Source of the DNA: Gillisia sp. Hel1_33_143
GTDB taxonomy: Bacteria; Bacteroidota; Bacteroidia; Flavobacteriales; Flavobacteriaceae
Reading direction: 5' to 3'
Assembly (NCBI RefSeq): GCF_900104765.1
Contig: NZ_LT629737.1
Span: 3,162,001-3,226,000 of the forward strand
DNA length: 64,000 nucleotides
A program made the translations under genes and the position numbers. Shown here piece after piece: positions 1 to 64,000 of this stretch; within the stretch, counting starts at the first letter, position 1, and each line of letters opens with the position of its first letter. The notes beneath the pieces were generated by a model. It was not told where the DNA came from and ran no database searches. It was given only the letters and a program-made list of their open reading frames with translations.

Positions 1-1113
1 TAAAGCAATGGAAATACCACCTCTAAGCCCTCCCCAGGTCATGACCAAATTAGTATTCGGCACAAAATTAAGTCGGTTCTTAAAAAAGTTAATAGGGATG
101 AGCAGCGATAAATATCTACATAATAGAATTACCGGAATTGCTATTAATCCTGCCCAAATATATTGACCCTTAAAAGTTAGCACCAACATTTCCATTCCAA
201 TAAGAACAAATAGAATAGTATTTAGTAAGATATCTACCAGCTCCCAAAATTTGTCTACATAAATTTCGGTAGTTTCAGACATCGTAGAAGCCCTTACAGT
301 ATCATTTCCTACAATAAGTCCGGCAGTAACCATAGCTAAGGGTGCAGAAAAGTGAAATTTTTGAGCTATTGCTGTACCCAGCATTACGGCGGCAAGGGTG
401 ATAATAACTTCAATATCATAATCATCTATAGATTTCATTAACCTATAGGTTATATAACCTATGATCATCCCTAAAACTATTCCTCCAATTACTTCCTCTC
501 CAAATAATTCAAAGATATGTAGTGGTTCTATATTAGCGCCTCCAACAGAAGCTATTTGGTAAATAGTAAGAAACACTACAACCCCTACACCGTCATTAAA
601 TAGAGATTCTCCTACGATCTTAGTTTCTAATATTTTTGCAACCCCTGCCTTTTTCAATATTCCTAATACAGCAATGGGGTCTGTAGGTGAAATTAAAGCT
701 CCAAAAAGCAAACAGTATATATATTCTACATTGAGCTGAAGAAAATATAAAATGTAATATAAAGCCGTTCCTACCAGAAATGTAGATACTATAACACCCA
801 AAGTGGAAAAAGCCAGAATAGGCCAGCGCTGAACCTTTAATCTTTCAAAATTAGTGTGTAAGGCGCCTGCAAATAGTAAGAAACTTAGCATCACATCCAA
901 GAGTACAGTCTCAAAGTCTATTTGGTTGATGATATCAATCTCTGCCTGAAGTAACGTATCATCTATAAAGCTAATTAGAAATATAGCCAAGGTGAATAGT
1001 ATCGTAATAAACATTAAACCAATACTATTCGGCAATTTAAAAAACCTCACATTTATATATCCAAATACTGCAGAGAGTGTTACTAAAATGGTAATTATGA
1101 GGAAATAGTCCAT
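1..1113 (-). CDS. Na+/H+ antiporter, NhaP/CPA1 type (3' part beyond the window)
   Basis: Reading the minus strand from the ATG at 1111-1113, the frame stays open for 371 codons to the window edge, so the C-terminus is missing. The translation starts MDYFLIITILVTLSAVFGY and is very hydrophobic, with about ten membrane segments visible. Two CPA1 signatures are present: SPTDPIAVLG, and GESLFNDGVGVVVF, which carries the ion-binding Asp of the family. Known family role: exchange of cytoplasmic Na+ (or K+) for protons at the inner membrane. A perfect -7 box (TAAATTTG, minus strand, 1171-1178) lies upstream but I see no matching -33 box. Which ion is carried cannot be told from sequence. Confidence 0.9.
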   Translation of the reverse strand, partial: MDYFLIITILVTLSAVFGYINVRFFKLPNSIGLMFITILFTLAIFLISFIDDTLLQAEIDIINQIDFETVLLDVMLSFLLFAGALHTNFERLKVQRWPILAFSTLGVIVSTFLVGTALYYILYFLQLNVEYIYCLLFGALISPTDPIAVLGILKKAGVAKILETKIVGESLFNDGVGVVVFLTIYQIASVGGANIEPLHIFELFGEEVIGGIVLGMIIGYITYRLMKSIDDYDIEVIITLAAVMLGTAIAQKFHFSAPLAMVTAGLIVGNDTVRASTMSETTEIYVDKFWELVDILLNTILFVLIGMEMLVLTFKGQYIWAGLIAIPVILLCRYLSLLIPINFFKNRLNFVPNTNLVMTWGGLRGGISIAL

Positions 1114-1327
1114 TTAATTCTAAGGTTTAAATTTAATTTTCAGCAGTGATTGCTAAGTTTCAATAAAATACAAATTTAACAAGATTTGAATACTGTCAGC
1201 TATGGACTATCACCCAGTACAATTCTTTTATAAACATTTTCAGCATTAAAAAATAACAGCTTAATTAGAATATTCTAACTTGCTGCTTTCTTTAAAATTG
1301 AAACAATAATTAGTTCTCAGAAATTCT

Positions 1328-1906
1328 ATGCAAGACCATAAGCATTTCAAAATATATAAACCTTACGGATATCTAAGCCAGTTCATCAACAACCAGAATT
1401 CACGTCGTAATAAGAAGTTGCTAGGAGAATTATCTAATTTTCCTGAAGGTATTATGGCTATTGGAAGATTAGATGAAGATTCTGAAGGTCTTTTGTTCTT
1501 AACCACAGATGGGAAGATGAGTGAAGAAGTGAGAGGTAGAAAAGTTGAGAAAGAGTATTATGTTCAAGTTGATGGTGTGATAAGTAATGAAGCTATAACA
1601 CACTTGCAAGATGGAGTATTAATTGGTGTAAATGGTGCCAAATATAAAACATTGCCCTGCAAAGCCAGCAGAGTAGAAAAGGTTCCAAATTTTCCGGAGC
1701 GAAGTAAAAAAATAAGAGATGAGCGTCATGGCCCTACAAGCTGGGCTTCTATAACAGTTACCGAAGGAAAGTTTAGACAGATAAAAAAGATGACAGCAGC
1801 TGTTGGGTTTCCAACATTAAGACTGGTACGCGTAAGAATTGGAAATGAAACTATAGAAGATCTTCAAGCAGGTGCTATTCAGGAAATATCTTCTTTTAGC
1901 ATTTAA
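1328..1906 (+). CDS. rluE: Pseudouridine synthase of the RsuA/RluE family
   Basis: 192 aa, without the N-terminal S4 domain that RluB and RsuA carry, as in RluE. The catalytic motif GRLDEDSEGLLFLTTDG (around residues 46-62, nucleophile Asp in RLD) is intact. PTSWASITVTEGKFRQIKKM and VGFPTLRLVRVRIG match the RluE C-terminal half closely. Known role of RluE: pseudouridine formation at position 2457 of E. coli 23S rRNA; exact target here is inferred. The gene is monocistronic and its stop overlaps the stop of the convergent heme oxygenase gene by 4 bp (1903-1906). Family certain, RluE over RluB/RluF likely. Confidence 0.85.
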   Translation: MQDHKHFKIYKPYGYLSQFINNQNSRRNKKLLGELSNFPEGIMAIGRLDEDSEGLLFLTTDGKMSEEVRGRKVEKEYYVQVDGVISNEAITHLQDGVLIGVNGAKYKTLPCKASRVEKVPNFPERSKKIRDERHGPTSWASITVTEGKFRQIKKMTAAVGFPTLRLVRVRIGNETIEDLQAGAIQEISSFSI

Positions 1907-2472
1907 GCATTTACAGCCTGTGCAGGCTTAAGAGAATTAAAAATTAATCCGAAGAACTTAAAGGTTTCTTTTGCCTTATTTATTGCAGCTAATTCCTCTG
2001 CTTCAGTAAACGCTACTTGTTTTAGTCCTTTACCAAAACTTCTCCAGCCTTCTACAGAGCTGCGATCTCCATTAAAAAAATGATGCTTTTCAATATTTGA
2101 AAGAAGTTCACAATGAATAAGTTCTTTAGAGATCATCATTCCACCCAGTACAGAACCTTCTACTACATACCATGCACCCCAAGCCTCTGCAATACTATTA
2201 ATGGAGAATTGATCTTCAAATTCTTTATAAATGGAGGTATCTACTTTAAGATTGCTAAGATCTTCCTGCAATCTATTCGCTTTGTTGGAAGAAAATTCTG
2301 GAATAAACTTAGCTATTTCTGTGTCTACAACGTTGTAAGCAATAAAATTCTGAAGTAAAAGCAATTTATAGTTTTCCAGACTTATAGTATGAGACATAAT
2401 ATCTCCGGCCAAATTCCCCTCCTCGATCTTTGTATGTAAGGTATTGGTAGCATCTCTAAACTTATTCAACAT
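1903..2472 (-). CDS. Biliverdin-producing heme oxygenase
   Basis: 189 aa, heme oxygenase fold. The proximal heme ligand is predicted as His13 (TLHTKIEEGN), and AWGAWYVVEGSVLGGMMI (about residues 97-114) matches the distal-helix region WGxxYVxEGSxLGG of bacterial heme oxygenases. Known reaction: heme + O2 to biliverdin, CO and Fe2+. It is the last gene of the cheBR-bphP-regulator operon and its start overlaps the end of the preceding regulator gene by 11 bp, which suggests translational coupling. The natural inference is that it supplies the biliverdin chromophore of the phytochrome encoded two genes upstream (BphO role) rather than acting in iron acquisition. Confidence 0.87.
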   Translation of the reverse strand: MLNKFRDATNTLHTKIEEGNLAGDIMSHTISLENYKLLLLQNFIAYNVVDTEIAKFIPEFSSNKANRLQEDLSNLKVDTSIYKEFEDQFSINSIAEAWGAWYVVEGSVLGGMMISKELIHCELLSNIEKHHFFNGDRSSVEGWRSFGKGLKQVAFTEAEELAAINKAKETFKFFGLIFNSLKPAQAVNA

Positions 2473-3019
2473 CTCTCTCTAGATTTATCTGATCTATATT
2501 TGCTTTGATTTTAGAAATATTCTTACGTTGCTCTTCATTATCAGCATTAATATTATCTAAATACTGATAGATCTGATTGACCGCTATTTTATTTTTTCTA
2601 ATATTTTCTCTAAGCTCTTCTTTTTGGACCATGTTAAAAACTACTTGCTTTAATAAGGGTCTTAATTTCTCATCCAACGTGTTCATATGTTTTTTGAGAA
2701 TAAATCCTGAAGCTCCGGAAAGAATTGTATTTGCAGCCATCTCATCATCATCAATAGTACCTGTGATAAATATAAATGGAATAGAATCATCTATAGACTT
2801 TGCTAATTTCAAAACATCCAATCCAGAACATGCTGGAAGATTATAATCAGATAAAATTACATCTGGCACAAAAGTTCTAAGATAATCTGATACCTGATCT
2901 AGATTATCTGTGAGTCTTATCTCTGGTTTTTCAACAATTTTACGGATATTATATTCAATTAACTCTGCATCTGTTTTAAAATCTTCTACCAACAATATGC
3001 GCAACGATGTTTTAATCAT
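2462..3019 (-). CDS. Response regulator, receiver domain plus C-terminal helical tail
   Basis: 185 aa. A receiver domain fills residues 6-125: acidic pocket VED (10-12), phosphoacceptor Asp58 in VILSDYNLP, TGT at the conserved Thr, and Lys109 in FILKKH. Residues 125-185 are charged and helical (probable coiled coil), with no recognisable DNA-binding or enzymatic domain. Such receivers usually act as phosphate shuttles or bind a protein partner. It sits directly downstream of the bacteriophytochrome (33 bp gap) and is probably its cognate substrate. Confidence 0.85.
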   Translation of the reverse strand: MIKTSLRILLVEDFKTDAELIEYNIRKIVEKPEIRLTDNLDQVSDYLRTFVPDVILSDYNLPACSGLDVLKLAKSIDDSIPFIFITGTIDDDEMAANTILSGASGFILKKHMNTLDEKLRPLLKQVVFNMVQKEELRENIRKNKIAVNQIYQYLDNINADNEEQRKNISKIKANIDQINLERDVE

Positions 3020-3052
3020 ATAAATAGTTATTAAAAGCTATAGAAGATACTA

Positions 3053-5281
3053 CTAAAGATCCTCAGGAATGCTAAAATAGAATGTGGAGCCTTCATTCAA
3101 TTTAGAATCTAACCATAATGCTCCATTATGTTTTTCAATAATTTTTTTTGCAATTGCAAGTCCTACTCCACTACCTGCAAAATCATCTCCCGCAACTCTA
3201 GAAAACACCTCAAAGATTTTCTCTTTCCCGGCAGCATCAATTCCTATACCATTATCTTTTACAAAGTATACTGTTCTTCCATCTTTAACGTCAAATCCTA
3301 ATTCTACCGTAGGATGGGCTGTTTTAGCTGAATATTTTAACGCATTTCCAACAAGATTAGCTAATAATTGAGAGAACATCCTTCTATCTGCAACAATTCT
3401 TGGAATGTCCTCCTGTACAATTATTTCAGTTTTAGGATATTCACCAGATAAATTATGAGTTGTAAGGATTTGATCTAAAATAGTATTGATAGATAGTGAC
3501 ACCGGTTGAATTCGGGTCTGGCCAACCTTAGAATATGATATAATATCTTCTATGAGCGTGTCCATTAATTCAGCAGAGTTTATTATCGTATTTATGGCAT
3601 TCCTACCATAATCATCTGTCTTATTTTTACAATAGTCTCTTAAAATTCTAGCATACCCATCTATACCTCTTAGCGGTGCTCTAAGATCATGAGAGACACT
3701 GTAACTAAAAGTTTCAAGTTCCTTATTTGCTTCCAGAAGTTGGTCATTTAACGCTTTAATATGATCTTTTTGATTTCTTACAATGATATTTGTAATACTT
3801 TCTTCTAGATTATAAGCTGCTTCAAAATCATATTCTTCCCAGGGAATTGCTGCGCCAGATTTTTTCTCTGTCCATTTTTCAAAAGATCTTCGCGGACTAA
3901 GATATTCTACTCCGTCCTTAACCACACCAGATTTTACCGGCTTCCCACCCCAGGATACACTTTCTATAGCTTGAGGTCTAAACCAAAGGAGATAATCATT
4001 CTTATTTTCACCAATTCTAATACTTAAAACTCCAGAGGCCTTATCTTTAAAAGAAGTTGCTGAGGGTATTTTCTTCATTAGATTTTTAGTAAAAAATAAA
4101 CTTTCCTCTTGTTTAGTCAAAAATTCACTTACCAGAAATTTTATTTGTTCTTCCGTTGGTGTTTTTCCAACCATACAAATAGTTCCATCTAAAACCAATG
4201 CACCTCCAGAACATTCTACGATGTTTGTGAAATTAGGTTCAAATTTGCATATGGCATCATTTAAATGCTTTATGGATGACATTTGAAGTACCAGCTTTTT
4301 TCTGATATCTTCAGAATACGCCATTTTTTCTATAAAAACATTACTGGTTCTTAATGCTAGTTTATTAGAAAATACTTGAGTTAAGAACTTACAAGATTGT
4401 CTCTGATTATAATTTATAAATTTAGGCGAATAATGATGGCAAGCCAATAAACCCCACAATTCACCATTTAAAACTATAGCAGCAGTTAAGCTGGCACCTA
4501 CTCCCATATTTTGAAGATATTCTATATGAATAGGAGAAACTGCTCTTAATTCAGATTTGGAAATATCTATAGGTTTCCCATTAATTGGGGAAAGTTCAGG
4601 AAATATAGCAGCAGGCTTATAATTTACATCAGCAATAATTCTAACTCCTTGCTTCAGGAAGATCTGTCTGGCTTGCTTAGGAATATCAGAAGCCGGATAA
4701 TGCAACCCTAGCCAACTTTCTAAATGAGATTCTTTAACCTCTGCAACTACTTTCCCATTCCATTCTTCATCAAATTGGTACATCATTACCCTGTCATAAT
4801 CAAACAGGTATTTTACTAATTCTACTGCATTCTGACTAATTTCTGGAATGGTTTGCTTATCCCCAATTTCATTCAAGATCTTGGTTAGTTGCTCCTGATA
4901 CACCAATGGATCTAAAGACCCGCCATGTGGATCAAAATCTAATATTAAGCTCTCACCGGATAGATGCGGAATAATAAAAAATTCTTTATTATTTAATCTT
5001 ATGGTTTTGGGAAGGAGTGTAATATTGTCTTTTAACTTACGCACTAAGGTCTTCATAAGATCTTCAGGAAGAATCATATCTATATTCTTCTTAAGGATCT
5101 CCTCAAGACTAAAACCAAGAATTTCCTCTACATTCTCACTGCATTGTAGAATATCTAAGGTAGTAACATCACAAATAATAATAACCCCATGAGCCTGAGC
5201 TTTACCTATTATATGTATAGGTTCTTGCTCACAATTAGTAATTGTTGTTTTCTGTAAAGAATTCAAAGAATCTTCAGACAT
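3053..5281 (-). CDS. bphP: Bacteriophytochrome histidine kinase (PAS-GAF-PHY-HisKA-HATPase)
   Basis: 742 aa, the standard length of a canonical bacteriophytochrome. Cys17 (TNCEQEPIHIIG) is in the position of the biliverdin-attaching cysteine of BphPs. PAS about 20-125; GAF about 140-310 with WLGLHYPASDIP, the PASDIP chromophore motif; PHY about 325-505 with the tongue motif PRRSF. Kinase module: phosphoacceptor His531 in YSVSHDLRAPLRG, then an HATPase with N box (LVGNALKYS), VKDNGIGID and GSGVGLAIAKK. Soluble, no membrane segment. Known role: red/far-red light-switched autophosphorylation. Only 3 bp separate it from the upstream cheBR gene; the receiver protein and heme oxygenase follow, giving kinase, target and chromophore synthesis in one operon. 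Confidence 0.95.
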   Translation of the reverse strand: MSEDSLNSLQKTTITNCEQEPIHIIGKAQAHGVIIICDVTTLDILQCSENVEEILGFSLEEILKKNIDMILPEDLMKTLVRKLKDNITLLPKTIRLNNKEFFIIPHLSGESLILDFDPHGGSLDPLVYQEQLTKILNEIGDKQTIPEISQNAVELVKYLFDYDRVMMYQFDEEWNGKVVAEVKESHLESWLGLHYPASDIPKQARQIFLKQGVRIIADVNYKPAAIFPELSPINGKPIDISKSELRAVSPIHIEYLQNMGVGASLTAAIVLNGELWGLLACHHYSPKFINYNQRQSCKFLTQVFSNKLALRTSNVFIEKMAYSEDIRKKLVLQMSSIKHLNDAICKFEPNFTNIVECSGGALVLDGTICMVGKTPTEEQIKFLVSEFLTKQEESLFFTKNLMKKIPSATSFKDKASGVLSIRIGENKNDYLLWFRPQAIESVSWGGKPVKSGVVKDGVEYLSPRRSFEKWTEKKSGAAIPWEEYDFEAAYNLEESITNIIVRNQKDHIKALNDQLLEANKELETFSYSVSHDLRAPLRGIDGYARILRDYCKNKTDDYGRNAINTIINSAELMDTLIEDIISYSKVGQTRIQPVSLSINTILDQILTTHNLSGEYPKTEIIVQEDIPRIVADRRMFSQLLANLVGNALKYSAKTAHPTVELGFDVKDGRTVYFVKDNGIGIDAAGKEKIFEVFSRVAGDDFAGSGVGLAIAKKIIEKHNGALWLDSKLNEGSTFYFSIPEDL

Positions 5282-5284
5282 ATA

Positions 5285-8200
5285 TTATGTTGCTATTATT
5301 TTAAAATAAAAGGTACTTCCAACTCCAAATTGAGAATCTACCCAGATAGTACCCTCATGCAATTGTACGATCTTTTCTACATGAGCTAGACCTACTCCTG
5401 TTCCTTCATATTTCTCTTCTGTTCTTACTCTATTGAAAATGGTGAAAATGTTCTTAAGATCTTCTTCCTTCATTCCTATACCATTATCCATCACGGCGAA
5501 TACCCAATATTTACCATCTGGATACGCAGAAATTCTAATCTCTGGATTTCTTTCTTTATTTCTATATTTAAGCGCGTTGCTTAATAAATTTTGAAATAAA
5601 AGTCTAAGTTCTACCTCATAGGCTTCTATTTTTGGAAGAGCACCTACATGAATCTGAGCTTTACTTTCTCGAATACTCTTACCAAGATCATATTTTACAA
5701 TCTCTACCAGTTCTTTTGTATCTACTGTGGTTTTCTTGGTATCTCTACCAATTCTAGAATGTTCTAATAAAGCTTTGATCTGATTTGCCAATCTATCTGA
5801 AGCTTCATCTATATAAGAGATATACTCTTTACCTTTAGCATCCAATTTGTCTGCATAGATCTTTCCTAAAATATCACTACCAAATTTTATGGTAGCCAAT
5901 GGCTCTTGTAAATCATGTGAACAGATTGAAACAAACTGTTCCAGATCTTTATTAGCTCTTTCCAGATCTGCCTTCTGGTCTTTTAATTCAGATTGAACTT
6001 CTTTTAGTTTAGAGATATCTACACAAGTAAACCTGTTGGTAATAATGGTACCTTCTTCATCAAATTCTGCAGTAGAATTCAGGATTATTGGAATAAGTTT
6101 ACCTGTACTGGTAACCATTTCCTGCTCGATATTCTTTAATTCACCGGTTTCGTTAAAAACTTTGTTCAGTCTTAAAGCTTTTAATTGCGCCTCATCAGCA
6201 TAAAGTTCAAAGATGGGTTTCCCTATAATTTCTTCTTTAGAGGTATATTCAAGTTTAGTTACTGCCTCGTCATTACATTGCACAATTAAAGCGGTATTAG
6301 GATCTACGCTAAAATGCATTACCGGATCATCCTCATAAAAAGATTTAAATCTTTTCTCACTGGCAATCAAGTTATTCTTAGCTTTCTGAAGACTTTCTAT
6401 ATCTATAAAAGTTATAACAACCCCGTCTGCTTCTTGTTGTGAATTTTTAAATACAGAAATACGTTGCAGATAATTCCTTCCTTCTTTAGAGATAATATGT
6501 TTCTCCAACGATCTTCCAGTCTTTAATACCTTCTTACACCTTGCTACCAAACCTCTACCTCTATTTGTTCCAAAAGATGTGGTAAAATTCTCAATGGGCC
6601 TTCCTATATCTGCACCTATAAGACTGAAATGTTTTTTAATGGCAGGAGTAAATTTTCTGATCCTTAAACCAGAATCTAAGAAAATAGTACCTATATCTGT
6701 ACTCTCTAATAAATTGATCATATCAGAATTTAAGGCTGCAAGATCATCCATCTTCTGAACGTTCTCTGCATTCACGGTGTTGATCTCTTCATTTACACTT
6801 TGAAGCTCTTCATTAGTACTTTGCAACTCTTCATTACTTGCCAATAATTCTTCATTAGCTGCTTGAAGTTCTTCGTTACTAGTTTCAATTTCTTCTAAAG
6901 AGATCTGTAATTCATCTTTAGTCTTTTTTAATTCTAGCTCTAGATCTTCAATATACTGCTTAGTACGACTATTTATTGTAACTTTTTCTACCTCTTGAAC
7001 ATTATTAAAATTCAATTCTTTCTCCACAAAGGTGATGGCAAAATTAGTTTCGTTATCTAGATATTCATTTTTAAATGGTTTAACAATTAGATCCAGACTT
7101 TTGGTTTCGCTATTATGTTGATAAACTGCATCCCTATAAAATACCTTAGAATTGTCTCTAGCAGCACTCTTAACGCTAGATTGCACAATATGTTTGAGAT
7201 CTTGAGATAACATATCTAAGAGGTTAATAGAAAACCCATTAACGGGTAAATTGGCATATTTTCTAAAAGCACCTATTCCCTGAAGAATATTATACTCAGA
7301 ATCTACATATACACTTGCTCCTCCAAACTGTTCTAAAATAGCCTGATTAAGATCTTCTATGAATTTAGATGAATTACTACTAGCTGTATTCACTTCTCTA
7401 ACTTTACTCCTTGAGATCCTTGCTTTAGGAGTAGTGCCTCTACTTGTTGAAGAATGCAATGTTTCTGCTCTTAAACTGCGCTTGGGATTAACATTTTTGA
7501 AAATTTTCCACTTTCTACTAATGTCTTCAAAGAATTCTCGATGCGTATTTACAGTTTCTGAAGTACCCATAACAAGATAACCGTCTTCTTTTAAACCGTA
7601 GTGAAGAACATTTAAAGCCTTAAGCTGAATAGAGGGCTGAAAATAGATAAGTAGGTTACGGCATAAAACCATATCCATATTGCTAAAAGGCGGATTCTTT
7701 ATAATATTATGCTTTGAAAAGATAACCATTCTGCGTAAGCGCTCTACTACATGATATCCATCTGCTTTACAAACAAAATATTTATTTAGAAGAAACGTAT
7801 CTATATCTGCAACAATACTTTCAGAATAAATTCCATTACTTCCAATATCCAAATGCTGCTGAGAAATGTCTGTAGCAAAGATCTTTACTTCAAATTTCTT
7901 ATCCTGCCGCTCCATTTCTTCATTAATGTACATTGCTAGAGAATATGGCTCTTCTCCTGTACTGCAGGCAACATCCCAAATCTTTAAGGTTGCACCCGGC
8001 TCTACGCTTCTCACCATTTCAGGGATAACCTCATCTTCTAGTATCTCCCAAACCTGACTGTCTCTAAAAAATTTAGTAACGCCAATAAGAAATTCTCTAT
8101 ATAATATAGGAGTTTCGTCTGGATTTGCTTGCAAATAAGAAAAATAATCTTCTAAAGATGAGCATTTACAAACACTTACTCTTCTTGCTACTCTACGTGC

Positions 8201-8935
8201 TAATGTAGCATGTTTATATTCTCTAAAATCTAGATCTGTTTGCTCATCAATAAAATGTAAGATCTTAGAAAGAGTTTGCTCATCATACTCTACATTATCA
8301 TCATCATAACCTACAACCAATGGCGCATTTATGAAATTATTGATCTCTGTACCCATTTCTTCTGTAGACAATATATAATCTACCAAGCCTGTGTTAATAG
8401 CGCTTTTAGGCATGCCATCAAACTTAGACTCATCTGGGTCTTGAACCATCACCATCCCATCTACCTCTTTAATAGATCTTATCCCTCTGGTACCATCACT
8501 TCCTGTTCCACTTAAAATTACAGCAATAGCATCTTCTTTAAAACATTGTGCCATAGATGTAAAGAACATATCTATTGGAAGATTTAGCTTTTGATTTTTT
8601 GGCTTATCTAATAAATGAAGCTTACCGTCTTCTATCACTAAATTATTTACCGGTGGAATTAAATAGATCTTCCCTTGTTCTATTTCTGAGTTGTCTGAAA
8701 TTTGCACTATTGGAAGCGTTGTAGATTTTGCCAAGAGCTCTGCCATCATACTTTTGTAATCTGGAGATAAATGTTGAATAACTACGTAAGTAGTAGAATC
8801 ATTTTCAGGAAGGTTTGCAAAAAAAGATTTAAGGGCTTCCAATCCACCCGCACTGGCACCAACAGCCACTACTCTAAAATCTTTAGACTTGTTTTTGTGC
8901 TTTTTTAATTTACTTAACTGCTTGGTTTCTGCCAT
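5285..8935 (-). CDS. CheB-CheR-PAS-histidine kinase fusion protein
   Basis: 1216 aa. Residues 20-205 are a CheB methylesterase domain with a plausible triad Ser28 (VGASAGG), His55 (VIQHLSP), Asp147 (GTGSDGT). Residues about 225-480 are a CheR methyltransferase (WDVACSTGEEPYSLAMY, CRNLLIYF). A coiled coil at 655-725 carries the repeated motif NEELQA/NEELLA/NEELQS typical of these fusions. Two PAS domains follow, then HisKA with His1007 in SICSHDLQEP and an HATPase (DNGIGMK, GTGVGLAHVEK). It lacks the CheB N-terminal receiver, and no chemoreceptor gene is nearby, so a chemotaxis role is unlikely. First gene of the phytochrome operon; it probably signals together with BphP, though how the CheB/CheR activities contribute is unknown. 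Confidence 0.92.
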   Translation of the reverse strand: MAETKQLSKLKKHKNKSKDFRVVAVGASAGGLEALKSFFANLPENDSTTYVVIQHLSPDYKSMMAELLAKSTTLPIVQISDNSEIEQGKIYLIPPVNNLVIEDGKLHLLDKPKNQKLNLPIDMFFTSMAQCFKEDAIAVILSGTGSDGTRGIRSIKEVDGMVMVQDPDESKFDGMPKSAINTGLVDYILSTEEMGTEINNFINAPLVVGYDDDNVEYDEQTLSKILHFIDEQTDLDFREYKHATLARRVARRVSVCKCSSLEDYFSYLQANPDETPILYREFLIGVTKFFRDSQVWEILEDEVIPEMVRSVEPGATLKIWDVACSTGEEPYSLAMYINEEMERQDKKFEVKIFATDISQQHLDIGSNGIYSESIVADIDTFLLNKYFVCKADGYHVVERLRRMVIFSKHNIIKNPPFSNMDMVLCRNLLIYFQPSIQLKALNVLHYGLKEDGYLVMGTSETVNTHREFFEDISRKWKIFKNVNPKRSLRAETLHSSTSRGTTPKARISRSKVREVNTASSNSSKFIEDLNQAILEQFGGASVYVDSEYNILQGIGAFRKYANLPVNGFSINLLDMLSQDLKHIVQSSVKSAARDNSKVFYRDAVYQHNSETKSLDLIVKPFKNEYLDNETNFAITFVEKELNFNNVQEVEKVTINSRTKQYIEDLELELKKTKDELQISLEEIETSNEELQAANEELLASNEELQSTNEELQSVNEEINTVNAENVQKMDDLAALNSDMINLLESTDIGTIFLDSGLRIRKFTPAIKKHFSLIGADIGRPIENFTTSFGTNRGRGLVARCKKVLKTGRSLEKHIISKEGRNYLQRISVFKNSQQEADGVVITFIDIESLQKAKNNLIASEKRFKSFYEDDPVMHFSVDPNTALIVQCNDEAVTKLEYTSKEEIIGKPIFELYADEAQLKALRLNKVFNETGELKNIEQEMVTSTGKLIPIILNSTAEFDEEGTIITNRFTCVDISKLKEVQSELKDQKADLERANKDLEQFVSICSHDLQEPLATIKFGSDILGKIYADKLDAKGKEYISYIDEASDRLANQIKALLEHSRIGRDTKKTTVDTKELVEIVKYDLGKSIRESKAQIHVGALPKIEAYEVELRLLFQNLLSNALKYRNKERNPEIRISAYPDGKYWVFAVMDNGIGMKEEDLKNIFTIFNRVRTEEKYEGTGVGLAHVEKIVQLHEGTIWVDSQFGVGSTFYFKIIAT

Positions 8936-9006
8936 TATAGATATAAAGGGTAAGGGTGATAATATTTAAAAATCGAGATTTATTTTTGAAAACATTACAA
9001 AAAAAG

Positions 9007-9052
9007 CAAATTTAACAATTTCAGGTTTAATTAGAAATAGGTGTTTTACACC
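9007..9052 (-). promoter_or_regulatory. Candidate promoter of the phytochrome operon with an activator-like dyad
   Basis: On the minus strand TAAATTTG (9014 to 9007) is a perfect TAnnTTTG -7 box, about 70 nt upstream of the cheBR start, without a TTTG -33 box at normal spacing. Instead a perfect dyad GGTGT-TTT-ACACC lies at 9040-9052, roughly where an activator contacting RNA polymerase would bind. Tentative; the region could also serve the divergent peptidase gene. Confidence 0.35.
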
Positions 9053-9087
9053 ATATCCATCAAATCTTAATGTTTTTAATCTTAACG

Positions 9088-9116
9088 TTGTAAATTTTGA
9101 AATATTAGTACCTTAG
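9088..9116 (+). promoter_or_regulatory. Candidate housekeeping promoter of the M3 peptidase gene
   Basis: TTG (9088-9090) and TACCTTAG (9109-9116) are separated by 18 bp, close to the Bacteroidota pattern TTTG-N19-21-TAnnTTTG. A start near 9122 would leave a leader of about 40 nt before the ATG at 9165. Moderate match only. Confidence 0.35.
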
Positions 9117-9164
9117 GGGGCTAACAGAGTTATTTTAAAAAATAAATCATAAATTTTCTTCTAC

Positions 9165-11369
9165 ATGAATAAATCTATGCAATCTATTACCCTTAACTCT
9201 TTTAAAGTATTAACGGTAATAGCCTTAGGATCTTCGCCAATGATGACGATGAGCGCGCAAGAAAAAAATCAACACGCTACAGAAATGACAGAGAAACAGA
9301 ATTTCAGCAATCCATTATTGCAAAAATGGAACGGACCCTATGGAGGTGTTCCAGCTTTTAACAAAATGGACCTGCAACAACTAAAACCAGCTATGGAAGA
9401 AGCTATGAAGCTTCATCTAGAACAAATAGAAGCAATTGCTAATAACAAAAAACCGGCAACCTTTGAGAATACCATACTTGCTATGGAGAGTGCCGGGAAG
9501 CCATTAGATAGAGTCTTCACTTATTATGGAATTTGGAGTAGCAACCTTTCTTCGCCAGAGTTTCGTGAAATTCAGCAGGTATTAGCTCCGGAGATCTCAG
9601 ATTATTCTTCTAAGATCTCACAAAATGAGAAGCTTTTTAAGAGAATAAAAGCAGTTTATGACAAATCTAAAAAAGAGCCTTTAGAGGCAGATCAACAAAG
9701 AGTGGTACAGCTCATCTATGAAAATTTTGCCATGGAAGGTGCTAATTTAGACGCGAAGGCAAAAGAACGTTATGCAGCTATCAATAAAGAGCTTAGTAAA
9801 CTTTATACAGATTTCTCTAATAATATTCTTGCAGATGAAGAAAATTATGTGGAATATCTAAATGAAGATCAATTAGGCGGTTTGCCAGATTCTTTTGTAA
9901 AAGCTGCGGCAAAGGCTGCTCAAGACAGAGATCATGATGGTGAATATGCAATAACCAACAGTAGATCTTCTATGGATCCTTTTCTTACTTATTCTACACA
10001 ACGCGAATTAAGAGAGAAAGTTTGGAAAACCTACTATTCTCGTGCAGATAATGGAGATGAATACGATAATAATGAGAACATTGTTAAGATCTTAAAACTT
10101 CGTGATGAGCGTGTAGAGCTAATGGGTTATGAAAATTTTGCTGAATGGAGATTGCAGAACAGAATGGCCAAAAATCCGAAGAATGCTATGAACCTTATGA
10201 ATGCAGTTTGGCCCGCCGCTCTTGCAAGAGTTGAAGAAGAGGTTGCAGATATGCAAGCGCTTGCAGATGCCGAAGATGCAAACATCACTATCAAACCTTG
10301 GGACTATAGATATTATGCAGAAAAAGTAAGAAAAGATAAGTATGATCTAGATTCTGATGAAGTAAAGCAATACCTCCAGTTAGACAATCTTACACAAGCG
10401 CTATTCTTTACAGCAGGAGAATTATTCAATTTTGATTTTACCCCTGTAGAAGAAGGTAGCGTTCCTGTTTTCCATCCAGATGTAAAAGTTTGGGAGGTTA
10501 CAGATAAAACCAGTAAAAAACTTATTGGACTTTGGTACTTAGACCCTTATGGACGCAAAGGAAAACGTTCTGGAGCATGGGCTACCACCTATAGAAGTTA
10601 CACCAATTATGAGGGTGAAGAAACTGTACTTGCTTCTAATAATTCTAATTTTGTAAAACCTGCATCGGGAGAAGTCTCCTTAGTTTCATGGGATGATGCA
10701 GAAACTTTTTTCCATGAATTTGGACATGCTTTACACTTTTTATCTGCAGATGTAAAATATCCAACCCTTCAAAGCGGCGTTAGAGATTATACCGAGTTCC
10801 AATCTCAATTATTAGAGCGATGGTTATCTACAGATAAAGTGATAGAAAAATTCTTATTAAATGCTAAAACAGGAGAGCCTATGCCGGCAGAACTAGTAGC
10901 TAAAATTAAGAAGGCTTCCACTTTTAATCAAGGTTTTGCTACTACAGAATTTTTAGCTTCAGCTTTAATGGATATGAAATATCATACTACAGATCCAGAT
11001 AAGATTGGAGATCCAAGAACGTTTGAAAAAGAAACTCTTAAAGAATTGAACATGCCGGAAGAGATCGTGATGCGTCACCGTTCTCCTCATTTTGGTCATG
11101 TATTTTCTGGGGAAGGCTATGCAACCGGATATTACGGATACCTTTGGGCAGATGTCTTAACTGCAGATGCTGCAGAAGCTTTTGCTAATGCTCCTGGAGG
11201 TTTTTATGATAAAGAAGTGGCTCATAAATTGGTTAAGTTTCTATTTGCCCCTAGAAACGCTATGGATCCAGCAGAGGCATATAAGAAATTTAGAGGAAGA
11301 GATGCTAATATAGATGCACTCATGAGAGACCGTGGGTTCCCTGTTCCGGCAAAAGAAGAGAATAAATAA
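9165..11369 (+). CDS. dcp: M3 family zinc metallopeptidase (peptidyl-dipeptidase Dcp type)
   Basis: 734 aa. An N-terminal export signal runs to about MTMSAQ (residues 25-31), so the mature protein should be periplasmic. The zinc motif HEFGH is at residues 517-521 (FFHEFGHALHFLSAD), with the downstream acidic ligand region characteristic of thimet-type M3 enzymes; SPHFGHVFSGEGYATGYYGYLWADV matches the substrate-binding His/Tyr stretch of Dcp/OpdA. Known role: removal of C-terminal dipeptides or oligopeptide breakdown. The start was chosen at the first ATG preceding the signal sequence. A strong hairpin terminator follows, so it is probably monocistronic. Confidence 0.92.
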   Translation: MNKSMQSITLNSFKVLTVIALGSSPMMTMSAQEKNQHATEMTEKQNFSNPLLQKWNGPYGGVPAFNKMDLQQLKPAMEEAMKLHLEQIEAIANNKKPATFENTILAMESAGKPLDRVFTYYGIWSSNLSSPEFREIQQVLAPEISDYSSKISQNEKLFKRIKAVYDKSKKEPLEADQQRVVQLIYENFAMEGANLDAKAKERYAAINKELSKLYTDFSNNILADEENYVEYLNEDQLGGLPDSFVKAAAKAAQDRDHDGEYAITNSRSSMDPFLTYSTQRELREKVWKTYYSRADNGDEYDNNENIVKILKLRDERVELMGYENFAEWRLQNRMAKNPKNAMNLMNAVWPAALARVEEEVADMQALADAEDANITIKPWDYRYYAEKVRKDKYDLDSDEVKQYLQLDNLTQALFFTAGELFNFDFTPVEEGSVPVFHPDVKVWEVTDKTSKKLIGLWYLDPYGRKGKRSGAWATTYRSYTNYEGEETVLASNNSNFVKPASGEVSLVSWDDAETFFHEFGHALHFLSADVKYPTLQSGVRDYTEFQSQLLERWLSTDKVIEKFLLNAKTGEPMPAELVAKIKKASTFNQGFATTEFLASALMDMKYHTTDPDKIGDPRTFEKETLKELNMPEEIVMRHRSPHFGHVFSGEGYATGYYGYLWADVLTADAAEAFANAPGGFYDKEVAHKLVKFLFAPRNAMDPAEAYKKFRGRDANIDALMRDRGFPVPAKEENK

Positions 11370-11393
11370 TTATATCCTCTTAAAATTAATATT

Positions 11394-11424
11394 ATGGGCT
11401 ATGCAAACAAACTGCGTAGCCCAT
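11394..11424 (+). terminator. Rho-independent terminator after the M3 peptidase
   Basis: Arms 11394-11405 and 11413-11424 form a 12-bp stem (ATGGGCTATGCA, one G-T wobble) with a 7-nt loop, followed by TTTT. It lies 24 bp after the stop codon. Confidence 0.75.
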
Positions 11425-11512
11425 TTTTGATGATAAATTCAAAACTTTTGTTCTAATATTTTTAACACCTTTAATAGCATAACTTTATATCTTTACCTCT
11501 AAAATCCTGAAA

Positions 11513-14500
11513 TTGAATAAAACAGTTAAGAAGAGCTTAAAAGTACTTGCTTGGATAGTGGGTATCATCATTGGTCTTTTCCTACTCATCGTCTTATTGC
11601 TTCAAGTTCCGGCAATACAAAATGTAGTCAAGAAAAAAGCGGTTAGCTTTATTGAAGGAAAAATCCATACCCCCGTTTCCATAGACAGATTAGAGATTGG
11701 TCTTCCAAAAAAGATAGTGCTTTCAGGATTTTATTTTGAAGATCAGGAACAAGACACTTTGATCTACGGTAAAAGATTAGCTATTGATATTAGCCTTTTT
11801 AAATTAATAAGCAGTGATGTAGAGATCAATTCTATAGAATTAGAAGGAACTCAAGCTTATATTAAAAGAAACAAAGATTCTGTTTTTAATTTTGATTATA
11901 TAATAGAAGCCTTTGCTACGCCAACCACAGATACCACTGCAACGTCTACCATTACTTTAGGAGATATAGCACTAGATCAGATCAAGTTTAAATTTGAAGA
12001 TGCTATCACCAAAACAAATATCGATCTTCAGCTTCAACATTTTGATACGTATGTAGAAACTTTTGATCTTGATAAAATGAATTTTTCTGTTCCAGATATC
12101 AATATGGACGGCTTGACCTTGAGAGTATATCAGGATGCATTAGCAATTAATTCTATTGCAACTCCTTCAGAAGAAAATAGTAGCGTAACAGATAGTACTG
12201 CCCCTTTCAACATAAACCTCGAAGATATACGGCTCTCTAATATCGACATTAAATTCAATAGCCATCAGAGCAAAATGAATGCTAAGATCGCGCTTAGGGA
12301 GTTATCCTTAGATTTTGATGATTTCAATTTTGCAGATCAAAACGTTGTAATTAATGACTTTGAAGTTGATGGCCTTAATGGAAATGTACTTTTGCTTAAA
12401 GATGAAAAATTAGTTAATAACGCTCAAGATAGTACTGCTACTTCAGCTCCGATTCTATGGAAAGTTGCTGTTGCTGAAACCAATTTAAGCAATATCAATT
12501 TTAAATTTAAAGATGAAAATGCTAAGCCGGTTGAGGAGGGAATAGATTATATGGATCTAGAACTTACCAATATCAATTTGGAAGCCGATGATCTTGAATA
12601 TACCGCAGATCGTATTTCTGGTGCTATTTCAGCATTTACTATGAAAGACAAATCCGGACTTTATATTAAATCGTTACATACCGATTTTCTTTACGCTAGT
12701 ACTTCTTCTTATCTAAAAGATCTTTACATAGAAACGCCGGAGAGTATTATTCGTAAAAAAGTAGTGTTAGGATATCCATCTTTAGAAGCGATGCAAGATG
12801 ATCCCGGAACTATAGAAATAGATGCAGAATTTGAAGAGAGTAAGATCGCATTTCAAGATATTTTGATCTTGGCTCCAGAACTTAAAAATACCAATCCGTT
12901 TCAATCTAATCCAAATGCGGTGCTTTATGTAGATGGTAAGATTTCTGGGAAATTGAACGATCTAAAAGTGGAGCAATTTAGCGCTTCAGTAATTGGAAGC
13001 ACCAGAGTAAGCGCTACTGGAACTATTAAAGGATTACCAGATGTAGAAAATGCCAGATTCAATTTAAATATTTCTGAATTTACCTCTACCGCTCAAGATA
13101 TTAAAGAATTTGTACCAGAAGGAACCATTCCTAGTAATATCACGTTACCGAAAAGAATGAATTTAAAAGGAAGTTTTGCCGGTTCTATGCAAAATTTTAA
13201 AGCAGATCTAAAACTGAAAAGCAGCTCGGGAGATGCAAGTTTTGATGGAAATTTGGATATGAGAACCGAAGGGAACGAGATTTACGACGGAAATCTTAAA
13301 TTATCCAATTTTGATGTTGGTAGATTGATTCAAAATGATTCTATAGGTGTGGTTAGCATGAATGCCAAGGTAAAAGGGAGAGGTCTAGATCCTAAAACAG
13401 CTACCGCAAGTGCCTCTGGAACAATTACCAAAGCTCAATACAACAGTTATAATTATAAAGATCTAAAATTTGAAGGCGATATAGCTAAGGGCGATTATAA
13501 CCTAAAAGCTGGAATGAACGATCCTAATCTAGATTTTGATCTGAATGCTTCCGGAAGTTTTAGTGGAGAACATCCCTCGTTAAATCTAGAAACCAATTTA
13601 AATAATGTTGGCTTAGATTCCCTCAACCTCTACGGAACTCCATTAAGATTCACTGGAAAGATTAAAGCAGCGCTTACAAGCGCAGATCCAGATTACTTAA
13701 ATGGAAAGGTATATATAACAGATCTTGTTATTGATAATGTAAAAAAGAAATTTCCATTAGATACTATTTCATTAACCGCAGTTTCAAAATTAGATAGCAC
13801 CTCTTTAGTTTTAGAATCTCAATTATTAGAGGCTAGTATTAAAGGGCAATTTCAACTTACTAAAATTGGGGGGGCGCTTACCAGATCTCTTTCCCACTAT
13901 TATGAGATCTATACGGTTGCAGATACCGCCACTATTAAAGATCAAAATTTTGGCTATAAATTAAAAGTTCAAAGCGATCCTCTATTAACGCAAATTATGC
14001 CTGCTTTAAATCTAGAGGAGCCACTAAATATTTCCGGGAGATTTAACAGTGTGAATGATACAATAGTGATGGTGGCTAATTTCCCGAGAATGGATTATCT
14101 AGATTATAAGATCACCAATGGTGCTTTGGATATCCACCCAGAAGGAAATGCCCTCACCTACGATCTCACTATTGGTGATGTTGATAGTCCGCAAATAAAA
14201 TTGCCTTATACTTCGCTTACCGGAAAGGTGGAAAATAACATGGTAGATTATAATCTTAGAATAGATAATTCTAAAGGTCAGCCACATTATCAGGTTGCTG
14301 GTACTATGGAAACCTCTTCTGGAAACACGTTGTTTTCTTTAGATCCAAAGAATCTTTTATTAGATTATGAAAATTGGAGCATTCCTCAAGACAATCAAAT
14401 TATGATTGCAAGTAATGGCGTTTTAGCAACCAATTTCAACTTAAGCCATAATAATAGTGCTATTAAGATCAATTCTCAAACGCAAGATCCTGCTTCTCCT

Positions 14501-16495
14501 CTAAATATAGATTTTGAGAGTTTTAAAATTGAAACGATAAGTGCTATGATATCTAAAGATACCTTGTTAATGGGTGGCCAGATAAATGGAGAATTATCTT
14601 TAGCAGATATGTTTACAAAACCTAAAATAATTTCAGATCTAAACATTGCCAATTTTAATTTCAAAAAAGATACTGTTGGAGATATCAGATTAAGGATAAG
14701 CAGCCAAACCCCTACTCTTTTAAACACCAATATTAATATAACGGGAAAAGGCAATCAAGTAGATCTTACCGGAACTTATGAAACTACAGAAGGTTCATTA
14801 AATATGAATTTGGATATTAAAACATTAAATGTGAAGAGCATTCAAGGTTTTAGTTTTGGCGCCATCTCAGAAAGTACAGGAAATATTTCTGGGAATTTTG
14901 ATATTTCGGGAACTGTTGCAGAACCTAACATTGTTGGTAGAATGAAATTTAACGAGGTAGGATTTCTGGTTAATCAATTAAATGCAAATTTCCATACCAT
15001 GAACGACTGGATTGCGTTTGATGAGAAGGGAATGAATATGTCTACTTTCACTTTATTTGATGAAGATGATAATAAATTAGTGATAGATGGAAGTATTGCT
15101 ACTACAGATTATACCAGCTACAATTTTGATCTTGATGTTACTGCAGATAATTTCCACGCCGTGAACTCTACCGCAAAAGACAATGACTTTTATTACGGAG
15201 ATCTTTATTTAGACAGTAATTTAAAAATTGGTGGATCTTTAGAAAGTCCTGTAGTGAGCGGAACCATAGACATTCAAGAAGATACCGATTTCACCATCGT
15301 TATGCCTCAACCAGATCCATCTATTGCCGATAGAGAAGGCGTGGTGGAATTTGTAGATGAGCAAAGTTTACGAGAAGCTCAGGCAAAGCAAATGGAAGCG
15401 CAATTTTCTAATGCAGAGCTGGAAGGAATGGATGTTTCAGTAAATATTACCGTTACCGATAAATCTAAATTCACCTTAGTAATAGATGAGGCTAATGGCG
15501 ATTTCTTGAATTTGGAAGGAAATGCACAACTTTCAGCAGGTATAGATCCTTCAGGAAAAACAAGCCTAACAGGTAGATATGAATTATCTGATGGAGCTTA
15601 TGAAATGTCCTTCAACTTTATTAAAAGAAGATTCGAATTAGAAAAAGGCAGTTACATACTGTGGACGGGAGATCCTACAAATGCAGATATTAATATTACT
15701 GCTATCTACAAATCTGAGACAGCACCTATAGATCTATTAGACAATCAGCTTTCCGGGCTTACCCCTTCAGCTAGAAATATCTATAAGCAAAAATTACCTT
15801 TCCAAACTAAATTGAATATGAAAGGGGAACTATTAGAACCAATCATCAGTTTTGACATTGTTCTACCAGAAGGTAATTATAATGTAGCTTCTGAAGTGCT
15901 ATCTAATACAAGAGCAAAACTGGCTCAAATTAGAGATCAACCTTCAGAATTGAATAAACAGGTTTTTGCATTATTACTTTTAAATAGATTTATTGGAGAG
16001 AATCCTTTTGCCAGTGAAGCAGGTGCCACCAGTGCAGGCGCATTAGCAAGACAGAGTGTGAGTAAAATTCTATCTCAGCAATTAAATGATCTTGCAGCAG
16101 ACCTAATAAATGGAGTTCAGTTAAATTTTGATCTTGAATCTTCAGAAGATTATACCACAGGACAGCGAGAGAACAGAACAGATTTGAATGTAGGAGTTTC
16201 AAAATCTTTATTAAATGATAGATTAAAGGTTACCATAGGTAGTAGTTTTGGATTGGAAGGTCCGCAGGGCGCTAATCAGCAATCTACCAATATTGCCGGT
16301 GATGTTGCAATCGATTATATGCTTTCTAAAGATGGAAGGTATTTGCTCAGGGCTTATAGAAAGAATCAATATGAAGTAGCTGTACAAGGGCAGGTAGTAG
16401 AAACCGGACTCTCTTTTATTATTACTATGGATTATGATAGATTTAGAGAACTGTTTATAGGAAATAAAGACAAAAATAAGTCAGATAACAAATGA
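11513..16495 (+). CDS. tamB: TamB-like inner-membrane/periplasmic protein (DUF490 domain)
   Basis: 1660 aa. A single membrane anchor lies at about 10-33 (VLAWIVGIIIGLFLLIVLLL), followed by a very long periplasmic stretch rich in short beta strands of the AsmA/TamB type; the C-terminal TamB domain occupies roughly the last 450 residues (LLLNRFIGENPF, then a strand-rich end). Known family role: a beta-sheet groove bridging inner and outer membrane, implicated in phospholipid transport and outer-membrane protein assembly with TamA. The start is TTG at 11513: an in-frame stop lies at 11480-11482, no ATG lies between, and the next Met is far inside the protein. The stop overlaps the tamL start in ATGA, a coupled pair. 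Confidence 0.92.
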   Translation: MNKTVKKSLKVLAWIVGIIIGLFLLIVLLLQVPAIQNVVKKKAVSFIEGKIHTPVSIDRLEIGLPKKIVLSGFYFEDQEQDTLIYGKRLAIDISLFKLISSDVEINSIELEGTQAYIKRNKDSVFNFDYIIEAFATPTTDTTATSTITLGDIALDQIKFKFEDAITKTNIDLQLQHFDTYVETFDLDKMNFSVPDINMDGLTLRVYQDALAINSIATPSEENSSVTDSTAPFNINLEDIRLSNIDIKFNSHQSKMNAKIALRELSLDFDDFNFADQNVVINDFEVDGLNGNVLLLKDEKLVNNAQDSTATSAPILWKVAVAETNLSNINFKFKDENAKPVEEGIDYMDLELTNINLEADDLEYTADRISGAISAFTMKDKSGLYIKSLHTDFLYASTSSYLKDLYIETPESIIRKKVVLGYPSLEAMQDDPGTIEIDAEFEESKIAFQDILILAPELKNTNPFQSNPNAVLYVDGKISGKLNDLKVEQFSASVIGSTRVSATGTIKGLPDVENARFNLNISEFTSTAQDIKEFVPEGTIPSNITLPKRMNLKGSFAGSMQNFKADLKLKSSSGDASFDGNLDMRTEGNEIYDGNLKLSNFDVGRLIQNDSIGVVSMNAKVKGRGLDPKTATASASGTITKAQYNSYNYKDLKFEGDIAKGDYNLKAGMNDPNLDFDLNASGSFSGEHPSLNLETNLNNVGLDSLNLYGTPLRFTGKIKAALTSADPDYLNGKVYITDLVIDNVKKKFPLDTISLTAVSKLDSTSLVLESQLLEASIKGQFQLTKIGGALTRSLSHYYEIYTVADTATIKDQNFGYKLKVQSDPLLTQIMPALNLEEPLNISGRFNSVNDTIVMVANFPRMDYLDYKITNGALDIHPEGNALTYDLTIGDVDSPQIKLPYTSLTGKVENNMVDYNLRIDNSKGQPHYQVAGTMETSSGNTLFSLDPKNLLLDYENWSIPQDNQIMIASNGVLATNFNLSHNNSAIKINSQTQDPASPLNIDFESFKIETISAMISKDTLLMGGQINGELSLADMFTKPKIISDLNIANFNFKKDTVGDIRLRISSQTPTLLNTNINITGKGNQVDLTGTYETTEGSLNMNLDIKTLNVKSIQGFSFGAISESTGNISGNFDISGTVAEPNIVGRMKFNEVGFLVNQLNANFHTMNDWIAFDEKGMNMSTFTLFDEDDNKLVIDGSIATTDYTSYNFDLDVTADNFHAVNSTAKDNDFYYGDLYLDSNLKIGGSLESPVVSGTIDIQEDTDFTIVMPQPDPSIADREGVVEFVDEQSLREAQAKQMEAQFSNAELEGMDVSVNITVTDKSKFTLVIDEANGDFLNLEGNAQLSAGIDPSGKTSLTGRYELSDGAYEMSFNFIKRRFELEKGSYILWTGDPTNADINITAIYKSETAPIDLLDNQLSGLTPSARNIYKQKLPFQTKLNMKGELLEPIISFDIVLPEGNYNVASEVLSNTRAKLAQIRDQPSELNKQVFALLLLNRFIGENPFASEAGATSAGALARQSVSKILSQQLNDLAADLINGVQLNFDLESSEDYTTGQRENRTDLNVGVSKSLLNDRLKVTIGSSFGLEGPQGANQQSTNIAGDVAIDYMLSKDGRYLLRAYRKNQYEVAVQGQVVETGLSFIITMDYDRFRELFIGNKDKNKSDNK

Positions 16496-18783
16496 AAATA
16501 AATCAATTTCTATTACTTCTAGTTGCGGCTCTAATTTTTAGTGCATGCAGCAATACCAAATATTTAGCTGAAGGTGAACTATTATATACAGGAGCCAACG
16601 TAAAGGTAAAAGGAGATAGCTTATCCTCAAAATCTACCGCCTATTTTGAAGAGAATTTGGAAGGCTTGGTAAGACCAAGATCTAACTCTAGTATCTTAGG
16701 ATTAAGACCTAAATTATGGTTTTACAATATCGCGGGAGAACCAAAAAAGGATAAAGGCTTTAAATATTGGTTAAAAAATAAGATGGGAGAACCACCGGTA
16801 TTATTTAGTCAAGTAGACATGGACTATAACACCAAACTTATTCAGAATTACATTGAGAATAAAGGTTTTTTTAATGCAAGAACAAGCGCAGACTCTTCCG
16901 CTAGTGGTAAAAAAGCAACTTCCACATATACGGTGCAATTGGGTGCTCGCTATATTATAGATTCTGTAAGATTTCCAAATGACTCTATTCCGCTTACCAT
17001 AGATATTAAAGCAACAGAACCAAATTCTCTATTAAAAACTGGCAACCCATATGATCTTGAAGTTATAAAAACAGAAAGAGATAGAATAGATGCAAAATTA
17101 AAAGAGGTTGGATATTTTTATTTTAATCCAGACTTTTTACTAGCTCAAGTAGATAGTACCGCAGGGAATCATCAGGTAGATATAAAGATGAAAGTAAAAG
17201 ATGAAACCCCTATCCTTGCCCAAAGAACTTTTACTATTGGAAATATCTATGTATATCCAGATTATTCTATCAATAAAGACACATTAGCTGAAGATTCTAG
17301 CGCTGCCATTTATTATAAAGATCTCACCATTTTAGATCCTGAAAATAAATTTAAACCCAGCGTGTTTGATAGATCATTACTATTTAAGAAAGGTGAATTG
17401 TACAATAGAACAGATCACAATAAATCTTTGAATAGACTGGTAAACCTCGGAACTTTTAAGTTCGTGAAAAATCAGTTTAAACCATCAGACTCTATAGATG
17501 GTGCCTTAGATGCCTATTATTATTTAACTCCTTTAGCAAAGAAGTCTATACGCCTGGAACTTACAGGTAAAACCAATTCTGCTAATTATTTAGGTACAGA
17601 TGTTACCTTAAGCTGGAGAAATAGGAATGCATTACGCGGTGCAGAACTACTAACTATTTCGGCTTCAGCAGGATATGAAGCACAATACTCTTCTAATAAT
17701 AGCGGATTTAATATTTATAGATTTGGAGGAGAAGCATCTTTGTCTTGGCCAAGATTAATAACTCCATTTAATTTAGAATCTAGTAGTGCTTTTATCCCAA
17801 AGACCGTAGCGAAATTGAGTTTTGATTTTCAATCCAGATCTCAGCTTTATGCACTAGAATCTTTTAAATCTTCTTTTGGATATCAATGGAAAGATAATAT
17901 CAGAAAAGAACATCAACTTAATATTTCAGAAATTACTTATGTAAGACCTTTTAATGTTACAGATCTATACAAAGATCAAATAATTCAAAATCCATCATTA
18001 GGAAGAGTAATAGAAGAACAACTAATTTTTGGGCCTACATATAAGTATACCTACACCAATACCATGGAAACTGCAAAGACCAATACTATATTCTATCAGG
18101 GTTCTGCAGATCTATCTGGTAACATTGTAGGTTTAGTAACTGGAGCCAATGCTAAGGAAGGAGAACAAAAAGAAGTTATTGGTGTCCCATTTAGTCAATA
18201 TATTAAACTAGAAAATGATTTTAGACATTATTTAAAATTAGGACCAGGGAAAGAGCTGGCAAGTAGAATAATTGTGGGGGCAGGAATTCCTTATGGAAAC
18301 TCTACCCAATTGCCTTTTATTAAGCAATTCTTTGTTGGTGGTACCAATAGTATTCGTGCTTTTAGAGCCCGAACAATAGGCCCGGGATCTTATAATTTTG
18401 AGGTAGATGATAATGCATTTTTACCAGATCAATCTGGAGATCTTAAATTAGAATTGAATTCAGAATTTAGAGCAGACCTATTTAGTATTGTAGAAGGAGC
18501 TTTATTCGTAGATGCCGGTAATATCTGGTTATTAAATGAAGATGAGCAAAAACCGGGAGCTGCTTTTTCCGGAGATTTTTTAAGTGAACTTGCAGTAGGT
18601 ACCGGGGTGGGTTTAAGATTTGACTTACAATTCTTGATCTTGAGAACAGATCTTGCTTTTCCTATTAGAGTTCCTTATTTTGAGAAAGGAAATAGATGGG
18701 TATTAGATCAGGTAGATTTTGGAAACTCCCAATGGAGAAGAGATAATTTAGTTTTTAACTTAGCTATTGGTTATCCATTTTAA
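16492..18783 (+). CDS. tamL: Outer-membrane Omp85-family lipoprotein, TamL/TamA type
   Basis: 763 aa. The N-terminus is a lipoprotein signal with lipobox FSAC (Cys about 19), unlike proteobacterial TamA; lipid-anchored TamA-like proteins (TamL) are described for Bacteroidota. POTRA-like region about 40-330, then a 16-strand barrel; FFVGGTNSIRAFRARTIGPG is the conserved loop-6 segment (VRGF equivalent, here IRAF). It overlaps tamB by 4 bp, so the two are made together and presumably form one trans-envelope complex. The barrel ends in a C-terminal hydrophobic strand (FNLAIGYPF), as expected of a Bam substrate. Confidence 0.9.
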   Translation: MKINQFLLLLVAALIFSACSNTKYLAEGELLYTGANVKVKGDSLSSKSTAYFEENLEGLVRPRSNSSILGLRPKLWFYNIAGEPKKDKGFKYWLKNKMGEPPVLFSQVDMDYNTKLIQNYIENKGFFNARTSADSSASGKKATSTYTVQLGARYIIDSVRFPNDSIPLTIDIKATEPNSLLKTGNPYDLEVIKTERDRIDAKLKEVGYFYFNPDFLLAQVDSTAGNHQVDIKMKVKDETPILAQRTFTIGNIYVYPDYSINKDTLAEDSSAAIYYKDLTILDPENKFKPSVFDRSLLFKKGELYNRTDHNKSLNRLVNLGTFKFVKNQFKPSDSIDGALDAYYYLTPLAKKSIRLELTGKTNSANYLGTDVTLSWRNRNALRGAELLTISASAGYEAQYSSNNSGFNIYRFGGEASLSWPRLITPFNLESSSAFIPKTVAKLSFDFQSRSQLYALESFKSSFGYQWKDNIRKEHQLNISEITYVRPFNVTDLYKDQIIQNPSLGRVIEEQLIFGPTYKYTYTNTMETAKTNTIFYQGSADLSGNIVGLVTGANAKEGEQKEVIGVPFSQYIKLENDFRHYLKLGPGKELASRIIVGAGIPYGNSTQLPFIKQFFVGGTNSIRAFRARTIGPGSYNFEVDDNAFLPDQSGDLKLELNSEFRADLFSIVEGALFVDAGNIWLLNEDEQKPGAAFSGDFLSELAVGTGVGLRFDLQFLILRTDLAFPIRVPYFEKGNRWVLDQVDFGNSQWRRDNLVFNLAIGYPF

Positions 18784-18814
18784 AATATAGCTAAACTTAA
18801 ATAATGAGCATAAA

Positions 18815-18840
18815 AAAAGGCTTCCTATGGGAAGCCTTTT
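18815..18840. terminator. Bidirectional terminator between tamL and the small lipoprotein
   Basis: Perfect 11-bp stem AAAAGGCTTCC / GGAAGCCTTTT with a 4-nt loop (TATG). The A-run and T-run on either side let it serve both convergent genes. Confidence 0.85.
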
Positions 18841-18865
18841 CTAAAAATATAAAGAAAATTCTGAA

Positions 18866-19078
18866 TTAGTTTACAGAAGTTTCAGTAGTATTTTCTTCAA
18901 CTTGAGAAGCCTCATCGCTGATGGTATCTACTACTTCTTCAGTAGGAGTTTCCATTACTTCAGCAGGAGTTTCAGTTTCAATAACCTCAACTTCAGTTTT
19001 TTCAGCTGAATCTTCTTTACAAGAAGTAAAACTTAAAACAAGTGCGATAGCTGCAAGAGTCAAAAAAGATTTTTTCAT
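18866..19078 (-). CDS. Small acidic lipoprotein, function unknown
   Basis: 70 aa. A clear lipoprotein signal (MKKSFLTLAAIALVLSFTSC) ends in lipobox FTSC with Lys-Glu-Asp after the Cys. The remaining 50 residues are almost only E, T, V, S, P and A, low-complexity and strongly acidic, with no recognisable domain. Proteins of this kind are common in Flavobacteriaceae and their role is unknown. A plausible promoter lies immediately upstream and a terminator downstream, supporting a real single-gene unit. Confidence 0.75.
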   Translation of the reverse strand: MKKSFLTLAAIALVLSFTSCKEDSAEKTEVEVIETETPAEVMETPTEEVVDTISDEASQVEENTTETSVN

Positions 19079-19110
19079 TTTAAAATATATTATTGTTTGA
19101 TTTAGTAAGC

Positions 19111-19143
19111 CAAATGTATATGATTTTGTAATACAAAAATCAA
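19111..19143 (-). promoter_or_regulatory. Candidate promoter of the small lipoprotein gene
   Basis: Minus-strand -7 box TACATTTG (19118 to 19111) is a perfect TAnnTTTG match; a TTG (19143 to 19141) lies 22 bp upstream. The expected start would be about 27 nt before the ATG. An inverted repeat TTTTGTA-A-TACAAAA (19124-19138) sits between the two boxes, and TTTTGTAA/TTACAAAA arms (19124-19131, 19146-19153) overlap it; these could be an operator or the end of the upstream permease transcript. Confidence 0.5.
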
Positions 19144-19280
19144 TGTTACAAAATTATTTTTAGAGCTTTAAAGGCTTGATTTTGCTCATTTCTTAAAAAT
19201 ATTTTCATTCAGGCTCATACCACCTGCCTTCAAAAGATATCTAGCAGACCTCTTTTTACAAGAAAAATGAATCAAATATT

Positions 19281-21011
19281 CTAGATAATTACCCGAACTT
19301 CTCCTAATTGCTGAACGCGATAAGGAAAATTCTCTCCGGGAGCTCCTATGAACATGAAATTTATAGGAATTTCCCAACGTTCTGATAATTCTTTGATCTT
19401 TTCTGGACCGAATACGCCCTTCTCTTCTACAAACTCTATTCTTATATCAGGATAAGCTCTATCTAGCACCATAATATCTTCTTTCAAATTTTCTGCCACA
19501 TGCATGCTGTTATCTGTTACAGAAACTATCTTTATTCTTCTGGTAGGCTCGTTGTTGCGCATATAAAGCATCACCTTATTTAAGGTCTCTACATTATCAT
19601 GATTGGTAAAGAAAACAAATTCCTGCCCTCTAATTTCTGCTAACTTATATCGAGTTCTTTTATGCAGCGTTTTAAAGAGTTTATTATCCATAGGAAAAAC
19701 AGTTTCTATAACCGTTAGAAAAGCTCTTAGAATATAATTTCTGTAAAGCATAAAGAACACAACCAGCAAAGTAGGAATAAGGTATTGAAAGAAAATAAAC
19801 AGATAATTAGGGTTGAGTACCACATTCCCTATGATAGCTGCAAACACCGCAACGATTGCAATTATTAATGCTAACCATGTAGATCTTTCTGGCCTAGGCA
19901 ATTGTTTTCTATTGATTTTTAATAATAGGTTTCCTATTCCAAAGAGTACCATAACAGACAGAAATGCTATGGTATAAACTCCCGCAAGTTTTGCCAGATC
20001 TCCTTCTGTTACAAATAATATCGAAGTACAGAGAATAAAGAATACAATAAATATTAGGTAAGGACTTTTACGCTTGTTCTTTTTGAGAAGATAGTTAGGT
20101 AAGATCCTGTCTAAAGCCATACGCTCCATTAACCCACCTACTCCAACGAAAGATGTTAATACCGCTCCACTAAGTACTAATGCAGCATCTATACCTACCA
20201 ATAAAGAAAGCCAGTTTCCTCCAGAAATATTCCCTAAGAATGATAGCAAAGCTTCCTGATTTGCACCTACTACATCCATAGGTATTAATGCCAATGCTAA
20301 AAATGCTATTAATGGATTAAAGATGCTAACCACAATCCACATGTTTCTTAGAGTTTTAGGAAACACCCCTTCCTTTTGTTCTTCAACATAATTTGCAGAA
20401 CTCTCAAATCCGCTAATTCCAAGCATCGCTGCAGAAAAACCAAAGAATAATGCCATACTTACACTTCCATGAACAGGCATTCTAAAGTTTGCCATAAGTA
20501 CATCAAAATCATGCGTAAAGAAATAGTAGAGGCAAAATCCACAGAGCAAGGTAAGAGATACCAAGTGAAAAAGAAAAATAGCAATAGCTACTTTAGAAGA
20601 CTCTCCGATACCAAGGATCACCAACCCCATAAATAACAATAAAAGTACTATGGTAGTAGGAAGTACAGGAATAAAATCCCAGATGCTATATGCATATTTT
20701 ACAGCCTCACTAGCAGAGATAACTGCAGTGGCCATGTAAGAAAGTACTGTAAGAGCAGCCGCTAATGAGGCCGTAGATTTTTTAGAAGTATTTAAAAGTG
20801 CGTTATAAGCTCCCCCATTTAGAGGTAAGGCGCCAACAACTTCTCCATAGATCTTTCTGAAAAGAAATAACACCCCTGCAACCATCAACAAAGAAATCCA
20901 AGCGTATTGTCCAGCATAAAATATTGCTAAAGCAGATACATACAAACAAGAGGAACTTATATCGTTTCCACAAATTGCAGTGGCCTCTAATTGGTTTAAT
21001 TTTTTACCCAT
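19281..21011 (-). CDS. APC-superfamily amino acid permease with C-terminal cytosolic domain
   Basis: 576 aa. Residues about 10-420 hold twelve hydrophobic segments with APC features: LEATAICGNDISSS in the unwound first helix and GGAYNALLNTSKK after helix 2. Residues 430-576 are soluble (GQEFVFFTNHDNVETLNK..., ending VQQLGEVRVII) and resemble the cytosolic tails of other bacterial APC transporters. Known role: proton- or sodium-coupled uptake of amino acids; the substrate cannot be told. The N-terminus starts directly at the first transporter motif, supporting the ATG used. No operon partner; an 8-bp-arm dyad lies about 65-80 bp upstream. Confidence 0.85.
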   Translation of the reverse strand: MGKKLNQLEATAICGNDISSSCLYVSALAIFYAGQYAWISLLMVAGVLFLFRKIYGEVVGALPLNGGAYNALLNTSKKSTASLAAALTVLSYMATAVISASEAVKYAYSIWDFIPVLPTTIVLLLLFMGLVILGIGESSKVAIAIFLFHLVSLTLLCGFCLYYFFTHDFDVLMANFRMPVHGSVSMALFFGFSAAMLGISGFESSANYVEEQKEGVFPKTLRNMWIVVSIFNPLIAFLALALIPMDVVGANQEALLSFLGNISGGNWLSLLVGIDAALVLSGAVLTSFVGVGGLMERMALDRILPNYLLKKNKRKSPYLIFIVFFILCTSILFVTEGDLAKLAGVYTIAFLSVMVLFGIGNLLLKINRKQLPRPERSTWLALIIAIVAVFAAIIGNVVLNPNYLFIFFQYLIPTLLVVFFMLYRNYILRAFLTVIETVFPMDNKLFKTLHKRTRYKLAEIRGQEFVFFTNHDNVETLNKVMLYMRNNEPTRRIKIVSVTDNSMHVAENLKEDIMVLDRAYPDIRIEFVEEKGVFGPEKIKELSERWEIPINFMFIGAPGENFPYRVQQLGEVRVII

Positions 21012-21359
21012 AAATAATGAACTAGGACAGTTATGTAACTTTCTTTTAGTAAACAGAAAAGTATTGTAAATAGGATTTGGGATTTCCCAAATAAACTAAG
21101 GATAACGAAATTAAAAGAAATTGTACGATAATTCTAAGAACCTGATAATTATTTCAGTTTTTACTAAAAGATAATATTAAATTCAAAATGAATATATTGA
21201 TCAACCCTATAATTCGCACTTAAAAGAATAGATTTAGCAATTGTACATCACCCGTTTTAAAATTATAGTAACTTTGGTTTTATTACATGAACATAGAACT
21301 TTCTATCTTTAAATTCTACTTAGATTTTAAATCTAAGTTTGCTTACTAATACCATATAA
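21012..21359. other. Divergent intergenic region between permease and glycosyltransferase
   Basis: 348 bp, AT-rich, no convincing small gene. It holds the dyad ATTTGGGA-TT-TCCCAAAT at 21075-21092 (on the permease side) and a perfect -7 box TAACTTTG at 21269-21276 pointing toward the glycosyltransferase; the only TTG upstream of it (21241-21243) is 25 bp away, longer than usual. Confidence 0.5.
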
Positions 21360-22988
21360 ATGAAATCTACTTTTTTAAAGATCTTGCTGCTCATTTTCAT
21401 TGTTTTTAATATTGGTCTAGGGAGTTTTGGGTTGAGTGAGAGCAGTGAAGCCCGATATGCAGAAATAAGTAGAGAAATGGTTAAAACCGGAGATTTTCTT
21501 ACCCCTAATCTTTTGGGAATAAATCATTATCATAAACCTCCTATCACTTATCATATAACCGCTATTGGATATAAGATTTTTGGTATAAATGAATATGGTG
21601 CGAGATTCTTTCTTGGTATTGCACTAATACTTCAAATATACCTGATCTTTAGAATTGGAAAACTGCTATATAAAGATGAGAAGATAGCTGTTGCGGCTGC
21701 CTTGATCTATCTTAGCTTTCCTATTGTTATAATTGCCTCCAGAAATCTAACCACAGATGCATATCTAATAACCTTTATCTTATGGAGTCTCTATTTATGG
21801 TTGCAAAATAAGGTGCATCATTCTAAGATTTGGATATATGCTTTTTACATGGTTCTTGGGTTTGCTTTTTTAACAAAAGGTCCGGTTGCAATCCTTCCCG
21901 TTATTATTTTTATAGCGACCTATTTAATAGTTAAAAAGGAGAGGATCAAACTTTCCATGCACGATCTTTTTGGAATAATAATTTTCGTAGCGATCTCTGC
22001 TTCGTGGTTTATTGCTATTATAATAGACAACCCTAAATTATGGAACTATTTTATTGAAAAACAGATTGTAGAGCGTGCTACCAATGCAGAAAAATTTCAT
22101 AGAAGCAAACCGTTTTGGTATTATCTCTTATTCGCTCCTTTATTAGGTTTTCCCTGGGTATTTTTTATAATAGCAAGTTATTTTAGCAATATTAAACAAG
22201 CACTGCAAAAGCATACTATCATCAAAACATTAACTATTATTAGTCTTTTGATCTTTGTTATTTTCTCTGCTTTTTCTTCCAAGCTCATTCTTTATATTCT
22301 CCCTATGTATCCTTTCCTAGCGCTGGCAGGTGGTTACCTTTTATATAAAATTTCGGATATGAAGTTAAAATGGTTTTGCAAGGTTTACGAGGTATTACTA
22401 GGACTTCTATTAGTTGGTTTAGTAGTTTCTCTATTTATTCCGTCAATCTCTATGGATCTTATTTATAGCCTTCCGCTAATAGTTTTAGTTGCTATAGTTC
22501 TTTTATATTTTATTAAATTTTCTCCATTTAATAGCAGGCAGAAACTGCAATATCTAGGGGTAGCATTTATAGCTTGCCTTATGCTTACACATACTATATT
22601 TAGCCGAAGTAATCCGTATACTGTTAATTCTGTGAAAGAATTGGTTTCCTTTGTAAAGGAGAAAAAAGGAACAGATCTAAACCGACTTATCGTCTTTGAT
22701 TACCTATTACCTTCTGCTGCATTCTATTTAGATCAGAATATAGTTACCGTACACAATAAAAGTTTCCCTACCATTAGAGAAATACAATTTGAAGAAGGAG
22801 ATGAATATAAAAAAGATTACATAGACCTTCGTTTAGACCAGGATAAAGAGCATTTTGAACTACTCATGAATCAAAATAACAACGTTCTAATAGAAAGAGC
22901 AAAACATCCCATGCCCGATTCTCTTAGATATTTGCTTAAAAACTACAAACATGAACAGCTTCTAGACAAATGGATTGTTCATTATTAA
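21360..22988 (+). CDS. Glycosyltransferase family 39 membrane protein (ArnT/PMT-like)
   Basis: 542 aa, about eleven membrane segments and a short soluble C-terminal part. The first periplasmic loop has SESSEARYAEISREMVKTGDFLTPNL, the acidic catalytic loop motif of ArnT-like enzymes, followed by HYHKPPITYH. Known role of the family: transfer of a sugar from a polyprenyl-phosphate donor to lipid A, proteins or other acceptors on the periplasmic face. No lipid A modification genes lie nearby, so donor and acceptor are open. Single gene, start at the first ATG, directly preceding the first membrane segment. Confidence 0.87.
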   Translation: MKSTFLKILLLIFIVFNIGLGSFGLSESSEARYAEISREMVKTGDFLTPNLLGINHYHKPPITYHITAIGYKIFGINEYGARFFLGIALILQIYLIFRIGKLLYKDEKIAVAAALIYLSFPIVIIASRNLTTDAYLITFILWSLYLWLQNKVHHSKIWIYAFYMVLGFAFLTKGPVAILPVIIFIATYLIVKKERIKLSMHDLFGIIIFVAISASWFIAIIIDNPKLWNYFIEKQIVERATNAEKFHRSKPFWYYLLFAPLLGFPWVFFIIASYFSNIKQALQKHTIIKTLTIISLLIFVIFSAFSSKLILYILPMYPFLALAGGYLLYKISDMKLKWFCKVYEVLLGLLLVGLVVSLFIPSISMDLIYSLPLIVLVAIVLLYFIKFSPFNSRQKLQYLGVAFIACLMLTHTIFSRSNPYTVNSVKELVSFVKEKKGTDLNRLIVFDYLLPSAAFYLDQNIVTVHNKSFPTIREIQFEEGDEYKKDYIDLRLDQDKEHFELLMNQNNNVLIERAKHPMPDSLRYLLKNYKHEQLLDKWIVHY

Positions 22989-23041
22989 TCTAGAGATTCA
23001 CTTACCCTAATTACTTATTTTTAGCTATTTAACTATTAAAG

Positions 23042-23085
23042 ATGATTTTTATCATTTTTATGGATAGCTTCCTTCTCTATATTTG
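23042..23085 (+). promoter_or_regulatory. Class II Crp/Fnr-type promoter of mlaEFD-usp
   Basis: Operator ATGAT-TTTT-ATCAT at 23042-23055 (perfect palindrome arms); perfect -7 box TATATTTG at 23078-23085. The operator centre is 29.5 bp upstream of the first base of the -7 box, placing it near -41.5. There is no TTTG -33 box, as expected of an activator-dependent promoter. Same layout at six other promoters in the island. Confidence 0.75.
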
Positions 23086-23102
23086 ACTCTAATAGCAATG
23101 CT

Positions 23103-23879
23103 ATGGTGTCATCTTCTGCAATTCTTACTAACTTAAAATCCTTCTTTGTAGAAATTGGAGATCTATCTGCATTTGCTGGAAGATACTTTAAAGAAGTTTT
23201 TACGGCACCCTTCGAATTTAAAGAACTCTTGAAGCAATGTTACAACATGGGCAATAGATCTTTACTATTGGTAAGCGTAACAGGGTTTATTTTAGGTTTG
23301 GTATTTACCCTTCAATCCAGACCTACACTTCAGGAATTTGGTGCTGTAGCTTGGATGCCTTCTATGATTAGCATCTCTATAGTAAGGGAAATAGGGCCTG
23401 TAATTATTGCGCTTATTTGTGCAGGAAGAATTGGTTCTGGTATTGGTGCAGAATTGGGTTCTATGAAAGTTACAGAACAGATAGATGCCATGGAAGTTTC
23501 TGGTACCAATCCTTTTAAGTATTTAGTGGTAACAAGAATATTAGCCACCACGCTAATGTTACCGCTACTCATATTTGTAGGAGATTTTATTGCGCTTATT
23601 GGGTCTGCCATTATAGAGAATATTAAAGGAGATGTCTCCTTTCTATTATATTTCAATCAGGTTTTTGATGCTCTTAAATTTAGTGATGTGCTACCGGCAA
23701 CCGTAAAATCATACTTTTTTGGATTTGCCATTGGTTTGGTAGGTTGCTTTAAAGGCTACAACAGTAAAAAAGGTACCGCCGGTGTGGGCCGGGCTTCTAA
23801 TTCTGCTGTAGTATTCACTTCTATGTTATTATTTATTATTGATTTTATAGCAGTATTTATTTCAGATATTTTTTATTGA
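23103..23879 (+). CDS. mlaE: MlaE-family ABC transporter permease
   Basis: 258 aa with five hydrophobic segments. Family signatures: SIVREIGPVIIALICAGRIGSGIGAELGSMKVTEQIDAMEVSG, the conserved cytoplasmic coupling region of MlaE/TrgD1 permeases. Known role: inner-membrane core of the Mla lipid transporter, moving phospholipids between inner and outer membrane with MlaF and MlaD. It is followed 7 bp later by the ATPase and then the MCE protein, the usual order. The ATG at 23103 gives a very short leader behind the predicted promoter; an Mla start a few codons downstream cannot be excluded. Confidence 0.93.
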   Translation: MVSSSAILTNLKSFFVEIGDLSAFAGRYFKEVFTAPFEFKELLKQCYNMGNRSLLLVSVTGFILGLVFTLQSRPTLQEFGAVAWMPSMISISIVREIGPVIIALICAGRIGSGIGAELGSMKVTEQIDAMEVSGTNPFKYLVVTRILATTLMLPLLIFVGDFIALIGSAIIENIKGDVSFLLYFNQVFDALKFSDVLPATVKSYFFGFAIGLVGCFKGYNSKKGTAGVGRASNSAVVFTSMLLFIIDFIAVFISDIFY

Positions 23880-23886
23880 TCATCTT

Positions 23887-24639
23887 ATGAAATCAACTCT
23901 ATTTGATACAACAAAACCGGTACTGGAAATCAAGGATCTTCATAAGAGCTTTGGCACCCTAGAAGTATTAAAAGGGTTCAATCTGAAGTTATACGAAGGA
24001 GAAAATTTAGTATTAATGGGGAAATCTGGAGCTGGAAAGTCTGTTCTTATTAAATGCATGGTAGGACTCTTAGATCCAGATAAAGGAAGTGTTGAGATTC
24101 TAGGAAAGAATATAGCCGGGTTAAGTAGAAAGGAAATGGATATTCTTAGAACAAGTATCGGATTTCTTTTTCAAGGAAGCGCACTCTATGATTCTATGAC
24201 GGTTAGGGAAAATCTTGAATTTCCATTGAGAAGACATACAAGACCTAATGATCTTGATGATACAGACCAGCTGGTTCTAGAAGCATTAACCAATGTAGGA
24301 TTAGAAAATGTAATAGATCTAATGCCGGAAGAATTATCTGGAGGAATGCAAAGAAGAATTGCCCTGGCAAGAGCACTCATCTTAAAGCCGAAGATCATTT
24401 TATATGATGAACCTACTACAGGTTTAGATCCTATAACATCTAAGGAGATCATAGAACTTATGAGCAACATTCAGAAAAAATATAAGACCTCCTCTCTTAT
24501 AATTACGCATGATGTAGATTGTGCCAGAGTGATCTCCAACAGAATGATCTTGATCTTAGATGGGATTAATTATGTGGAAGGCACATTTAATGAATTACAG
24601 CAAAGTAAAGATCCAAAAGTGAAAGCATTTTTTAAATAG
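23887..24639 (+). CDS. mlaF: MlaF-family ABC transporter ATPase
   Basis: 250 aa. Walker A GKSGAGKS (residues 45-52), Q-loop LFQGSALYDSMTVRENLEFPL, ABC signature LSGGMQRR, Walker B IILYDEPTTGLDP, and H-loop His in IITHDVDCA are all intact. The GSALYDSMTVREN segment is typical of MlaF. Cytoplasmic; energises lipid transport by the MlaE permease. Second gene of the operon. Confidence 0.95.
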   Translation: MKSTLFDTTKPVLEIKDLHKSFGTLEVLKGFNLKLYEGENLVLMGKSGAGKSVLIKCMVGLLDPDKGSVEILGKNIAGLSRKEMDILRTSIGFLFQGSALYDSMTVRENLEFPLRRHTRPNDLDDTDQLVLEALTNVGLENVIDLMPEELSGGMQRRIALARALILKPKIILYDEPTTGLDPITSKEIIELMSNIQKKYKTSSLIITHDVDCARVISNRMILILDGINYVEGTFNELQQSKDPKVKAFFK

Positions 24640-24645
24640 AGTATT

Positions 24646-25641
24646 ATGGAAAAAGGTGAAAACAAGAATCTGCTCCTGGGAGTATTTGTAACCGTTGCAA
24701 TACTCATCTTTGTTTTGGCGATCTATTTTATAGGAAGCAGACAAAATATGTTTGGAAACACCAGTGATGTCTCTTCGATATTTAAAAATGTAAACGGACT
24801 GCAAATTGGTAACAATGTTAGATTTAGCGGAGTGAATGTTGGAACTGTTAAAGGAATTACCATTCTTAATGACACTAGCATATGTGTTGATATGAAGGTG
24901 GATAATAGCGCTATGAAACTTATTAGATCTAATGCACAGGCTACTATAAGTTCTGATGGTTTGGTAGGGAGTATGATTGTAAATATTGTACCTGTAGATA
25001 ATTATATCAACGAACCCTTAAGAAATGGAGATACCATAGCCTCCATAAGTAAGATAGCAACGGCAGATATGCTAACTACACTAAATACTACCAATGAGAA
25101 TGCAGCTTTACTTACTGCAGATCTGTTGAAGATCTCGAACGCTATTAATAATGGAGAAGGAACTATTGGTGCTTTGCTTAAAAGTGAAGAACTGGCAGAA
25201 AATTTTGAGAACAGTATCTCAAATTTTGAGCAAGCAGGTAAGCTAGCACTACGAACTATATCAAATTTAAATGCTACTATCTCAAAGTTTGATATGGATA
25301 ACAGTGCTGCAGGAAAGATCTTTAATGACACCATTACAGCTGGAAAAATAGATTCTATTATGCAGAATATAGAAACCTCATCTGTTCAAATAAAACAGAT
25401 CTCTATGCATCTTAATGCTTTTTCAAATAAATTGAATTCAGAAGAAGGTGCTTTTAATAGCATTCTTACAGATACAATTATTGCTTCTAATGTTGAACAA
25501 ACACTGAAAAATGTAGAATCGGCATCAGAAAAATTTGATGAAAATATGGAAGCTCTAAAACATAATTTTTTATTTAAAGGATATTTCAAAAAATTAGAAA
25601 GAAAAAAAGCAAGAGCGCTTAAAAAGAATGAAAGCGAATAA
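24646..25641 (+). CDS. mlaD: MlaD-type MCE-domain lipid-binding protein
   Basis: 331 aa. One N-terminal membrane anchor (about residues 9-29, LLLGVFVTVAILIFVLAIYF) and an MCE domain at about 35-115 (NVNGLQIGNNVRFSGVNVGTVKGI). The C-terminal 200 residues are helical and rich in N, S, I and L with heptad character. This is much longer than E. coli MlaD (183 aa), but such tails are common in Bacteroidota. Known role: hexameric periplasmic ring through which lipid passes. Follows mlaF by 6 bp. Confidence 0.92.
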   Translation: MEKGENKNLLLGVFVTVAILIFVLAIYFIGSRQNMFGNTSDVSSIFKNVNGLQIGNNVRFSGVNVGTVKGITILNDTSICVDMKVDNSAMKLIRSNAQATISSDGLVGSMIVNIVPVDNYINEPLRNGDTIASISKIATADMLTTLNTTNENAALLTADLLKISNAINNGEGTIGALLKSEELAENFENSISNFEQAGKLALRTISNLNATISKFDMDNSAAGKIFNDTITAGKIDSIMQNIETSSVQIKQISMHLNAFSNKLNSEEGAFNSILTDTIIASNVEQTLKNVESASEKFDENMEALKHNFLFKGYFKKLERKKARALKKNESE

Positions 25642-25668
25642 TAGAAAACTTAAAATAAAAGCTAAATT

Positions 25669-26499
25669 ATGAATAAAATAGTATGTGCTACAGATTTTAC
25701 TCGCAACTCTATTGCAGCATTACAATATGCCTTTAAGATGAGTAACTTGCTTAAAAAGGAACTAATAGTACTTAATATTTGCAATCCCGAAGAAGATGAT
25801 GAGTATCATTCTGCATCAGACAATCAGGCTATTCTAGATACGAGAGTACAACTGTTACAAGAGTATTGTAGCATTCATTTAAAAGCAAATTTCGATTCTC
25901 TACAGATCCGGGCAATTATCAAAAAGGGCAAAAATATACCAAAGAAGATCTGCAATTTCATTAAAGATCTGGATATAGCATTTTTAATAATGGGAACTCA
26001 CGGTAATAGTCCGTTTAAAGCTAAAAATTTTGGAAGCATAACCAATGCAATGATAGCTGCTTCTACTTTTCCTATACTGGCCATCCCTCCTACTTTTGAG
26101 TTCATTAATCTGGAGACCATCGTTTATACCAGCGATTTTGAAGAAGATGACATTTATAACCTAAATCAAATTGTAAAGATCTTTGCGCCTTTAAAAATTA
26201 GTATTGTTATCTTACATATCTATGCCTATGAAGAATATCTAACAAAAGAGCGGCTTATAGGATTTCAAACTTTACTGGCGGAAAAAGTGGCTTTAGATAA
26301 TTTTGAATTTAAGCTAATATTTTCTGAGAACATTCTTAAAACCTTAAATGAATATCTTCTTACCACGAACACCGATATGGTTGCTATGATGGAACGGAAG
26401 AACAAATCTGAATTTAATGCAGGTTCTCACCAAGATCTTGTAAAGAAAATGGATAATATAACCAGTATTCCATTACTTAGTTTCAATACAGTTTATTAA
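25669..26499 (+). CDS. Tandem universal stress protein (UspA family)
   Basis: 276 aa, two Usp folds. The first starts MNKIVCATDFTRNSIAALQYA and carries the ATP-binding loop G-2x-G-9x-G-S (GTHGNSPFKAKNFGSI, about residues 105-120); the second half (from about 150) lacks that loop. It lies 27 bp behind mlaD and no promoter is visible in the gap, so it is probably the fourth gene of the mla operon. Known family role: ATP- or AMP-binding stress and persistence factors. More divergent than the four tandem usp genes at 31-35 kb. Confidence 0.88.
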   Translation: MNKIVCATDFTRNSIAALQYAFKMSNLLKKELIVLNICNPEEDDEYHSASDNQAILDTRVQLLQEYCSIHLKANFDSLQIRAIIKKGKNIPKKICNFIKDLDIAFLIMGTHGNSPFKAKNFGSITNAMIAASTFPILAIPPTFEFINLETIVYTSDFEEDDIYNLNQIVKIFAPLKISIVILHIYAYEEYLTKERLIGFQTLLAEKVALDNFEFKLIFSENILKTLNEYLLTTNTDMVAMMERKNKSEFNAGSHQDLVKKMDNITSIPLLSFNTVY

Positions 26500-26600
26500 A
26501 AATAGAGTAGCAAGCCAGATTGATTAAAAAGTAAACATAAACTCCTTATTATTATATTTTTAATCTCTCCTCAGAATTATAAATACAAGGTGGCTAATAG

Positions 26601-26810
26601 TTATTTTAGATGTGATTGCTTATAGCGAAATAGAAGTTGCTTTAAATTTTCTAGATATTCAGTAAAGATCTTTTCCGTCATTTCTGGATGCTCAAAGGTT
26701 GGTAAAGTTACTTCCTGTTCTTCTAAAAATCTATAAATACTAGGATAGGAAGTTTCCAACTCCAGGGTGAGACCGGTTATTTCTGCAATGAGTTTATCTA
26801 ATTTTGCCAT
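26601..26810 (-). CDS. Small helical protein of 69 aa, function unknown
   Basis: MAKLDKLIAEITGLTLELETSYPSIYRFLEE..., followed by an acidic and hydrophobic mix ending in a basic tail (KQSHLK). No signal peptide, no domain I recognise; predicted mostly helical. It has its own operator/promoter of the island type (26835-26878), which is the strongest evidence that the gene is real and belongs with the stress genes. The start ATG at 26808-26810 fits a leader of about 20 nt. Confidence 0.65.
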   Translation of the reverse strand: MAKLDKLIAEITGLTLELETSYPSIYRFLEEQEVTLPTFEHPEMTEKIFTEYLENLKQLLFRYKQSHLK

Positions 26811-26834
26811 AATAATTAAATTTAATTTCTCTTT

Positions 26835-26878
26835 TAAAGTTAATTATTTAATAGACCTCCGCTTATGATATTTATCAT
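26835..26878 (-). promoter_or_regulatory. Class II Crp/Fnr-type promoter of the 69-aa gene
   Basis: Operator ATGAT-ATTT-ATCAT (26865-26878 on the plus strand) and minus-strand -7 box TAACTTTA (26842 to 26835). The operator centre lies 29.5 bp upstream of the first base of the box. It is located in the gap just behind the P-type ATPase stop codon. Confidence 0.72.
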
Positions 26879-26889
26879 TCTATGACCAA

Positions 26890-29397
26890 TTATCCGGAAT
26901 GATTTCTTCTGATTATCCATTTATAAATCTCGAACCAGAAAACAATAACAAACGCTGTGATAAATAGAATTAATAACTGAGATAAATTAAGAGCCGTTAC
27001 TTCGAAAAGATTGGCTACCCAAGGTTGATATAATATAATTGCAAGAAGCATAAAACTTAAAATTACAATGCCGCCAATGAGTTTGTTCTTATAACGTAAG
27101 GTGGTGAAAATAGAATGGTAGAATGATCTATTAACCAGCGTTAAAAATATATTAGAAACTATTAATGTACTAAAAACCATAGCTCTTGTGGCTTCTTCAG
27201 AATAAAGATTTCTAATAGCGAACTGGTATATAAACAAACATCCTATTGTTATCACTAAACCTTGAATGACGCTAACCGTGAGATCTCTCCACCGCAAAAA
27301 TGTATCTTTCATTTTTCGAGGTGCACGCGTCATACTAAACTTCTCCAAAGGTTCATTTTCATAGATTATAGAACAAGTGGGGCCCATTATAAGTTCAAGA
27401 AATATTACATGTATAGGAGTAAAAATAACCGGATAGATCCATCCAAGAACTACGGGCAATGCCACTGTTAAAATTATAGGTATATGAATTGAAATAATGT
27501 ACTGAATTGCTTTTTTCAGGTTTACATAGATCTTTCTTCCCATGGCTACAGCATCTACCATTTTACTAAAATCATCATCAGAGAGAATAAGTGATGATGA
27601 TTCTTTAGCAATATCAGAACCTCTTTTTCCCATGGCAATACCAATATGAGCTGCCTTTAAAGCCAACGCATCATTCACTCCATCACCCGTCATCCCCACA
27701 ATTTCATCTTGTGCTTTTAAGGTATTGATGATCTTTAATTTTACTTACGGAAATATTCTGGTAAAAATATTAGTATCTCTTACTTTTTGTTCAAACTCTT
27801 CAGAAGAAAGCTTCATTAATTCTTCTCCTGTTATCGCGGTATGCTCATTTTTAAAATTTACGATCTTGGCAATAGCAGCTGTCGTGATCTCATTATCTCC
27901 GGTTAGAATTTTAATCTTTATACCAGCTGCATAAAGTTTTTGCAGCGTCTCGGCAATGTTCTTTTTTGGCGGATCATAAAATCCAAGAATGCCTATAAAT
28001 TTAAACCTGAATTCCTGCTGAGTTTTTGGAAATTCATCTCCATTAAAATCTGCTGCACCTACCCCTAATATCCTTAAACCTTCTAAGGCTAATTGCGCCG
28101 CGATACTTTCTACATTGCTTTTTTCTTCCTTAGTGAGAATTGAATGTTCTAGTACAGCTTCTAAAGAACCCTTCATGGCAATTTTTCTAGATCCCTGTTC
28201 ATTCTGAAAAATATGTGTCATCATTGGTGGCTTTCCCCCCAATGGATATTCATGGATCATTTTATAATCTGGACGTTCATCAACTTCTGCTAATGTTTCA
28301 TAGAAATGATGAAGTGATTTCTCCATGGCATCAAAAGGAACACTCTCACTCGCCCACATTGCAGTTTCAATGAGGTTAAATGCTTCCTCAGAATTCCAAT
28401 TTTGGTCACTGCTCGTCTTTGAATTTAAGTGTGTATAGATCTTGGTAAGTTCCATGCGGTTCTCTGTAATTGTACCTGTTTTGTCTGTGCAAAGAACAGT
28501 TACAGAACCCAGTGTTTCAATAGTTTGAGTTTGCTTTACTACAATTCCCAATTTCATCAATCTATAGGCACCTAACGCCATAAAAGTAGCAAAAGCAACA
28601 GGGATTTCTTCCGGCAATACAGACATAGCAATAGTTAATCCCTTCAGCAAACTATCTAATAGATCTCCTGAAGCTTTAAAACTGATACCCCAGATAATGA
28701 GAAAGATACCAATACCTATAATAGCCATTTTTTTAACAAAACGGGAAATCTGTTCTTGAAGCGGAGATTTAACCTTTTTGATTTTACCTAAGGAAGTATC
28801 GATCTCTCCTAATTTAGTATTTGCACCAACCTGTTTGGTTTTAAAAACACATTGCCCGGAAACTACTGCTGTACCCTTAAATACCAGATTTTTTTCAGGA
28901 TCTTCCAGCTCTTTATAAATACTAAAGGCTTCTCCCGTTAAAATAGATTCATTTACGGTAAAATCATTTAGCTGAAGTAATTCTCCATCTGCAGTTATCA
29001 ACTCTCCTTCTGAAGCTACCACCAGATCATCAATTACGATTTCATCAGATCGTATCTCAACGAGCTCATTATTTCTTATAACGGTACTAAGGGTTTGGGT
29101 ATACTCTTTTAAAGCATCGAGAGCCTTCTTACTTCTAGCGCTTTGATAAAAGGAGATGGTAGAGATCAAAACGATGGCGCATAACAAGAATATGCCTTCA
29201 TTATAACTGCCTAAAATAAAGTAAATACTAGCAGTGGCTAACAAGATAAGAAACATCGGCTCCAGAAATATATCTTTGAACACGTTTAATAACCTGCTTC
29301 CCTTAACCTTATTTATAGAATTACTACCATGCAATTTTCTAGAACGCAAGACTTCCTCATCATTTAATCCTTCAAAATTATACGGATTTTCGCTCAT
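26890..29397 (-). pseudogene. Cation-transporting P-type ATPase interrupted by one in-frame TAA
   Basis: One continuous frame of 836 codons, broken only by TAA at codon 551 (27745-27747). Upstream part: actuator motif TGEA, PEEIPVAF in the fourth membrane segment, phosphorylation motif CTDKTGT, KGSLE, and TGDN. Downstream part continues VKLKIINTLKAQDEIVGMTGDGVNDALALK, the hinge motif, then membrane segments 5-10 (HVIFLELIMGPTCSI). At the broken site relatives read F-A/T-R-x-x-P-E-x-K, so a single G to T change (GAA to TAA) explains it. Length and domains are otherwise full. The fragment downstream has only a GTG start inside the hinge motif and could not work alone. PEEIP-type enzymes transport divalent cations or protons; the ion is unknown. 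It is either a recent null mutation, a polymorphism, readthrough, or a base-call error. Confidence 0.85.
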
Positions 29398-29436
29398 AGC
29401 TTTAATTTATTCTGATAAAGGAATTTGAAAATGAAA

Positions 29437-29700
29437 TTAGATAAAATCCATCTTCCATCTTTTAAGGCTTGGTAATAAATGAATTATATGCTGGGCTTCT
29501 TCCATGGAAAGCTCATTATGGATCTTGGCCATATCATTCAATCTAACTTCCATGGTATGAATACTTAAAGAACTATCTGTAAATTCACCATTTTGGAAAC
29601 AGTGAATGCAATATTCTCCATTTATAGATTGATCCCTATTAGTTCCTTTATTCTCCTCTAGTAAAACAAAGCCACAACTCTGGCACAATGGATGCTCCAT
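29437..29700 (-). CDS. Small zinc-ribbon protein
   Basis: 87 aa. Two Cys pairs, CQSC (6-9) and CIHC (about 32-35), with GTNRDQSINGEYCIHCFQNGEFT matching the putative zinc-ribbon family Zn_ribbon_2 (CQSCGMP...GTN...YCxxCYQNGxF). The C-terminal 40 residues are helical. Function of the family is unknown; it may bind nucleic acid or sense metal. It lies 39 bp upstream of the P-type ATPase gene in the same direction and shares its operator-bearing promoter at 29779-29822. Confidence 0.8.
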   Translation of the reverse strand: MEHPLCQSCGFVLLEENKGTNRDQSINGEYCIHCFQNGEFTDSSLSIHTMEVRLNDMAKIHNELSMEEAQHIIHLLPSLKRWKMDFI

Positions 29701-30007
29701 ATTATTTATAATTATACATGAATATAGATACCAAGATACGCGAAACTCTCATGCACTATCAATCTAATCCACTTGCTATAAAGTTAAACAACATTGTAAG
29801 ATTTGATTATGATAATTATCAGCTTTCCCTAAAAACATTATGATATTAAAATTGGGTGTAACACAAATAATGATTATTTTAAATACCTGTAATTCAAAAA
29901 CTTAAATAGTAAGTGAATTTAAATTACCTTTTTTAAAGATCTCTTTAGCTAAAGCTTAGCTCATCGCTAAACACTTAAAACGTTCTCCCCAAATAAATTC
30001 TACAAGT
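29701..30007. other. Divergent intergenic region upstream of the zinc ribbon gene and the Crp-type regulator
   Basis: 307 bp. It contains the island-type promoter for the leftward zinc ribbon/ATPase unit (29779-29822). On the regulator side I see a small dyad GTGT-A-ACAC (29856-29864) and a run of AGCT-containing near-palindromes at 29946-29962, but no clear -33/-7 pair. The operator has no -7 box at the right distance on the plus strand, so it does not obviously control the regulator gene. Confidence 0.5.
29779..29822 (-). promoter_or_regulatory. Class II Crp/Fnr-type promoter of the zinc ribbon/P-type ATPase unit
   Basis: Operator ATGAT-AATT-ATCAG (29809-29822; core TGATAATTATCA is a perfect palindrome) and minus-strand -7 box TAACTTTA (29786 to 29779), identical to the box of the 69-aa gene. 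Centre-to-box distance is again 29.5 bp. The leader to the ATG at 29700 is longer than at the other units (about 75 nt). Confidence 0.7.
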
Positions 30008-31063
30008 ATGAGGGGTAACATAAAGATATTACTGATAGCTGATTCTATACAATTAAGGAGTAGCACTCAAAAAATCCTAACAGATTCCGATTGCGAGGTG
30101 CTCATTGCTGAAAGTAGCAGCGATGCCATTCTCGAATTAAAACTTTCAAAACCCGATCTTCTGTTTTGGGGTATTTCCATGCGTAATTCTAATTCTTATA
30201 GTGCATATTTAGCATTACAAAAAGATTTTGGAGCTCACATCCCAATAATAATAATCACTTCTTTGTTGGATCTTAATGCTCCGGGAATAATAGAGAACTC
30301 CTTAAACGAAAATTATATAACCTACCCATTTTCAGCAAAAGCATTATTAGACAAGATAAATAACACTCTTTCTAAAGTTAAATCTGCTAAGCTCACAGTA
30401 CCCACTAATAATTTTAAAAGCAGAAAATTAAGATCCATAACATCGCTCAAAGACTTGTTATATTATTTTAGAACTGAAGCAGAAGAAATTGATATTATTA
30501 AGAACAAACCTGTATATAAAGAGCAAAAACATGCCAACTATGTCTATTTAGTGGAAAGTGGATTGGTAAAGATCCACAGAATGGATGAATATGGTAAACA
30601 ATTAATAACAGGGCTTTACAAACCAAATGAGTTCTTTGGATTTTACTCATTTAAAGAAATATCCTCCTACCCAGAAACTGCCACGTGTTTAACAACTTCC
30701 AAACTTCTACGGATCTCTAACTCAAAATTTCAGGAGCTACTATCACAAAGTTCTAATCTTAGCTTAGAACTAGCACAATTATTATCCGACAAGCTTTCTC
30801 AATTAAAAAATCATCTACTCGAAATGGCCTATGGATCTGTTCTTAAAAAAACATCTAATACTATTTTACAGTTTGCAGAAAATATTGAAAATAAACCTCA
30901 TCAATCTATAAAGATCTGCAGAAATGATCTCGCCAACGTAGCAGGAATTTCAACAGAAAGCTTAATTAGAAGTTTATCGTTCCTAAAAAAAGAACGATTA
31001 ATAGATATTAATGGAAGAGATATCAAGATCTTAAATTACCATAAGCTACAGCTTGTTAGGTAA
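30008..31063 (+). CDS. Crp/Fnr-family regulator with a degenerate receiver domain
   Basis: 351 aa. Residues 5-122 have the receiver fold (KILLIADS, IPIIIITS) but the phosphoacceptor position reads LLFWGISM, Gly in place of Asp, and the conserved Lys is Tyr (YITYPF), so it cannot be phosphorylated in the normal way. Residues about 145-260 are a cyclic-nucleotide-binding-like beta roll; about 280-350 is a Crp-type winged helix (RNDLANVAGISTESLIRSL). The recognition helix keeps the Glu-x3-Arg pair that in Crp and Fnr reads the TGA half-site. It has no Fnr-like N-terminal cysteine cluster. Located in the centre of a 15-kb island with seven matching operators, it is the likely activator. Signal unknown. 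Confidence 0.9.
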   Translation: MRGNIKILLIADSIQLRSSTQKILTDSDCEVLIAESSSDAILELKLSKPDLLFWGISMRNSNSYSAYLALQKDFGAHIPIIIITSLLDLNAPGIIENSLNENYITYPFSAKALLDKINNTLSKVKSAKLTVPTNNFKSRKLRSITSLKDLLYYFRTEAEEIDIIKNKPVYKEQKHANYVYLVESGLVKIHRMDEYGKQLITGLYKPNEFFGFYSFKEISSYPETATCLTTSKLLRISNSKFQELLSQSSNLSLELAQLLSDKLSQLKNHLLEMAYGSVLKKTSNTILQFAENIENKPHQSIKICRNDLANVAGISTESLIRSLSFLKKERLIDINGRDIKILNYHKLQLVR

Positions 31064-31166
31064 TACTATATCATTCTTTTGGTGGATAAAAGTATTCTCT
31101 TTAAATCATGTTGATGCATAAAAGATTCGCACACAATTATTTACTTAGTTCTTAGTGGAGCCTAAA

Positions 31167-31210
31167 CTGATATTCATCATAGTTTGATAGGCTAATAGCT
31201 CTTACTTTTA
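31167..31210 (+). promoter_or_regulatory. Class II Crp/Fnr-type promoter of the first tandem usp gene
   Basis: Operator CTGAT-ATTC-ATCAT (31167-31180) preceded by AA; -7 box TACTTTTA (31203-31210). Operator centre 29.5 bp before the box; predicted start near 31215, 14 nt before the ATG. Confidence 0.72.
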
Positions 31211-31228
31211 AGGTTCAATTACTTTATT

Positions 31229-32083
31229 ATGAGAAAGATATTATTGCCTACCGACTTTTCTGCAAATGCTTTCAATGCCTTAAAATATGCTGTTTCGCTA
31301 TTTAAGTATGAAAAAAGCGAATTTTATCTGCTTCACGCTTATGCAGATGAAGTTTATAGTAATGAGGCTGCACTTACTGAAGATCAATTCCAAGAAAAAA
31401 AGGCGAACGCTAAGAAAAATTCAAAATCTCAGCTAAAAGAGATCCTTGCAGCTATCAAGGAATTATCTCCTAATCCTAAGCATCAATTTTTCATAAAATC
31501 ATCGTACGGTTTGCTGGTAGATAAAGCAAATGACCTTATAAATATAGAGAACATAGATGTTGCCGTAATGGGCACCCGAGGAAAGACCAATGAGAAATCT
31601 CTTACCTATGGCACCAATACCATTCAGGTTATGAAATATGTGCAATGCCCCGTGCTTTGCATCCCAGAAAATTACGTGTATAAAACACCTAAGCAAATTC
31701 TCTTTCCAACCAATTTTCTAATTCCATATCAGCGCAGAGAATTAAAGTTAGTAGCAGACATGGCAAGATCTTACAGGTCTGAAATTCATATGCTTTACAT
31801 TTCTAAATTCCCCATTAACTCATATCGTCAGAAAGACAATCAATCTTTTCTGAAAGAGCAATTTAAAGATGATGTATTCAATTTTCATAGAGCAGGTGAA
31901 GGAGATAAAACAGAGGTTATATTAAAACACTTAGATTTTATGAATATAGATCTTCTGGTAATGGTAAGATCAAGACATACCTATCTAGAAAACATCATTC
32001 AAGCTTCTACAATAGATAAGATCGGACTTCAACCTCAAATTCCATTTTTAGTTCTTCAAAATTATCATAGAGAGATAATGTAA
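31229..32083 (+). CDS. Tandem universal stress protein
   Basis: 284 aa, two Usp folds. N-terminal fold starts MRKILLPTDFSANAFNALKYA and holds the nucleotide loop GTRGKTNEKSLTYGTN (G-2x-G-9x-G-T). The C-terminal fold lacks the loop and ends with the shared tail R/N-x-RHTYLENI...GLQPQIPFLVLQ. First of four tandem paralogues between 31.2 and 34.8 kb. It has its own operator and is separated from the next usp by another operator, so it is a single-gene unit. Confidence 0.92.
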   Translation: MRKILLPTDFSANAFNALKYAVSLFKYEKSEFYLLHAYADEVYSNEAALTEDQFQEKKANAKKNSKSQLKEILAAIKELSPNPKHQFFIKSSYGLLVDKANDLINIENIDVAVMGTRGKTNEKSLTYGTNTIQVMKYVQCPVLCIPENYVYKTPKQILFPTNFLIPYQRRELKLVADMARSYRSEIHMLYISKFPINSYRQKDNQSFLKEQFKDDVFNFHRAGEGDKTEVILKHLDFMNIDLLVMVRSRHTYLENIIQASTIDKIGLQPQIPFLVLQNYHREIM

Positions 32084-32095
32084 AAATCTGGTAAA

Positions 32096-32139
32096 CTGAC
32101 AATTGTCATACTATTTCATGCAGATTGTCTTTAGCTTTA
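32096..32139 (+). promoter_or_regulatory. Class II Crp/Fnr-type promoter of the usp2-usp3 unit
   Basis: Operator CTGAC-AATT-GTCAT (32096-32109; core TGACAATTGTCA is a perfect palindrome), in the context TAAACTGAC; -7 box TAGCTTTA (32132-32139). Centre-to-box distance 29.5 bp. The predicted start near 32144 lies after the upstream GTG at 32141, which supports the ATG at 32162 as the true start of the gene. Confidence 0.72.
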
Positions 32140-32161
32140 AGTGGTGCTAAATTCCATACTA

Positions 32162-33013
32162 ATGAAAAAAATTCTTCTTCCAACAGATTTTTCTGAAAAC
32201 GCTTATAACGCTATAGATTATGCAATAAATCTCTTTAAAAATGTAGAATGCACCTTCTATCTTCTAAATACCTATACACCTGTTTTATATGATACAGAAT
32301 ATATTTTATACAGTCCCAGCCAGATAAGTTTGGATGAAATTTACAAAATAAACTCAGAAAGTGGATTAACCAGAGTAGAAAAGCGAATTAGAGCAGATTA
32401 TAACAATCCAAAACATACTATTAAAAAGATAGCTGCTTTTAATATTCTTACAGATGAAATAAAGGAACAGGTAGCAGATAAGAATATAGATCTTGTAGTT
32501 ATGGGAACTAAAGGTGCTACGGGAGCTGCTCAAATTTTATTCGGGTCTAATACAGTACATGTTATAAAAAGGTCTCCTTGTCTATTATTAGCAATTCCTT
32601 CTCAGTTCAAATTTAAACCTGTTCACAGCATATTATTTCCAACAGATTTTGAGATAGATTACAGCATATTGCCTTTTAAATTTCTAGATCTACTTTCAGA
32701 CAATTACCAATCTCAATTGAATATTTTACATGTCATCTTTGGAACAGGCATGGAGCAAGATCAGGAACGAGGTAAAAATCAATTGATAGAAAAAATTGAT
32801 CACTATGCTCATAAATTTTATACGGTCAATAATAAAAGCGTACCACAGGCTATCTATGATTTTCAAAATGAAAATGAAACAGATCTCCTGTTAATGATCA
32901 ATAATCATCACTCTTTTTTCGAAAATTTACTCTTTAGACCTGTTATTAATGAAATTGGTTTTCATGTTAAAACACCCTTCCTAATTATACCTGCAAATGA
33001 ACATAAACATTAG
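32162..33013 (+). CDS. Tandem universal stress protein
   Basis: 283 aa from the ATG at 32162 (MKKILLPTDFSENAYNAIDYA). The frame is open to a GTG at 32141, but all paralogues start at M-K/R-K-I-L-L-P-T-D-F-S and the predicted transcript begins after that GTG, so the ATG is preferred. ATP loop GTKGATGAAQILFGSN is intact in the first Usp fold; the second fold ends with NNHHSFFENLLFRPVINEIG. Cotranscribed with the next usp (5 bp gap). Confidence 0.9.
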   Translation: MKKILLPTDFSENAYNAIDYAINLFKNVECTFYLLNTYTPVLYDTEYILYSPSQISLDEIYKINSESGLTRVEKRIRADYNNPKHTIKKIAAFNILTDEIKEQVADKNIDLVVMGTKGATGAAQILFGSNTVHVIKRSPCLLLAIPSQFKFKPVHSILFPTDFEIDYSILPFKFLDLLSDNYQSQLNILHVIFGTGMEQDQERGKNQLIEKIDHYAHKFYTVNNKSVPQAIYDFQNENETDLLLMINNHHSFFENLLFRPVINEIGFHVKTPFLIIPANEHKH

Positions 33014-33018
33014 AAATC

Positions 33019-33864
33019 ATGAAAAACATTCTCCTTCCTACAGATTTTTCTGAAAATGCATGGAATGCTATCATTTACGCCATCACACTTTATAAAGATG
33101 AGGCTTGTAATTTCTATTTTCTACACGCTTATGATGTAAACGATTATCATGATTCTAGCAAGCTTACTCCCATTCCGGCCAAAGAAGCACTTAAAAAAGC
33201 CTTAGATCTTGCCAATCATGACTTGCAGCGATTAATGGAGATCTTGAAGATCACTTACCACAATCCTTTACACGTTTTCCATAGCCTTGCAGAGAACAAA
33301 AGTCTTATTGCTGCCATATCTTCTGAAATTAATTCTAAAGAATACGAATGTATAGTAATTGGAACTCAAGGTAGTACGGGCGCATATCAAACGCTTTATG
33401 GAAGTAATACCATAGCAATAATGGAGCAAATTAAGAACTGTCCCATACTAGCTATACCCTCTCATGTTGCTTTTTCAGGTTTAAGCGAAATTGTTCTGGT
33501 AAATGGCTATAAAAACTCACAGAAAAAAAATGATCTTAAATATCTAATAAAACTAGCTAATGAGACCAATGCTTCTATACGTATGTTATATATAGACGAA
33601 GGCAGTGGGTTGAGTGAAAATCAGAAGAAAAATAAAAGTTTATTAGATGCCCATCTGGAAAATGTTCCACACAGTTTTCATTCTCTGGCACATGTAAGCG
33701 TACCTGTAGGTATTTATTGCTTTACAGAAAGTAGAGGTAGTGATATGATTGCATTCATTAATAAGAAGCATAGTTTTTTTGAAAACCTACTCTTTACGCA
33801 TTTATATAGAGATGTTGGAAAATATGCTTTGATACCTGTTTTGGTACTTCACAAAAAATCATAA
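33019..33864 (+). CDS. Tandem universal stress protein
   Basis: 281 aa. Starts MKNILLPTDFSENAWNAIIYA; ATP loop GTQGSTGAYQTLYGSN; C-terminal signature NKKHSFFENLLFTHLYRDVG. Closest in the array to the preceding and following copies, which suggests local duplication. Second gene of a two-gene unit, with no promoter of its own visible in the 5-bp gap. Confidence 0.92.
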   Translation: MKNILLPTDFSENAWNAIIYAITLYKDEACNFYFLHAYDVNDYHDSSKLTPIPAKEALKKALDLANHDLQRLMEILKITYHNPLHVFHSLAENKSLIAAISSEINSKEYECIVIGTQGSTGAYQTLYGSNTIAIMEQIKNCPILAIPSHVAFSGLSEIVLVNGYKNSQKKNDLKYLIKLANETNASIRMLYIDEGSGLSENQKKNKSLLDAHLENVPHSFHSLAHVSVPVGIYCFTESRGSDMIAFINKKHSFFENLLFTHLYRDVGKYALIPVLVLHKKS

Positions 33865-33884
33865 CAGTAAGCTTATAGCTTAAA

Positions 33885-33928
33885 CTGACACTGGTCATTT
33901 TTTATAGCTGTCAAGGTCAGTAGTTTTA
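33885..33928 (+). promoter_or_regulatory. Class II Crp/Fnr-type promoter of the usp4-nuclease-MBL unit
   Basis: Operator CTGAC-ACTG-GTCAT (33885-33898) in the context TAAACTGAC, the same flank as at 32092; -7 box TAGTTTTA (33921-33928). Centre-to-box distance 29.5 bp. Predicted start near 33933, 15 nt before the ATG. Confidence 0.72.
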
Positions 33929-33947
33929 TAACTTAATTCAAATTAAG

Positions 33948-34802
33948 ATGAAAAAGAAAATACTTATACCAACAGATTTCTCCAGAACCGCATGGAATGC
34001 TTTAATATATGCTACAGACTTATTTAAAGATGATAAATGTACCTTCTATATTTTGAATGCTTTCCAGCTTTATCATTTAACTACAGATAGTATTTTACCC
34101 CCACAGCCAGGACATAAGGCATATGAGCAAGCTAGAGAAAATTCAGAAAAAGGCCTAGAGCAACTAATGGATGCGATAACTATAAGATCAGATAATGATA
34201 ATCATAAATTTGAAATGATATCTACCTATAACAGCGTTTTTGAAGCTGTTAGAACCACCGTAGAGAATAAGAAAATAGATCTCTTGATGATGGGAACGCT
34301 AGGAGAAAATTCATCAGACAAATTCTTATACGGTAGTAATTCTGTAGATGTAATGGAAAAATTAAGAGATTGCCCGGTAATAGTGGTTCCTCAAACCATT
34401 CAACTTAAAGAACATTCCAGAAAAGAAGTAGTATTTGCTACCAATTTCAAATCTTCTGTAGCATCTCATGAACTTAATGAATTGCTAGAGGTAGCTTCAA
34501 AATTAAAAGCTGCTATTAGAGTATTACATATTCAGAAGAAAGATAATCTAAGCAAAGAACAAGAGAAAAATAAAAAAGAACTTCAAGAATATTTAAAAGA
34601 TGTAGTGCATACTTTCCACACTTTAACAGACATTCCACTGGTTACCGGAATACATTCTTTCATAGAAAGTAGAAATTCTGATATGCTAGCGCTAATCAAT
34701 AAAAAACAAGGTTTTCTAGCCTCTATTTTTTCTAAAACTTTAGTGCATGAAATTGGCTTTAAGCCACATGTACCTCTATTGGTAATGCATCACAAAAAAT
34801 AA
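33948..34802 (+). CDS. Tandem universal stress protein
   Basis: 284 aa. Starts MKKKILIPTDFSRTAWNALIYA; nucleotide loop GTLGENSSDKFLYGSN; C-terminal signature NKKQGFLASIFSKTLVHEIG. Last of the four tandem copies. It leads an apparent three-gene unit with the ATP-cone/nuclease gene (54 bp gap) and the beta-CASP gene (5 bp gap). Confidence 0.92.
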   Translation: MKKKILIPTDFSRTAWNALIYATDLFKDDKCTFYILNAFQLYHLTTDSILPPQPGHKAYEQARENSEKGLEQLMDAITIRSDNDNHKFEMISTYNSVFEAVRTTVENKKIDLLMMGTLGENSSDKFLYGSNSVDVMEKLRDCPVIVVPQTIQLKEHSRKEVVFATNFKSSVASHELNELLEVASKLKAAIRVLHIQKKDNLSKEQEKNKKELQEYLKDVVHTFHTLTDIPLVTGIHSFIESRNSDMLALINKKQGFLASIFSKTLVHEIGFKPHVPLLVMHHKK

Positions 34803-34856
34803 GAATAGATTTTTAATAATCTCAAAACTTCAATTTAGTAAAGCGAAAAAAATTAA

Positions 34857-35714
34857 ATGGATCTCTCTAAGTTACATATTATAAAAGCATCAGGAGAAAG
34901 CGTTCTTTTTTCTGCAGATAGTGTTGCGCACTCTTTAAAGCATGCCGGTGCTGGTGATTTGATTATAAAAGAGATCCTAGATACTTTAAAGCTAGAAATG
35001 TATGAAGGTATTTCAACTAAAGAAATATATAATCGGGCCTTTAAATTACTTAAAGCTAAGAGCAATTGCCTTGCTTCAAAATATAAACTAAAAAAAGCGA
35101 TATATGAACTTGGTCCAACAGGTTTCCCGTTTGAAAAGTTTATAGCTGCACTATTTAAAAATTTGGGTTATGAAGTTACTGTGGGCAAGGTGTTACCAGG
35201 ATTATGCGTAAAGCATGAAATAGATGTTATAGCCACTAAAGGCAAGGAGACCTTATTTATGGAATGTAAATTTCATGGAGACCAGGGTAGAAATTGTGAT
35301 GTAAAGATCCCTATGTATGTAGATTCCAGATTTCGAGATCTTCAGAATCATAATGAGCAAAAATCATCCACTAACAAACATGAATTCACTCAAGGCTGGG
35401 TAGTTACCAATACTAGGTTTACAGCAGATGCCTTGGCTTATGGAAAATGTTCAAATATTAAATTATTGAGCTGGGACACTCCCAAAGGAAACGGAATAAA
35501 AGATAGAATAGACCATACCGGACTTTATCCTATTACAGTTTCTAATTTGCTTACTAAAAGAGAAAAACAATTTTTATTAAGTAGAGATGTAGTACTCTGC
35601 AAAGAGCTAATTAACGATAAATTCTATCTAGACCATCTTGGTATTTCGAGCTTGCGCAAGCAAAAAATAGTACTAGAGATGAAAGAATTATGTCTAGGTT
35701 CTATTAAAAACTAA
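34857..35714 (+). CDS. ATP-cone plus PD-(D/E)xK nuclease-like fusion protein
   Basis: 285 aa. Residues 1-90 are an ATP-cone (IIKASGESVLFSADSVAHSLKHAGA, IYNRAFKLLK), the nucleotide-sensing module of ribonucleotide reductases and NrdR. Residues 95-215 are a restriction-endonuclease-like core: Glu near 97 (PFEKFIAALF), Asp123 (HEIDVIAT), Glu136 and Lys138 (MECKFH), that is the D-x12-ExK pattern of Mrr-type enzymes. Known of the modules: ATP-cones bind ATP/dATP, Mrr-type folds cut DNA. No methylase or specificity gene is nearby, so classic restriction is unlikely; a nucleotide-gated nuclease is inferred. Cotranscribed with usp4 and the MBL gene. Confidence 0.82.
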   Translation: MDLSKLHIIKASGESVLFSADSVAHSLKHAGAGDLIIKEILDTLKLEMYEGISTKEIYNRAFKLLKAKSNCLASKYKLKKAIYELGPTGFPFEKFIAALFKNLGYEVTVGKVLPGLCVKHEIDVIATKGKETLFMECKFHGDQGRNCDVKIPMYVDSRFRDLQNHNEQKSSTNKHEFTQGWVVTNTRFTADALAYGKCSNIKLLSWDTPKGNGIKDRIDHTGLYPITVSNLLTKREKQFLLSRDVVLCKELINDKFYLDHLGISSLRKQKIVLEMKELCLGSIKN

Positions 35715-35719
35715 AATGT

Positions 35720-37090
35720 ATGGATGCTGTAAAAGTTCATTTTCTAGGTGCCTCCCAAACTGTCACCGGTTCTAAATATCTTTTGGAAACTCCAGAGTTA
35801 AACATTCTTATAGACTGCGGTATGTTTCAGGGGTTGAAAGAGCTTAGGTTATTAAATTGGGAAAAATTTCCTTTCCCTCCAGAAAAAATAGATCTCATAT
35901 TACTCACCCATGGCCATCTAGATCATACCGGATATTTACCTAAACTATGGCAACAAGGCTTTACAGGGGCTATAATTGGCTCTGCACCAACGTTAGAAAT
36001 TGCCTCCATCATTCTTAGAGACAGTGCAAAGATACAAGAGGAAGATGCAGCAAGAGCTAATGAAAATGGAACGAGTATTCACGATCCTGCTAAGCCTTTC
36101 TATACCATAAAAGATGCAGAAGCTACCATTAAATTATTTCAGCAAGCTAATATGGAAACATGGATGGTACTAAATAGCCAGATCAAAGTTCGATTTAAAA
36201 AGAACGGCCATATTTTGGGAGCTACTTTTATAGAACTAAAAATTAGCGAGAAGGTATTCCTATTCTCCGGAGATATAGGTAGAGTAAAAGATAGATTATT
36301 AGAGGCTCCAGAGAAACCAGACTGGGCAGACTTTTTATTTTTAGAGAGTACTTATGGAAATAGACTTCATGCTGAAGAAGATGTGGAGGCTAAATTAATA
36401 CAATGTATAAAAGAAGTTCTAGTAAATAAAGGGAACCTTATCGTCCCTAGTTTTGCAGTAGAAAGATTACAAACCCTTATGTATATTCTATGGAAACTTT
36501 TTGAGCAAAATAAAATTCCTAATATTCCCATATGTATTGATAGCCCTATGGCCAACAAGGTTTTTTGCGTATTTGAACAATACACTTCATGGCACAAAAT
36601 CTCTTTAGAAGAATTAGAGCACATGAAGCAGCATTTTAACATTATTACCTCCTATAAGGATACTTGGAAAACCGTGGATGATACTCGCTCAAAGATTATA
36701 ATTGCAGGGAGTGGTATGGTCTCGGGCGGTAGAGTGCTCACTTATTTAAAATACCTTATCTCTAAACCGGAAACCATTGTGGTCTTAGTGGGATACCAAG
36801 CTGAAGGAACTAGAGGAAGAACTTTAAAAGAAGGTGGGAAAGAGATAAAGATCTATGGGAAATATTATGAAGTAAATGCAAAGATTGAAAATATAGAGAG
36901 TTTGTCTGCTCATGCAGATCAGGCGGAGATATTAGATTGGGTAAGTGATATCAAGAATATTCCTGAAAGAACCTTTTTGATTCATGGAGAACGCATTGCC
37001 TTAGACGCTTTAAGGCTTAAAATAAAGGATACGCTACAATGGAAAGTGTACATTCCCCATCTATATGAAGTTGTTGAATTATCTGTCTAA
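35720..37090 (+). CDS. Metallo-beta-lactamase/beta-CASP family hydrolase (CPSF73-like)
   Basis: 456 aa. Metal motif HGHLDH at 64-69 (LLTHGHLDHTGYLPKLW), HILGATF and FSGDIGR as later metal sites, a beta-CASP insert (ESTYGNR, SPMANKVF, IIAGSGMVSGGRVLTYL) and the C-terminal SAHADQ and HGE motifs. Bacterial members of this group act as RNA endonucleases/exonucleases; the substrate here is inferred. It starts 5 bp after the ATP-cone gene, tying a probable DNA-type nuclease and an RNA-type nuclease to the same stress promoter. Confidence 0.9.
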   Translation: MDAVKVHFLGASQTVTGSKYLLETPELNILIDCGMFQGLKELRLLNWEKFPFPPEKIDLILLTHGHLDHTGYLPKLWQQGFTGAIIGSAPTLEIASIILRDSAKIQEEDAARANENGTSIHDPAKPFYTIKDAEATIKLFQQANMETWMVLNSQIKVRFKKNGHILGATFIELKISEKVFLFSGDIGRVKDRLLEAPEKPDWADFLFLESTYGNRLHAEEDVEAKLIQCIKEVLVNKGNLIVPSFAVERLQTLMYILWKLFEQNKIPNIPICIDSPMANKVFCVFEQYTSWHKISLEELEHMKQHFNIITSYKDTWKTVDDTRSKIIIAGSGMVSGGRVLTYLKYLISKPETIVVLVGYQAEGTRGRTLKEGGKEIKIYGKYYEVNAKIENIESLSAHADQAEILDWVSDIKNIPERTFLIHGERIALDALRLKIKDTLQWKVYIPHLYEVVELSV

Positions 37091-37107
37091 AAAGGAAACT
37101 CGAAGTA

Positions 37108-37151
37108 CTGATATTTATCAGTAAGTAAGGAAAAGTAAAGTGGTACCTTGG
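37108..37151 (+). promoter_or_regulatory. Class II Crp/Fnr-type promoter of the three small helical genes
   Basis: Operator CTGAT-ATTT-ATCAG inside the long palindrome TACTGATATTTATCAGTA (37106-37123); -7 box TACCTTGG (37144-37151), one mismatch. Centre-to-box distance 29.5 bp. The predicted start near 37156 falls after the GTG at 37140, so that GTG cannot be the start of the following gene. Confidence 0.7.
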
Positions 37152-37172
37152 AAGAACATTAAAATAAATTAC

Positions 37173-37595
37173 ATGACAATTTTAAGCGCTCCATATTCTC
37201 ATTTTAAACGAAGTCGCAAACAATTACTCATATTAGTAAGTGTGTGGCAAGAAACTTTATCTGCTACTAAAAAGGAGATTTCTTTTCTAGAGATGTACAT
37301 AGCTTCTCCAATTTTTTATATCACTCCAGAATTGCTAACAGAGTTTATTAGATATCAGGCACATCTAAAAAAACTAAAGCAACAAGTAGAAATTATTTCT
37401 GCTCTTGCCAACAAGCATTTTACAGTTATACAAGACTGGACAGAGGTAGACAACACAACCTTAGAAAACTTTATACTTCTAGAACATCAAAAGATTGAAC
37501 CACAACTTTTAGAATTCATCAAAAATTATAACAATATCAAATTAGATATTTTTAATTATACAGGAGATAAGCTTATCCAAAAGGAAGGCAATTAA
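37173..37595 (+). CDS. Small helical protein, paralogue A (function unknown)
   Basis: 140 aa from the ATG at 37173 (MTILSAPYSHFKRSRKQLL). A GTG 11 codons upstream is open but lies before the predicted transcript start. No signal peptide. Helix-rich, with W-x-x-x-L, EISFLEMYIASPIF, then a coiled middle and a C-terminal EHQKIEPQLLEFIKNYNNIKLDIFNY. That last pattern (E-H/A-x3-L/I... F-I/L-K...N-x-L/I-K-x-E/D-I-F/Y) recurs in the two genes downstream, so I treat the three as distant paralogues, probably helical bundles. No known domain recognised. Confidence 0.7.
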   Translation: MTILSAPYSHFKRSRKQLLILVSVWQETLSATKKEISFLEMYIASPIFYITPELLTEFIRYQAHLKKLKQQVEIISALANKHFTVIQDWTEVDNTTLENFILLEHQKIEPQLLEFIKNYNNIKLDIFNYTGDKLIQKEGN

Positions 37596-37621
37596 TGTTT
37601 TAAAACTTTAAATCTATAGCT

Positions 37622-38065
37622 ATGAAAAACGAAGTAAACAATTTTAGATATCTAGAATGGAAAACTCCTGAAGAAATGCACTTTTCTTCTTTAGAATGGA
37701 TTTCAGAATTGAACTTTATTAATGATGAACATTCATTTTTTGAAGATATGTTAAAAGAATATACTTTGCCTATTATAGAATTTCATCTTACAGAGAAGGT
37801 TACAGATCTAATTAAAAAGCTATCTACTACATCATCTACCGCTTCCAACCTACATAAAGATATTCAGGATCACATTAACGGACTTGAGGTTATGTTAGAC
37901 GGAAAAGACAATATTAAAAAAGAAACACAGTACAAAGAAGCACATAGAAATTTATTGACAGAGTTCTTCAAATTTTCAAGAAACTACAATCGATTAAAAA
38001 AAGAGATTTTTAAAACGGTATCTGAAGCTTTGAAACATCAAAAACAAAAAAGATTGCTGCAATAA
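37622..38065 (+). CDS. Small helical protein, paralogue B (function unknown)
   Basis: 147 aa. Same plan as its neighbours: W near the N-terminus (LEWISELNFINDEHSFFEDML), a central charged coiled stretch, and C-terminal EAHRNLLTEFFKFSRNYNRLKKEIF. Follows paralogue A by 26 bp with no operator between, so it is probably in the same transcript. Unrecognised family; soluble. Confidence 0.7.
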   Translation: MKNEVNNFRYLEWKTPEEMHFSSLEWISELNFINDEHSFFEDMLKEYTLPIIEFHLTEKVTDLIKKLSTTSSTASNLHKDIQDHINGLEVMLDGKDNIKKETQYKEAHRNLLTEFFKFSRNYNRLKKEIFKTVSEALKHQKQKRLLQ

Positions 38066-38169
38066 TTGTATTCATATAATAGATTAAACGCTCTATGTGC
38101 TTGAGTTAAAAATATAAGATTGCTTTCTAAATTAAGCTTTAGGTTGTAAATTTAATAGGATATAAAACT

Positions 38170-38604
38170 ATGGAAGTTATGAAAAATACTATCTATAACT
38201 CAGATGCCAATAGCGATAATAATCTTGAACAGCTACAACAACACGCTTTAGATTGGGATAAATTAATTCAACAAAGTACAGACGATATCATCTTTTTAAA
38301 GAAATTATTATCTTCTGATGTATTTGAAAATTACGAGGCTAGTTTCTTTGATACTATAAAAATCCGGTTAAAGGATCTCGAAGAATTTAAAGCCGAAAAA
38401 ATAGACCTGCATTACAGCATTAACAATCATAAGAATGATTTGAATGGCATGAGAGAGTGTGAAGACATAAGTTGCGATATGTTCTATGAAGAAGAGCATA
38501 AAAAACTTAGAGAACGAGTACGAAATTTTCTCAAAAAATTTAGAGATCTAAAACTCGAAATCTATGACTACACCAGTCCTAATTTTCGAAAACTTACTAT
38601 TTAA
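38170..38604 (+). CDS. Small helical protein, paralogue C (function unknown)
   Basis: 144 aa from the ATG at 38170; a second Met (MKNT) lies three codons downstream. WDKLIQQSTDDIIFLKKLLSSDVFENYE followed by EEHKKLRERVRNFLKKFRDLKLEIYDYT matches the layout of paralogues A and B, closest to A at the C-terminus. A 104-bp gap separates it from B, without an island-type operator; cotranscription is possible but not certain. Confidence 0.7.
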   Translation: MEVMKNTIYNSDANSDNNLEQLQQHALDWDKLIQQSTDDIIFLKKLLSSDVFENYEASFFDTIKIRLKDLEEFKAEKIDLHYSINNHKNDLNGMRECEDISCDMFYEEEHKKLRERVRNFLKKFRDLKLEIYDYTSPNFRKLTI

Positions 38605-38970
38605 CATCTTTTCCAAAAAGTACTGCCAAATTTGCAGTAGTACGCCATACCGTCTATTTTTAGGGGTGTACAGGTAAAATTAGGCTTCTCTATCTTTTAA
38701 CATTATCAAAATTATATAGATGTTTTAATATCCGCTTAGCGTACTCATAGTAAACCCTACGAAGGATATCTTTAATTCACATTTTAATTATTTTTCCCCA
38801 ACTTCTTAATTGCTGCATTTTCTAGCTTTTTCCGTGAGATTTAATCGCATTTTAATCAATTTAGTGCATTTTGGCTATTGTTTAACGGCTTGCACAGTCT
38901 TTGCACACTATAGAGGGTATGATAGATTGGTATAAACCGATTTAAGTTTTAATAAACCAAAAAATAAAGA
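38605..38970. other. Intergenic region between the stress island and the proline genes
   Basis: 366 bp, no convincing small gene. It holds an inverted repeat TACTGC-CAAATTT-GCAGTA (38621-38639) right after the last island gene, without a T-run, and a direct repeat TTGCACA at 38890-38896 and 38901-38907 (11-bp period) overlapping the proC promoter. Confidence 0.5.
38900..38930 (+). promoter_or_regulatory. Candidate housekeeping promoter of proCBA
   Basis: TTTG (38900-38903), 19-bp spacer, TAGATTGG (38923-38930): the Bacteroidota TTTG-N19-21-TAnnTTTG pattern with one mismatch. Leader of about 35 nt. The second TTGCACA repeat overlaps the -33 box, which would suit a repressor or activator site. 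Confidence 0.55.
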
Positions 38971-39774
38971 ATGAAAGTATTAGTAATTGGAGCAGGAAAT
39001 ATGGGGCTGACCTATGCAGAAGGTATGTCAAAATCTAGTTTGTTGAACAGGCATAACTTAATGATATTCGATAAATCTCCTGAGCTATTAGTATCACTTA
39101 ACAAATTAGATCATTTTGATGTTTATGATGACATTGAAGCCTGCTTACCAAAAGCAGACGTGGTGTTTCTGGCAGTAAAGCCATATCACTGTGAAGAATT
39201 ATTTAAAGAAATCAAACCTTTAGTTCATTCAGACCAAATAGTTGTATCTATTATGGCTGGTGTAACACTAAAGACTATACAAGATGGACTTGGTCTAGAG
39301 AAAGTGGTTAGAGCAATGCCTAATCTACCTGCGCAGGTAGGAAAAGGAGTTACCTCTTATACCGCTGCTAAGAAAGTATCGAGGATAGAACTTCTAATGG
39401 TAAGAAACCTTTTAGATACCACTGGAGAATCTATTCACGTAGGAACAGAGAATTTTATTGATGCCTCTACAGGAATATCCGGAAGTGGTCCTGCATATGT
39501 ATTTTACTTTATGCAATCTATGTTAGAAGCTGCCTTAAAAATGGGATTCTCTAAAAATGACTCTAAAGTTTTGGTAAGCCAGACTTTTGAAGGTGCAGTA
39601 GAGCTATTTAATAAGTCTGATCTTTCTCCAAACACTTGGATGGAACGTGTAGCATCAAAAGGAGGAACCACTCGAGCTGCTCTAGATTCTATGGAAGATA
39701 ACAATGTAAAAGAATTAATTAAAGATGCCGCATATGCAGCTTTCGATAGAGCGGTAGAGTTAGGTAAAGAGTAA
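38971..39774 (+). CDS. proC: Pyrroline-5-carboxylate reductase
   Basis: 267 aa, usual length. N-terminal Rossmann motif VIGAGNMGLTYAEG, VFLAVKPY, RAMPNLPAQVGKGVT and the C-terminal signature GISGSGPAYVFYFMQSMLEAALKMG plus VASKGGTTRAALDSME are all intact. Catalyses the last step of proline synthesis, 1-pyrroline-5-carboxylate + NAD(P)H to proline. First gene of proC-proB-proA, 38 bp ahead of proB. Confidence 0.96.
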   Translation: MKVLVIGAGNMGLTYAEGMSKSSLLNRHNLMIFDKSPELLVSLNKLDHFDVYDDIEACLPKADVVFLAVKPYHCEELFKEIKPLVHSDQIVVSIMAGVTLKTIQDGLGLEKVVRAMPNLPAQVGKGVTSYTAAKKVSRIELLMVRNLLDTTGESIHVGTENFIDASTGISGSGPAYVFYFMQSMLEAALKMGFSKNDSKVLVSQTFEGAVELFNKSDLSPNTWMERVASKGGTTRAALDSMEDNNVKELIKDAAYAAFDRAVELGKE

Positions 39775-39812
39775 TAGTAAGTTTAGTAATACAATCAGAT
39801 TAGATCTGAAAA

Positions 39813-40592
39813 ATGAATATAATGGATAAGAAAAGAATTGTTGTAAAAGTTGGTACCAATGTAATGACCAATAAGGACCATAGAATATTAGGTCCGGTAT
39901 TAAAAAATCTGGTAGAGCAAATTGCAACTTTATATGAAGAAGATATTTTAGTGGTTTTAGTTTCATCAGGATCTGCAATAGCTGGTAAAGAAATTTTAGG
40001 TGAAATAAGTATCAAAGATCCATCACAACGTAGACAGGTGTATTCTTCTGTAGGGCAACCTAGAATGATGAGACATTATTATAGCATATTCCACGATTTT
40101 GGAATGAGATGCGCTCAAGTGTTAGCTACTAAGAGAGATTTTTCTCCTGGAGTTCACAGAGAAAATATGATCAATTGCTATGAAGCACTATTATCTGAAG
40201 GGATTATACCTATTGCAAATGAAGATGATGCAGTTTCTGTAACGATGTCTATGTTCTCAGATAATGATGAATTGGCTAGTTTGGTAGCAGAACTTATTGG
40301 AGCAGATGCGTTAATAATTTTGAGTGACACTGATGGCCTTTATACAGGACATCCTGACCATGCAGATTCAGAAAAACTTAATAACGTACAGGTAGATGAG
40401 AATGTAGAGAAATACGTTCAGGCATCAGATAAAGGTGAAGGTGAAGGCCGTGGAGGTATGGAATCTAAAATTAAGATCGCCAAAGATACTGCCGCGAAGA
40501 ATATCCCAACCTTTATAGCAAATGGTAAGAGAAAGAATGTAATTCTCGATATAGTGAATGGGAAGAAAGTAGGAACAAAGTTCACGAAGTAA
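39813..40592 (+). CDS. proB: Glutamate 5-kinase (kinase domain only)
   Basis: 259 aa: the amino acid kinase domain (RIVVKVGTNVMTN, VSSGSAIAGKEIL, ANEDDAVSVTMSMFSDNDELASLVAELIGAD, GRGGMESKIKIAKDTA) without the C-terminal PUA domain of E. coli ProB (367 aa). PUA-less versions are usual in Bacteroidota. Phosphorylates glutamate in the first step of proline synthesis, the usual point of proline feedback. Two possible ATGs (39813 and 39822). Confidence 0.95.
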   Translation: MNIMDKKRIVVKVGTNVMTNKDHRILGPVLKNLVEQIATLYEEDILVVLVSSGSAIAGKEILGEISIKDPSQRRQVYSSVGQPRMMRHYYSIFHDFGMRCAQVLATKRDFSPGVHRENMINCYEALLSEGIIPIANEDDAVSVTMSMFSDNDELASLVAELIGADALIILSDTDGLYTGHPDHADSEKLNNVQVDENVEKYVQASDKGEGEGRGGMESKIKIAKDTAAKNIPTFIANGKRKNVILDIVNGKKVGTKFTK

Positions 40593-40629
40593 GAAAAATA
40601 GAAAGTGAAAAATTTATAAAAATTTTAGA

Positions 40630-41829
40630 ATGAAGTTGATAAACACAGAGACTAAGAATAACGTTTTAAGATCTATGATGAGAATTTTAGATACAAAACG
40701 CGAAGATATAATTAAAGCAAACAAAGAAGATCTTGAAGCCTTCGGAGAAAACGAAGGTGCCATGTACGACAGGTTGATAGTTAACGATAAAAAAGTTGAT
40801 GGAATGATACAATCTGTGAAAGAAGTGATGGAGCAGGAAGATCCTGTAGGGCAGGTAATAGAACATCGTAAACTAGATACCGGGTTGGATATCACTAATA
40901 AAACAGCACCTTTTGGAAATATCATGATTATTTATGAATCCAGACCAGATGTTACTATAGAGGCCGCTGTGCTTGCTTTTAAAGCAAATAATAAGATCTT
41001 TCTTAAAGGTGGTAAAGAAGCAATAAAGAGCAACGAGATCTTGGAGCAATGCTGGCATGAAGCTTTAGAAGAAAATAACCTCAGCAAAGATTGGATAAAA
41101 TTACTTCATCTAGATCGAGCTCAAACTCAGGAGTTTCTTAAAAATCCACCCGAACAATTAGATCTAATTGTACCTAGAGGTGGAGAACGTTTAATAGGTT
41201 TTGTTAAAGAACATGCTACAGGGGCTGTATTGGTAAGTGGAAGAGGAAATAACTTCTTATATGTTTCTAAGGATGCTGATTTTGAAGTTGCTAAAAAAGT
41301 GATCCTAAATGCTAAAACAGATAAGATCTCCGGATGTAATGCTTTGGATAAAGTTCTTATTGATGTGAATATTGATGATTATGAAAATAAACTGAAAGAA
41401 CTTCAGAAAATGTTGAATGATCATCAGGTGCATATTTTGGCAGATGATGCTGTATCTGATATATTAACTGAAGAAGATAAAATTCCTGGGGACGATACAT
41501 GGTATGAAGAATTTCTAGCTATGAAGATCGTCTTAGGAAGTATAGATGGACTTAACAGTGCCATAGATAAGATCAACAAATATTCTGGTGGACACTCTGC
41601 AGTTATCATTACTAAAGATAATGAGGAAGCAGTAGAATTTATGGAACAGGTAGACAGTGCTGCTGTATATCAAAATGCCTCTACAAGATTTACAGATGGA
41701 GGTCAAATGGGAGTAGGAGCAGAACTAGCCATTAGTACAGATAAGCTACACCACAGGGGGCCGCTAGGTCTAAAACAATTGGTAACCAATAAATATTATG
41801 TTCTGGGAAATGGACATATTAGAGAATAA
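40630..41829 (+). CDS. proA: Glutamate-5-semialdehyde dehydrogenase
   Basis: 399 aa. Family motifs: PFGNIMIIYESRPDVTIEAA, FLKGGKEAIKSN, LIVPRGGERLIGFV, and the catalytic Cys in TDKISGCNALDKVL; also RFTDGGQMGVGAELAIST. Reduces glutamyl-5-phosphate to glutamate semialdehyde with NADPH. Last gene of the proline operon, followed by a bidirectional terminator. Confidence 0.96.
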   Translation: MKLINTETKNNVLRSMMRILDTKREDIIKANKEDLEAFGENEGAMYDRLIVNDKKVDGMIQSVKEVMEQEDPVGQVIEHRKLDTGLDITNKTAPFGNIMIIYESRPDVTIEAAVLAFKANNKIFLKGGKEAIKSNEILEQCWHEALEENNLSKDWIKLLHLDRAQTQEFLKNPPEQLDLIVPRGGERLIGFVKEHATGAVLVSGRGNNFLYVSKDADFEVAKKVILNAKTDKISGCNALDKVLIDVNIDDYENKLKELQKMLNDHQVHILADDAVSDILTEEDKIPGDDTWYEEFLAMKIVLGSIDGLNSAIDKINKYSGGHSAVIITKDNEEAVEFMEQVDSAAVYQNASTRFTDGGQMGVGAELAISTDKLHHRGPLGLKQLVTNKYYVLGNGHIRE

Positions 41830-41850
41830 CCAACTAACGTTATATAATAT

Positions 41851-41880
41851 AAAAAGAGGCGCTAATTGGCGCCTCTTTTT
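41851..41880. terminator. Bidirectional terminator between proA and the nuclease gene
   Basis: Perfect 12-bp stem AAAAAGAGGCGC / GCGCCTCTTTTT with a 6-nt loop, followed by further T residues. Serves both convergent genes. Confidence 0.9.
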
Positions 41881-41901
41881 TTTGTTGTTTTTAGTTTAAA
41901 A

Positions 41902-44900
41902 TTAGTATTTCAGGATCTTTAAAACTTCACTTTCAAAGTTCTCACCTTTAATTCTCACAAAGTATATTCCTGTACGATATCTACTTAGATTGATATTGGT
42001 ATCTATAGTTCCTTTTTTAATTTTTACCGCATCTTGCATAACTACATTTCCTCTAAAGTCATATAAATATAAAGTGGCTTGTGCTTCTATACTAGCAGTA
42101 ATTCTAATAGTACTTTGGCCTCTAGTTGGGTTTGGTGATGCAACCACTTTCTCCACCACTACCTCTAGCTGGTTGTCTGAGCATGATCCTAATTTACCAC
42201 CATTTCTTAAGAATGCAGGTACTGCATTTTTTGAGACACAGAAAGCTTTTCCTTTATAACAAACCTGAACTTTTTGATTCCATTTATTGTTTCCACAAGT
42301 TATATCTTCTACCGTAACAGTAACTTCACCAGTAACAGAACATCCCGATACATCTGTAACTTCTAGAGAATATGTAGTAGTTTCAGATGGACAAACAGTT
42401 ATGGTTTTTGAAGTATCTCCTGTATTCCATAGATACGTATATTCACCTCTCCCACCAGTAACAGAAACTGCTTCAATGCTAGTACATGTGGTATCATATC
42501 CAGAATATACTACTACATCTTTAGTCATTTCCAATTCTAAAGCTGGTCCTTCTTCAACTACTACTTCAGCATTAACAGAATTTGATAATGCATCTGTAAT
42601 CACAACCGTATACGTTCCCGCTACTAAACTGGTAGCTGTTTGGGTTGTTTGCCCATCACTCCAAACATAGGTATAAGGAGCAACTCCACCTTCTACATTT
42701 ACAGTTGCAGAACCTGTGGCGGTTCCATTACAAGTAACATTTGATGCTTCTATAGATGCAACCTGAACACTTTTTAGAATCATTCTTACAGAGACAGGAA
42801 AATGGTCTGATGCTGTAGTAGTAAAATCACTATTAAAATATTCGTAATGTACCCGTGCACTTCCATCCACATAATTATTTGTAAGCTCATTAGAGACAGC
42901 TATATGATCTATCATATTCTCTCTAAAAGCATAAGATCTAAAACCTTGAGCACTAAGAACAGCTGTTAAGATATCGTAGTTCTGAGTATCCTGAACAAAA
43001 GCGTTATAAGTGGTTACTGTAGTATTTACATTATCTGCAACGGTAACATCTACATCATCGTTATAATCTCCTAAAATAATAATATTCTTATCTGAATAGT
43101 AAGTATCTAATGAATCTTTCAATACTTCCACATCATACTTTCTCATATCATATCTAGACTGTGAGTTGGTACTTCCATTTGCTCTTGCATGTAATTCAAC
43201 AAAATTGATGGTTTTAGTTTGCCCATTTAAAGTAACATCTGCTTCCATCATAAATGGCAATCTCCCACTTGCGTAAAATCTATCTGGAGTTTCTGGATAA
43301 TCTGCTAAAAGAGATCCATCACCATCATAAAATGGATGTACCGACGTGAACATTGCTCTTGTAGATTTTACCGAAACTACATCTGTTCTATAGATAAATC
43401 CAACTTTTTGACCGCCTGGTGAATCTGGATAAGAGGTTGCATTAGATAATACATAATCATATCCTTCCATTTCAGAAACCATTTCTCCAAAAAGAACATC
43501 GTCTGAGATCTCTTCAACACCAATAACATCTGCTTCAAGATCTAAGAGAATCGCTTTTACGCGTTCCTTTTGAACAGCGTCTGAGTCTGGAGAACCCTTG
43601 GCAGGAGAATTTCCTTCGTCACCAAACCACTCTATGTTCCATGCTACAACATCAAAAGTAAGATCTCTTGAAATATCAGAATCAGATCCAGTATTGTCAT
43701 AAACATCTGCACATGGAAGGTCTGTAGACAATCTTGGTAATAATTGGAAAATCTGATTATATCTACCCACTACTCCAATAACTTCGGAACATGATGCTGG
43801 CATTTGCTTTCCTATCAAACCACTTACGTCTGCATCTAGTCTTAATTCTCCATTACCAGAATCATCAGTAACTACATAGTTCTCATTACCAAAGATCAAA
43901 CTACCTGATCCAGAAAATGTTACATCTGAAATACGTACCAATTCTCCGGGGTGCTGACTAAGTTCTGCTACGGTAATATCTAAAGGTATTATAGGTGCAT
44001 CTGCAACTCCCTCAAAATCTACGCGCGCTACAGGACTAATTTGGATCTGCCCGTTGTAACTGCTTTTTGTTCCTGTAACGGTAATTTTATCTCCAATATT
44101 AAAAGTTCCATCTCCGTGAACCATACCATCAAAAATTGCAACACCACCAGTAACATCTTGTAAGTATGCAGAACCTCTAAATTGATCGCTTACTGTAAGG
44201 GTTCCTGTAATAGTAACGGTGGTTCCATCTAGAGCATTTCTAGCTTCTAAGATTGTGATCAATTCTGTTTGTGGAGCTAAAGCTCCGTTCTCTGTGCCCG
44301 GTGTAGGGTCTGTAGCTACATAATTAGCTGTATTTTTTACTCCACCTTCCCCATTCGGGATTCTTTGTAAGGAATGTATTCCTTGATTCCCAGCTGCATT
44401 TTCATCTGCCTGTAATTGTCCTTCATTTAAAAGTACAATAAGTTCTTCATCCTGAGGATCATCGGTACCATATACCAAAGCGTCTACTAAATTATCTGTG
44501 CTAATTGCAGAACCATTCGGAAAATTGGTAGCTGAAGTTTGATAAACTGCAACGGCATCTGCACCATTCTGAAAGGTATTATTTGCAACTACCATATTCA
44601 CGTTGGCAACATCTGCATTACCCATAACAAAATACCCCTCTGCATTGGTAAGTTGCCCTGCAAGATCTATTGTATTATAACTTAGATCATTATTACCATT
44701 ATAAAGAACAACGATAAATCCGTCTAAAGGAGTATTCCCTTTTCCTCCATCGTATAGTTCTAAAAATTCCTGAGTGTCTGATCCTGGAGTATCTGCATCT
44801 AGCTCGTTTATCACCAAAGAAACCGGCTCTAAAATATTAGTGTTCGGTTTTCCTGGCGTTGGAAGTGCCTGCGTATAGGTATCAGTGTTTCTTACTCCAC

Positions 44901-45948
44901 CAGAACCATTTGGAAATCTTTGAGAAGAATGCGCATCTTTATTTCCATTCCCATCTTCATTAATTTGAGACTGTCCTTCATTTAATAATACTAACAATCC
45001 TGCATCATCTGCATCATTAGTATCATAGACTAGTGCGTCTAGTAAATTATCTGTACTAATTGCGGTTCCATTTGGAAAATCTGCTGCAGATCCTTCAAAA
45101 AGTGCTACTGCATCTGCTCCGTTTTGAAGTCCGTTGCTATTAAATTGTAAGCTTACGTTTTCCACATCTGCATTTCCTAGAACGAAATATCCATTTGCAT
45201 CTGTGCTATAACTAGAAAGATCGATGGCATTATAGCTTAGATCATTAGATCCGTTATAAAATACCAATACTTTCCCATCCAAAGAACTGTTACCAGCACC
45301 TCCATCATATAATTCTATAAACTCCAGAACATCTGTCCCTTCTGTATCTGCATCTACTTCATTAATTACAATAGTTGGTGGTACTACTTCTCCCCCAAAA
45401 TCCTGACCGGTATTAACGGCATTGTAAGTATTGGATGCAGCAGGTTGCCATGTAAAATTTTGATACTCTTGTCCGCGTCCGGAAAGTTGTAATGAAAAAC
45501 CAGCTTCTGGAGCAGGGTCTTCTTTTACACCAATATCTGTACTCTCAAGTCCGCTAGCTACACCTGCTGTGGCAGTAAGTACACCTTCATAACTTAAGAA
45601 TTGCACTACTTCTAAATTATTCACTAAAGCAAATCCATCTGGAGATCCATTTTGCAATCCTGAAATTGGGAAAAATATGGTTCCAAAGCCTCCTTGAAGA
45701 TCTGGTATAATTCCAGATAAATTGGTAGTTCCTGAAACTACTCCCCCATTTCCATTGTACTCTACAATGCTCCATCCATCTAGATTTGTACCTGCTGGCC
45801 CGGCAATCTCTATACCTTCTTCTATATCTCCACCTAGGTTATCGTAATGCAATTCATTAACGAAGACCGACTGCGCGATAAGGTTCCCAGTCATTAAAAA
45901 TGAGACTATTAGCAGTCCCAAAAATTGTAATTTTTGTTTCATAATCAT
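41902..45948 (-). CDS. Secreted multidomain nuclease: LTD domains, OB fold, EEP nuclease, SprB-like repeat, T9SS tail
   Basis: 1348 aa. Signal peptide MKQKLQFLGLLIVSFLMTGNLIAQ (Met3 may be the true start). Residues 28-185 are one lamin-tail-like domain; about 192-374 and 375-557 are a close tandem pair (INEVDADT.../INELDADT..., each ending PTPG). An OB-fold region follows (TITGTLTVSDQFRGSAYLQD). Residues about 758-1056 are an endonuclease/exonuclease/phosphatase domain with NIEWFG, GVEEISDD, ILGDYNDD and SDHFPV. Then a SprB-like repeat (SNVTCNGTATGSATVNVEGG), a second Ig/PKD-like repeat and a type IX sorting domain (ASPNPTRGQSTIRI...GIYFVRI). Probably an extracellular or surface DNase for nutrient (phosphate) scavenging. 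Confidence 0.9.
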   Translation of the reverse strand: MIMKQKLQFLGLLIVSFLMTGNLIAQSVFVNELHYDNLGGDIEEGIEIAGPAGTNLDGWSIVEYNGNGGVVSGTTNLSGIIPDLQGGFGTIFFPISGLQNGSPDGFALVNNLEVVQFLSYEGVLTATAGVASGLESTDIGVKEDPAPEAGFSLQLSGRGQEYQNFTWQPAASNTYNAVNTGQDFGGEVVPPTIVINEVDADTEGTDVLEFIELYDGGAGNSSLDGKVLVFYNGSNDLSYNAIDLSSYSTDANGYFVLGNADVENVSLQFNSNGLQNGADAVALFEGSAADFPNGTAISTDNLLDALVYDTNDADDAGLLVLLNEGQSQINEDGNGNKDAHSSQRFPNGSGGVRNTDTYTQALPTPGKPNTNILEPVSLVINELDADTPGSDTQEFLELYDGGKGNTPLDGFIVVLYNGNNDLSYNTIDLAGQLTNAEGYFVMGNADVANVNMVVANNTFQNGADAVAVYQTSATNFPNGSAISTDNLVDALVYGTDDPQDEELIVLLNEGQLQADENAAGNQGIHSLQRIPNGEGGVKNTANYVATDPTPGTENGALAPQTELITILEARNALDGTTVTITGTLTVSDQFRGSAYLQDVTGGVAIFDGMVHGDGTFNIGDKITVTGTKSSYNGQIQISPVARVDFEGVADAPIIPLDITVAELSQHPGELVRISDVTFSGSGSLIFGNENYVVTDDSGNGELRLDADVSGLIGKQMPASCSEVIGVVGRYNQIFQLLPRLSTDLPCADVYDNTGSDSDISRDLTFDVVAWNIEWFGDEGNSPAKGSPDSDAVQKERVKAILLDLEADVIGVEEISDDVLFGEMVSEMEGYDYVLSNATSYPDSPGGQKVGFIYRTDVVSVKSTRAMFTSVHPFYDGDGSLLADYPETPDRFYASGRLPFMMEADVTLNGQTKTINFVELHARANGSTNSQSRYDMRKYDVEVLKDSLDTYYSDKNIIILGDYNDDVDVTVADNVNTTVTTYNAFVQDTQNYDILTAVLSAQGFRSYAFRENMIDHIAVSNELTNNYVDGSARVHYEYFNSDFTTTASDHFPVSVRMILKSVQVASIEASNVTCNGTATGSATVNVEGGVAPYTYVWSDGQTTQTATSLVAGTYTVVITDALSNSVNAEVVVEEGPALELEMTKDVVVYSGYDTTCTSIEAVSVTGGRGEYTYLWNTGDTSKTITVCPSETTTYSLEVTDVSGCSVTGEVTVTVEDITCGNNKWNQKVQVCYKGKAFCVSKNAVPAFLRNGGKLGSCSDNQLEVVVEKVVASPNPTRGQSTIRITASIEAQATLYLYDFRGNVVMQDAVKIKKGTIDTNINLSRYRTGIYFVRIKGENFESEVLKILKY

Positions 45949-46131
45949 TTTTATTTTGGTGCTACAATAAAGGATTTTTTATTAAAACCTACTTTAAGTT
46001 TTTATTAACAGAAGGTTAACTCCTTGATTTTATTTTCAATTTTTATAGCAATAACAATGGTTTAAAACCAAAATTGGTGTAACATTTGGTGTATAACTTA
46101 GTCTTATTTAAAAACAACAAATTTTGTCTTA

Positions 46132-48009
46132 ATGAAAAAAATAATATACTCTCTATCATTACTTTCTGTAATGTTTGGATGTAAAACCTCTCAAAAACTA
46201 TCAACCATTACCCCTCAACCTGTAGTGGTGAAAATGGATCTTGTAAATGTTGTAGATGATCAGGTAAAAGTGACGGTAGATCCTGGAAAGTTCACAGAAG
46301 ATCAAACCACATTCTATATTCCTAAAACTGTTCCTGGTACTTATAGTATAGATAATTATGGTGAGTTTATTGAAAACCTAAAAGCATATGACTATTTAGG
46401 GAATGAGCTATTAGTTGCTAAAACAGACGTAAATTCATGGTTAATAGATAATGCAACCCAATTAGACAAGGTCACCTATTACGTAAATGATTCTTTTGAT
46501 ATGGAAGGTGAAAAAGGAGTTTTCTCCCCTTCTGGAACTAATATAGATAAGGATAAGAATTTTATGCTGAACCTTCATGGGTTTGTGGGATACTTCAAGA
46601 ATCTTACAGAACAACCTTATGAGTTACTAATTAAAAGACCAGAGGGACTTACTCCGGGTACATCTTTAATGGCGGCAAACTCTTCACCAGATAAAGTATC
46701 GCCTAAAACTATGGTAGATCTCTTTAAGGCTTCAAGGTATTTTGAAATTACAGATCAACCTATTATGTATGCAAAACCAGATACTGCCTACATAAATATA
46801 AAAGGGATGAGAGTTCTTCTAGATGTATATTCTCCAAATGGTGTTCATAGTGCCAAAGAGATAAAGCCAGAAATTGAGAAAATGGTTACAGCTCAAAAAA
46901 ACTTTTTAGGAGATATAGATAAAACTGCTAATTATGCTATTATTCTTTATTTAGCAGACCCTAATCTATTAGATGCTAAAGGATATGGTGCTTTAGAACA
47001 CCACACCTCTACAGTAGTAGTTTTACCCGAAACTATGCCTTTAGATAAGTTGAATCAATCTATGACAGATGTTGTTTCTCACGAGTTCTTTCATATACTT
47101 ACTCCATTAAGTGTGCATTCAAATGAAATTCACTATTTCGATTATAATGACCCTAAGATGTCTGAGCATTTATGGATGTATGAGGGCGTAACAGAATATT
47201 TCGCAAATCTATTTCAGATCAATCAAGATCTTATCGGCAATGATGAATTTTATGGAAGAATTTCAGAAAAGATCGAAAGTTCAAAAAACTTTAATGACAC
47301 CATTCCTTTTACAGTAATGAGTCGTAATATATTAGAAGAGCCTTATAAAAATGACTATTACAATGTTTATCAAAAAGGTGCGCTAATTGGAATGTCCTTA
47401 GATATTAAATTACGCGAATTGAGTGATGGTAAAACTGGTATCTTAGATCTTATGAGTAAGCTTAGCCAGAAATATGGTAAAGATACTCCATTTAAAGATG
47501 AAGAGCTAATTCCAACAATTGTATCACTTACCTATCCGGAGATTCAGGATTTCTTTGATACATACGTTAAGGGAACCACTCCAATCCCATACGAGGAATT
47601 TTTAGAAATTGTAGGTTTAGAATTTTCAGAACAGGAAATCGAAACCTCGTTCTTTATAAATGGTAGAGTACCTTATATAGATGGAAATCCAGAAAACATG
47701 AGTCTTTTCTTTAGAAAGGGAATTAAATTGAATTCATTTTTTAAAGAATTAGGAGTTGAAAATGGAGATGTGATCAAGACCGTTAACGGAGCATCTTATA
47801 ATATTCAAAATGCTTATGATCTTGTTATGGCATCACAGAATTGGAAAGAAGGAGAAAACTTTACCATGGTTGTAGAAAGAGATGGAAAAGAAATTTCATT
47901 TCAAGGAAAGATATTTACTCCTAAAGATATGAAGGTAACTTTAGGCGCAAAAGAGCTTCCTGCAGATAGCAAAGCAGTAATGCTTAGAAAAGCTTGGTTA
48001 AAAGGATAA
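46132..48009 (+). CDS. M61-family aminopeptidase-like lipoprotein with PDZ domain
   Basis: 625 aa. Lipoprotein signal MKKIIYSLSLLSVMFGC. Zinc motif HEFFH near residue 317 (VVSHEFFHILTPL), with the third ligand Glu in MYEGVTEYFANLF, as in M61 glycyl aminopeptidases. A PDZ domain occupies about 535-610 (ENGDVIKTVNGASYNI). Membrane-anchored periplasmic or outer-membrane peptidase. A clean hairpin terminator follows; monocistronic. The divergent 183-bp region upstream holds a direct repeat TTGGTGTA (46074-46081, 46086-46093) and a dyad TGGTTT-A-AAACCA (46058-46070). Confidence 0.9.
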   Translation: MKKIIYSLSLLSVMFGCKTSQKLSTITPQPVVVKMDLVNVVDDQVKVTVDPGKFTEDQTTFYIPKTVPGTYSIDNYGEFIENLKAYDYLGNELLVAKTDVNSWLIDNATQLDKVTYYVNDSFDMEGEKGVFSPSGTNIDKDKNFMLNLHGFVGYFKNLTEQPYELLIKRPEGLTPGTSLMAANSSPDKVSPKTMVDLFKASRYFEITDQPIMYAKPDTAYINIKGMRVLLDVYSPNGVHSAKEIKPEIEKMVTAQKNFLGDIDKTANYAIILYLADPNLLDAKGYGALEHHTSTVVVLPETMPLDKLNQSMTDVVSHEFFHILTPLSVHSNEIHYFDYNDPKMSEHLWMYEGVTEYFANLFQINQDLIGNDEFYGRISEKIESSKNFNDTIPFTVMSRNILEEPYKNDYYNVYQKGALIGMSLDIKLRELSDGKTGILDLMSKLSQKYGKDTPFKDEELIPTIVSLTYPEIQDFFDTYVKGTTPIPYEEFLEIVGLEFSEQEIETSFFINGRVPYIDGNPENMSLFFRKGIKLNSFFKELGVENGDVIKTVNGASYNIQNAYDLVMASQNWKEGENFTMVVERDGKEISFQGKIFTPKDMKVTLGAKELPADSKAVMLRKAWLKG

Positions 48010-48025
48010 ATTCTATATTGAGAAC

Positions 48026-48057
48026 AAAAGGCGACAATTAGTACATTGTCGCCTTTT
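48026..48057 (+). terminator. Rho-independent terminator after the M61 peptidase
   Basis: Perfect 13-bp stem AAAAGGCGACAAT (48026-48038) / ATTGTCGCCTTTT (48045-48057), 6-nt loop, T-rich tail. Confidence 0.9.
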
Positions 48058-48181
48058 TTATTTTTAATCCTCAGGCTAAGACTCTCAGGTTCTTAGACAA
48101 GATCATTTAAATAATTTTAAAATTAATTTCCTATTTGTAAATTGAGGCTTTACATTTAGAGATTCTAACAAGTAACTACCT

Positions 48182-50182
48182 ATGGAAATACCTATTTTAA
48201 AAGACATCGTAGTAATACTAGGGCTGTCTATTTTTATCATCTTGGTATTTCAAAAATTAAAGGTGCCCTCTTTACTCGGATTCTTGTTAGCCGGAATTAT
48301 CGCCGGGCCACATGCTTTTAACCTTATTAGTTCCAGACATGAGGTAGAATTACTCTCAGAAATTGGGATCATTTTTCTATTATTCATTATCGGAATAGAA
48401 CTCTCTTTAAAAGGGCTGGCTTCTATGAAGAAGATGATCTTATTGGGTGGTGGTGTTCAGGTTGGGGGAACTATTTTAATAACCGCAGCTATTGCTTATT
48501 TCTTCGGAATAGATATTAATAGCGGGATATTTCTTGGGTTCTTATTCTCTTTAAGTAGTACCGCCATAGTTCTAAAATTGTTTCAAGAAAGAGGAGAAGT
48601 TACCTCTCCTCACGGGAGAATTACAGTGGCCATATTAATATTCCAAGATATTATTGTAGTACCCATGATGCTTTTAACTCCATTATTAGCAGGAAAAGCA
48701 GAGAATATTTGGCTCACCATAGGCATCTTATTACTAAAGATCTTAGGAGTAGGTATCGTGATCTATCTTTTGGCTATTTATGTGGTGCCTAGAGTATTTA
48801 AAATGGTAGTGAAAACCAAAAATAGAGAACTTTTCATTCTAACTACAATCGTATTTTGCTTCGCTATAGCATGGTTAACATCTTCTGTAGGATTATCTTT
48901 AGCATTAGGCGCTTTCTTTGCGGGACTTATTATTTCAGAATCCGATTATAGCCATCAGGCCACAGCGAACGTGCTGCCATTTAGAGAAATATTTATAAGT
49001 TTCTTCTTCATTTCTGTTGGGTCTTTATTGAACTTAAAATTCTTTTTCAGCCACATTCACTGGATCTTATTATTGATTGTAGGGGTGATCTTGTTGAAAA
49101 TGCTCATTATAGCTTTTACAGTGATATTGTTAAAATATCCTCCAAGAACCGTTTTTATGGTGGTATTTTCCATCTTTCAGGTAGGAGAATTCTCTCTTTT
49201 ATTATCTACAGAAGGCTTAAAGAATGGATTGTTAGGAGAAAATTTATATCAATATTTCTTAGCCATCTCTATTATTACAATGGGACTTACCCCATTTATA
49301 ATGAACTATGCAAATCAACTTACATATTATTTGGTTCGAATTCCCATCCCTACAGCCGTAAAACACAGATTGAATCATCTAAGAAAGAACGCTCCAAAAG
49401 AAGAAGTTCAAAAGGAAGCATTAAAAGATCATTTAGTAATAATTGGTTATGGTATTAATGGTAAGAATATTTCTAAAGCCGCCCGAAATACTAATATTCC
49501 ATACACAATTGTAGACCTGGAACCGGAAGCATTTCAGGAAGCTAAGAAAAAAGAGGAGCCTATTACTTTTGGTGATGCAACCAACCCGGTAATTTTAAAA
49601 CATTTAAATGTGCAGGAAGCTAGGGTGGTGGTAATTGCCATCTCAGACCCCGCGGCCACAAAGAAGATCATTCAGGCCGTAAGAGCTTTTACTCAAACTG
49701 CGTGTATCATTGTGAGAACTAGATACGTTAGAGAGATAGAAGATAATATTAGGCTTGGAGCAGATGAGGTAATACCGGAAGAGTTTGAAACTTCTATAGA
49801 AATCTTTAGTAGGGTGCTTAGAAAATATCTTATTCCTTTTGATGAGATCCAAAATTTCATCAATCAGGTTAGATCATCAGACTATGAAATGCTGACTAGC
49901 ATAAAGGAAGGCCCGCACTCCCCATCCTATAAGCATTTAAATATTCCGAATAAAGAAATCGTAACCCTAAGTGTACAACAAGGAACCAACTCTGTAGTTG
50001 GCAAAACCATTGAAGGTGCCGGAATAGGACGAGATTACGGTGTAACTGTACTTGCCATTAAAAGAGATAAACACTATTTAACAGAGATTTCTCCAGATAC
50101 CAAGATAGAACAGGGAGATCTGCTCTATATCTTTGGAGCCCCTAATAATATTAATAATCTTAATAAGATATTATCTCTGTAA
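48182..50182 (+). CDS. CPA2 cation:proton antiporter with TrkA-N and TrkA-C domains (KefB/KefC-like)
   Basis: 666 aa. Residues 1-390 carry about twelve membrane segments with KVPSLLGFLLAGIIAGPHA and LSSTAIVLKLFQERGE, the CPA2 signatures. Residues about 408-525 are a TrkA-N/RCK domain (LVIIGYGINGKNISKAARN, nucleotide-binding Gly motif), and 575-666 a TrkA-C domain. Known role of the type: K+ or Na+/H+ exchange gated by nucleotide or glutathione adducts. Single gene with its own terminator-separated upstream region. Substrate uncertain. Confidence 0.92.
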   Translation: MEIPILKDIVVILGLSIFIILVFQKLKVPSLLGFLLAGIIAGPHAFNLISSRHEVELLSEIGIIFLLFIIGIELSLKGLASMKKMILLGGGVQVGGTILITAAIAYFFGIDINSGIFLGFLFSLSSTAIVLKLFQERGEVTSPHGRITVAILIFQDIIVVPMMLLTPLLAGKAENIWLTIGILLLKILGVGIVIYLLAIYVVPRVFKMVVKTKNRELFILTTIVFCFAIAWLTSSVGLSLALGAFFAGLIISESDYSHQATANVLPFREIFISFFFISVGSLLNLKFFFSHIHWILLLIVGVILLKMLIIAFTVILLKYPPRTVFMVVFSIFQVGEFSLLLSTEGLKNGLLGENLYQYFLAISIITMGLTPFIMNYANQLTYYLVRIPIPTAVKHRLNHLRKNAPKEEVQKEALKDHLVIIGYGINGKNISKAARNTNIPYTIVDLEPEAFQEAKKKEEPITFGDATNPVILKHLNVQEARVVVIAISDPAATKKIIQAVRAFTQTACIIVRTRYVREIEDNIRLGADEVIPEEFETSIEIFSRVLRKYLIPFDEIQNFINQVRSSDYEMLTSIKEGPHSPSYKHLNIPNKEIVTLSVQQGTNSVVGKTIEGAGIGRDYGVTVLAIKRDKHYLTEISPDTKIEQGDLLYIFGAPNNINNLNKILSL

Positions 50183-50309
50183 AAAGATTTTTCGTGATAT
50201 TCATCTAGAACTTATAATATACTATCTGTTGATATTAGTTGCCTATTTATCTAAATGGTATAGGTTAAAATAGATATATTTATTTTTGAAACAAACCAAA
50301 TTAGATATC

Positions 50310-51983
50310 ATGTCTATACTTCCAGACGATCTTGTACGCTATCAAAAGTTTATTGGCTTTATGCTAAAATATTGGAATAGCGATCTTTTAAACCATACAG
50401 CAAATTCTGCATTACAGGAAACTCAAGGAGATGAAAAGGTGATCGAAAAATTTGATCAGTCTCCAGAAGAATTAGTAGAAGACCTGAAAAATATGGGGCC
50501 AACCTATATCAAATTAGGGCAGTTACTATCTACAAGACCAGATTTGCTGCCAGATGCTTATCTCAAAGCATTAGCCACTTTACAAGACAATGTACCTCCA
50601 ATTCTTTTCTCTGAAGTTCACAAATTGGTAGAAGAAGAAATTGGAAGTAGAATTTCTAAAGCCTTCAATACGTTTGAGGAAAAACCTATTGCTAGCGCCT
50701 CCATAGGGCAGGTACATAAAGCAACTTTAAAATCTGGAAAACCCGTAGCCGTAAAAATTCAGCGACCGGGAATTAGAAAGATGTTTCTGGATGATCTAGA
50801 TACGCTAAAAGAAATAGCTGCTTTTGCAGTAAAGCATACCACCACCGGTAAAAAATATGCTTTTGATGAAGTTTTAGAAGAGTTAAGACATATATTATTA
50901 CAAGAATTAGATTATAACAGAGAAGCTCAAAATTTGATAAGCTTAGGCAGAAATCTGAAAAATTTTAGCTTGCTCACTGTTCCCCAGCCTGTATTAGATT
51001 ATTCTTCTTCCCGTGTACTTACCATGGAATTTATTGAGGGTAAAAAGATAACCAGCATTTCACCATTATACAGATTAGAAAATGATCTTTCACCTATGTT
51101 AGATCAATTGGTTGCGGCTTATTTACAGCAGATCATTACAGATGGTTTTGTACATGCAGATCCACACCCGGGAAATATTCATATCACAAAACAAGATACT
51201 ATAGCCCTTATAGATCTGGGAATGGTTGCTAAGTTCACTCCTAATATTCAACAAAAGATCTTACAATTGCTAATAGCATTAAGCCATGATGATGGAGAAG
51301 CGACGGCAGATGTTCTTCTTAATATGAGTGAGATAAATGAAGATTCTAATGTTAAGACCTTCAAAAAAGTGATCAATCATTTAGTGGCAGACGGACAAAA
51401 CCAGATGGCCAAGGATATGCAAACCGGAAAAATGCTTATTCAGATGAATAGAATTGCTGCAGATAATGGAATTCATATTTCTGTGGAAGTAAATATTCTA
51501 GGAAAGATCCTTTTAAACATGGATCAGATCATAGCTGTTCTAGATCCAGAATTTGACCTTCGGAAAGCCATACAAACTCATGTCCATAAGATAATGAGAG
51601 ATAAAATGTATGACGAATTGAAACCGGAAAATATGTTCTCTATCTTATTAGAGTCAAAAAAGTTATCTGAAAACCTGCCGGAGCGATTAAATAAAATATC
51701 TCATAATCTGGCAAATAATGAATTTAGAATGAAGATTGATGCTATTGATGAAAGCAGGTTTACAGATGGTTTTCAAAAAGTAGCAAATAGAATTACATTA
51801 GGCCTTATAATAGCTGCAATGATAGTTGGTGCTGCTATGATGATGAAAGTACCTACCAATTTTACGCTCTTAGGTTATCCTGGGCTCGCTATAATTTTCT
51901 TTCTAATTGCTGCTATGGGTGGAATTGCATTAAGTTATATTATTATCTTCAAGGATGAAGGATACAAGCACAAGAAAAAATAA
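50310..51983 (+). CDS. UbiB/ABC1-family atypical protein kinase-like protein
   Basis: 557 aa from ATG 50310. Family signatures: GPTYIKLGQLLSTRPDLLP (KxGQ), IASASIGQVHKATLKSG (Ala-rich nucleotide loop), VAVKIQRPG, VHADPHPGNIHI, and IDLGMVAKF. Two membrane segments at the C-terminus (LGLIIAAMIVGAAMM, LAIIFFLIAAMGGIAL). Known role in other bacteria: support of ubiquinone/quinone synthesis through ATPase activity. The frame is open from a TTG at 50286, but TATTTTTG (50281-50288) is a perfect -7 box, so the transcript probably begins after the TTG and the ATG is preferred. Confidence 0.88.
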   Translation: MSILPDDLVRYQKFIGFMLKYWNSDLLNHTANSALQETQGDEKVIEKFDQSPEELVEDLKNMGPTYIKLGQLLSTRPDLLPDAYLKALATLQDNVPPILFSEVHKLVEEEIGSRISKAFNTFEEKPIASASIGQVHKATLKSGKPVAVKIQRPGIRKMFLDDLDTLKEIAAFAVKHTTTGKKYAFDEVLEELRHILLQELDYNREAQNLISLGRNLKNFSLLTVPQPVLDYSSSRVLTMEFIEGKKITSISPLYRLENDLSPMLDQLVAAYLQQIITDGFVHADPHPGNIHITKQDTIALIDLGMVAKFTPNIQQKILQLLIALSHDDGEATADVLLNMSEINEDSNVKTFKKVINHLVADGQNQMAKDMQTGKMLIQMNRIAADNGIHISVEVNILGKILLNMDQIIAVLDPEFDLRKAIQTHVHKIMRDKMYDELKPENMFSILLESKKLSENLPERLNKISHNLANNEFRMKIDAIDESRFTDGFQKVANRITLGLIIAAMIVGAAMMMKVPTNFTLLGYPGLAIIFFLIAAMGGIALSYIIIFKDEGYKHKKK

Positions 51984-52019
51984 TACTCCTCCATTAATAT
52001 TTAAATAAATTACACGTTT

Positions 52020-53507
52020 ATGAAATTTTATTATCTCCTATTTTTTACATTTTTTACTACCATTAGCTTTGCTCAAAAGGAATTGCCTGTAGATACTATG
52101 GTTGTTTCTAAGCATTCTGTAAATATTAATGGTAAGAATATAGCGTACACCACTCAAGCAGGAATGCAACCGGTATGGAACAAAGCCGGAAAAGCTGTTG
52201 CTGGTTTATTTTATACTTATTATAAAAAGGATAATGTTAAAAATCTAGAGAACAGACCTTTAGTAATTTCCTTTAATGGTGGGCCAGGTTCTGCTTCGGT
52301 ATGGATGCACTTAGCATATACAGGCCCTAGAATTTTAAAAATAGATGATGAAGGTTTTCCGATTCAACCTTATGGGGTAAAAGAAAACCCCTATTCCATT
52401 CTTGATATTGCAGATATAGTTTATGTAAATCCAGTAAACACAGGCTATTCTAGATTTTTGCAGAACCAGATGGACAATATTGATAAAAAGGATTTTTTTG
52501 GTGTAAATGCCGATATTAAATATCTAGCTGAATGGATAAACACTTTTGTTTCAAGAAAGAATCGATGGTTATCTCCTAAATATTTAATTGGTGAAAGTTA
52601 TGGAACCAATAGAGTGTCTGGATTAGCGTTAGAACTTCAAGAAGCTCAATGGATGTATCTTAATGGAGTAATTTTAGTTTCTCCTACAGAAATAGGGATA
52701 GAGCGAGATGGTCCTGTAGAAGTTGCCAATAGACTTCCATATTTTGCTGCAGCAGCATGGTATCATAATAAGCTTCCAAAAGAACTTCAAGCTAAAGATC
52801 TAGATGAGGTATTACCGGAGGTGGAAAAATATACCATAGAAACCTTACTGCCAGCAATGATACATGGAGGATTTTTACCGGAAAATGAAAAGAAAGAGAT
52901 CGCTTCGAAAATAGCTTTCTACTCTGGAATTTCTGAAAAGACCATTCTTCAAAACAATCTAGCTGTTCCTTTTCAATATTTTTGGAAAGAACTTTTACGC
53001 GATGAAGGTGGTTATACAATTGGAAGACTAGATTCTAGATATTTAGGAATAGATGCAAAAGCTGCCGGAGATTCTCCAGATTATAACTCAGAGTTGAATT
53101 CATGGTTACATTCATTTACACCAGCTATAAATTATTATTTAAATAATGATCTTGACTTTAAAACAGATGTAAAATATAATATGTTTGGATCTGTTTACCC
53201 ATGGGATAGGGATAATGACAATACAGGAGAAAACCTAAGACAAGCTATGGCAGAAAATCCAAACTTAAATGTGATGATCCAATCTGGCTATTATGATGGT
53301 GCATGTACTTATTTTAATGCTAAATACAGTATGTGGCAATTAGACCCTAGTGGTAAAATGAAAGATAGGTTAAGCTTTAAAGCCTACAGAAGCGGACATA
53401 TGATGTATCTTAGAAATGAAGATCTAAAATCTGCAAATAATGATATTCGCTCTTTTATAGAGAATTCCATACCTAAAGAGGGAAGCTCAGCAAAATATAA
53501 ACGCTAA
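52020..53507 (+). CDS. S10-family serine carboxypeptidase-like protein, exported
   Basis: 495 aa. Signal peptide MKFYYLLFFTFFTTISFAQ. NGGPGSASVWMHL is the oxyanion-hole motif of S10 peptidases; Ser193 in GESYG, Asp426 in SGYYDGACTY and His460 in RSGHMMY complete the triad. Periplasmic enzyme removing C-terminal residues. It follows the UbiB gene by 36 bp and could be cotranscribed. A long perfect palindrome terminates it. Confidence 0.92.
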   Translation: MKFYYLLFFTFFTTISFAQKELPVDTMVVSKHSVNINGKNIAYTTQAGMQPVWNKAGKAVAGLFYTYYKKDNVKNLENRPLVISFNGGPGSASVWMHLAYTGPRILKIDDEGFPIQPYGVKENPYSILDIADIVYVNPVNTGYSRFLQNQMDNIDKKDFFGVNADIKYLAEWINTFVSRKNRWLSPKYLIGESYGTNRVSGLALELQEAQWMYLNGVILVSPTEIGIERDGPVEVANRLPYFAAAAWYHNKLPKELQAKDLDEVLPEVEKYTIETLLPAMIHGGFLPENEKKEIASKIAFYSGISEKTILQNNLAVPFQYFWKELLRDEGGYTIGRLDSRYLGIDAKAAGDSPDYNSELNSWLHSFTPAINYYLNNDLDFKTDVKYNMFGSVYPWDRDNDNTGENLRQAMAENPNLNVMIQSGYYDGACTYFNAKYSMWQLDPSGKMKDRLSFKAYRSGHMMYLRNEDLKSANNDIRSFIENSIPKEGSSAKYKR

Positions 53508-53525
53508 GCCATTAAGACTAAAAAT

Positions 53526-53557
53526 ATAAAAGCTCAGAGATATCTCTGAGCTTTTAT
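53526..53557. terminator. Bidirectional terminator, perfect 32-bp palindrome
   Basis: The whole 32 bp reads the same on both strands (arm ATAAAAGCTCAGAGAT). Stem with AAAA/TTTT ends between the convergent S10 peptidase and SnoaL-like genes. Confidence 0.88.
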
Positions 53558-53579
53558 AATATATGATGAAGTTTGTTAA

Positions 53580-53996
53580 TTAACTTACAGGTTTAACTCC
53601 AATTTGCTTTAAAATCCCAAGTTCATCTGTACTTCCCCAACGTTCTATTAGTTTACCATTCTCAAATCTTCCAATTTGCATTCCACGAACGCTAAATGTT
53701 TTACCTGTTGGTGATACCCCCATAAACTCACCCTTATGTGTTCCGGAAACAGTATATGCAAAGCATACATTATCTTTATCTGTAACCATATGCGCAACCT
53801 CAGCATGAAAATCTGGAAATGCAGATCTCATCATAGTAAAAAAGTCGATGAAACCTTGAGCTCCTGGACCCTGAATATCTGCAGGATCATGATCTACCAC
53901 ATTATCTGCAACTACTTCTCTAATCATTTCTAGTTGCCCGGTGTTTATAGCTTCAGCAAATTTTTCTTGTGCTGCAATATTTTTGTCTTTACTCAT
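53580..53996 (-). CDS. SnoaL-like (NTF2 fold) polyketide-cyclase-type protein
   Basis: 138 aa. FAEAINTGQLEMIREVVADNVVDHDPAD, FFTMMRSAFPDFHAEVAHMV and GKTFSVRGMQIGRFENGKLIERWGSTDELGILKQIG match the SnoaL/ester-cyclase family. Cytoplasmic, no signal peptide. In primary-metabolism contexts these proteins have no settled function; many bind small hydrophobic compounds. No secondary-metabolite genes are near. Starts 3' of the MoxR gene (24 bp behind), so it may be its cotranscribed third partner. Confidence 0.87.
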   Translation of the reverse strand: MSKDKNIAAQEKFAEAINTGQLEMIREVVADNVVDHDPADIQGPGAQGFIDFFTMMRSAFPDFHAEVAHMVTDKDNVCFAYTVSGTHKGEFMGVSPTGKTFSVRGMQIGRFENGKLIERWGSTDELGILKQIGVKPVS

Positions 53997-54019
53997 AATT
54001 ATATTTTTAAAATTAATTT

Positions 54020-55489
54020 TTATAGTCCGCTTATATAACTTCCATACAGATCTTTAAACTGAATTCCTTCTGAGAATCTATATTTATTCAATTTCTTATA
54101 CTCCACCAGTCCCCAAAGTAAAAACTCCTTCAAAAAGTATTTATCCTCTTCAGAAACTTCTGGTTGATATTTCTCTATAAGCTTATTTAATGGAGGTACA
54201 GAATCTAGCTTTTCTTTGTATTGCTTATCTGTAAGCTCATCTAGTAATTCAAATCCGCTTTCAGCAAAAAACCATTCTACAAGATCGTTGTAAGGGTTTT
54301 CTGCATCTGGCTTTTCTAGTTTCTCTATTTTAGGAAAATAATTTACAAAAAGTGTTTTTACTGCACCACCAATTAATTCTTGAGCTACAGAATCACTTCC
54401 CTCCTGCTCTCCTTCATATACAAGCTCTACTTTTCCTGTAATTGCCGGTATTACTCCAAGAAAATCTCCAAATCTTAGTAGGGTTTTTTCTTCTCCATTT
54501 TTTATTGCTCTTCGTTCTGCAGTGCTTAAAAGATTTTCAAAAGCAGAAATACTTAATCTTGCACTTATACCGCTTCTTGCATCTATAAATTCATGCTCTC
54601 TAGCCTCAAAACTAATTTGCTCTAAAAGATCTTTGGCAAGTTCTGGAACATATATCATTTCTGTCTGGCGGGCATCTAACTTAGCCTCTTGCTGAGTTAT
54701 AGCCTTAGCAATTTCTATATTGTGTGGATAGTGAGTGAGAATTTGGGAACCAATCCTATCTTTAAGTGGAGTAACAATACTACCTCTATTGGTATAATCT
54801 TCTGGATTGGCAGTAAACACAAATTGCATATCTAGGGGCAATCTAAGTTTAAAACCTCGTATTTGTATGTCTCCTTCCTGTAATATGTTGAATAGTGCTA
54901 CTTGTATACGAGCTTGTAGATCTGGCAATTCATTAATAACAAAAATACTTCTGTTAGCTCTAGGTATCATACCAAAATGAATAACTCTATCATCTGCATA
55001 GCTAAGCTTTAAATTAGCAGCTTTTATTGGATCTACATCACCAATAATATCTGCTACAGTAACATCTGGAGTAGCAAGTTTCTCAAAAAATCGTTCCTCT
55101 CTGTGCATCCACGAAATTGGAGTAGCATCTCCTTTTTCTTCAATCATTTCTTTAGCATAGCGAGAAATTGGGTGAAAGGGATCATCATTGATCTCAGAAC
55201 CTTCCACTACCGGAATATATTCATCCAATAATTTAACCATCAATCTGGCTAATCTCGTCTTAGCCTGACCTCTTAAACCTAGTAGATTGATGTTGTGCTT
55301 AGATAAAATGGCACGCTCCAACTCTGGAATTACCGTATGCTCGTATCCAAAAATTCCTTCAAAAGCTGGTTCTCCGTTTTGGATCTTCTTAATTAAATTC
55401 TGTCTTAATTCTTCTTTTATACTTTTACTCTGGTACCCGGATTTTTTGAGTTCACCAAAATTCTTTATATCATCTACTTTCATATTCAA
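54020..55489 (-). CDS. MoxR/ChlI-type AAA+ ATPase
   Basis: 489 aa. Walker A GLRGQAKTR, Walker B-like IFVINELPDLQARIQVALFNILQEGD, then the sensor segment FVFTANPEDYTNRGSIVTPLKDRIGSQI, as in magnesium-chelatase I-like ATPases. The Walker B reads NEL rather than DE, which is seen in this subfamily. C-terminal 180 residues form the lid plus a helical extension. It forms a pair with the VWA protein encoded just upstream (58 bp gap). No bacteriochlorophyll or cobalamin genes are nearby, so a chaperone or activation role like MoxR is more likely than metal insertion. Confidence 0.88.
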   Translation of the reverse strand: MNMKVDDIKNFGELKKSGYQSKSIKEELRQNLIKKIQNGEPAFEGIFGYEHTVIPELERAILSKHNINLLGLRGQAKTRLARLMVKLLDEYIPVVEGSEINDDPFHPISRYAKEMIEEKGDATPISWMHREERFFEKLATPDVTVADIIGDVDPIKAANLKLSYADDRVIHFGMIPRANRSIFVINELPDLQARIQVALFNILQEGDIQIRGFKLRLPLDMQFVFTANPEDYTNRGSIVTPLKDRIGSQILTHYPHNIEIAKAITQQEAKLDARQTEMIYVPELAKDLLEQISFEAREHEFIDARSGISARLSISAFENLLSTAERRAIKNGEEKTLLRFGDFLGVIPAITGKVELVYEGEQEGSDSVAQELIGGAVKTLFVNYFPKIEKLEKPDAENPYNDLVEWFFAESGFELLDELTDKQYKEKLDSVPPLNKLIEKYQPEVSEEDKYFLKEFLLWGLVEYKKLNKYRFSEGIQFKDLYGSYISGL

Positions 55490-55547
55490 TTCTTCTTTTA
55501 AACTTTTTATTTACAATCGAGCTTATATTTCTAAATCACGATTCTAA

Positions 55548-56678
55548 TTATCCTTTTATGCGTTTTTTTCTATTATTTTCATAATCTTCAAAGATCATTT
55601 CGCCAAGTCCTTTTAATCCAGTAAAGAAGGCTTTACCATGATTAGCTTGCGTAAATTCTCTCACGAAACGTTCTAAATATGGATCTTGTGCTATCATAAA
55701 TGTGGTAATAGGAATGCGCAATTTTCTAGCTTGTTGGGCCATATTGTAACATTTATCTATTATATAAGGATCCAAACCAACGCTGTTCTTGTAATAGGTG
55801 CCATCTCGTTCTCTAATACAACTAGGCTTCCCATCTGTAATCATAAAAATCTGCTTATTGGTATTACGCTTTCTTCGTAGCAGATCCATTGCCAATTGTA
55901 AACCGGCCACAGTATTAGTATGATAGGGTCCTACGCGTAAATATGGAAGATCTCCAATAGAAATTGCCCATGCATCATTTCCGAAAACAAGAATATCCAA
56001 AGTATCTTTTGGATATCTGGTAGTTATAAGTTCTGCCAAGGCCATTGCTACCTTTTTTGCAGGAGTTATTCTATCTTCTCCATATAATATCATACTATGA
56101 CTTATATCTATCATTAGAACTGTGCTCATCTGAGATTTATGATGAGTCTCTTCTACTACCAAGTCATCCTCTGTCATCTGGAAACTTCCTGCTCCATGAT
56201 TGATCTGGGCATTCTTCAAACTTTCTGTCATAGAGATCTTATCTAAAGAATCACCATATTGATAATCTTTAAACTCGCCTGTATGCTCATCTCCTATTCC
56301 CTGATGTTTTGTAGAATGATTTCCAGATCCACTACGCTTTAACTTCCCAAATATTTGGTTCAAGGCCTGCTGTCTTATCGCTCTTTCGGTTTTAGCTGTA
56401 ATTGCCATACCTCCATTTCCATCTGGATCTATTTCTTCCCTAATAAAGCCTTTCTTTTTAAGATCTTCAATAAAATCGTCTATGGTATAATCTTCATCGG
56501 TAAGCTTATACTCCACGTCCAACTGTCTAAGCCAATCTATGGCTTCATCAAAATCTCCAGAAGTATGGGTTATTAATTCTTTAAAAATCTCAAAGAGCTT
56601 GTCAAATGGAGATTTTTCCGGCTCTTCAAATTTTTTAAATACAAAACCATTTCTAATGCTATCATTCTTCTTTTTCAT
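55548..56678 (-). CDS. VWA-domain protein, partner of the MoxR-type ATPase
   Basis: 376 aa. Helical N-terminal half (1-180), then a VWA domain (about 185-350) with complete MIDAS motif DISHS, the conserved Thr in RITPAKK and Asp in MITDGKP. Similar to the D subunit of chelatase-like ATPase/VWA pairs. Soluble, first gene of the minus-strand pair (possibly triplet with the SnoaL-like gene). The substrate protein is unknown. Confidence 0.87.
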   Translation of the reverse strand: MKKKNDSIRNGFVFKKFEEPEKSPFDKLFEIFKELITHTSGDFDEAIDWLRQLDVEYKLTDEDYTIDDFIEDLKKKGFIREEIDPDGNGGMAITAKTERAIRQQALNQIFGKLKRSGSGNHSTKHQGIGDEHTGEFKDYQYGDSLDKISMTESLKNAQINHGAGSFQMTEDDLVVEETHHKSQMSTVLMIDISHSMILYGEDRITPAKKVAMALAELITTRYPKDTLDILVFGNDAWAISIGDLPYLRVGPYHTNTVAGLQLAMDLLRRKRNTNKQIFMITDGKPSCIRERDGTYYKNSVGLDPYIIDKCYNMAQQARKLRIPITTFMIAQDPYLERFVREFTQANHGKAFFTGLKGLGEMIFEDYENNRKKRIKG

Positions 56679-57034
56679 AGTTTAAAGTTAAGCCATTTCA
56701 GATGGAATACGAAAGCTTTGGCAAATCAACACGGGCTAAATTTTTGTTAATTAAAAAATCTTAATTCTAGATTGCCTATGTAGATATATACCATATTGCT
56801 GTTATTCTTTTCTTAAAAACTATATATTATTTATGGAGTTATAAGAGATTTGAATAGATTAAAAAAAGACGGCTAAGAGGAAATCAATTGAAGTTAATTA
56901 ACCTAGTGAAAGTCTATATCGCTAATTTTTAAGAATAGGCATCTAGTAAAATACGATACTTACAAAAAAGCTCATTTTATTTAATAGAAAATTTATAAAT
57001 CTATTATCATTAGAAAGTTTTTAAATTTGCATGC
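56679..57034. other. Divergent intergenic region, largely featureless
   Basis: 356 bp, very AT-rich. No open frame that looks coding, no hairpin with a T-run. A perfect -7 box TAAATTTG lies at 57022-57029, directly before the ATG at 57035; if used, that transcript would be leaderless or nearly so. A TAAAGTTA at 56683-56690 is a minus-strand -7-like match that is too close to the VWA start to be useful. Confidence 0.45.
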
Positions 57035-58114
57035 ATGAATACCTTCCAATTAATTGTTACTATTTTCGGGATTATAATGTTAATTCCAACCATTGCATCA
57101 CTTACAAAATTTGATCAGTGGTGGATAAGGGGGTTTGACTTTCCTCGTATACAAATAAGCTTTTTAATTTTACTTACCATTGCTTTCTCCATAGAAGTAT
57201 ATTCTTTCGACAGCTATTGGCAGATTGGGTTGGTGCTTCTTCTAGCATTGAGCTTTATCTATCAGGCTGTAAAAATTTATCCTTATACCCTATTTGCAAA
57301 AAAGCAGGTTCTGGAATTTCAGGGGAGCGATGATGATGCTATAATATCCATTCTTGTTAGCAACGTACTTACCACTAATAAAAGGTCTGATAAGCTAATA
57401 GATAGAGTAAATGAATACAAGCCAGACATTTTATTAACCTTAGAGACCGATGAAAGATGGGAGAATGAATTGGCTGTTATTGAAGAGGATTATCCATATA
57501 CCGTTAAAATTCCCAAAGATAATTTATATGGAATGCATCTATATTCAAAATTGAAATTAGAAGATATAGATATCAAATACATCATTACTGAAGAGATTCC
57601 CTCTATTCACGGATACATAATTATGAATAATGGGGTGAAAATAAAATTACACTGCCTACACCCAAAACCTCCAAGCCCAACCGAGGATGATAATTCTACA
57701 AATAGAGACGCAGAATTGTTATTTGTAGGTAGAGATGTAAAAAAAGATCAAGAATCTGTATTGCTCATTGGAGATCTTAACGACGTTGCTTGGTCTAGAA
57801 CCACTAAATTATTTAGAGAATTAAGCGGACTTTTAGATCCTAGAATTGGAAGAGGATTCTACAATACTTTTCATACAGGTTATGCACTCTTAAGATGGCC
57901 CTTAGACCATGTATTTCACACCTGCGATTTTACATTGGTAGAGATAGCAAGGTTAAAAAGCATAGGCTCAGATCATTTCCCAATGTTCATAAAACTTAAT
58001 TTTGAACCTAGAGCAGAACTGTTGCAAGATGAGCCAGAAGAGCCAGACGAAGATGAAAAAAAATGGGCAGATGAGAAAATTGAAGATGGACACCCAAAGT
58101 ATGATGATGTTTAA
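57035..58114 (+). CDS. Membrane-anchored endonuclease/exonuclease/phosphatase-family protein
   Basis: 359 aa. Three membrane segments in residues 1-85, then an EEP domain at about 105-325: SNVLTTNKRSD, DILLTLETDERW (metal-binding Glu), HCLHPKPPSPTE, LIGDLNDVAW, and GSDHFPMFIKL. Acidic tail of about 35 residues (DEPEEPDEDEKK). The catalytic Glu/Asp/His set is present. Known family: phosphodiesterases acting on nucleic acids, lipids or other phosphates. Substrate and side of the membrane unknown. Confidence 0.87.
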   Translation: MNTFQLIVTIFGIIMLIPTIASLTKFDQWWIRGFDFPRIQISFLILLTIAFSIEVYSFDSYWQIGLVLLLALSFIYQAVKIYPYTLFAKKQVLEFQGSDDDAIISILVSNVLTTNKRSDKLIDRVNEYKPDILLTLETDERWENELAVIEEDYPYTVKIPKDNLYGMHLYSKLKLEDIDIKYIITEEIPSIHGYIIMNNGVKIKLHCLHPKPPSPTEDDNSTNRDAELLFVGRDVKKDQESVLLIGDLNDVAWSRTTKLFRELSGLLDPRIGRGFYNTFHTGYALLRWPLDHVFHTCDFTLVEIARLKSIGSDHFPMFIKLNFEPRAELLQDEPEEPDEDEKKWADEKIEDGHPKYDDV

Positions 58115-58124
58115 GATTTTAATC

Positions 58125-58523
58125 TTATTGAAAGAACTGGGCTAATTCTGGGTCTGTTCTTAACTCATTGCATCGTTCTACTGTAATTGGTTTTTCAATA
58201 AATGAATAGACATTTTTATAGTCTATAGACTTTTTCTTATCGCAAGAATCTATAGAAGAGGTTACCATTATCACTTTAATATCTTCTGTATCTTCCAAAT
58301 TTTGCAAGATCTCTAGAAATTCCCAACCGCTAATTTCTGGCATATTTATATCTAGAAAAATAAGGTATTCTCTTTCCTGAATAGTCGTATCTCTCAAATA
58401 TTTAATGCCTTCTTGAGCATTTTTAAAAGCCAATGGTTCATAAGAAACCCCACATTTCTGAAGAATGCGTTGTTGTACAAAAACTACAATACTGTCATCG
58501 TCTATAATTAGGATCTTTGCCAT
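58125..58523 (-). CDS. Single-domain response regulator
   Basis: 132 aa, receiver only: acidic pocket IDDD (7-10), phosphoacceptor Asp58 (IFLDINMP), Lys in FIEKPIT. Its ATG overlaps the TAA of the upstream gene by one base (TAATG), so it is translationally coupled. Last gene of the four-gene PAS kinase operon. No output domain: a phosphate shuttle or protein-binding regulator. Confidence 0.88.
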   Translation of the reverse strand: MAKILIIDDDSIVVFVQQRILQKCGVSYEPLAFKNAQEGIKYLRDTTIQEREYLIFLDINMPEISGWEFLEILQNLEDTEDIKVIMVTSSIDSCDKKKSIDYKNVYSFIEKPITVERCNELRTDPELAQFFQ

Positions 58524-60271
58524 TATACTTCTTGTTCAGTTTTCTCTGTGATCTTACGTATTATTTCATCTAGTTCTTTAGCTGAAGTTACAATATATTC
58601 CAAAAGTTTAGATTGCTCTCCTAAACCTCCTTGAACTTGTAATAGATCTATGATAGCCATAATTCTTGCTAACGGGGCTCTAACAACGTGAGACTGCGTC
58701 CAGGCTATTTCTTTTAAGCACGCATTCCTGTCTTTAATGGTATTGATATATTCATATATTTCTGTCATATCCTGCATAGAACCTATCATTCTCTTAGGTT
58801 TTCCAGAATCATCTGTTACCAGATAACTTCTATCTAGAATATACTTATAACTTCCATCTGAACATTGAAATCTATACTCAACTTGTAAATTGGAAGCACC
58901 AGAGAGATACAATTCTTGAGTTTTAAACTTAACCTTATCTCTATCTTCCGGATGTACTTTGTCATCCCACCAATCTCCTTTAGTACCTACCTGCTCTTGG
59001 GTATAGCCAAACATCTTTTCCATACCCTCATTATATTCCATTTTATCTAATTGTACATCATAATCTGTAACAGTATCGCTGGTGGCTTTAGCTACAATAT
59101 TATATCGAAGAAGACTTTCAATAAGCTTGTTCTCCTGCTCTACAAAATCTGTTATATCTCTTGAGTTTGCAACAATTCCACCTACGGAAGGATCATGAGT
59201 TAGATTTGTAAGAATGGTCTCAAGCCATCTCCATTCTTCAGACTTAGACCTTACCCTAAATGACTTCAATTGAATTCGCTTAGTATGTTCTAATTTAAGA
59301 AAATCTTCCTTCACACTGGCTAGATCTTCCGGATGTATAAGATGAAAGAAATTACTATTTAATATAAGGTCGGGTTCAATTCCTAATATCATTTTGGATG
59401 ATGGACTAACATACGTATAAGCCCCTTCAAAATTTAAGATCATTACTAGTTCTGATGCTTCTTGAACTAGCGCTTTATATCGCTGTTCACTCAAGATCAA
59501 AGCCTTTTCCGCCAGTACTCTTGCAGTAATATCTGTAGCTAATGTTACCCTCGCTTTTTTACCATCAAACTCTATAGGATTGCTTTTAATTTCAAGCTCA
59601 ATAATTTCTCCACTCTTAGTATAATGCTTTACACTAGTTTTAAGAAAAGTATGTATACAATTCTTCCATATCTTTTCAATTCTAACAGCCTCATCTTCCG
59701 CCCAAAGATCCTTAACCGTCATATTGAGAAATTCTTCTTGGGTATATCCATATAAATTAATAGCTGCAGAATTTACGCTAAGAAATTGCAAGCTATTCCT
59801 ATCTAAAACCCACATTGGTAGCGGACTGGAATCAAATAAGTTTTTATACTTTTTCTCAGATTCGCCCAGCTGTATTGTAGTAATATTACGCTCTATGCTA
59901 TAGTAAATACTTTTTGATAATTGCGCTGCATTAAGATCATCCTTTAAAAGGTAATCTGAAATTCCTAAATTTAAGGTCTTTACTCCAAAATCTTTATCTG
60001 CAAAGCCCGTTAGTACTATTACCGGTATTTTAGGTGCCAATGCTACTACAGAAGTTACAAGATCTTCATTGTTATCTGCATCTGGTAAGGAGAGATCTAA
60101 TAGTACTACATCAAAATTATGCTCATGAATAAGAAGTTCCTTGGCTTCAGAGAATCGTGCTGCTCGGATTAAACTAATATTTAAATGCTCCTCGTTGAGA
60201 TAATCTTCTATAAGAATATAATCACCTAAGTGATCTTCAATTACAAGTATATTGAGTTTAGTATTTTTCAA
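58523..60271 (-). CDS. Receiver-PAS-PAS-PAS-HisKA protein without a catalytic ATPase domain
   Basis: 582 aa. Receiver at 6-125 (Asp59 in VVLLDLSLPDADN), three PAS domains at about 140-520 (LGESEKKYKNLFDSSPLPMW; HPEDL; HPEDR) and a terminal HisKA-like dimerisation helix with His528 in WTQSHVVRAPLAR. The protein stops about 55 residues after that His, where an HATPase domain should begin; the following gene is a separate receiver, and no frameshifted HATPase lies in the gap. It may take phosphate from another kinase of the operon. Soluble. Confidence 0.85.
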   Translation of the reverse strand: MKNTKLNILVIEDHLGDYILIEDYLNEEHLNISLIRAARFSEAKELLIHEHNFDVVLLDLSLPDADNNEDLVTSVVALAPKIPVIVLTGFADKDFGVKTLNLGISDYLLKDDLNAAQLSKSIYYSIERNITTIQLGESEKKYKNLFDSSPLPMWVLDRNSLQFLSVNSAAINLYGYTQEEFLNMTVKDLWAEDEAVRIEKIWKNCIHTFLKTSVKHYTKSGEIIELEIKSNPIEFDGKKARVTLATDITARVLAEKALILSEQRYKALVQEASELVMILNFEGAYTYVSPSSKMILGIEPDLILNSNFFHLIHPEDLASVKEDFLKLEHTKRIQLKSFRVRSKSEEWRWLETILTNLTHDPSVGGIVANSRDITDFVEQENKLIESLLRYNIVAKATSDTVTDYDVQLDKMEYNEGMEKMFGYTQEQVGTKGDWWDDKVHPEDRDKVKFKTQELYLSGASNLQVEYRFQCSDGSYKYILDRSYLVTDDSGKPKRMIGSMQDMTEIYEYINTIKDRNACLKEIAWTQSHVVRAPLARIMAIIDLLQVQGGLGEQSKLLEYIVTSAKELDEIIRKITEKTEQEV

Positions 60272-60279
60272 ATCTAGGC

Positions 60280-60711
60280 CTATTTACTACTAGGAAGTTT
60301 AACCACAGAGATCCAAAATTGCTCTATAGAAGAAATCACTCTTAAAAAGTCTTCTGCCTCAACAGGCTTCGTAATATAACAATTTACCTGATTTTTATAG
60401 GATGCCATAATATCTTCTGAAGAAGAAGATGTACTAAGCATAATAACCGGTAAATGTTTTAATTGATCCTTTGACTTTATTTTTTCTAAAACCTCGTGCC
60501 CATTTAACTTAGGAAGATTTACATCTAAAAGTATGAGATCTGGGGTAGCTGCATCAACATATCTACCTTTATTTTCTAGATACAAAATAGCTTCGTATCC
60601 GTCTTTAACTACATCTACTTTATTGGCAATTTTGCCTTCAGTTAGTGCCTCGGTAGTTAATAATATATCTCCTTCATTGTCTTCTACCAATAAGATATTT
60701 ATGGGACTCAT
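60280..60711 (-). CDS. Single-domain response regulator, Rcp1 type
   Basis: 143 aa. NILLVEDNEGDILLTTEAL, Asp63 in LILLDVNLPKLNG, Thr/Ser in MLSTSSS and Lys in YITKPVE. The NEGD and LNGHEVL features match the phytochrome-associated Rcp1 group. Located 33 bp after the large kinase gene and 8 bp before the receiver-PAS-HisKA gene. Confidence 0.9.
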   Translation of the reverse strand: MSPINILLVEDNEGDILLTTEALTEGKIANKVDVVKDGYEAILYLENKGRYVDAATPDLILLDVNLPKLNGHEVLEKIKSKDQLKHLPVIMLSTSSSSEDIMASYKNQVNCYITKPVEAEDFLRVISSIEQFWISVVKLPSSK

Positions 60712-60744
60712 AGGGGTTAAGTTTCGTTGGGGTATGTAAATATA

Positions 60745-63700
60745 CTAAAATTGTTTCTTGATAGTAAATTGAAAAACACTTCCTTTTTCTAAGGCAGATT
60801 CAAGCCAAATAGTTCCGCCGTGATTTTCAATTATCTTTTTACTTATAGCTAATCCAATCCCTGTTCCTGAATAACTCTCTTTTGAATGCAGCCTTTGAAA
60901 GATAATAAATATTTTACGAAAAAACTGAGGATCTATACCAATTCCATTATCAGATATAATAAATTCCCATTTATCTCCCAGATCCTTAACATTTATAACG
61001 ATTTCAGGATTGCTATTCCCATTTTGATATTTTAATCCGTTGTTTATTAAGTTGGATAGCACGCTTAGTAGCGGAGTCTTAGCTGCTTTGATAGTGGGCA
61101 AATGATCGTATTTAATAGTAGCTTTTTTTTCAGCTATCGTATTTTGATGCAATATTACAACCTCATCAACAAGAATGTTAAGATCTATCTCCTCCATTTG
61201 GTAAGTTAATCTTCCAACCCTTGAATACTCTAGAAGATCTAAAATAATTTGACGCATTCTCACTGCCCCATCGTTAGCGAAATAGATGTATTGTTGAGCT
61301 TTCTCATCTAATTGATCATCATATTTCTTTTTAAGCTGCCCTAAGAAACTTGTAACCATTCTTAGTGGTTCTTGTAGATCATGAGATGCGATATAAGCAA
61401 ATTGTTCTAATTCCTGATTGGAAACTTTGAGATCATAAGCTCTTTTACTCAATTTAAGATTGAGCTCTTCCAAATCTCTTTCATTTTGTTTGAGTTTTGT
61501 AACATCCTGAAGAGAACCTATCATTCTAATTGGTTTCTTCTCCTTATCTCTAATAATGAAACCTCGTTCCAAGACATAAGTTATTTTGTCTTTTGTATCA
61601 ATTAATCTATATTCTATTTGCCAGGTGGAATCTTTAGAGTCGAGTACTTTTTGTAAGGCACTAAGAACTCGATTTTTATCTTCCTTAAATAAATGAGATT
61701 CCCAGTCTAATAGAGATTCATTTTCAGATTTCTTTTCATATCCAAAAACAGCATAATAAGCATCACTCCAAATTAAGATGTTGCTTTCAATATCCCAATC
61801 ATAAACGGCCTCTTGCGTAGCACGAGATACCAGATCATAGCGTTCTTTCGCTATTCTAATCTGTTCATCCACCTTTTTTCTATCGGTTATATCTTTGAAA
61901 TAAACTGAAAATGCTTCATTACTAGGATAGATATTCACTTCAAACCATTGATCTCTTACCGCCAGATATTCTTCATAAGATATCTTTCTACCAATTTTAA
62001 TGACATCTTCTAATTTATCAAAAAATTTAAGGCTTTCATTTCGAGCGGCAAATTCTTTAATATTTTTATCAAGAATTACGTGTTTAGGTAAATTAAGTAA
62101 TTCTTCTGCTTCTCTATTCCAATAGGTTACTTTAAGATCCTTATCCAAGGAGAAAAATCCGTCGGTAATACTTTCTAAAATGTTATTGATCTGATAGTTG
62201 TATTTTTTCAAAGTAGCTTCGTACTGTCTCCTTTCACTAATATCAGTATGCAAAGCAAATAGCGCTACCAGCTCCTTATTCTCATTAAATACAGGACCTG
62301 CATTCAAATGGAAAAATAACTTTTTATTATTTCCGCTTAGAAATTGAATATCTCCATTCCAATATTTACCAGCATTTAATTGGGTAAATACTTCATTAAC
62401 AAGCTCCGGATCTCCATACATTTCTTTCACCGCCTGTAAATTGTTAACTTTTGAAGCATTCTTACCAAGTATGCTTTTCAAGGCCTTATTAATAAAAACC
62501 TCTTCCGTATAGAAATCTATAAGGCCAACTCCTATCTTAGAACTTTCAACTATATTCTTATATTTTAAAAGTTCTAGGTTGGCAGATTTTATTGGGGTAA
62601 TATCTATACCAAATAGATATAAAATACCTTTTTCTTCGATAATATTTGAGGGAGTCCAGCTAATCCATTTCCAAGTTCCATCTTTAGCTAAACATCTATT
62701 TTGGAAAGATTCTGAAGATTTACCATTGGCTACCTTTTCCAACCTAAGTAAAGCGTCATCAGCTTCAGATGGATGTAAGAATTTTTTAAAGGGTGTATTT
62801 AATAACTCTTCCCTTTCAAACCCAAAAACTTTTCTAAATGCTGGATTTATTTCTTTTAAATATCCATCGGTACCAATAATAGCAATTAGGTTTGGAGAAT
62901 AATTAAACATGTTATTTAACTGCCCTTCCGTAGATTTACGATGTAAACTGGAAGAAATTTGATAGACTATTCTTGAAATTCTATCAGATAAATTATCATC
63001 CCATAGTTTTTTTTCCGAGGAGTAAAAACTAAGAACTGCAATAGTCTCTCCTTCTACCTTTACGGGAACACCCACGGCCAAATTCTGCTTGGAGGTTTCA
63101 TTTCCTTCATTTAGGCTTACATGTACCTCTTCCTCTTTCCAGGTTATTCCAGGCAAACCTTCTCCATATTCTAAGACTTTTGAACTCACTTTAATATCCG
63201 GCAGATCATCTGCATTAGACATACTAATCAACCTTATATTCTTCTTGGCGAAACCAACCTCCCAGGCTTCCGCACTTTCGAATTTAAAATACTGCTTAAT
63301 TTTTACTATGGTGGCAATTAGTCCAGATTTATAATCTTCAGACCTGTTTAAGATTTCTATTAGGTCTTGAACAAGCTGTTGTTCTTGCTGAAAATTATAA
63401 GTATCTGTAATATTTCTACCTATTCCTACTAAACCTATGATCTTATCCTTACTCTTAAAAGGCACCTTACTTAGAGAAATTACTTCCTTTTCTCCCGTGC
63501 GACTATTTATAACATCTTCCCTATTAATTACCGGAATTCCAGAATCTATTACCCTCTGGTTATCTAACATAATTTCTTTTGCTTCCTCCTCAGGAAAATA
63601 ATCCTTAGGTTGAAGTTTAAGAGTATCCTTTTCAGAATATTTCCCTAAATATTCTGAATAGAATTTTGTATTGGTTAAGATGGTTTCGTGATTTCTATTT

Positions 63701-64000
63701 ATCACAAAAATATAATCTGGAATATTATCAATAATAGCACGAAGCATGTTTCTATCTTCAATTATCTTCTGCTCTGCTGCTTTAATTTGGGTAGCATCTT
63801 TTGCTACACAATACATTATTTGATCTTTAGCACTCCATTTCACAGACCAGATTACAGGAACTATTTTTCCTTCCTTATGTATATATCTATTAGAAAAATT
63901 TGTGATAATAACACCTTGAATGCTTTGATACCACGCTTTCTGAGTTTTTGGTATATCTCTAGGATAAATAACTTTGGAATAATTTAGACCAACTAGCTCT
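60745..64000 (-). CDS. Multi-PAS/GAF histidine kinase, 5' end beyond the window
   Basis: The frame is open to the window edge: upstream of a GTG at 63841-63843 it continues for 52 codons of PAS sequence (GLNYSKVIYPRDIPKTQKAW, then IHKEGKIVPVIWSVKWSAKD), so the protein is longer than 1085 aa. Visible order: PAS, PAS, GAF (about 63.3-63.0 kb), four PAS domains, HisKA with His in IASHDLQEPLRM, HATPase (INNGLKYQN, ISDNGIGID, GTGIGLAISKK). No membrane segment in the visible part. First visible gene of a kinase, regulator, hybrid, regulator operon. Confidence 0.9.
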   Translation of the reverse strand, partial: ELVGLNYSKVIYPRDIPKTQKAWYQSIQGVIITNFSNRYIHKEGKIVPVIWSVKWSAKDQIMYCVAKDATQIKAAEQKIIEDRNMLRAIIDNIPDYIFVINRNHETILTNTKFYSEYLGKYSEKDTLKLQPKDYFPEEEAKEIMLDNQRVIDSGIPVINREDVINSRTGEKEVISLSKVPFKSKDKIIGLVGIGRNITDTYNFQQEQQLVQDLIEILNRSEDYKSGLIATIVKIKQYFKFESAEAWEVGFAKKNIRLISMSNADDLPDIKVSSKVLEYGEGLPGITWKEEEVHVSLNEGNETSKQNLAVGVPVKVEGETIAVLSFYSSEKKLWDDNLSDRISRIVYQISSSLHRKSTEGQLNNMFNYSPNLIAIIGTDGYLKEINPAFRKVFGFEREELLNTPFKKFLHPSEADDALLRLEKVANGKSSESFQNRCLAKDGTWKWISWTPSNIIEEKGILYLFGIDITPIKSANLELLKYKNIVESSKIGVGLIDFYTEEVFINKALKSILGKNASKVNNLQAVKEMYGDPELVNEVFTQLNAGKYWNGDIQFLSGNNKKLFFHLNAGPVFNENKELVALFALHTDISERRQYEATLKKYNYQINNILESITDGFFSLDKDLKVTYWNREAEELLNLPKHVILDKNIKEFAARNESLKFFDKLEDVIKIGRKISYEEYLAVRDQWFEVNIYPSNEAFSVYFKDITDRKKVDEQIRIAKERYDLVSRATQEAVYDWDIESNILIWSDAYYAVFGYEKKSENESLLDWESHLFKEDKNRVLSALQKVLDSKDSTWQIEYRLIDTKDKITYVLERGFIIRDKEKKPIRMIGSLQDVTKLKQNERDLEELNLKLSKRAYDLKVSNQELEQFAYIASHDLQEPLRMVTSFLGQLKKKYDDQLDEKAQQYIYFANDGAVRMRQIILDLLEYSRVGRLTYQMEEIDLNILVDEVVILHQNTIAEKKATIKYDHLPTIKAAKTPLLSVLSNLINNGLKYQNGNSNPEIVINVKDLGDKWEFIISDNGIGIDPQFFRKIFIIFQRLHSKESYSGTGIGLAISKKIIENHGGTIWLESALEKGSVFQFTIKKQF

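Follow-up and report, generated by a model that had tools for sequence, protein, structure and literature searches.

A conserved Crp/Fnr-type operator at fixed spacing from Bacteroidota promoters in Gillisia sp. Hel1_33_143, with candidate receiver-Crp regulators

Seven promoters in a 64,000-nucleotide stretch of the Gillisia sp. Hel1_33_143 genome (contig NZ_LT629737.1, positions 3,162,001 to 3,226,000; hereafter the window) carry a palindromic operator, and in all seven the -7 box starts 29.5 bp after the operator centre; this spacing recurs elsewhere in the genome and in related genomes. We consider it probable that the sites belong to a conserved regulon in which a Crp/Fnr-family activator acts on ordinary Bacteroidota promoters, with operators at -41.5 that are read by receiver-Crp fusion proteins and with a low-oxygen and stress output. 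The regulon is probably microaerobic.

Operator spacing in the window and across the genome

A preliminary description of this stretch had proposed seven palindrome/-7 box sites, two of them on the minus strand. All seven are present: six match the 43-mer TGAYN4RTCA-N23-TANNTTTR exactly (23043+, 26877-, 29821-, 31168+, 32097+ and 33886+), among them both minus-strand sites, and the seventh (37109+) has one mismatch. The sites reported were real, but each coordinate given was that of the base preceding the 12-mer. The sites and the genes behind them are as follows.

Site 1, 23043..23085, + strand: operator TGATTTTTATCA (23043-23054), N23, -7 box TATATTTG (23078-23085), exact; MlaE gene at 23103, then ABC ATPase, MlaD and Usp genes (23103..26499, + strand).
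Site 2, 26835..26877, - strand: operator TGATAAATATCA (26866-26877), -7 box TAACTTTA (26835-26842), exact; 69-aa ORF (26601-26810).
Site 3, 29779..29821, - strand: operator TGATAATTATCA (29810-29821), -7 box TAACTTTA (29779-29786), exact; zinc-ribbon gene (29437-29700), then P-type ATPase pieces.
Site 4, 31168..31210, + strand: operator TGATATTCATCA (31168-31179), -7 box TACTTTTA (31203-31210), exact; Usp gene (31229-32083, + strand).
Site 5, 32097..32139, + strand: operator TGACAATTGTCA (32097-32108), -7 box TAGCTTTA (32132-32139), exact; Usp gene whose listed GTG (32141) is too near the -7 box and whose Usp domain begins at 32162.
Site 6, 33886..33928, + strand: operator TGACACTGGTCA (33886-33897), -7 box TAGTTTTA (33921-33928), exact; Usp gene at 33948, then Mrr-like and beta-CASP RNase genes.
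Genes behind sites 4 to 6, 31229..37090, + strand: four Usp genes, Mrr-like and beta-CASP RNase.
Site 7, 37109..37151, + strand: operator TGATATTTATCA (37109-37120), variant -7 box TACCTTGG (37144-37151), one mismatch; ORF with no Pfam match, in-frame ATG at 37173, end at 37595.

Site 2 abuts the end of the P-type ATPase, but it points to the 69-aa ORF, and the ATPase was rejected as its target.

The six exact copies in the window compare with 0.00 in 100 dinucleotide-preserving shuffles, so the pattern is not equally frequent in shuffled sequence. Looser forms are not significant in the window: with up to two mismatches the 43-mer occurs 14 times against 8.68 (7 of 100 shuffles reach 14), and enrichment of the bare palindrome was rejected at 8 copies against 4.57 expected (8 of 100 shuffles reach 8). 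The eighth palindrome, at 25797 inside a Usp gene (25669-26499), has no -7 box at a gap of 23. The signal is the fixed spacing between operator and -7 box, not the palindrome alone.

Genome-wide, when the gap between palindrome and -7 box was varied from 8 to 38, 13 of the 35 pairs fell at gap 23, the other 30 gaps holding 0.73 pairs on average and 2 at most; over all gaps together there were 35 matches versus 22 in controls. Searching the genome with the pattern returned 13 exact sites, and the reversed pattern returned 1 (with one mismatch allowed, 41 against 17 in controls). Twelve of these 13 precede a gene start, and the exact site at 632633 has none within reach. The proposed regulon is supported but exceeds the set originally described, with seven further exact sites elsewhere in the genome. 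Targets outside the window include cbb3 oxidase, hemN, truncated-haemoglobin and Usp genes; CcoNO and HemN score above their NCBIfam cut-offs, and the haemoglobin belongs to group III. MBL-rhodanese, dehydrogenase-like and 152-aa genes lie near long-leader or one-mismatch sites.

The flavobacterial -7 box spans -12 to -5 (PMC9723704); if this placement, which comes from other species, holds here, the operator centre falls at -41.5, a class II geometry. An operator near -41.5 in class II Crp/Fnr arrangement had been suggested before, and the single preferred genome-wide spacing, its conservation and its linkage to a Crp/Fnr clade all support it. The sites had also been described as lacking a -33 TTTG. 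This is true at -33 itself, although one TTTG does occur at -32 to -29, in site 4. Across 67 same-genus sites, T has a frequency of 0.97 at -35 and of 0.67-0.75 from -33 to -31, which may reflect a degenerate -33 region still present there; the 21 sites of genome G018 show no comparable T bias in this region beyond T 0.76 at -35.

Conservation and regulator linkage in relatives

The arrangement recurs in related genomes, with 215 sites against 6 in controls among 15 genomes of the same genus, and sites in all 41 genomes of family f1 (597 against 26). Most genus loci in our orthologue survey had been fetched because they contain the pattern. Within it, a gap-23 site was found at the site 4 Usp gene (Usp2) in 8 of 8 matches above 290 bits (one of them from a locus fetched by protein similarity), at the site 6 Usp gene in 5 of 8 matches, and at MlaE in 4 of 7 matches in fetched relatives, one of the three misses being cut by the locus end. 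It was absent from the 8 best orthologues of the site 5 Usp gene in relatives, which counts against site 5, and from all 7 zinc-ribbon matches, which counts against site 3. Operon-internal genes in relatives had none (MlaF 0/8, MlaD 0/7, Mrr 0/4, beta-CASP 0/4).

Matches to a Crp/Fnr clade at E up to 1e-40 were found in 41/41 f1 and 8/8 f5 genomes and in 0/86 f32 genomes, with at most 7 first-pass candidates scored per genome; f32 holds 12 sites across 11 genomes. Clade regulators also lie close to sites, 15 of 33 within 10 kb of one against 0.83 expected if sites are taken as uniform and contig ends ignored; this refers to the members and sites listed for 26 of the 30 genomes with listed sites (G431, G384, G200 and G216 had no regulator listed and were left out), with 10 of 17 sites listed for G164, 10 of 15 for G428, and the clade members of some genomes incomplete.

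Clade presence does not always track the number of sites. In family f39, nine genomes have a strong clade match, and five of these lack an exact site; at the class level, G110, G267, G388 and G408 have a clade match and no site, and G079 and G176 have three sites each and no clade match. G018 carries its 21 sites with no close fusion match, and on that ground we rejected the fusions as sole readers. A comparison of its targets with the reference targets of the window genome gave no match at E 1e-6. Pfam scans covered the genes behind 7 of the 21 sites. The f39 and G018 results slightly lowered our confidence in the regulon as we read it.

Candidate regulators and a proposed route

One candidate reader is encoded in the window.

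Receiver-Crp fusion, 30008..31063, + strand: degenerate receiver (residues 7-117), cNMP-binding fold (165-247), Crp-type HTH (298-348).

Matches to PF00027 (1.7e-15) and PF13545 (5.4e-9) place this protein in the Crp/Fnr family by its cNMP-binding fold and HTH. Its receiver has Gly at the phospho-acceptor Asp position and Tyr at the conserved Lys position and does not qualify as that of a functional response regulator; 27 of 29 aligned fusions retain both residues. No FNR cluster cysteine occurs at the aligned positions (the fusion rows start in the post-receiver linker), which sets it apart from FNR itself. There is no kinase gene directly upstream, and a paralogue at 456 kb (G000:C1:455997-457034) has an intact receiver and adjoins a FixL-like PAS histidine kinase. 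Because of the degenerate receiver, the missing upstream kinase and this intact paralogue beside a kinase, the window fusion is a plausible reader that may not be the main one. The readers are probably members of the Crp/Fnr clade that includes the receiver-Crp fusions, whose helix motif E-x-x-I-R is invariant in 24/24 clade rows. Scanning genome contigs with the window fusion yielded two loci, one in Salinimicrobium (40% identity), where 1 of 4 palindromes has a -7 box at gap 23, and a weak Rhizobiaceae match (23%) that appears in the tree only as a long branch; receiver-only matches, one L025 protein and one 441-aa L097 protein were left out before the tree was built.

The PAS domain of the 456-kb kinase matches FixL (1d06, E 2.1e-17) and DosP (3.5e-12), and it has the sequence marks of FixL in that its His and Arg columns align with the FixL chains, residues that we take to be the haem ligand and the O2-signalling residue. 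Both are kept in 10 of the 12 PAS segments listed, 9 of 21 kinases having no listed segment. The NCBIfam FixL model scores 103.5 of 850 bits, below its cut-off. From these alignments, the kinase is a candidate haem-based O2 sensor.

We propose that a dimeric regulator would bind TGAY-N4-RTCA, with the site centred at -41.5 on a promoter that has a -7 box and a weak -33 element, and would activate this promoter through class II contacts. The two receiver-Crp fusions are the likely readers in the window genome. Given the intact receiver and adjoining FixL-like kinase, the 456-kb route would start with low oxygen sensed by the kinase, leading to receiver phosphorylation and then operator binding. 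The window fusion, which lacks the usual phosphorylation residues, might act unphosphorylated or modulate the 456-kb fusion. The output would be a low-oxygen and stress programme of cbb3 oxidase, HemN, truncated haemoglobin and Usp proteins. In F. psychrophilum, expression of cbb3 and haem-synthesis genes rises when O2 is limiting (PMC9723704).

Alternative readings and related systems

The operators could be real and read by another Crp/Fnr protein, of 189, 210 or 239 aa, with the fusions acting elsewhere. Three further Crp-type genes do match PF13545, the uneven co-occurrence of clade and sites fits this account, and the 189-aa Crp-like protein (G000:C1:2932761) has an FNR-like E-T-I-S-R helix (TPETISR, a likeness that we draw through what we take to be FNR's DNA contacts). 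However, the Glu is missing from the helices of the 210-aa protein (SRVVISR) and the 239-aa protein (TRAVVNR), and the linkage test, which covered the fusion/plain clade, favours that clade, so we regard another reader as unlikely. Repression, in which a regulator bound at -41.5 would hold a weak promoter shut until a signal releases it, is very unlikely: sequence alone cannot separate it from activation, but repressors tolerate many operator positions, and here only gap 23 stands out between 8 and 38. Class II activation, by contrast, would be expected to show a single fixed spacing together with a poor -33 element. We give almost no credence to chance or to common ancestry of duplicated Usp promoters, even though several of the targets are Usp paralogues, whose promoters could share one ancestor, and the palindrome alone is near chance. 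Unrelated genes (MlaE, HemN, cbb3 oxidase, haemoglobin, zinc ribbon) are also targets, N4 and most of N23 vary among sites, seven of the exact sites are found beyond the window, and both the gap spectrum and distant genomes speak against it.

The signal might be light, redox, NO or carbon instead of oxygen, with the low-oxygen genes forming part of a broader stress response; this is compatible with our reading of the sites, and we lean against it without much force. One fusion in G009 adjoins a kinase with the motif NCRFLQ, presumably LOV-like, and many targets are Usp genes. MalR-like, carbon-sensing Crp/Fnr homologues are predicted in a Flavobacteriales genome (PMC8510549). Against this stands the alignment of His and Arg in the kinase with those of FixL, and their retention in most of the listed PAS segments.

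The proposed system shares with class II Crp/Fnr activation a palindromic operator of that type, the centre at -41.5 and a weak upstream core element, but its core promoter is the Bacteroidota TAnnTTTG box rather than a sigma-70 -10 element. The FNR/Anr regulon includes cbb3 oxidase, HemN and Usp, as do the targets here, and the TGAT...ATCA core and a related HTH are also common to both. The FNR/Anr operator begins TTGAT, whereas the base before TGA here is mostly C or A, and the fusions lack the FNR cysteine set. The rhizobial FixL-FixJ-FixK cascade likewise combines a FixL-like PAS kinase with a Crp/Fnr-type output and cbb3 among its targets; here, however, receiver and Crp-type activator are one protein, which would drop the FixJ-to-FixK transcription step. 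Plain Crp/Fnr proteins of other Bacteroidota (closest solved structure 2gau) have the E-x-x-I-R helix in common with the fusions and are also linked to sites, but have no receiver. A CxxC and two more cysteines occur in 14/15 of their aligned rows and not as a set in 9 aligned fusion rows; three of these four, namely the first, second and last, align with FNR cysteines, the third being the exception.

We found no description of this regulon or of receiver-Crp fusions in Bacteroidota in the titles or abstract openings that literature searches listed. For apparent low-oxygen control on the unusual TAnnTTTG promoter of Bacteroidota, the sites supply a defined operator, its spacing and candidate regulators. 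If the reading is true, a single phosphotransfer would lead from a FixL-like kinase to a Crp-type activator, a shorter route than that of rhizobia. More tentatively, and somewhat short of an even balance, we suggest that one operator set in Bacteroidota may be read by interchangeable sensors with a common recognition helix: a cysteine-rich FNR-like Crp in some lineages and kinase-driven receiver-Crp fusions (haem-PAS, once LOV-like) in others. The window species would then rely on fusions alone, and would also keep a receiver-dead copy serving as a phosphorylation-independent antagonist or constitutive co-activator. Such a system would be a natural test case in which an operator set is kept while its sensor is exchanged.

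Spacing of the palindromes and -7 boxes

The preliminary description had placed seven sites of identical geometry in the window, each a TGAY-N4-RTCA palindrome followed, after a gap of 23 bases, by a -7 box, TANNTTTR. All seven are present with their positions shifted by one base, six being exact and one (site 7, at 37109, plus strand) carrying a mismatch. The concern that the pattern might be equally frequent in shuffled sequence was not borne out: the exact 43-base pattern was absent from 100 dinucleotide-preserving shuffles of the window. Looser forms are not unusual in the window (palindrome alone, 8 versus 4.57; 43-mer with two mismatches, 14 versus 8.68), and it is therefore the exact spacing that carries the evidence. 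The window has one further palindrome of this type, an eighth, at 25797-25808 within a Usp gene; it has no -7 box at the required spacing and is probably a chance occurrence.

In a genome-wide scan that allowed 8 to 38 bases between the palindrome and TANNTTTR, there were 35 matches, compared with 22 for the reversed control. A gap of 23 accounted for 13 of the 35; the other 30 gaps averaged 0.73, with a maximum of 2. Across 49 loci, most of them chosen for holding the pattern (the window, 20 from its genome, 27 from relatives and one from Salinimicrobium), the 23-base gap accounted for 81 distinct sequences and every other gap from 5 to 59 for at most 3. According to PMC9723704, the TAnnTTTG box of flavobacteria spans -12 to -5; this would put the operator centre at -41.5. 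At 67 sites from the same genus, TGA was preceded by C (0.52) or A (0.37) and only seldom by T (0.04), and TCA was followed by T (0.97). With C or A before TGA, these sites differ from the FNR motif, TTGAT.

Genes behind the sites

Loci discussed below are as follows (window coordinates unless stated).
26890-29397: cation-transporting P-type ATPase gene, as two ORFs (27745-29397 and 26890-27699) split by one in-frame TAA (27745-27747)
30008-31063, plus strand: fusion of receiver, cNMP-binding and Crp-HTH domains
34857-37090: Mrr-like nuclease and beta-CASP RNase genes, next after the Usp gene behind site 6
Genome position 455997-457034: paralogue of the window fusion (the 456-kb regulator), adjoining a PAS kinase

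The P-type ATPase is a single frame of 834-855 aa in three relatives and two pieces in a fourth (L101). Orthologues of both the Mrr-like nuclease and beta-CASP RNase genes occur in the Salinimicrobium locus (L034).

Exact sites elsewhere in the genome lie upstream of a 76-aa ORF, which we take to be CcoS, and the ccoNO gene of a cbb3 oxidase; of hemN; of a 93-aa protein and a group III truncated haemoglobin; of a Usp gene; and of a 143-aa protein without a Pfam match. Another, with a 183-base leader, precedes a protein with sub-cut-off MBL and rhodanese matches, and for one of the genome's 13 exact sites (632633) no gene begins within reach. One-mismatch sites, a class with high background (41 versus 17 for the reversed control, genome-wide), include those of the Usp gene adjoining the 456-kb regulator and of a dehydrogenase-like gene.

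Conservation of the sites and their link to the regulators

Comparison with related genomes also upheld the pattern: fifteen genomes of the same genus together contain 215 exact sites versus 6 reversed-pattern matches, and each of the 15 has at least one site. In a phylum sample of 395 genomes, 193 contained a pattern match and 142 a match to the regulator clade (Crp/Fnr proteins, either plain or fused to a receiver) at E up to 1e-40.

Sites and clade matches by group. The clade search used an alignment of 24 members and a threshold of E up to 1e-40; failure to match at such a threshold does not prove absence.
Group	Genomes with sites	Sites versus controls	Genomes with clade match
Family f1	41/41	597 versus 26	41/41
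Family f5	8/8	48 versus 2	8/8
Rest of class	43/49	220 versus 20	45/49
Family f32	11/86	12 versus 1 (counted by eye)	0/86

Exceptions within the class were clade matches without a site (G110, G267, G388 and G408) and sites without a clade match (G079 and G176); in family f39, of the nine genomes with a clade match, five had no exact site. Among the sites and regulators listed for 26 genomes of the class, 15 of the 33 regulators, counting both fused and plain ones, had a site within 10 kb, versus 0.83 expected. The E-x-x-I-R recognition helix is invariant in the aligned clade rows (24/24). A CxxC and two further cysteines occur in 14 of 15 plain-member rows; of these four, the first, second and last coincide with FNR cysteines in the alignment, and the third does not. 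The set is absent from the nine fusion rows, which were trimmed to begin after the receiver, one of them having a single cysteine at the last position.

Conservation at individual genes is partial. For the Usp gene behind site 4, 8/8 orthologues scoring over 290 bits have a site. One of them is from Salinimicrobium, whose locus was retrieved through its similarity to the regulator and has the box at a gap of 23 for only one of four palindromes. MlaE has a site in 4/7 and the zinc-ribbon gene in 0/7; Usp3 has none in its eight best orthologues, though the window's own copy has site 5. Operon-internal genes lacked sites (MlaF 0/8, MlaD 0/7, Mrr 0/4, beta-CASP 0/4). G018, a genome of the same family without a close fusion hit, has 21 sites; a scan of the genes behind seven of them turned up, among others, cytochrome bd subunit I, cytochrome c proteins, ferredoxin oxidoreductases and an AlaDH/PNT protein. 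No G018 target resembled the reference targets of the window genome at E 1e-6, so regulon content differs in G018. In the relative G002, two sites about 2 kb apart (L085, 2388 and 4354) share an identical operator and 8-base upstream flank, perhaps through local duplication.

Receiver-Crp fusions and the proposed signal

The 29 fusions group together on one side of a branch (support 100/99) in a tree built from 68 Crp-type proteins. The phospho-acceptor Asp and the Lys are kept in 27 of the 29 aligned; the exceptions are the window copy and that of G004. Of the fusions, 21/29 are immediately preceded, at no more than 200 bases, by the gene of a kinase related to that at 456 kb; in the window's subclade the count is 0/7, and the eighth fusion without one (L039) starts at a contig edge. 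The PAS domain of the 456-kb kinase is closest to FixL (E 2.1e-17), with DosP next. Among the 12 PAS segments listed from the 21 kinases, the His and the GHGR motif are retained in 10; the remaining two are a LOV-like segment and one that differs. Residue roles are those of FixL, FNR and CRP. In the relative G009 (L086, about 5230-7100, minus strand), a fusion adjoins a 624-aa kinase whose NCRFLQ motif is LOV-like. This arrangement suggests that regulators of this kind may also receive a light or redox input.

Taken together, these sites likely define a class II Crp/Fnr regulon, a reading in which our confidence was lowered slightly by what was seen in f39 and G018. Judging by the kinase and the target genes, we infer that the signal would be oxygen.
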